This document shows, piece by piece, positions 1 through 25,503 of a stretch of DNA of 25,503 bases (position 1 is the first letter of the stretch; the number at the start of each line of letters is the position of its first letter). The DNA is from a virus, in IMG/VR virus record IMGVR_UViG_3300028829_004816, positions 1-25,503 of that record; one strand, written 5' to 3'. The translations under genes and the position numbers were made by a program. The notes under the pieces were generated by a model that was given only the letters and a program-made list of their open reading frames with translations, was not told the DNA's origin and did no database searches.

Positions 1-3000
1 TTACCAGCAACACCCTGTTGACCAGCAACACCTTGTTGACCTACAGCACCTTGAACACCTTGTTCACCAGCAGCACCTTGCTGACCCTGATTACCTACAG
101 CACCTGTAGCACCTTGGTTACCTACAGCACCATCAGCACCCTGTTGACCTTGAGCACCTATATTACCTTGGTTACCTTGAGCACCTATGTTACCTTGTTC
201 CCCAGCAGCACCCTGTTGACCCTGATTACCTACAGCACCTATGTTACCTTGGTTACCTACAGCACCATCAGCACCCTGTTGGCCTACAGCACCTATGTTA
301 CCTTGGTTACCTACAGCACCAGCAGCACCTTGCTGACCAGCAACACCTTGTTGACCTTGAACACCTTGAACACCTTGTTCACCAGCAGCACCCTGTTGAC
401 CAGCAGCACCCTGTTGACCCTGATTACCTACAGCACCTGTAGCACCTTGGTTACCTACAGCACCATCAGCACCCTGCTGACCTACAGCACCATCAGCACC
501 TTGGTTACCTACAGCACCAGCAGCACCTTGCTGACCAGCAACACCTTGTTGACCTTGAACACCTTGAACACCTTGTTCACCAGCAGCACCCTGTTGACCA
601 GCAACACCTTGCTGACCCTGATTACCTACAGCACCTGCAGCACCTTGGTTACCTACAGCACCATCAGCACCCTGCTGACCTACAGCACCATCAGCACCCT
701 GATTACCTACAGCACCAGCAGCACCCTGTTGACCAGCAACACCTTGTTGACCTTGAACACCTTGAACACCTTGTTCACCAGCAGCACCTTGCTGACCAGC
801 AACACCTAGTTGACCCTGATTACCTACAGCACCTTGATCACCAGCAACACCTTGATCACCAGCAACACCTTGTTGACCCTGAACACCTTGAGCACCTTGT
901 TGACCAGCAGCACCCTGTTGACCAGCAGCACCCTGTTGACCAGCAACACCTTGTTGACCTTGGTTACCTTGAGCACCTACAGCACCCTCGGCACCTTGTT
1001 GACCTGCAGCACCTTGTTGACCTGCGGCACCTTGCTGACCAGCAGCACCTTGCTGACCAGCAACACCAGCAGCACCTTGTTGACCTTGAACACCGGTTTC
1101 ACCAGCAGCACCTTGTTGACCTTGAACACCGGTTTCACCAACACCGCCTTGTTGACCTTGAGCACCCTGAGGACCAGTTTCTCCAGTAACCGCTCTAGAA
1201 AAAGTTTGTCGTTTGGTAATTACTTCTTCATTACCCGCCGAATCTACGATAGTTATTTCATACTCAATAAGAGCATTGTTTTCTGTGACATCAAAGTTTG
1301 TATGATCTTGATAAATAACACTTGTTGCAGGACTCGGTACTGTCTGGGCTCCTACAGTAATATTTACAGGAGTAGTGTTTGATACTCGGAAAGAAGGTTT
1401 GAGTACGGGGGAAGAATCACTATATTTAAGGGGTATTGCACCACTTGAAGCAAAAATTGTAGTACCACTATTTGATTCATCTGCAAGATTAGGTGATACA
1501 GTGTTATCTACAACAATCGTATGAGAGTCGTTAGAAAGAATAACACTAATAGAACTTAAGGCAACAAAAGATTCTCCCTGTATACCGCTTGGTTCCGGGG
1601 AAGCGTTTTTATTAGGATAATAAGAAGAAAATATCTTTTTAGGTATGTTTCCTAATTGTTGAGAAGTATTTGAAAGTCTTGAAACTCGAATCCAGTAGTA
1701 TCGGAAGACTGATTCCGTAGAAGTAGTCTCTTGAAGTATAGGATCTGTGAGAGTATTTGAGCTAGTAGTCGCTACGAGACTTGCAGTACTAAAACTATTA
1801 GTATCTGATCTATATATCTCAAAAGTATCTGTAATACTCGAGAAACCAGTAGGGAATGACCAAGAAAGATCTATGCCTCCGGCTTTATTACCAGTAGCAA
1901 GAAGATTATTAACTGCCGTAGGAGAAGCTGTTATACTTGTTGTTGGAGGAGAGGGTACATAAGGACCTACTTCTCCGGTGACACCATCCGAACCATCTAC
2001 TATATAGGCAGTATCTGTGTGCTCTTCTGCGGTTACCTGAACTAAACAGTTCTCTAAAACTGTAAGGTTTGTAATTCGAAAAGGTTTATCTGTAAACTCA
2101 AGAGCTTTATTTGTTACGGTAATAATCTCACCGGCAAGTAAAAGTATGCCTTTTGGCCCCATTTGGAAATTAATAGACATACCAAAACGAGACTCTTCCA
2201 GATATTGTCTAGCATTTAGTCTTGCATTAAAGTAATTCGTTACTCCAGGAGACTTTACATCGCCTTTTTTAGGTATGTTCCTGTCTTGCTTTAAATAATC
2301 TGAGTTAAGGAAGCTTACAGATCGTGATTCAAACCTGTTTTGGGGATCGAAAATAGATGCAGAAACAGTATTGTAAGTACCTTTTGTACCTGGGTCAGTA
2401 ATATTGATCGACCCGATAATATCATCTTCTGTAATAATAGAAGGAGTATAAGTTACACCATTTGCACTAATAGATTCGTCTGCGTCTTTTTTACTTCTAA
2501 TGTCCAACTGGTACACACCGGCATTATATCTTAGTATACCGTTAAAGTGACCAAGCATACTATTTACATTTGCAAAAATAGACTTAGAAGTATCAACAAC
2601 AATATTTGTCTGGTGTCTTGTTACATATTCCTGCCGTGGCTCTTCCCAACCAAGATATCTCCAATATTTGACTTCATCGGAGTCATAAAGAGTATAGCCG
2701 TCAACATACTTTTGATTAATAAATCTCTTGACCAGTGGGTTTTTATTAAAGGCGGCTGTACTTAATTCGAGCGCAAAAGAACCGCCACCCTCTTTAGCTA
2801 AAGAGAGCGATGATTCACCACTACCTGTGGGGGCTGTAGTTATCCTCCCAATACCGCTATTAATGTAGACTTGTCCATTATGCCAATATAAATCTTCATC
2901 TTTATAATTATACCAATTATTCCATTTTCTACCTAATTTTCCATATACGTCTGTTAGGCGAACTTCTTGGAAAGTAAGCTCTGGAGAAGTACCGGTATCT

Positions 3001-5906
3001 GTATATTGAGTTACAGAAGCTACAGTTCCTCTAAATAGAGTTCTACCTGCAGAAGTGCTATACGTTAGAACATCACCAATATTGGGAGCAGTAGTAGTGT
3101 GAACAAATACATCCGATCGAGTATCACATTTTCGAGCCGTATCTAGGAACGAATTTACGTCTATGTCTTGATCTAGAGATAGTCCTCTACCGTACCTTTC
3201 ACTTGTAATATAGTCGAGAGTTTGTACTGCCGGATTTATGCTTACTCGTTTGTCATTGGCTCCAAGTATCTCTACCGTATCCCCTACATTAGGAATATAC
3301 TCGACATCCCATGCAGGGGATACTCTCAGTAACTTAAAGGTGCCATCAACACCGTAACTAGAAATTACTCTTTCTTGAACGTAAGTGGAGCCATCGGCTT
3401 CTGTTCTTGTTAGTTTTACTTTAAGACCTGTGTAAGCATCTACAACACTGCTTGCTCCTGCTGGTAATAAAACAGAATTAGTATTAACAAGAGTAGTTCC
3501 AAATGGACTAGTAGTACTTCCCACATCGTTAATAGTACCATTTGTATCGTTATTAGTTGCTGGGGTGAATTCCTGTAATGCTTGCAATTCTGCATCAGAA
3601 AGCCCTTCAAGAGCAAGCTCTTCTGCTTCTATAATAGCAAAGGCGGCATTGGAATCGCTGTTGGAAGCTGCTACCGCACTTCCAGAATCTACTGTAACGT
3701 CTTGACCTTGATTAGAGCCAGCTGTACTAGTTAAAATTTCTTCTTCTAGTGCTTCTGGCACCGTTCCTGTAAAGTAAACGGCATCATAAGTATTTAAGTA
3801 AATTCTACTTTCAGGGCTTCCTGCTTTCTTAATATAGAATTTTTTCGAATCCCCTATATTAGGGTTGCTGTTAAACTTAACTCGAAGCTCGTCTACGTTA
3901 CTTTCCGTCTTAATAAAAAAGAGATCTCTAATCCTAGCAGTCCCTATAAGAGAGTCTGTGCCTGTATCATACAAACTAACTTCTTCGCCTATATTATACT
4001 GGCTAAAGTCAGCGCTTGAGATAGTAGGGTCTAGTTTATATGAGAAGTCGTAGTTGTAACAATCTATTAGTTTGCCTTTTACAACAAAATCAAGTTCTGG
4101 TATAGTTACTTCATTTTCTGAAACAAGATATTTTGCGACTACATAGGCAGTATCAAGGAGTCTATGATTCGGCCCCCAGTATCTAGAAGGATCTCCTTCG
4201 AAGTAATCTGTTTGAAGTTTGAAACCTAAACCCTGAGCTTTAGAGACTAAAGTGTTATCTGCTTTTTGATCAGGTTTTCCTGTATGAATAGTAAGACGAG
4301 CATCAATTGGGTCATTAAAGTTTCTTCCTTTTTCGTGGAATACTCCAGTTGCTGACTCTTGTACTTCGTTTGCAGCTTCAGAATCAAACCCAGTATATAT
4401 TGGAAAATATGTCCTGTCGAGTGGCGCAATATAGCCTGTTCCAGATCTTCTACTTATATCTACAGCCCCTTCGACAATGTCGGCTGCGTAAAGAGTTGTT
4501 GTTGGATCAAAGGTATCTTGTGGTTTTAAAACATCTCCTCGATCCATTCTTCCAGTACAGAGAACAGGAACCGTATTATCAGAGTTTTGTGTAGATCGGG
4601 TATCGTTATCTTGTTCGTTAAGACAAATACTATTCTGGTCATCAAAGTAGATATCGTAAATACTATGAATCTCTCCTTCGCAGATAGCGTAAGCTACATA
4701 GATTTCCGCAGAATTATTTTTATCTGTATCTACAAATACAGGTATAGAGTCAACTTTTTGAACTCCATAAATAACGGGTAAGTATTTAGCCTGTAGATTA
4801 AATCTCAAGTCTGCTTGTCTGTCTACATCGACTTCATATTCAACCATCTTATAAGACTTTTTAAGACCAAAAAAACTACTTTTCTTCTTTAACTTATATT
4901 TTGTTTCTTTAGCCTGATAAATAGCAATAAGATTGATAGCTTGTTCTGAGTGCATAAAGCCCAGATCGTTACCATACTCTGATCTTAAAAGTGCATCATA
5001 CTGAGGGGCTCCAGAAGCACTAACCGCCCTGTGCTCAGTATCTGAAGTTATCCTTCCATTAACATTTATGAAGTCTCCCCAATGGCTAGTGACAGACCAG
5101 TTAACAGTAGTTCCTTTAGAAGGATCTTCTGTCATTTTTCCTGAATTAATTATTCCTTTAAATAATAGAAAAGGAGCACTTAATATATCACCGGTTTCAG
5201 GATTAATATGTGCTTTGTATATAAAAACTTCTCTATTAATGTATCGAGCATAATTTGATTCGCCTTTATCTAGAAGTAGACCTGTTACTGATTGGGTATC
5301 ATATACTACGTCTGTATTAGAAACAGTTTCTACTGCAGGAGCGATGTTTCCTTTTATAAGGGTATAGTTGGCTGTTTTATTATCATTTGTAAAAGTATCT
5401 AGTCTTATTATAGCAGTAGAGTTCCAAGAACCACCAATAGTTCTGTTAAACCGTACTTCGTGTCCTTCTATAAAACCGGCGTCAACAAAGTCTTCTCCAC
5501 TTGTGATTTCTAAAGTCTTTGCTGTATCGTTTATACTAAGAGAAGCACCTTCTATTTTTGTAGAGATAGCTGTAGCCGCTAATTTTATATTGAAGTTGGA
5601 AGCTCTAGCTTCGATTGTCTCTGTTACATTTGATACGGATAAAAGAGTATTTGCTCTATATTTTTGAGTACCGTTACCTACTCCGGAAGCATTAGAAGAA
5701 TTGTCATCGAATGAAATATCATAAGAAGCGTCAGTAATGTAGGTATAGTTTTCTGCTTTTCGAGAAGGTATCTCACCAGATTCATTAAGGGGTTTTTCAA
5801 ACTTTACCAAATGAGCATATACGAAAAGATCCCCTTCTAAAAGGGAGTCTTGTAAATCAGTATTTTCAGGACTTTGATTAACGTCCTTTATATTTCTATA
5901 AGCCAT
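1..5906 (-). CDS. Giant J-like tail-tip/receptor-binding protein with collagen-like C-terminus (partial, open at left edge)
   Basis: I read this frame codon by codon from the ATG at 5906 to position 3 and found no stop, giving at least 1968 residues; the 3' end lies outside the window. The ATG overlaps the previous stop as TAATG. The N-terminus (about 1-300) resembles tail hub domains of the DUF2163 type. The next part resembles lambda J (motif LPVIYGVQKV, about residues 375-385). A fibronectin type III domain follows at about 1319-1410 (starts PPTTSITAS, contains IDLSWSF and YYWIRVSRLS), then an Ig-like stretch. From residue 1575 to the edge every third residue is Gly. By family knowledge J proteins form the tail tip and contact the host receptor. 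The collagen part probably makes a trimeric stalk. Assignment as a tail-tip protein is strong; the inner domain borders are approximate. Confidence 0.9.
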   Translation of the reverse strand, partial: MAYRNIKDVNQSPENTDLQDSLLEGDLFVYAHLVKFEKPLNESGEIPSRKAENYTYITDASYDISFDDNSSNASGVGNGTQKYRANTLLSVSNVTETIEARASNFNIKLAATAISTKIEGASLSINDTAKTLEITSGEDFVDAGFIEGHEVRFNRTIGGSWNSTAIIRLDTFTNDNKTANYTLIKGNIAPAVETVSNTDVVYDTQSVTGLLLDKGESNYARYINREVFIYKAHINPETGDILSAPFLLFKGIINSGKMTEDPSKGTTVNWSVTSHWGDFINVNGRITSDTEHRAVSASGAPQYDALLRSEYGNDLGFMHSEQAINLIAIYQAKETKYKLKKKSSFFGLKKSYKMVEYEVDVDRQADLRFNLQAKYLPVIYGVQKVDSIPVFVDTDKNNSAEIYVAYAICEGEIHSIYDIYFDDQNSICLNEQDNDTRSTQNSDNTVPVLCTGRMDRGDVLKPQDTFDPTTTLYAADIVEGAVDISRRSGTGYIAPLDRTYFPIYTGFDSEAANEVQESATGVFHEKGRNFNDPIDARLTIHTGKPDQKADNTLVSKAQGLGFKLQTDYFEGDPSRYWGPNHRLLDTAYVVAKYLVSENEVTIPELDFVVKGKLIDCYNYDFSYKLDPTISSADFSQYNIGEEVSLYDTGTDSLIGTARIRDLFFIKTESNVDELRVKFNSNPNIGDSKKFYIKKAGSPESRIYLNTYDAVYFTGTVPEALEEEILTSTAGSNQGQDVTVDSGSAVAASNSDSNAAFAIIEAEELALEGLSDAELQALQEFTPATNNDTNGTINDVGSTTSPFGTTLVNTNSVLLPAGASSVVDAYTGLKVKLTRTEADGSTYVQERVISSYGVDGTFKLLRVSPAWDVEYIPNVGDTVEILGANDKRVSINPAVQTLDYITSERYGRGLSLDQDIDVNSFLDTARKCDTRSDVFVHTTTAPNIGDVLTYSTSAGRTLFRGTVASVTQYTDTGTSPELTFQEVRLTDVYGKLGRKWNNWYNYKDEDLYWHNGQVYINSGIGRITTAPTGSGESSLSLAKEGGGSFALELSTAAFNKNPLVKRFINQKYVDGYTLYDSDEVKYWRYLGWEEPRQEYVTRHQTNIVVDTSKSIFANVNSMLGHFNGILRYNAGVYQLDIRSKKDADESISANGVTYTPSIITEDDIIGSINITDPGTKGTYNTVSASIFDPQNRFESRSVSFLNSDYLKQDRNIPKKGDVKSPGVTNYFNARLNARQYLEESRFGMSINFQMGPKGILLLAGEIITVTNKALEFTDKPFRITNLTVLENCLVQVTAEEHTDTAYIVDGSDGVTGEVGPYVPSPPTTSITASPTAVNNLLATGNKAGGIDLSWSFPTGFSSITDTFEIYRSDTNSFSTASLVATTSSNTLTDPILQETTSTESVFRYYWIRVSRLSNTSQQLGNIPKKIFSSYYPNKNASPEPSGIQGESFVALSSISVILSNDSHTIVVDNTVSPNLADESNSGTTIFASSGAIPLKYSDSSPVLKPSFRVSNTTPVNITVGAQTVPSPATSVIYQDHTNFDVTENNALIEYEITIVDSAGNEEVITKRQTFSRAVTGETGPQGAQGQQGGVGETGVQGQQGAAGETGVQGQQGAAGVAGQQGAAGQQGAAGQQGAAGQQGAEGAVGAQGNQGQQGVAGQQGAAGQQGAAGQQGAQGVQGQQGVAGDQGVAGDQGAVGNQGQLGVAGQQGAAGEQGVQGVQGQQGVAGQQGAAGAVGNQGADGAVGQQGADGAVGNQGAAGAVGNQGQQGVAGQQGAAGEQGVQGVQGQQGVAGQQGAAGAVGNQGADGAVGQQGADGAVGNQGATGAVGNQGQQGAAGQQGAAGEQGVQGVQGQQGVAGQQGAAGAVGNQGNIGAVGQQGADGAVGNQGNIGAVGNQGQQGAAGEQGNIGAQGNQGNIGAQGQQGADGAVGNQGATGAVGNQGQQGAAGEQGVQGAVGQQGVAGQQGVAG
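3..1184 (-). repeat. Collagen-like Gly-X-Y repeat region of the tail-tip gene
   Basis: Read on the minus strand, a Gly codon (mostly GGT) occurs every 9 nt from 1184 down to position 3, about 131 uninterrupted Gly-X-Y triplets. Common triplets are GQQ, GAA, GVA, GAV, GNQ, GVQ, GAD and GEQ. Gln, Ala and Val dominate and Pro is almost absent, as in many phage and bacterial collagens that lack hydroxyproline. The region starts with GETGPQGAQG. The repeat also creates long spurious ORFs on the plus strand (18-809 and 810-1382, rich in TLLT and STL). Confidence 0.95.
155..840 (-). repeat. 198-bp tandem repeats inside the collagen region
   Basis: Blocks 353-550 and 551-748 are near-identical 198-bp units (22 Gly-X-Y triplets, 66 residues); by eye they differ at about 8 positions. 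The unit starting at 749 matches for roughly 90 bp and then diverges. Block 155-352 matches mainly in its second half, and a further partial copy lies at about 20-150. This is a higher-order period above the 9-nt one, as expected from unequal crossover or slippage. Confidence 0.85.
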
Positions 5907-6619
5907 TACTGCACTTCCATTGCGCTTAGACTATACTTATATAGGTTATCTGTTCCTAGGTTATAAGATACTACGTCTGATTTTTGTATTACTTTAATTT
6001 TAGGGTTTTTATATATTACAATGGCGCTTGAACTAACGTCTTTTTGTAAGGGCGGAGATACCGTAATAGTTTGCTGAGTTATTGTAGGCTGTGTTCCTTC
6101 GAAAGTAGCATTAGTACTTACCCTTACTATTTTATAGGCTTTTAAATGATTTGAGTCATTGGAGTCATTGAACGTAATAAGGTCTCCAGGCTTTAAACTA
6201 CCATCAGTACTAGAATCATAACTTGGGTCTGCTATTGTTAAAGTTACTTTTCCTGCTGCATAGTTAGTAATGGGACTAAAGTTAATAGTACCTGATGCGG
6301 CTAAAGTAGAGTCTCTTGGGCTATCATACTGAGGTAAAGGCACGAAGAAAGGCTTTAGCATACCTTGCTTTTCCATAAGAAAAGAATATACGGGCATAAA
6401 CTCATCTTCAGTAAGGGGATTATAAGTTATATTAACATCGAAAGACTGAGCAGCTTTAGACCTAGAAATTAAAACACCTGAGTTAGTAGTATCCCTAGCT
6501 GTTTTAAACTTAGAGTCTACTTTAACTGTAGCATAGCCAGGCTCATTAGAGGCAGATACTATGCCACCAGCCTGATTAATACCATTACTAGGGTTTGGTA
6601 ATGTATTTTGAATTGCCAT
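5906..6619 (-). CDS. Distal tail (Dit-like) / minor tail protein
   Basis: A 237-aa protein between the tape measure and the J-like tip gene, the place where distal-tail or minor tail proteins are encoded. Both junctions are TAATG stop-start overlaps (6619-6621 and 5906-5908), so translation is probably coupled. The middle part has YNPLTEDEFMPVYSFLMEK followed by GMLKPFFVPLPQY. That pattern (polar start, then f-p-fl, then a beta strand ending in LP) occurs in small phage tail proteins that join the tube to the tip. The C-terminal half looks beta-rich (LKPGDLITF, KAYKIVRVS, QQTITVSPPL). Assignment as a distal tail protein rests mainly on position and this weak pattern. Confidence 0.65.
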   Translation of the reverse strand: MAIQNTLPNPSNGINQAGGIVSASNEPGYATVKVDSKFKTARDTTNSGVLISRSKAAQSFDVNITYNPLTEDEFMPVYSFLMEKQGMLKPFFVPLPQYDSPRDSTLAASGTINFSPITNYAAGKVTLTIADPSYDSSTDGSLKPGDLITFNDSNDSNHLKAYKIVRVSTNATFEGTQPTITQQTITVSPPLQKDVSSSAIVIYKNPKIKVIQKSDVVSYNLGTDNLYKYSLSAMEVQ

Positions 6620-9600
6620 TATGCTTTACCTGCTCCTTGCGCGTCAGGAGTATAAACTCCTATATTTATTTCTTCTAAGAAATCGTCACCATAAGAATTG
6701 GCCGCTTCTCTTAACATTCCTATTATGTTTCCTCGTTGCTCTGTTAGTATAGTTTCTACACCGCTAGCATCGAGTGCTTGAATTGAGAAATTGACGTTTT
6801 GTGTGGGCTGGGTAGCAACATCTTCGTTAGGTACAACAGTTCCTGGAGTATCTGGAACGAATAATTCTGGTCCCTGCTCTCCAACTACATAACCTGCGTT
6901 TCCGCCCATAGCTCTGTAACGAGCGCCCATAAAGGCAGGAGTAAAGTTACCTGAACCTCCAGTTCCTGACTGTCCACGGAGGTATCCAAGTTCTCCTGCT
7001 GCTGACTGTGATCTTGCTAAGTCTACGGTATTGCTTCTTTGCCCTACAGTAATTGTGCTAGGAGTCGATTGAGAAGCACCTCCCGAACCACCCCCTTGAT
7101 AAGTACTGCTTGCAATCATTGCTAGTTGAGCTACACCCATTGCTGCTACCATTGCTGCTAAGGCAATGTTTGCTGGGAAAGGGGAAGAGGCATACATCTG
7201 CATTACCGCGGAAGCTGTATTTATAACTGCCTGAGCCATTTTCATTTTCTTATCTTTTTCAAACGCTTTTCTTTTGATAGCTTCTTTTTTAGCTTCTAAC
7301 TGTTTAATCTTAGCTAGAGACTCTTTTGATTTTCCGTCCTTTTTCTTCTCGGCCGCTATCTCTTTATCAACCGCGGCAACAGCCATATCGCTTTGTGCTT
7401 TCATCATCTGCCCAATCGCACCGATTGCTGATGATATACCGCCCAAAACAGCTTGTGCTTTTTCTGAGGCTCCTTCTGCTTTTTTAAAGTTTGTTATTGT
7501 ACTGCTAATACTGTCTGTTAAAGCTAGGCCTCCGCCAACAAAAGCACTCATTGCTTGGCCTTCTGGACCGAGTTGTGCTAAGTCTGCTGCAAAACCTTGA
7601 GCTAGTAATCGGGCTTGTTGGAGGGGGGTTACATCTACACTAGCCCCTACTTCCGACGCAGTTTCTGCCGCAACACTATTTACATCTGTTGAGATATCAG
7701 CGGCTGTGCCAGTTGCTGCTGTAGAAGCTTCGGGAGTTGTTCCTCCTGCCGCAGCGGCTGTGCCAGTTGCTGCTGTAGAAGCTTCGGGAGTTGTTCCTCC
7801 TGCCGCAGGTGCTGAACCTCCTTCAGGAGCGGGCTGCCCTCCAGGTAAAATAGAGCTTAACGCAGTAGCTATACTTTGAGGTAGTCCTACCAACTGCTCA
7901 ACTATAGCGTCCTTCATTTCGACAGTAGCTAGTAATTGTGCTTCAGGAATTTTGTTATCAAACTTTTCAGATATAGCTTCTAATGTTTTTTCTGTAACTG
8001 ATTTAGGCTCTGCTGACTGCATTCCTTGAATAACAGCACCTGCAGCAGCTAAACCTGCTCCCGGACCACCACTTTCTGCAGCTTTTTTTATTGCTTCTGT
8101 GGCTTGCTTCATTCTCTCAAGCTCAAACTGCTTTGCGAGAAGCTCTTCTTCCCGTTCCATAGTAGTCTTTTGCTGTTCGAATAACTCTTTTCTTCTATCT
8201 ATGCTTTGTATTTCTGCTTCTTGAGCTGCTTTTGCGCCTTCACCAGACAAGTCCATACTATTGATGCGAGTAGTATCTGCATCTATTTGATCTTGAATTC
8301 GTTGAGCTGCCATACTGTTTTCTAGTTGCAAGAAAGCCATTTTAGTCTGTCTTTCGCTTTCTGCAAGTTTTGCGGCTTCTCCCAAGAACTGTAAATCTAC
8401 TTCCCCTGTAAAGGGATTGATTAGTCCTAGTTGTTGAATCTCTAATAAGATTTCAGCCTGTCTCTTCGCACCTTTTACAAAAGCGTCAGCATAGTCTCTT
8501 TGGTCTTTAAGTATGCTTTCTCGAGCGTCAGCAGAAGCTTTTTGAACAGCAATCTGGCCTTCAACGATTGTTTCAGCAACACCGGCCGCAGCAGCCTGAA
8601 TAGCTGAGGTTCTTATAGCTCCGGCGTCTATACTACCAATTAATCCTTTTAGTCGAGCCCCTTCCGCTTCCAATAGTTTACCATTCTCAACATTTGCTGC
8701 GATTTCAGCAAGCATTAAAGCTTTCTTCGCTTCTAATAGCGCATAATCAAGTTGAATCATTTCGGTCTTAATGTCAAACTCTCTAATAGCAGCATTAATT
8801 CGTGTCTCTGCTTCTTTCTTTGCAAAGGTGACTTCTTCTTGAGGGGAAAGGGCTTTTCGAGTACCCTGCTGTAATATCTTCTCTATTTTAAGTTGAGCGG
8901 AAGCAATAGCGTTCTGGAAGCCTACTTGCTTTTTAAGCTCTGAAGTAGTAGCTCTTTCATATTTTTGTCGAAGCTGTACTGCTCTCATCGCCCCTTGAGC
9001 GATTTGTAGTTTTGCTTCTTCCCCTTGAACTATCTGATCATTTAAATTTTTGTTTTCGTCAGTTAATCGATTAATCTCTGCTTGTACTACTTTTTCCTCA
9101 TCGCGTAGATCAGTAAGTTGGTTAACTATACCAACCTTTTCTTCTTCGGTTTTAGCCCCTTCCAAGGCAGTTGTTAATCTTTGCTTATCAGTAAGAAATA
9201 CAGCCTTACGTCTTTTTTGTTCGGCAAGTAAAAGCTTATTTGATTTTACTTTACTCTCAAGCAGTTCGTTCTCTTTGTCAATTCGAGCTTGAATAGAGCC
9301 TGCTTCAAAAGTTTCATTTCTTTTTATAAGAGCTAGCTGTGCCTTAAGACCGGCATCTTTAGCTTTCTGGGTCTTTAAATCAAGATCTAGTTGTTTAACT
9401 GCTTCGGCAGTCTGCTTAACTTTTTCTGCGAATATTTCTGCTTCTGCATTTCTTTGTTCCTCAAGTCGCTTTATCTCCTGGTCGGCCACCTTTCCTTGCT
9501 CTACTTGAAGCCGTAGTCGATCCGCGTACTCACTCGAGCCAACTGCTCGGATATACCAGTTTTCTTCTGCGTTTCTACCTTTTTCGGCTACTTCTTGATT

Positions 9601-11868
9601 TTCTCTTATTTGGTTATTTATATCTGTAATCTGATCGTATTGTGGGCCCAACCCTAAGTCAAGAGCTGTTTTTCTAGAAACCTGTTCTGTAATAACTGTT
9701 GGTACAGTAGTCTCTGAACCTTCTTTTCGAGCATTCTCAATTTGCCGAGTCAAGTCCGTTAAAGCTTTACTCGCTTCAGTAAATGGAGTAGTAATTGAAA
9801 TAGACTGTCGAAGACTTGCATAAGCCTCGTCTACAGATTTTGCTGCCTCTGCTACTCCTCGAACAGCGTTAGCTTGTCTTAAAGCACCAGTAACACCGTC
9901 CTCTAAAATCTTTAGTCGTTCTTCTTCAGATCCCCTTAGATTTTTTACGTCTATTCCCTGTTGCTTTAGAATGTCAGTAAGGAACTCACTATTTTCAATA
10001 AACCCTTCTAATAGTTCCAGGCGTTTTCCGGTATCCCCACCCTCAAGCTTTATCATTTCAGCTTGTACAGTCGTAAGAGTATTTGACATATTTGTGTATG
10101 CCAAACTTAGAGTAGCAATAGAAGAAGTTTGTCCTTTGAAGTAACTGTCTAATTCTTTAGTAGCATTGCCTAGTTCGTTAATAGTATCTTTTGCAGACGA
10201 CAGATTCTCTTCGAATCGCTTTGTCTCGTCCGACTTAAAGAAATTCCAAATACCCATTAGTACGTCAAATAAAATCATAAGAACTGCTATAACTTGACCG
10301 ATAACAGGTATTGAACTAACAATACCGATCATAGCGGTCTTGAAAGCTCTTGCAAATCCCATAATCGAAATTTTTGAAATTTGTACGGCCCTGGTAAAGC
10401 CTGTGAGATTCTTATACGCACCTTTTAGGGTTCGAGTAAAGCGAAGAGTAGCAACAGTCATTCGTCGCTTAGCTTTAGTCCAACGACCTTGGGCAATATC
10501 GTTTAGAAGTACTGCAGCAGTGTTTTGGTTCTTTGCTTTGGTCATTTGACTTTCAAAACCAATAATTAGTTTTGAAACGCCTGCCTGTCTCTTACGAGCA
10601 TTGTCTAAATTAACTTCGGCAGCTGCAAGCTTTTTAGTAACATCTACACCTTGAGCCTGTTTCTTCTTTAGGTTTTCAAGTCTTGTAGTAGCTGATTTTA
10701 CATTGCTTGCTTGTTCTTTTAAAGCCGCGTCTCTCTGCTGAAAAGTAGAGTTTCCGGCTTTCATTGATTCGGTAAGGCCCTTTAAGGCTTTTGATTGTTT
10801 AATGTACTTAGGAAGTTCAGAAGCAATTTGAGTACCAACTTTTTTCTGAAGTTTTCCTAAACTCGCTAAGTTGACATTAAAAGGAATTAATGCTGATACA
10901 GCTTGAGCTACTACTTTTCCTCCTAGCGCACCAACTACACCTAGTAGAGCTACGGGGCTCATTGCCAAAAAACTAACTAAAGGCTCAATGGCAACACTTA
11001 TAAAAGTAGTTACGGTCTTTGCAAGGTCTGTTAAAGATGCAGCTAGTTTATCATAAGGACTAACATCTACTCGATCGCCAATCGCACCGAACTTTTCTTC
11101 AGCTTGTGAAAGGGCTTCATTCTGGAATGCAATTCGTCTTTCAAAGTTAGTTAGTTCACCAGCAGACTTGCCTAGGCTTTGTGCATACTTTTCTACGGCT
11201 TCGTCGACTCGAACAAATAATCCAAGTTCGTCAAGAAGTTCTGGCTCCAGCTTTGAAATACCGCGAGTAAGTCGATCAAGAGAGTCTGTTACATTTCGTC
11301 CTAATGCGACTGAAATGTTTCTAGCGGCTTCACCAAACTCTTCAATAGAGGAAGGATCTAAGCCGGCACTAACGATCTGGGCAGTGGACCTCATAGCTTG
11401 TTCTAAGCTAATCGCGTTGCCCGTTGCTTCTGCGAGTCCTGTTGAAAGAGTACGCATTGCAATACCAGAGGTAGCGCCTAATGCTGCCAAGCCTGCTTCT
11501 AACTGCTCTACTTGAGAAGCCCGTCGAAGTGCGCCAAATGCTGCAGTAGCCGCAAACAAAGTCGCAGCAACAGTAGCGTAGGCAGCAACTAGTCCATTAG
11601 AGCCTCCAAGAGCATCTCGTTGCTTACTAAAAGCTTTGGTGCTATTTGATGTTGCTCCTGCTACACCCTTCTGGCCTCGGTTATATCGTCCAGACCCGGC
11701 AGTGGCATCGTCAGTTGCTTTAGTATTCTTTTGCTTTTCTTCAGTATTCTTGGCTTGCGCGTCTGTAGTTTTATTTATAGACGCACCAAGCTCCTCCACC
11801 TCACGCTGGACGAGCTTGATATTTGTACCTTCAACGATTACTTCTAAGAGAACTGAACTATCAGCCAC
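6619..11868 (-). CDS. Tail tape measure protein
   Basis: A 1749-aa protein, the longest complete gene here, directly after the tail chaperone ORFs as in lambda (G/GT then H). It starts with GTG at 11868 and overlaps the previous gene by 8 nt. The body is rich in Ala, Glu, Lys and Gln with long predicted coiled coils. Hydrophobic segments lie near residues 296-328, 511-542 (SSIPVIGQVIAVLMILFDV) and 1543-1590, as is common in tape measures that enter the membrane during DNA ejection. A Gly/Ala/Thr/Pro-rich linker at about 1340-1395 contains an exact 18-residue duplication. By the usual rule of about 0.15 nm per residue the tail would be near 260 nm. No peptidase motif was recognised. Confidence 0.95.
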   Translation of the reverse strand: MADSSVLLEVIVEGTNIKLVQREVEELGASINKTTDAQAKNTEEKQKNTKATDDATAGSGRYNRGQKGVAGATSNSTKAFSKQRDALGGSNGLVAAYATVAATLFAATAAFGALRRASQVEQLEAGLAALGATSGIAMRTLSTGLAEATGNAISLEQAMRSTAQIVSAGLDPSSIEEFGEAARNISVALGRNVTDSLDRLTRGISKLEPELLDELGLFVRVDEAVEKYAQSLGKSAGELTNFERRIAFQNEALSQAEEKFGAIGDRVDVSPYDKLAASLTDLAKTVTTFISVAIEPLVSFLAMSPVALLGVVGALGGKVVAQAVSALIPFNVNLASLGKLQKKVGTQIASELPKYIKQSKALKGLTESMKAGNSTFQQRDAALKEQASNVKSATTRLENLKKKQAQGVDVTKKLAAAEVNLDNARKRQAGVSKLIIGFESQMTKAKNQNTAAVLLNDIAQGRWTKAKRRMTVATLRFTRTLKGAYKNLTGFTRAVQISKISIMGFARAFKTAMIGIVSSIPVIGQVIAVLMILFDVLMGIWNFFKSDETKRFEENLSSAKDTINELGNATKELDSYFKGQTSSIATLSLAYTNMSNTLTTVQAEMIKLEGGDTGKRLELLEGFIENSEFLTDILKQQGIDVKNLRGSEEERLKILEDGVTGALRQANAVRGVAEAAKSVDEAYASLRQSISITTPFTEASKALTDLTRQIENARKEGSETTVPTVITEQVSRKTALDLGLGPQYDQITDINNQIRENQEVAEKGRNAEENWYIRAVGSSEYADRLRLQVEQGKVADQEIKRLEEQRNAEAEIFAEKVKQTAEAVKQLDLDLKTQKAKDAGLKAQLALIKRNETFEAGSIQARIDKENELLESKVKSNKLLLAEQKRRKAVFLTDKQRLTTALEGAKTEEEKVGIVNQLTDLRDEEKVVQAEINRLTDENKNLNDQIVQGEEAKLQIAQGAMRAVQLRQKYERATTSELKKQVGFQNAIASAQLKIEKILQQGTRKALSPQEEVTFAKKEAETRINAAIREFDIKTEMIQLDYALLEAKKALMLAEIAANVENGKLLEAEGARLKGLIGSIDAGAIRTSAIQAAAAGVAETIVEGQIAVQKASADARESILKDQRDYADAFVKGAKRQAEILLEIQQLGLINPFTGEVDLQFLGEAAKLAESERQTKMAFLQLENSMAAQRIQDQIDADTTRINSMDLSGEGAKAAQEAEIQSIDRRKELFEQQKTTMEREEELLAKQFELERMKQATEAIKKAAESGGPGAGLAAAGAVIQGMQSAEPKSVTEKTLEAISEKFDNKIPEAQLLATVEMKDAIVEQLVGLPQSIATALSSILPGGQPAPEGGSAPAAGGTTPEASTAATGTAAAAGGTTPEASTAATGTAADISTDVNSVAAETASEVGASVDVTPLQQARLLAQGFAADLAQLGPEGQAMSAFVGGGLALTDSISSTITNFKKAEGASEKAQAVLGGISSAIGAIGQMMKAQSDMAVAAVDKEIAAEKKKDGKSKESLAKIKQLEAKKEAIKRKAFEKDKKMKMAQAVINTASAVMQMYASSPFPANIALAAMVAAMGVAQLAMIASSTYQGGGSGGASQSTPSTITVGQRSNTVDLARSQSAAGELGYLRGQSGTGGSGNFTPAFMGARYRAMGGNAGYVVGEQGPELFVPDTPGTVVPNEDVATQPTQNVNFSIQALDASGVETILTEQRGNIIGMLREAANSYGDDFLEEINIGVYTPDAQGAGKA
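7698..7805 (-). repeat. Perfect 54-bp tandem duplication in the tape measure gene
   Basis: Bases 7698-7751 and 7752-7805 are identical. They encode two copies of an 18-residue unit containing AAGGTTPEASTAATG in the Ala/Gly/Thr linker (about residues 1355-1391). The duplication is in frame. Confidence 0.95.
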
Positions 11869-12223
11869 GATTTTTTCTCTTCATCTTGTCATACTCACGC
11901 TTTAAATTCTCTTGTGACTTTTTAATTGCGTGGTTGTCAAGCCTAGATAATGCTTCCATAGTGAGGTCAACATTATCAATTTTATAAAGATCTAGTAGTA
12001 TAGGTAAGTTTGTATAATCTTTACCAATATACCCTATTTCTGGAAAAACTCGGTCTCCGAGTGAGTTAAATATATTTATAGCATCTATTAATAAGTCTGG
12101 TAAATCTTCATCACCTGGTGGACATTCATCCCAATTTGGTTCTTGCCCTAGTTGTTCTTTCATGTCCAAGTATTTATCCTTGGTCATTTTGGAATCGCTA
12201 TTTTTCTGCCACTTTTCCAGCAA
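11861..12223 (-). CDS. Tail assembly chaperone, downstream (T-like) ORF of a G/GT pair
   Basis: This frame is open from the TTG at 12223 to the TGA at 11861. It overlaps the upstream chaperone ORF by 26 nt and lies just before the tape measure gene, the position of lambda T. The product is acidic then basic (contains QEPNWDECPPGDEDLPDLL and ends KREYDKMKRKNRG), typical of the T part of GT fusions. It is most likely made as the C-terminal part of a frameshift fusion of about 245 residues, entering near 12198-12206. A GAGG stretch 6 nt before the TTG, or the internal ATG at about 12187, leaves independent translation possible. Confidence 0.75.
   Translation of the reverse strand: MLEKWQKNSDSKMTKDKYLDMKEQLGQEPNWDECPPGDEDLPDLLIDAINIFNSLGDRVFPEIGYIGKDYTNLPILLDLYKIDNVDLTMEALSRLDNHAIKKSQENLKREYDKMKRKNRG
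12198..12206 (-). other. Candidate programmed frameshift site (GAAAAATAG)
   Basis: The upstream chaperone ends GCA GAA AAA TAG; the downstream ORF reads CAG AAA AAT AGC. The change of frame is therefore -2 or +1. A tRNA-Lys on AAA can slip back two bases onto AAA within the A5 run with perfect re-pairing while the stop codon waits in the A site. A +1 slip would move it to AAT. A stop in the downstream frame just before the TTG at 12223 limits the shift to the roughly 30 nt ending here. Confidence 0.6.
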
Positions 12224-12599
12224 ACACTACCTCGTTTATCCAGTTATCAAACTCAGTAGAATTTTGAACAAGAACTTCAGCTTGTTCCGAGTCGTAAGGA
12301 AGCTCTGAATCAGGATCATTATCACCTAAGTCAACTAACAATAGATCTTCCAAAAAGGATAATTTAAAACCTTTCCAACCTTTAATAGTAGCTTGAGTGA
12401 ATTCATGAACAAACTTTTCTTCATCTAAAACTTCTTCTGGTTGTCGCGTTTTACGATTAAACTTTGTAGAAACACACCTTTTTCTCAATGAAACTAACTC
12501 CTTCCTAGAAAGATTAGCCACTTTTATTTCAAGCCCGGAGCATCCGGGAAAATCAACCCAAGCAGACTTTGAGTCTACCATTAAATCTTTTAACTTCAT
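12198..12599 (-). CDS. Tail assembly chaperone, upstream (G-like) ORF
   Basis: A 133-aa protein upstream of the tape measure. The ATG at 12599 has AGGAG with 5-nt spacing, which overlaps the end of the previous gene. The N-terminus (MKLKDLM, then WVDFPGCSGLEIKVANLSRK) has the usual pattern of phage tail chaperones: a short beta part, then a helix with LSRKEL and LRKRC. The length is close to lambda gpG (140 aa). By family knowledge it coats the tape measure during tail assembly and is absent from the virion. Its stop follows a run of five A, the likely frameshift site into the downstream ORF. Confidence 0.85.
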   Translation of the reverse strand: MKLKDLMVDSKSAWVDFPGCSGLEIKVANLSRKELVSLRKRCVSTKFNRKTRQPEEVLDEEKFVHEFTQATIKGWKGFKLSFLEDLLLVDLGDNDPDSELPYDSEQAEVLVQNSTEFDNWINEVVFAGKVAEK

Positions 12600-12607
12600 T
12601 AAAACTC

Positions 12608-13537
12608 CTAATATGTAAAATAAGTATCTAAACCCGCACTCTTAGTGAGACGGTAATCATAGTTCTGAGCAAAAACTTCACCGAAGTTTGCCCGGTTAGT
12701 AAACGAACAAGCATCTACTATATTCACGTCCAACTGATAATTCGAGCTAGAGAGCCCAGCTTGAATTCTCACAGTTGTATCTGTGTCCCAAGTTTGTATC
12801 TTAGAAGTTGAGGTATCTACAGTGGAGTTAACATATTGACTAATGCTACCACCGAGAGTTCTACCCCCTAAGGAAAAAGACTCTGGGTAAACAGAATTAG
12901 AGGCATCCGTAGAGATTGAAGTATTTTGTACTGTAGAATTCTTTGTCCAAGAAATCTTGTTTGTTACTTCAAGAGACGCACTTAATATATTGTCTAGTTT
13001 ATCGCTTCCTATTGTAACGCTAACATCATTTGACACTGCATATGTAGGGTCAGAGTCAAAGCTAGAGTCTACGCCAGGAAATACTCCAGTAGTACGAGTA
13101 AGTTTAGTACCGTCACCTTGTAATTCAACGGTCATTATACCCGAGCGCGGAATGTTAAAAGTTCCGCTAGTAAATACACATTTTTCTATTTTATAGTAAA
13201 CTTGAGGACTATAATCCGCGTATACAAAATATAGATTGAATGTATTGTAACTATTTCCAGAGTAGTTCAACAACAAATCAAGTGGTTTGTGTTGGTGTGT
13301 TGATGTTTCATCTACGACATAGATCTCAAAGGAGAATTTAGCCGGATTTGCTGTGTTAATGACAGCACCATCAAATAAATCATTTAAAGAATGCAAAGTT
13401 CTTTTTTTAGGAGAACTTTGCTTAAAAGTTTGATTAAACGCAATTTCTCGAGTAGTATGTAAGCGATAATATGTATGAGGAGACGTAGAAGTATCCTCTA
13501 AATACAATAACCCCTGTCTACTGAACTCGAAACTCAC
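12608..13537 (-). CDS. Second tail tube-like protein
   Basis: A 309-aa protein starting at GTG 13537 with AAGGAGG and 4-nt spacing, a strong ribosome binding site. It has its own consensus promoter and a 5' hairpin. The N-terminal layout parallels the major tail tube protein just upstream: a short beta start (MSFEFSRQGLLYLED), then IAFNQTFKQS, a loop, and ANPAKFSFEIYVVDE, against FSFSQSINSS and PAEWSFSTYVRP in the neighbour. Later come IPRSGIMTVELQGDG and beta-rich repeats. It probably forms a tube-like ring, either a second tube protein or an adapter at the tube end. The paralogy is inferred by eye and could be convergent. There is no sign of decay. Confidence 0.6.
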   Translation of the reverse strand: MSFEFSRQGLLYLEDTSTSPHTYYRLHTTREIAFNQTFKQSSPKKRTLHSLNDLFDGAVINTANPAKFSFEIYVVDETSTHQHKPLDLLLNYSGNSYNTFNLYFVYADYSPQVYYKIEKCVFTSGTFNIPRSGIMTVELQGDGTKLTRTTGVFPGVDSSFDSDPTYAVSNDVSVTIGSDKLDNILSASLEVTNKISWTKNSTVQNTSISTDASNSVYPESFSLGGRTLGGSISQYVNSTVDTSTSKIQTWDTDTTVRIQAGLSSSNYQLDVNIVDACSFTNRANFGEVFAQNYDYRLTKSAGLDTYFTY

Positions 13538-13558
13538 TTGACCTCCTTGTGAAAGAGC

Positions 13559-13578
13559 GGGGGAGAAAGTTCTCCCCC
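13559..13578 (-). promoter_or_regulatory. 5' untranslated stem-loop before the second tube-like gene
   Basis: GGGGGAGA pairs with TCTCCCCC around a 4-nt loop (8 bp, six of them G-C). It starts about 4 nt after the predicted transcription start of the promoter at 13589-13617 and ends about 20 nt before the GTG. A stem at the very 5' end can protect mRNA from decay. The bases after it (GCTCTTTCAC) are a poor U tract, so it is a weak terminator candidate for upstream transcription. Confidence 0.65.
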
Positions 13579-13588
13579 AATTTTCACA

Positions 13589-13637
13589 ATTATACTAAAC
13601 TAATAGTAAATTGTCAAGAATTATTTTTCGCCAGGTC
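13589..13637 (-). promoter_or_regulatory. Promoter P3 for the distal tail unit
   Basis: The minus strand has TTGACA (13617-13612), a 17-bp spacer and TATAAT (13594-13589), a perfect sigma70 consensus. Upstream is GAAAAATAATTC and, 4 nt further, CCT, shared with the two other promoters of this window. It sits in the 100-bp gap between the two tail tube-like genes, just after the TAA of the first. Confidence 0.9.
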
Positions 13638-14786
13638 TTAAGCCTTATAGATAATTGTAGCTTCGTCAGTTGAGTCAACATTACCATTAGCTACCTGTCC
13701 GTGGAATGCGACTTCCAAAGTAAGCAAGTCTTCCACGTTAATAGTGGGTACTTCTAGGTGTGCTGTTGGTAAATCAAGAACCAATCTAGGAGTTGCTGCA
13801 GTTACTCCGCCTACGTTTACAGCCATATCGAACACATTACGAACAGTAGTTGTATCAGAGACTAAGTCTGCGAATAGTTCTCCAGACTTCGATGCCGCTT
13901 GATCGTTATCGAAGTAGCAAGTAACAGAACCGGTAATTGTACGAGCACCTGTAATATTTGCAAGAGGAGAATTAACTTTACCAAGCTCTTCTGGAGTAAG
14001 GTAAGTAATATTATTTTCGATAGAGAATGATCCACCAGTAAGTACAATATTGTAAACATCTTCTGGAGAAACATCTTTTCGAAGCAGAGTAAGTGTAGAG
14101 ATACGATTACGAATAAAGTTATCTGTACCAGAAATACCACTAGTAATTGCTGCACTCAGGTCACCCGGGAAAACCTGAGGCGATGTAGCCTCTGGTGCCG
14201 TAGTACCAAGATCTTCAATATCCTGAGAGAATCCAGACCACGCAATTGTTGCGATGCCATCAATATCAAAATCAAGACTTGCTGAGTTAGCTACAGCTTT
14301 GTTTAACCTAAAGAATTGCTTGTTAGTTCCATCTTCAAAACCAAATACTATGTTCCAGTTATCGGGCATAGCTGAGATGTTAGATCCATTTAAGTTAAAA
14401 GCATTCTCTGTAGAGCCAGTAAGCGTATTAACTGTAGGAATAGGGGACTCGATTTCCTTGCCTGAATAAACGTTTGCTGAGAACGAAGAAGCACCAAACA
14501 ACATAGCCCAAAGAGCCTGCTCAGGAGCAAGTACATTAGTATCTACTGCAGGACGAACATATGTGCTAAATGACCATTCAGCAGGTGCTAAACTATCATT
14601 GAATAGTAATCGTGCGCGGCGAGAGGTTTCGCCAGCTTCATTAATTGTAATCTCACTAGAGTTAATACTCTGAGAGAAAGAGAACCCTTCCAGAACAGGT
14701 ACTTTCCAGGTTGTAAGCACGGCATCCCGTGCCGTATTCATACACTCGATGTATATGTCTGCATTTCTTTGAAATTGTAATGCCAT
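13638..14786 (-). CDS. Major tail tube protein
   Basis: A 382-aa protein after the tail terminator gene. The ATG at 14786 has GGAG with 7-nt spacing. The sequence is beta-rich with few Cys and Trp, as in tube proteins. The C-terminal part has TITGSVTCYFDNDQAAS and TINVEDLLTLEVAFHGQ, a pattern typical of siphovirus and myovirus tube proteins, where the last strands close the ring. A promoter and 5' hairpin follow directly after the stop. The protein stacks in hexameric rings to form the tail lumen. The gene order (terminator, tube, chaperones, tape measure) supports the call. Confidence 0.85.
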   Translation of the reverse strand: MALQFQRNADIYIECMNTARDAVLTTWKVPVLEGFSFSQSINSSEITINEAGETSRRARLLFNDSLAPAEWSFSTYVRPAVDTNVLAPEQALWAMLFGASSFSANVYSGKEIESPIPTVNTLTGSTENAFNLNGSNISAMPDNWNIVFGFEDGTNKQFFRLNKAVANSASLDFDIDGIATIAWSGFSQDIEDLGTTAPEATSPQVFPGDLSAAITSGISGTDNFIRNRISTLTLLRKDVSPEDVYNIVLTGGSFSIENNITYLTPEELGKVNSPLANITGARTITGSVTCYFDNDQAASKSGELFADLVSDTTTVRNVFDMAVNVGGVTAATPRLVLDLPTAHLEVPTINVEDLLTLEVAFHGQVANGNVDSTDEATIIYKA

Positions 14787-14830
14787 TTTATTTCTCCAAT
14801 TAGCGTTTCCGCTATCTTAACCTTTGAAGG

Positions 14831-15283
14831 TTAGTATCGAACCTCGCAAATTATCTCTCCTACACCTAGGGGTTCTAGAGCACCTTCATCCGAATCTATG
14901 CTTACGATAGTTATCTGTTGCACATATTGGGTCTGGTCATTCAGATCTTTATAATCAAGACGAGAATTTTGCTCTAAAACTGTTTCGATGTCTTCAAATA
15001 ACTTTTCTAAGGCGAAGATCGCATTTTCTTCCTGTACATAAACTCTTATGGTTACGGAAAGAAATCGATCTTTATAACCGCCCCCTTGGTATACTCGACT
15101 TTCTGCACCTGCACTAACATGCACTGCGGGAAAATCTTGAACTTCGTCCCAAAACTTGAGACGAGGAAGTACATTATTATAGAGGTTACTTCTGTAAGGA
15201 GAGTTTCCATTAATAAGCTTTAGCTTAGTCTCTATAGCTTTAACGATGCCCATACGGCGTGTAGTATAGTCTCGTTCTGCCAT
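14831..15283 (-). CDS. Tail terminator / tail completion protein (gpU-like)
   Basis: A 150-aa protein that starts as TAATG on the previous stop, with AGGAG 6 nt before the ATG at 15283. It has FPAVHVSAGAESRVYQGG followed by alternating strands (FLSVTIRVYV) and a helix (ALEKLFEDIETVLEQN), then a final strand ending EVRY. This alpha/beta layout and length match tail terminator proteins, which cap the tube and bind the head connector. It lies directly before the tube gene, as expected. Confidence 0.75.
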   Translation of the reverse strand: MAERDYTTRRMGIVKAIETKLKLINGNSPYRSNLYNNVLPRLKFWDEVQDFPAVHVSAGAESRVYQGGGYKDRFLSVTIRVYVQEENAIFALEKLFEDIETVLEQNSRLDYKDLNDQTQYVQQITIVSIDSDEGALEPLGVGEIICEVRY

Positions 15284-16722
15284 TATACTCTCCTAGTATA
15301 AAATCTTCCGACTAATAATTCTGCTGCGATTTCTCGAATAGATTTATCAATCAATTTTCTCGGGTCTCTTTCTTGAGATCCTTGTCTTCCTCCAGGCTCG
15401 AAAGTTTGGTAGGGATTGCGTCTATACGTATACCCAATACTTGGAAACCCTTTGGTCGTTCTTGTAACATCGGTTACTCTTACAGAGTTAGCAAATCTTC
15501 CTGTTCTATATTGTAGTGCAGGAACCCCCATATTTTTTGCTACAGTAGCTGGCAGCTTTTGATCTATTAAAGCTCCTAAAGATATCAAAGATCCTGAAGG
15601 AACACCACTAACTCTTCTTTTAATTTCTTTGTTTTGAGTTGCGGGGTTAAACTTAACTTTTGTTTTATTGGTTTTATTGGTATTAGCTTTTGCTTTTACC
15701 GTTTTAGGTTTAGTAGTTTGGTTAGACAGATTACGCTTAGTATTAATACTAGTTGTAGGTTTCTTTATAGACTTATTAAAGGTTTCTACTATTTTCTTTT
15801 TCTCAATAGTAACTCTATCATCTGAACCTGACCAACTACTAATCTTATCTCCTGTGGCTAGTTTAGTCTTTATAGCGGTAGCTATAGCACCACGCGCTTG
15901 GCGTAGTATCATTCGCTCTTTATTTGCTTGCCTTCTATTCCCAGACTTGGAACCAACATAAGTTTCTACTACGGTTCTATCATCTGTTGAAACGTACTTT
16001 AAATAAATCTCTAGGTTTAGATCTTCGAATACCGCCCTAGTTGCTTCATCAGTTTTAACTTGGGACTTTACATTATTGTATAACTCTGTTATTCCCTTAC
16101 TAACCTGTCTTTCTGCGACTGACTTACCAAAAGCGTGCTCTAAATCAGCAAAGGATTGATCCTTACTTAACTTAGAGTCCTCGACTCCAGACTGATTTTG
16201 TACATAAACTCCTATCTCTTGCCAAACTTCGTTAAGTATACTTTTGTAGCCTTGTCGTACTGTAGCAAAGCTACCTATATCGTACTCTTGGCCTCCGAAA
16301 CCCGTCCTTCTTTCTAATTGGCCCTTATCTGTGACAGTTGTGGTTACTGTAAATTTTTCAGAATTTCCCGTAACTTTTACTTCTACTCCAGGCTGATTAA
16401 TAGATTTGAACTCTCTTATCAGATCTTTCATAATAGCTTTGGATCGAGTTTCTATCTTCTTTTTTACTTTTACTTTTTGATCCGGAGATAGGGCTTTCCA
16501 AGCCTCATATTTAGGTGTTCGAGTTTGTCTCTTTCCTGTTTCCCTAGAATCATCTGCAATATTCCGAATATGAGTAAACCTTAACTGATTGTATATTGCT
16601 GCATATATTCTTTTAACAGTAAATACCGCTACCGTTTCTTCTAAATTTAGCTCTTCCCGAAGGCTAGCTGCCATTATTTTTGCAGCCTCTTCTAAAATAA
16701 GCTCTAACTGTCTTTTAGACAT
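15283..16722 (-). CDS. Neck-type head-tail protein with HK97 gp10-like C-terminus
   Basis: I chose the ATG at 16722 (MSKRQLELI, 479 aa), which overlaps the connector stop by 8 nt; the frame stays open up to 16818 but that would run deep into the connector gene. The N-terminus is helical. A Lys/Thr/Asn-rich linker with many KT and NK pairs lies at about 315-375. The last 110 residues have MGVPALQYRTGRFANSV, then YTYRRNPYQTF and KSIREIAAELLV, a pattern of head-tail joining and neck proteins. The protein is larger than the usual single-domain gp10 (about 110-150 aa), so the first 370 residues are an extension of unknown role. It is probably a virion protein between the head connector and the tail terminator. 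Confidence 0.65.
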   Translation of the reverse strand: MSKRQLELILEEAAKIMAASLREELNLEETVAVFTVKRIYAAIYNQLRFTHIRNIADDSRETGKRQTRTPKYEAWKALSPDQKVKVKKKIETRSKAIMKDLIREFKSINQPGVEVKVTGNSEKFTVTTTVTDKGQLERRTGFGGQEYDIGSFATVRQGYKSILNEVWQEIGVYVQNQSGVEDSKLSKDQSFADLEHAFGKSVAERQVSKGITELYNNVKSQVKTDEATRAVFEDLNLEIYLKYVSTDDRTVVETYVGSKSGNRRQANKERMILRQARGAIATAIKTKLATGDKISSWSGSDDRVTIEKKKIVETFNKSIKKPTTSINTKRNLSNQTTKPKTVKAKANTNKTNKTKVKFNPATQNKEIKRRVSGVPSGSLISLGALIDQKLPATVAKNMGVPALQYRTGRFANSVRVTDVTRTTKGFPSIGYTYRRNPYQTFEPGGRQGSQERDPRKLIDKSIREIAAELLVGRFYTRRV

Positions 16723-17323
16723 CTGACCGATAAAGATCAAGGACACGTCGAATGTGGTCAGGAAATCCTGAGTCGCCAATAGCCGTATTGGACGCGCCTT
16801 CTCGAGTAGTAGAGCCAATAGTTTGCTGCTGCTTATACTCGTCTTTCTGGTAGTAGGTTACTAAATCAGCTACTGCCAACTTTAAATCTTCTGGTGCGGT
16901 AGTATATCCTGATAAGTATGTAACCTTAACAGATCCTACGCCACACGGCCAGTTTCTATACTTTCCACTTTCAGTAGTGCGTATAATAGTATCAGACACA
17001 TTGTCTAAGTACCATTGGTACTTATCATTTGTTCCATCTTTAAATAGTTCTTCGTACGCCTCTCCCTGCGAAGACCTCTCATAAACATTAGTAATGCTTA
17101 TAATAGGAGTTCCGGAAAGTTGTACATATGGAGTATCCCATTGAATATCGAATACATCGGTCTTACCTGGACCACTAGCATAGGTGTCAAATTCTTGACC
17201 AGTGTACGACCGTACGAGAACACTAACACTCGTTAGTAGTTGTTCGAACTTGTCATCATTCTGGGTAGAATTTATACCTTCTAGAAGTTTATAGTCATCC
17301 AATGTAAGAAGATTTGCCATCAT
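16715..17323 (-). CDS. Head-tail connector protein (gp6-like)
   Basis: A protein of about 200 aa after the capsid gene. Two ATGs lie side by side (17323 and 17320); AAGGA is 6 nt from the second, so MANLLTLDDYK is the likelier start. The N-terminus has the pattern of gp6-type connectors: LTLDDYKLLEGI, then a helix (DDKFEQLLTSVSVLVRSYTGQ). Beta strands follow (PIISITNVYE, GVGSVKVTYLSGY) and then a helix (PEDLKLAVADLVTYYQ). These proteins form a ring under the portal and close the filled head. Confidence 0.8.
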   Translation of the reverse strand: MMANLLTLDDYKLLEGINSTQNDDKFEQLLTSVSVLVRSYTGQEFDTYASGPGKTDVFDIQWDTPYVQLSGTPIISITNVYERSSQGEAYEELFKDGTNDKYQWYLDNVSDTIIRTTESGKYRNWPCGVGSVKVTYLSGYTTAPEDLKLAVADLVTYYQKDEYKQQQTIGSTTREGASNTAIGDSGFPDHIRRVLDLYRSDV

Positions 17324-17331
17324 TTTTCCTT

Positions 17332-17359
17332 AAAGAATAGGAGCCCCGAAGGGCTCCTA
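17332..17359 (-). terminator. Terminator/attenuator after the capsid gene
   Basis: In the minus direction TAGGAGCCC, loop TTCG and GGGCTCCTA form a perfect 9-bp stem with a C(UUCG)G loop, one of the most stable tetraloops. TTCTTT follows. The stem starts 18 nt after the capsid stop. The short U tract suggests partial termination, which would give more capsid than downstream mRNA; it may also protect the 3' end. Confidence 0.8.
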
Positions 17360-17377
17360 CCAAGTAGTTAGCTAAAG

Positions 17378-19441
17378 TTAGCCGCCATACTTATAAGCCA
17401 CAACCTGTCCGCCATCAGCAAACATTCTGTCGAAGCCACGACGCTGAGAAGCTACGAGGACGCGACGCTGGTTCGCTACTTCATAGTCTTGCTCAATAGT
17501 TACACCGCGAAGTACGGGTACAACCATGTTGCGTGAGTTAACAGCCAAAGCGAAGTGCTTGCCTACGCCTGCTGATGCGAATTCATCACAAACAACGACG
17601 GGCGATCCCCAAAGGTTACCGATCTCACCAGTAATACGTGTAGCATTACGCTCACCTACTGTGTTGATAGGCTGGAAATCGGGATCTTCTAACAATGCAT
17701 AGTAGCAGTCAATAGAGACTACGTACATTACATCGCCAGGACGACGACCGTATTTGCCCATTACAGTACGCATTTCGAGCAACTTGTTAGCAGCCGTTTC
17801 GCCAAGATCCTGAGTAGCAGGAGAAACTTCAGTAGCAGTCAGAACTTTAGTGTCGTCTGTTGCAAACTTCAGAAGTCCTGCATAAGGAGAAGCGATAAGA
17901 TCATCTGTTGATGCTCCGTTCAAGATTGAGTGCTCAATAGAACGCGCATGTGAGCGTACCATTGCATCACGAATCAAAGGAAGAATTGGAATAATCGCAT
18001 CTTCTTCTGTCTCGTTTACCAAGTAAGAGTTAGAAACCAACTTGGAAGCAGTCAAGATCTTGTTAGTCATGTCGATGCCGCCATACGTCTCGGGAGAAGT
18101 AGGGACGTCGCCACGCTGAGTCAAGTTACCGTGAGGTGCAGAACCACTACCGGCACCAGCTGCGCCGCTCCACTGTGCATAACCTGCGTCAGGCATAGTA
18201 GGAACAACCATAGAAGCTGCGTTCATTTGGATCTTACGGAACATAGGATCTAAAACGAGCTCTAGCTGAATGTCTTGCTCAATTTGAGTAGAAACAAAGC
18301 TTTCCAGATCCGTAGTAGCTGAGCTACCAACTTGAACACCAGAATCGGCATTAACTTTTTCTAAGATATTACGACCAATTTTTGTGTCATAACCTTTATT
18401 GGTGATAACACCAAGTACGTGTGCGTCAAGAACTTCCTCACGCATGTTTGCGAGACTGGACTTCTGATCAGTACGATCAGCAAATACACGCTTTGACTCA
18501 CGCATTTTTGAAATCTCATCTGATTTCTCAGACAATTCATTCTTTAACTCGCCTACGATTTTCGCGTAGTCAGCATTTTTCTCAGCAAATTTTGCTTCGA
18601 GGTCGCTTACGAGCCTTTCAGTACCAGATTGTACTGCTGTTACAATTCGAGCTTCTTCGCTAGCCTTCTGAGTTTGGGCTTCTTCAGCAGCTTTTTGCTC
18701 TGCTTCCAATGCTTTAGACTCTTCTGCCTTGCGCTCAGCTTCTTTCATCGCCATTGCCGTTGCGGTCTTTTCGACAGCAGCGGCTACAATAGCATCTACA
18801 TCAATGTCACTCATAGTTTTCTCCTGTACTTGGACTCCACTGGAGTCCTTAGGCATTGATTCGTCAGATTTTCCAAACTCTACTACGAAACTTTCTTCGG
18901 TCTCCCGAACGTTTCGTATGTGTTTTTCTGAGGAATCATTCGTGTTGAAAGATTTTTTGAACTCTTCATACTCGTGATCCGAGTCAAAAGATTTTGCAAG
19001 AGAAAAGGTTGCAGCCTGGTTAGCAGGAACCGTTACTACTGAAACTTCCAGTAATTCTGCATCCTTGATTCTATACCCGTCTGTTTCCTTCAAATGCTCT
19101 GCGTCCTTGACTCGGAAACCAACGGAAAATGCTCCAAGAACGCCCTCTTTAATCAATTCGCCAACATGACCGGCTGATTTAGCAATTTTTGCTTTTAACT
19201 GCAAACCATTATCATTAGTACCAAGCTGAACTGCTCGGCCAATCGGCTGGTTGTAGTCATGATTAAACAGGATAACGGGATTGTTTAAATAATTTTGAAG
19301 TCCACCCTTTGTCCAGGCTTCGGTCTCGATTATATCCCCCACACGGTCGGTACCAGAGGTACTGGCCATACCAGTAATATGAAGATCGTCTCCGTCTTCA
19401 TATGCTTTAAAGGTAGAGCCAATGTGAAAAATTTTATTCAT
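17378..19441 (-). CDS. Prohead protease - major capsid protein fusion (HK97 type)
   Basis: One ORF of 687 aa. I chose the ATG at 19441, with AGGAG at 6-nt spacing and an 8-nt overlap with the previous gene; the frame is open to a TTG at 19447. Residues 1-155 are a U35-type prohead protease: FNHDYNQPIGRA carries the catalytic His (about 61), GVLGAFSVGFR the Ser (about 106), and ELLEVSVVTVPAN is typical. A linker follows, then an Ala/Glu/Lys-rich coiled coil (about 210-330) like the scaffolding delta domain. The HK97-fold capsid protein makes up the rest (MFRKIQMNAASMVVPT, SRNMVVPVLRG, near the end FDRMFADGGQ). The protease should cut itself and the delta domain away during maturation. An internal ATG at 18814 with its own ribosome binding site can make the capsid protein alone (478 aa). 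Confidence 0.93.
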   Translation of the reverse strand: MNKIFHIGSTFKAYEDGDDLHITGMASTSGTDRVGDIIETEAWTKGGLQNYLNNPVILFNHDYNQPIGRAVQLGTNDNGLQLKAKIAKSAGHVGELIKEGVLGAFSVGFRVKDAEHLKETDGYRIKDAELLEVSVVTVPANQAATFSLAKSFDSDHEYEEFKKSFNTNDSSEKHIRNVRETEESFVVEFGKSDESMPKDSSGVQVQEKTMSDIDVDAIVAAAVEKTATAMAMKEAERKAEESKALEAEQKAAEEAQTQKASEEARIVTAVQSGTERLVSDLEAKFAEKNADYAKIVGELKNELSEKSDEISKMRESKRVFADRTDQKSSLANMREEVLDAHVLGVITNKGYDTKIGRNILEKVNADSGVQVGSSATTDLESFVSTQIEQDIQLELVLDPMFRKIQMNAASMVVPTMPDAGYAQWSGAAGAGSGSAPHGNLTQRGDVPTSPETYGGIDMTNKILTASKLVSNSYLVNETEEDAIIPILPLIRDAMVRSHARSIEHSILNGASTDDLIASPYAGLLKFATDDTKVLTATEVSPATQDLGETAANKLLEMRTVMGKYGRRPGDVMYVVSIDCYYALLEDPDFQPINTVGERNATRITGEIGNLWGSPVVVCDEFASAGVGKHFALAVNSRNMVVPVLRGVTIEQDYEVANQRRVLVASQRRGFDRMFADGGQVVAYKYGG
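18812..18825 (-). promoter_or_regulatory. Internal ribosome binding site and start for separate capsid protein
   Basis: Inside the fusion ORF, AGGAG (18825-18821) stands 6 nt before an in-frame ATG (18814-18812). The product starts MSDIDVDAIVAAAVEK, exactly at the edge of the delta-like coiled coil. This is the arrangement of nested genes such as lambda C/Nu3, and would supply most capsid subunits without protease attached. Confidence 0.8.
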
Positions 19442-19766
19442 CAGCAACTCCTACTTTTCTTTTGCTTTTGCGAAGTTTTGCTAAGGCATCCGATACATCT
19501 TCCTTTGGTGCAGGTTCAGGAACTACAATAGTCTCCTTTACTTTTACCTTTGGTTGATGCTTTGGAGCCCCAATCTCTGCCCATCTGCTGGCAAAAATTC
19601 GCGGAAAACGACGCATAGCATCTCGTAAATCACCTTCTGGAAGAACGTTACGAAGTTCTGCTGCTTCATGCGGGTATTTAGTACGGAACTCTGTGACTCC
19701 CATAACCTTACCTTCAGTTACAAAACATTGAAATGCACTCTCAAAAGCTTTTTGACGTCTACTCAT
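19434..19766 (-). CDS. Hypothetical protein between portal and capsid fusion
   Basis: A protein of 110 aa starting MSRRQKAFESAF at ATG 19766, with AAGGAG at 9-nt spacing; an in-frame ATG at 19775 (113 aa) abuts that AAGGAG directly and is less likely. It overlaps the portal stop and the protease start. The N-terminal 70 residues look helical (FRTKYPHEAAELRNVL, DLRDAMRRFPRIFASRWAEIG). The C-terminus is Lys/Pro/Val-rich (VKVKETIVVPEPAPK) and basic (LRKSKRK). I do not recognise it. Its place between portal and protease suggests a head assembly or connector accessory role. Confidence 0.8.
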   Translation of the reverse strand: MSRRQKAFESAFQCFVTEGKVMGVTEFRTKYPHEAAELRNVLPEGDLRDAMRRFPRIFASRWAEIGAPKHQPKVKVKETIVVPEPAPKEDVSDALAKLRKSKRKVGVADE

Positions 19767-20958
19767 CAGTATCATCTCCTTCGCTTGGCCTTCCTCCCTC
19801 CTCGGGATTTACTGCCGACCCCGCAATATTTTGAGGAACTCTAATATCATCATAGCCCTCTTGCGGAGTATAGTTTAAGTTCATGCGAGCTTCATTTGGA
19901 GTAATGATGCCTGCGTTAACCAGCGTCGTGTAGTACGATGCTGAATCTCGAAGTTCCGGCTGAAGTGCAGGAATATCCGACACGTCCTCCGATACTTCGA
20001 ATCCGAAATATCTCTCAACTGCCGAATTAATTTTTTCTATAATTGGCAAGATTGTTTCAAGATAGTATAATCTGTGATTAGGTCGCAAGTTTGCGTTATT
20101 ACCTGAATCTAATAAAATGGGTGGAATACCTAAAGTCTTTAATAGTTCTTTTTCTGCTGTCTGTATGGTACTCTCAAAATCCATCTCTCTAAAGTTAACA
20201 TTTGAGATTTTATCAAGCTCCATGCCTCCATCAAGAATAAGGGGTCTTCGGCCTCCACCATCTGGTCTATAGCGAGTGATCCACGATTGAATCATTCTTT
20301 CTTTATTCTTTTCGCTAATAACAGAAGGGGATTTGATTACAAGACCTGGGACTGCCCCGTTTCGGAAAAAGTTATCCTGGAAGGATCGCATTTTTGTAAG
20401 CTGTGCCATTGTATTACGGGCTGCACGTAGTCGAGAAGTGCCTCGATAAATACTTTGGAAACTATTCTCTTTAATATGAATAATTTCGCTAGGCTTATAC
20501 TTAATATTTCGCTGAAATGTATATCCTTGGATGTATGTTTCGGTATCTGGATCAATATCCGTAAAGTTGGCGGGTAAATGATACAGCGAAGCCCCGTCAA
20601 AGTAAATAAAAATATTTCCGTCTAGAATGTAATCGAGAATGAGGTTTCTCTTAAAGCTAGATATATCTTGAAAAGGATTAGGCTCCTTATTAAGGAGCAG
20701 CTCCACTCTAGAACGGCGAACGTTTTTAACTACCGGCGTAAGTCCAGTGATAGGAGGTCCGACTCTGAGAGGGATCTCCGCTGCGTCATCAACAATCATA
20801 TTCACACCACGATTCACTACTTCAAGTGTTTCGTAATATGATGTATATTTAGGGGCAATCTCACGAGAGCCTATAGGCCCAGCACCTTCAAGACTGACAA
20901 CAATCTCGTTCTGTGCGGGATTTAGTTTTTCCTTCTGAAAGAAGTTATACCATGCCAT
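19759..20958 (-). CDS. Portal protein (HK97 family)
   Basis: A 399-aa protein, normal for HK97-type portals. Typical features in order are VVNRGVNMIVDDAAEIPLRV near the N-terminus, LLLNKEPNPFQDISSF, the stem region with NTMAQLTKMRSFQDNFF, GAVPGLVIKSP, and KELLKTLGIPPILLD with a following RLYYLETILPIIEKI. The end is acidic (EEGGRPSEGDDTDE). The protein forms the dodecameric channel at the packaging vertex, where terminase docks and DNA enters and leaves. It overlaps the HNH gene by 14 nt and the next gene by 8 nt. Confidence 0.93.
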   Translation of the reverse strand: MAWYNFFQKEKLNPAQNEIVVSLEGAGPIGSREIAPKYTSYYETLEVVNRGVNMIVDDAAEIPLRVGPPITGLTPVVKNVRRSRVELLLNKEPNPFQDISSFKRNLILDYILDGNIFIYFDGASLYHLPANFTDIDPDTETYIQGYTFQRNIKYKPSEIIHIKENSFQSIYRGTSRLRAARNTMAQLTKMRSFQDNFFRNGAVPGLVIKSPSVISEKNKERMIQSWITRYRPDGGGRRPLILDGGMELDKISNVNFREMDFESTIQTAEKELLKTLGIPPILLDSGNNANLRPNHRLYYLETILPIIEKINSAVERYFGFEVSEDVSDIPALQPELRDSASYYTTLVNAGIITPNEARMNLNYTPQEGYDDIRVPQNIAGSAVNPEEGGRPSEGDDTDE

Positions 20959-21331
20959 TGCGTTTTTCTCGTTGTATCTCTACCCAGCGCATTTGTTTCT
21001 GCGCTGTGTGTAATCCAGGATTCCGCCCATATATACTGTGCAGTTGTCTATGATGATCATGGCAAAGAGTAACGGTATCATTATACAATTCTTGCCAATT
21101 ATCCTCTATAAATTCATCCCTCCAGATAGTGATATACTCGTCTGTGTAATGTTCGGGTCGAATTTCTTGCTTCTCTGCCAGCCACTTGTTGAGCAACGGC
21201 ACTAAAGTAAAATAGTGATGAAAGTCTAAACGTATCTTCGAGTCGCATATTTCGCAGGCTTTGCCTTTCTCGTACCGCGCTTTTGCTCTATCCCGTATGT
21301 ATTTGACTCGATCTCTTTTTAATTCTGTCAT
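20945..21331 (-). CDS. HNH endonuclease in the packaging module
   Basis: A 128-aa protein with a zinc-bound HNH core: CEIC at 26-29, LDFHHY with His38-His39, Asn84 in YNDTVTLC, then LCHDHHRQLHSIYG. A very basic N-terminus (LKRDRVKYIRDRAKARYEKGK) suggests DNA binding. HNH proteins next to terminase are needed for DNA cleavage during packaging in HK97-type phages (gp74), and that is the likely role here. A free-standing homing nuclease is the alternative, but the tight operon position and 14-nt overlap with the portal gene argue against it. It is the first gene after promoter P2; the ribosome binding site (GAGATAAAG) is weak. Confidence 0.85.
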   Translation of the reverse strand: MTELKRDRVKYIRDRAKARYEKGKACEICDSKIRLDFHHYFTLVPLLNKWLAEKQEIRPEHYTDEYITIWRDEFIEDNWQELYNDTVTLCHDHHRQLHSIYGRNPGLHTAQKQMRWVEIQREKRNGMV

Positions 21332-21349
21332 CTTTATCTCATTTTCATC

Positions 21350-21396
21350 ATTATAACCATCTCTAAGATAAAAGTCAAGAACTATTTTTTACTAGG
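21350..21396 (-). promoter_or_regulatory. Promoter P2 for the head unit
   Basis: The minus strand has TTGACT (21378-21373), a 17-bp spacer and TATAAT (21355-21350). The conserved upstream block AAAAATAGTTC and the CCT 4 nt before it (21396-21394) are present. It lies between the terminase large stop and the HNH start and predicts a short leader of about 12 nt. Confidence 0.88.
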
Positions 21397-21399
21397 TCT

Positions 21400-22683
21400 T
21401 TAGAAAGTTGGGGCGCTCTGTTCGAAGCTATAGAGAGCGTATCTCAATGCGTCTGCCATGTGGCTAGAACTGTCATGAACGGGTTTCTCTCGTAAAAGAT
21501 TCGGGTTAGGGTCCCATCTATACTGGTCTAAACATCTTAGTACCTGTTCGCAGCTTTGATGAACAATAAGTTTATCGTTATCAACAAGAGATGCTACCAT
21601 TCCTATTCCATCTAATACCGACTTTTTTGCGTTATTTGTCGATATATCATAATTTTGTGCGAGATCGTATCGGGTCTGTGCCGCTGCTGCATCAATAAAG
21701 CAGTAGTCAACGTCTCGTCTGTCTATTATTTCTCCCAAGAAGCCTGCGTGATCTTCTGTAGTTCTTTCCGCAGCATAATATTCTTCTAGTACGTAGAATT
21801 TCTCTCCATCATATGCAATGACGCAGAAGGCTGTTGGGTCTTTGAATCCAACATCGAGACCAGCAATGATATCCATACCACGAGTGTCCATATCAGTAAG
21901 ATCTTCCACACATTTCTCATAGTTGAAATTCCAAACCTGGCCCTCGAATATGTTAAAGTCTGCTTCGTACTCTTGCTTGAATTCGGCTTCGCTCATAGAG
22001 CGGCGGGCTTCATCAATGTCGGATTCAGAAGCTCTTGGGTTATCGTGCCAAGTAGCTTTTATAGAAGCCCACTGTTCATAAGAGTCATTAAACCCACGAT
22101 TGAAAAACTTGCTAAACCAATTATTCCTGCCCCGAGGAGTAGAGATAAATAGTGCCTTACTGCCGGGCTTGTCCATCGTGGGACGTATAGCCACGTTGAA
22201 AGCAGACTCACCATCTGCGAGAGCAGCTTCATCAAAGAGGACAAAATCATAAGAACGCCCTACAACTGAATCAATTTGATTCACCGAGCCAAGTCGAATA
22301 GTAGAACCGTTAGTAAGTTCGATTACGCGATCTTTTGCATTATCCTTCGCTATTTCAAGATCAAATTGTCTTATAAGATTTCTTTGTAAGTCAAAACTAA
22401 TCTGCGATAGGTTATAGTTTGGAGACACTATAAGTACATGGCATCCAGGTACAAGTGCAACACACTGAGCTATAATATTTCCTATGTAAGTCTTTCCCTG
22501 TCTTCTAGACAGGGCGCCGACTATAAAGCGATATTTTGGATTATTAAGTGCATTAATCAGAGCTATCTGACTTGGAATGGGTTCGATGCCAAGAAGACCT
22601 AGGTAGGCTTCTATCGGTACTTTCAGAAAGTCCCCCCTCTTCACCACCTTCTCCGTCGTTATGTCCTTCCTCGATATTTCCAT
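21400..22683 (-). CDS. terL: Terminase large subunit
   Basis: A 427-aa protein with both terminase domains. ATPase: Walker A variant GALSRRQGKTY (56-66), Walker B DFVLFDE (146-152, Glu152 catalytic) and coupling motif FISTPRG (179-185). Nuclease (RNase H-like): Asp277 in AGLDVG, Asp331 in CFIDAAAA and Asp411 in HMADALRYAL. It pumps DNA into the prohead through the portal and cuts the concatemer. The ATG at 22683 has only a weak ribosome binding site; a GTG at about 22644 with GGAG 6 nt before it would remove the first 13 residues and shrink the overlap with the cysteine-rich ORF from 131 to about 92 nt. The start is therefore uncertain; the function is not. Confidence 0.96.
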   Translation of the reverse strand: MEISRKDITTEKVVKRGDFLKVPIEAYLGLLGIEPIPSQIALINALNNPKYRFIVGALSRRQGKTYIGNIIAQCVALVPGCHVLIVSPNYNLSQISFDLQRNLIRQFDLEIAKDNAKDRVIELTNGSTIRLGSVNQIDSVVGRSYDFVLFDEAALADGESAFNVAIRPTMDKPGSKALFISTPRGRNNWFSKFFNRGFNDSYEQWASIKATWHDNPRASESDIDEARRSMSEAEFKQEYEADFNIFEGQVWNFNYEKCVEDLTDMDTRGMDIIAGLDVGFKDPTAFCVIAYDGEKFYVLEEYYAAERTTEDHAGFLGEIIDRRDVDYCFIDAAAAQTRYDLAQNYDISTNNAKKSVLDGIGMVASLVDNDKLIVHQSCEQVLRCLDQYRWDPNPNLLREKPVHDSSSHMADALRYALYSFEQSAPTF

Positions 22684-22858
22684 CTTCTATGCACTCACAA
22701 ATATATTTATTACACAACGTGCAGCAATCACAGTCTTCTAAACCGCACTCTTTGCACAGAACAGGGGCATCTGGATCGTTCGCTAAGGCTTCAGCTTCAG
22801 TATTATATTTTCTTGCGCTTCCAGCTACTTTCCACATACCTCTTTTTTGATAAATCAT
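22553..22858 (-). CDS. Small cysteine-rich (zinc-binding-like) protein overlapping terminase
   Basis: A 101-aa product starting MIYQKRGMWKVAG at ATG 22858, with an ATGA overlap on the previous stop and GGAGAG 6 nt upstream. Eight Cys occur within 22 residues (35, 38, 43, 45, 46, 49, 54, 56: CKECGLEDCDCCTLC and CEC), which suggests two zinc sites. The N-terminal 30 residues (KRGMWKVAGSARKYNTEAEA) look like a small beta domain. The last third (Asp/Glu/Gly, then Ser/Arg) is low-complexity and read out of frame over the terminase start. I do not recognise a family. The frame runs on to 22921 upstream, but that start lies inside the membrane protein gene. Confidence 0.7.
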   Translation of the reverse strand: MIYQKRGMWKVAGSARKYNTEAEALANDPDAPVLCKECGLEDCDCCTLCNKYICECIEDGNIEEGHNDGEGGEEGGLSESTDRSLPRSSWHRTHSKSDSSD

Positions 22859-23094
22859 AATATCTCTCCTCTCATAAGCATCCCTCCTAGGAATAGAATG
22901 AGGGCTCCTCCGCCTGCCCACACTAACCTATGCAAAGAAGCTAAAGAAGACTTACAATCTTCCCACCTAGCTTCTGCTTCTGCTTTTCCGTCACGAAGTT
23001 CGTTAAAAATTGTTTTCCATCGCTCTTCACAAACAGCTTCGTGTACGTCAAAAGCTGTTCTGAGATCCTGTAATTCATTCTGATGGGGTTCCAA
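22855..23094 (-). CDS. Small membrane protein with one C-terminal transmembrane segment
   Basis: I favour the TTG at 23094 (79 aa), with GGAG 7 nt upstream and a 20-nt overlap with terminase small subunit; the frame extends to another TTG at 23133 (92 aa) without a ribosome binding site. The product has a charged helical part with VHEAVCEERWKTIFNELRD and a C-terminal transmembrane segment (LVWAGGGALILFLGGMLM, about residues 57-74). Short single-span phage proteins with a similar HEAVC-E-RW pattern are known but uncharacterised, as far as I recall. A holin-like role is possible, but no endolysin is nearby. Stop and next start overlap as ATGA. Confidence 0.7.
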   Translation of the reverse strand: MEPHQNELQDLRTAFDVHEAVCEERWKTIFNELRDGKAEAEARWEDCKSSLASLHRLVWAGGGALILFLGGMLMRGEIL

Positions 23095-23521
23095 GAAGTT
23101 TCTCCATAAGCTTTCCGTAATTCCCTTCTCCAAAAGGGGTATTATTTATTTGGACATTTTGCTGTCGAATTTGAGTAGAAGAATTTTTTGGCTCTTTTCT
23201 ATGGTCTTCGGAAATTTTATGGGCTAATTGCAGTATATCAACTAAATCCTTTGATGAGTAAATATCTGTCTCTCTAGCCTCTTCTAATTTCTTGTCAATT
23301 ACTTCATCGAGTAACTCAGCTAGTCTAAATCTATTACGGTAGCCTTGGTCGAGGTAGACCGAGTTCATATACTGTTTAATTTCATTTTTCTCAAGAACCG
23401 CATAAACGGTATCGGGAGTCACTCCTAACTGGTCAGCCGCTACCAAAGCACTACCTGTACTAAGATAAGCATTCGCCACCTCTAGGTTTTCGGGGGCAAT
23501 TTTTACAAGTTCGTTAGTCAT
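23075..23521 (-). CDS. terS: Terminase small subunit
   Basis: A 148-aa protein at the head of the packaging genes, two small genes before terminase large. Residues 17-45 (YLSTGSALVAADQLGVTPDTVYAVL) are a helix-turn-helix as in DNA-recognising small terminases. A helical oligomerisation part follows (FRLAELLDEVIDKKLEEARE), then a polar C-terminal tail rich in Asn and Gln. It marks the packaging site on phage DNA and hands it to the large subunit. The ATG at 23521 has no ribosome binding site; the promoter places the transcript start on its A, so a leaderless mRNA is likely. Confidence 0.85.
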   Translation of the reverse strand: MTNELVKIAPENLEVANAYLSTGSALVAADQLGVTPDTVYAVLEKNEIKQYMNSVYLDQGYRNRFRLAELLDEVIDKKLEEARETDIYSSKDLVDILQLAHKISEDHRKEPKNSSTQIRQQNVQINNTPFGEGNYGKLMEKLLGTPSE

Positions 23522-23527
23522 GGAGAG

Positions 23528-23574
23528 AGTATAGGATACTTTGACCTAAATGTCAAGAACTATTTTTGGTGAGG
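23528..23574 (-). promoter_or_regulatory. Promoter P1 for the packaging unit
   Basis: The minus strand has TTGACA (23556-23551), a 17-bp spacer and TATACT (23533-23528). Upstream are AAAAATAGTTC and CCT 4 nt further, as in the two other promoters. The -10 ends 7 nt before the A of the terminase small ATG, the usual distance to the first transcribed base. Confidence 0.9.
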
Positions 23575-23587
23575 GGTATGGTATACA

Positions 23588-23782
23588 CTAAAGAATGTAT
23601 TCTTTTTCCAATATAGTGGTTTTTATTATATCTTCGTGTGCTCCGGTATCGGTAATTACGATTAATCTGTCGGAAGCCTCTGAAACATATTGTGCTTCTT
23701 TTCCTTCGACAACGTAAACTTTCTCTTTGTCTTTCCAGTTATGGTATTTTACTCTTACCCGCATCACGGTTTCGTTGGCCAC
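23588..23782 (-). CDS. Small hypothetical protein
   Basis: A 64-aa product if translation begins at GTG 23782 (AGGGG about 5 nt upstream), or 58 aa from the ATG at 23764, which forms a TGATG junction with the previous stop. The sequence is strand-rich and charged (MRVRVKYHNWKDKEKVYVVEG, RLIVITDTG) without Cys or membrane segments. I do not recognise it. It is the last gene before promoter P1. Confidence 0.65.
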   Translation of the reverse strand: MANETVMRVRVKYHNWKDKEKVYVVEGKEAQYVSEASDRLIVITDTGAHEDIIKTTILEKEYIL

Positions 23783-24219
23783 CCTAACCCCTGTATGTTA
23801 GTGTACCCAGAACCGGTAAGAGTTGCTGGAAAAGCTCTTAACTCTTGTCTGTAGACTTGCCAAGCTTGTATTATATGCTCTTCAAGGGGTGAGTCAGATG
23901 CTTGTGTCCAATCGCAGGCGTATAACTTCTGATCGCGTTCAAATCTTACATCTGCGAAGAAACGTGACGAATTCCACTGCCAGTCCCCATTCTCCCAGTA
24001 ATGGTATATACCAGGTTCGGCAGTGCGAGTTTGCCACTGAGGGCTAGAATCCGCAGAGAACCAATGTGTCTTTGCATAAGCGGCCACATCAAAGTCATCG
24101 GGGAAGTCGTGAGCGATGCAGCCGTTGTACTCTGTACCGTGAGTGTACATGTCATCCCACCCAGGAGTGGCCACATGGTCAATCTCTCCGTGAGAGTTAG
24201 TAAAAGCTACTTGTTTCAT
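23764..24219 (-). CDS. Tail fibre assembly-type chaperone (Phage_tail_APC-like)
   Basis: A 151-aa protein, ATG at 24219, with AGGA 7 nt upstream inside the end of the 36-aa ORF. The C-terminal half has the signature of tail assembly chaperones fused or next to fibres: RFERDQKLYACDWTQASDSPL, then QAWQVYRQELRAFPA, and the end GWPTKP. By family knowledge such proteins help fold or attach fibre tips. The N-terminal half (GEIDHVATPGWDDMYTHG, PGIYHYWENGDWQW) is Trp/His-rich and looks specific to this phage. It lies two genes after a fibre-like protein, which fits. Confidence 0.75.
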   Translation of the reverse strand: MKQVAFTNSHGEIDHVATPGWDDMYTHGTEYNGCIAHDFPDDFDVAAYAKTHWFSADSSPQWQTRTAEPGIYHYWENGDWQWNSSRFFADVRFERDQKLYACDWTQASDSPLEEHIIQAWQVYRQELRAFPATLTGSGYTNIQGLGWPTKP

Positions 24220-24222
24220 ATT

Positions 24223-24333
24223 TTAATCCTTTAGTAACCACCAAAACAAAAAGGCGGTGGGAATAGAAATATACCAGAAGGCAATACATCCTGATACAAA
24301 TATAGTCCATAATAAAAATTCTCCCGACTTCAT
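24223..24333 (-). CDS. 36-aa hydrophobic membrane peptide
   Basis: An ORF of 36 codons plus TAA. Its ATG overlaps the stop of the fibre-like gene as ATGA, and its last codons carry the ribosome binding site of the next gene. The peptide starts MKSGEFLLWTIFVSG, continues through YISIPT, and ends FWWLLKD. Nearly all of residues 6-34 are hydrophobic, enough for one long or two short membrane helices around the Pro. It fills the 110-bp space between two genes exactly. The function is unknown; a membrane or lysis role is only a guess. Confidence 0.65.
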   Translation of the reverse strand: MKSGEFLLWTIFVSGCIAFWYISIPTAFLFWWLLKD

Positions 24334-25049
24334 GTTGTGGCAGTCGTCGTTATTCGGTAAACTATATAACTGTTTACAGATGTGCCAGAATATCCACTCA
24401 GAGAGTGATCCCAGTCTGTGGCTGTGTTAATTGTTACGATAAGACCTTTGCGTATACGAAGCTGAGAGGTTGAATTGTTAAAATAAACCCAAGATCCATA
24501 AATAGATCGCACAGCCCCAAAAGGGCTCGAAGGGCTATATGTATAAGTAAAGTTTGCAGAGCCAAGGCTTACAAATACTTCGTTAAAAGGTACACCTGCA
24601 GGAACGTCGTATGTAATATCTGCACTCGAACCTAGTTGCCCGAAAGTAAGAATGTCAATTTTATAACTTACATTGGAAGTGAAGAGTAGATCAGTTCCGT
24701 TGCTCTTTAACACTTCTATTCCGTATCCTGAAGTTGCCTTTGTTAAGTCATCATCTCTATCAAGTTTTATAGCTCTTACGCCATTGGCGGCTGAAAAAGC
24801 TACTTCCTGCGCCTGAGTTGAAGTAGCGCTACCTCCTATAAAATTTCCGTCTGATCGGCGAAGAGCTATAACTCCACTTTCTCCATTATTTGGTCGACCA
24901 GCAAGTATCTGGTCAGTAGCAATAGTTCCCGGGTTATAATTATAGGAGGTACTGTTTACGTTACTGGAAACGTAAAAATTTGGATACTGCTCATCCGTAT
25001 TAAATACGGTTCTTCCTGAACTATTCAATACTTCTATTCCGTATGCCAT
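24330..25049 (-). CDS. Fibre-like or virion-associated structural protein
   Basis: A 239-aa protein with no Cys, rich in Ser, Thr, Asn, Gly and Tyr and predicted to be beta-rich, as in tail fibre proteins. It has an internal repeat: YGIEVL at residues 3-8 (then NSSGRTVFNT) and again at 109-114 (then KSNGTDLLFTS). Small phage structural proteins starting this way are often found near fibre genes. The ATG at 25049 is one base after the previous stop, with GAGGG upstream. A fibre-assembly chaperone lies two genes downstream. The role is inferred from composition and context. Confidence 0.65.
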   Translation of the reverse strand: MAYGIEVLNSSGRTVFNTDEQYPNFYVSSNVNSTSYNYNPGTIATDQILAGRPNNGESGVIALRRSDGNFIGGSATSTQAQEVAFSAANGVRAIKLDRDDDLTKATSGYGIEVLKSNGTDLLFTSNVSYKIDILTFGQLGSSADITYDVPAGVPFNEVFVSLGSANFTYTYSPSSPFGAVRSIYGSWVYFNNSTSQLRIRKGLIVTINTATDWDHSLSGYSGTSVNSYIVYRITTTATT

Positions 25050-25050
25050 A

Positions 25051-25503
25051 TTATTCCCTCAATACTTTATACTCGAAGTTTAAGGTATCACTGGCGGAAG
25101 TGGATTCCTTTGTGACCTCGATCCTGAAGCTTCCTGAAAGCTTTACATAAGAAACTGAATATGATGCGGGTACATTGTCTTTTTCAATGAGAAGTACCGT
25201 CCAGGAGTCATCATTTGCAAATCCAGCTACCGAAATAGTTCTCGTGAAGGTTCCTGCGGATGCTGTGACTGACACAGTAGTAGACCCGGATGTTACGAAG
25301 CGGTTTACAGTGGAAGAGAAAGATATAACTTTCTTTTCGGACGAGTTAAAGGTCTCGAACCCGTAGTCAGCTCCAGAGGTTACATTTACCTGTACACTGG
25401 GTGAATCTCCAGTAGCAGAATCGTTATCTGTGGCTCTCAGAATGAATGTGAGAGTTGTAGGAGCACTCGGAGCACTAAATGTACTACTAATAGAAGCTCC
25501 AGA
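25051..25503 (-). CDS. Fibre-like protein, 3' part (partial, 5' end outside window)
   Basis: The frame ending at TAA 25051 is open to the window edge, giving 150 visible residues. A GTG at 25275 is only an internal codon, because the reading frame and protein character continue unbroken above it. The visible part is Ser/Thr-rich and beta-rich: TLTFILRATDNDSATGDSP looks like an Ig- or cadherin-like strand pair, and the end has SWTVLLIEKDN, GSFRIEVTKES and LNFEYKVLRE. It is probably a fibre or other surface-exposed virion protein. Confidence 0.75.
   Translation of the reverse strand, partial: SGASISSTFSAPSAPTTLTFILRATDNDSATGDSPSVQVNVTSGADYGFETFNSSEKKVISFSSTVNRFVTSGSTTVSVTASAGTFTRTISVAGFANDDSWTVLLIEKDNVPASYSVSYVKLSGSFRIEVTKESTSASDTLNFEYKVLRE

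Follow-up and report, generated by a model that had tools for sequence, protein, structure and literature searches.

A lineage of G/GT-type tail assembly chaperones that extends from T5-like phages to marine siphophages very probably joins its two reading frames, G and T, by a +1 ribosomal slip on the motif UUU_CGN, and the virus studied here would have inherited this arrangement and then lost the slip site itself through a 48-nt deletion. The DNA in question, termed the window, is the whole of a 25,503-nt stretch (positions 1 to 25,503 of IMG/VR record IMGVR_UViG_3300028829_004816). Tail chaperones produced by frameshifting, in most cases by -1, are a textbook example of recoding. For the present family, comparison supports a +1 shift on UUU_CGN well. 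It is also likely, with slightly less confidence, that tailed phages from the T5 family to uncultured marine siphophages use this signal, so far described in viruses of eukaryotes and in a vertebrate gene, and that the chaperone shift has switched direction between -1 (on A_AAU_UUU, A_AAU_UUC, or G_GGA_AAC) and +1 (on AAY_UUU_CGN) on one and the same pair of Asn-Phe codons, sites that fit both directions being possible bridges.

In the window, the upstream frame, G (12198..12599, minus strand, 133 aa; phrog_313, E=2e-12), ends at a TAG stop (12198..12200), and the downstream frame, T (11861..12223, minus strand; phrog_3914, E=2e-15), is open from 12226, which leaves an open-frame overlap of 29 nt (12226-12198) with the 3' end GCA GAA AAA TAG. 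Both match PHROG TAC families, and they lie between the genes, on the same strand, for a T5-type baseplate tail tube protein (12608..13537; PF23779 and PF18906, both above cut-off) and the tape measure protein (6619..11868; phrog_3779, E=7.8e-85), which begins with a GTG that overlaps the 3' end of T; the major tail protein (13638..14786, minus strand; phrog_3575, E=3.7e-59) is encoded nearby. The tape measure gene contains a perfect 54-nt tandem duplication (7698-7808). As in lambda gpG/gpGT, two chaperone ORFs are thus flanked by the genes for tail tube and tape measure, T is in another frame, and a low-level fusion is expected, and on these matches and this position we assign the pair as a G/GT-type tail assembly chaperone of a marine bacterial virus. 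Since T codons begin one base after G codons, production of T as a fusion would need a +1 or a -2 shift, and not a -1 shift. A preliminary description of this DNA had recognized the same chaperone pair and frame relation, set aside the usual -1 shift while naming +1 as an alternative, placed the slip within about 30 nt, and computed a fusion of 245 or 246 aa; our remeasured positions and frames bear out each of these points. It had also raised a sequencing error in the A run near the G stop, which is not needed as an explanation because all 73 relatives found through T share the same relative frame; for the same reason the relation is not a chance one.

These 73 relatives were found by an IMG/VR scan with T, and further relatives were found through G; loci with T at +1/-2 relative to G were classed as phase 1, and those with T at -1 as phase 2. 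A G-frame TTT_C lies inside the overlap in all 103 phase-1 relatives fetched (84 distinct G proteins), so that, over all fetched phase-1 loci, 103 have it and only the window does not. The slip codon is TTT in each of the 84 non-redundant relatives, and the codon that follows is CGT in 65, CGC in 14, CGA in three, and CAC in two (CGN in 82/84), although many of these loci are related and the counts are not independent events. The site nearly always falls at a conserved Asn-Phe-Arg of G, where the G-frame codons of the relatives read GAG GTA GTC TTT GAY YTN NNN AAY TTT CGN, and in the marine relatives TTT CGN stands 18 to 90 nt ahead of the G stop. Codon columns from 72 loci also reveal a synonymously frozen element, GAGGTAGTCTTT, located 24 to 13 nt ahead of the slip codon in the marine relatives and retained in the window as GAGGTAGTGTTT (12222..12233, minus strand).

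Several candidate features were rejected. The frozen GAGGU, 19 nt upstream of UUU, fits neither an RF2-type nor a dnaX-type Shine-Dalgarno stimulator and is absent from T5-like loci. An RNA structure as stimulator was dismissed, since RNAalifold gave a consensus of only -1.4 kcal/mol near the site. A -2 shift at UUU_CGN would offer no re-pairing, as tRNA-Phe from AAC_UUU would land on ACU. The Tlsvirus-type phage L091, considered as a +1 relative, is a weak match with T in phase 2 and no site.

The codon usage of nearby genes and the pattern of substitutions both bear on whether the site is selected. In nearby long ORFs, TTT is followed by C in 187 of 2594 cases (7%), TTT-CNN pairs are depleted (187 observed vs 335 expected), and AGA/AGG make up 59% of Arg codons. 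Among 35 pairs of relatives, substitutions upstream of the site are distributed 252/113/586, with the peak at G-frame third positions; between the site and the G stop they are distributed 111/88/171 and are most frequent at third positions of the T frame, which correspond to first positions of the G frame (chi-square p 3e-7). Constraint on the T frame starts at UUU_CGN, and it follows that T appears to be read from the site on. Moreover, the T-frame spacing from the site to the Met codon is constant, with few exceptions, across 70 marine loci.

The same arrangement is present in phage T5 and in all Demerecviridae checked (n=19). In T5 (T5p139/T5p138) and 11 other Demerecviridae loci, T lies at +1 and the end of G carries TTT CGT or TTT CGA (12/12), the T5 site being GAU_ACU_UUU_CGU; five further records agree under the standard code (DT57C and IME260 either fall within groups already represented or are similar to them), and the arrangement also emerges in two Aeromonas phages once TAG, which interrupts their tail genes many times, is decoded as Gln. 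The overlap shrinks to 26 nt in T5 and to 14 nt in D386 with the site still bracketed, and in Pectobacterium phage DU_PP_V the site is UCC_UUU_CGU, identical letter for letter to that of influenza. T5 thus shares homologous G and T, UUU_CGU, and T at +1 with the marine loci; it differs in its annotation, which gives two separate hypothetical proteins and no frameshift. No frameshift is marked in the records examined, and the T5 structure papers examined do not mention one in the chaperone.

The relatives found through G split by frame, those with T at +1 all having TTT_C and those with T at -1 lacking TTT_CGN. Over all fetched phase-2 loci, TTT_C occurs in the overlap in 3/38 and is absent from 35/38, and canonical -1 heptamers are found at the same Asn-Phe codons in 26 of 27 non-redundant loci (A_AAT_TTT in 17, G_GGA_AAC in seven, and A_AAT_TTC in two), the single exception being L153. 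Because these heptamers occupy homologous Asn-Phe codons in a second clade, the direction of the shift would have switched during evolution. A tree of G, which is built from few columns and contains some long branches, requires one or two changes of direction and does not reject a single -1 clade (AU p 0.37). Four phages (L025, L029, L033, and L034) carry GAA_AAU_UUU_CGN, which is fit for both directions. The window falls firmly within the +1 clade, where its G nests with L002 and L003 (100/95 and 100/89), both of which keep the site.

The window is the sole locus without UUU_C among those with T at +1, and the family's UUU_CGN motif is missing from its overlap. A MAFFT alignment with L002, L003, and L004 shows a single, clean gap of 48 nt, starting directly 3' of GTG TTT, with its junction at 12221..12222 (12222 then 12221). 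The absent stretch, as it stands in L002, is GACCTCGATAACTTTCGTTCAGGACCAGATAGAGGAGATGTGGCAAAG and contains an AAC_UUU_CGU site. Being a multiple of three, the deletion leaves the frame relation of G and T unchanged, and 16 linker codons are gone with both frames still open. Compared with its counterpart in L002, on a sister contig (also the contig of L092, whose G shares 95% amino acid identity over residues 1-126), G differs at 30 synonymous and 6 non-synonymous codons, and T at 32 and 26, respectively; G is clearly constrained on these counts, and most of the divergence of both genes from L002 may predate the deletion. A degenerate junction pattern matched one sequence only, L075, which was rejected as a second carrier because it is an unrelated gene of cell-surface type and a chance match, and exact 24- and 25-mers flanking the junction on its two sides gave zero matches.

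Whether the gap exists in the virus itself bears on what the window phage would do. That it is an assembly error of the contig, the true genome having AAC_UUU_CGN like its relatives, has a chance that we place somewhat short of even. The deletion is seen in one contig only, in scans that may leave out records very close to the window, linker length is otherwise almost constant in 70 loci, and a phage without the site should be impaired in tail assembly. On the other side, both frames are open and in register across the junction, the junction has no long repeat, short deletions are uncommon among assembly faults, and the perfect tandem duplication noted above makes real in-frame indels plausible in this genome. 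If the gap were an error, the window phage would be an ordinary member of the family. If the deletion is real, either the fusion would be lost or it would be made at a poor fallback within the 29 nt that are left (AAA_G by +1, or, by +1 or -2, the AAA ahead of UAG). A real deletion combined with fusion at a weak +1 fallback, on AAA_G (12215-12212, minus strand) or UUU_G (12224-12221), seems unlikely to us. Both tetranucleotides lie within the open overlap, and AAA to AAG is a good re-pairing for tRNA-Lys, which makes AAA_G a candidate on sequence grounds only; UUG, however, is a poor partner for tRNA-Phe, and no conservation supports the use of either.

Two further accounts of how T is made dispense with UUU_CGN. 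The preliminary description favored -2 slippage of tRNA-Lys on the A5 run (12201..12205, minus strand) adjacent to the UAG stop, in the manner of phage Mu, whose gpGT is made by a -2 shift at about 2.2% (PMC3498833; PMC5009743). The frame relation of the window pair is compatible with such a shift, and the re-pairing, AAA to AAA, is formally perfect, as had been claimed. The comparison across relatives that was suggested as a check, however, found the frame relation conserved and A5 not, with UUU_CGN conserved in its place: an A5-stop occurs in 1/73 relatives (L009), which also retains UUU_CGN, no conserved -2 slippery site was found at the end of G, and the frame relation of the family is explained without A5. 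The run also sits just past the edge of the deletion that took the conserved site. Because the 48 bases that carry the family signal are missing from the window, A5 is not the slip site of the family and could serve at most as a fallback there; we regard A5 slippage joining G and T in this phage as very improbable. It is hardly less improbable that T is a separate protein, initiated at its own ATG (12185..12187, minus strand, the first in the T frame) or at TTG 12223, with no frameshift required. An ATG stands at the automatically aligned position in 71/84 loci, where independent initiation would be possible, and such starts have been chosen for T in the GenBank annotation of T5-like phages. 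Five marine loci, however, have TTA (Leu) in place of the aligned Met, and several T5-like loci, some of them weakly aligned in this rough automatic alignment, have an Ile, Val, Leu, or Phe codon there; no Shine-Dalgarno sequence precedes 12187, and constraint on the T frame reaches upstream of the ATG to UUU_CGN. The TTG, which had been named as a possible start, exists only because of the deletion, as its codon (12223-12221) straddles the junction. A separate T would also leave unexplained the invariant UUU_C of phase 1 vs the canonical -1 heptamers of phase 2.

The +1 slip on UUU_CGN would proceed as follows. With peptidyl-tRNA-Phe on UUU and the A site occupied by CGN, for the most part CGU, a fraction of ribosomes would slip by +1, tRNA-Phe re-pairing from UUU to UUC, and translation would then continue in T, giving a G-T fusion alongside free G. 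We infer the occurrence, direction, and rate of this slippage; that P-site tRNA-Phe moves from UUU to UUC is argued for these phages by homology of the signal, and a role for the fusion is suggested by analogy with lambda gpG/gpGT, which differs in shifting by -1, whereas UUU_CGN would direct +1 shifts in the present family and has been lost from the window's copy of the pair. UUU_CGN has been established as a +1 signal: the junction peptide of influenza UCC_UUU_CGU was sequenced and indicates +1 on UUU, the -2 peptide was not found, and the authors proposed that the UUU_CGN class is active in diverse eukaryotes (PMC3498833); human PLEKHM2 has UCC_UUU_CGG (PMC12551717). The phage family shares UUU_CGN and the proposed tRNA-Phe +1 re-pairing with influenza A PA-X, amalgaviruses, chronic bee paralysis virus, and PLEKHM2. 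It differs from PA-X in being translated by bacterial ribosomes, for which CGU is common, in having an assembly chaperone as its product, and in an E-site codon that is mostly AAC/AAU or ACU. With Mu gpGT it shares the net frame relation, but it lacks a conserved -2 site, and re-pairing and conservation favor +1. Shifts by +1 in structural genes of tailed phages are also found in Listeria phage and SPP1, those of Listeria phage differing in that they occur on CCC_U in genes for the major tail or capsid protein and add a C-terminal extension (PMC5009743). As phage tail chaperones already use -1, -2, or +1 (PMC5009743), a +1 shift as such is not new. In the open-licence literature searched, which is weak evidence of absence, we found no report of UUU_CGN in phages, of the T5 shift, of the spread of the motif to T5, or of a switch of direction at one site.

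In summary, these comparisons point to a conserved +1 frameshift in a model phage, T5, on the motif of PA-X, and, if this is true, UUU_CGN would be functional on bacterial ribosomes too. CGU is a common codon in E. coli, the organism in which a 1997 study reportedly dealt with UUU-pyrimidine sites. The idea that CGU acts as a rare codon could then not account for the bacterial UUU_CGN, and what the Arg codon in the A site contributes would become testable in E. coli. The switch between -1 and +1 at one homologous site would provide a natural series for the evolution of shift direction, and the annotation of T would have to be corrected in hundreds of phage records.

Ahead of the slip codon (the UUU of UUU_CGN in the G frame, the proposed +1 frameshift signal), synonymous positions at codons 8 to 5 upstream are frozen among the marine loci (L002-L074), with per-codon conservation of 68/69 for GAG, 57/70 for GTA, 59/72 for GTC, and 68/72 for TTT. 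This element, GAGGTAGTCTTT, is retained in the window at 12222-12233 (minus strand), and none of the known Shine-Dalgarno stimulators compared matches its spacing to the slip codon.

The slip site itself varies among the relatives: four loci (L025, L029, L033, and L034) carry GAA AAT TTT CGN, a sequence predicted to be competent for both −1 (A_AAU_UUU) and +1 (UUU_C) slippage, and UUU_CAC replaces UUU_CGN at two loci (L112 and L113) with T in the +1/−2 frame of G.

Elsewhere in the window, on the minus strand, a very long tail-tip-like ORF (3-5906), which continues past the window edge, ends with a stretch of collagen-like Gly-X-Y repeats several hundred residues long, and a further T5-type tail gene (15283-16818) matches PF25747, T5 tail completion protein p143. 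A perfect 54-nt tandem duplication (7698-7808) lies inside the tape measure gene. Phage_tail_APC (PF16778; 23764-24219, minus strand) is a second chaperone-type gene, unrelated to the first. A single minus-strand ORF (17378-19447) matches Peptidase_S78, a prohead protease, as well as a capsid domain, with the capsid hit scoring slightly below its cut-off.

In the Aeromonas Shenzhenviruses AhSzw-1 (L155; NC_047950.1) and Akh-2 (L156/L163; MK318083.1), in-frame TAG is abundant across the tail genes, which GenBank presents under the standard code, with the annotation broken into fragments. When TAG is read as Gln, open frames appear in both phages for the tail tube, G, T, and the tape measure, and the Akh-2 annotation includes a tRNA-Sup-CTA.
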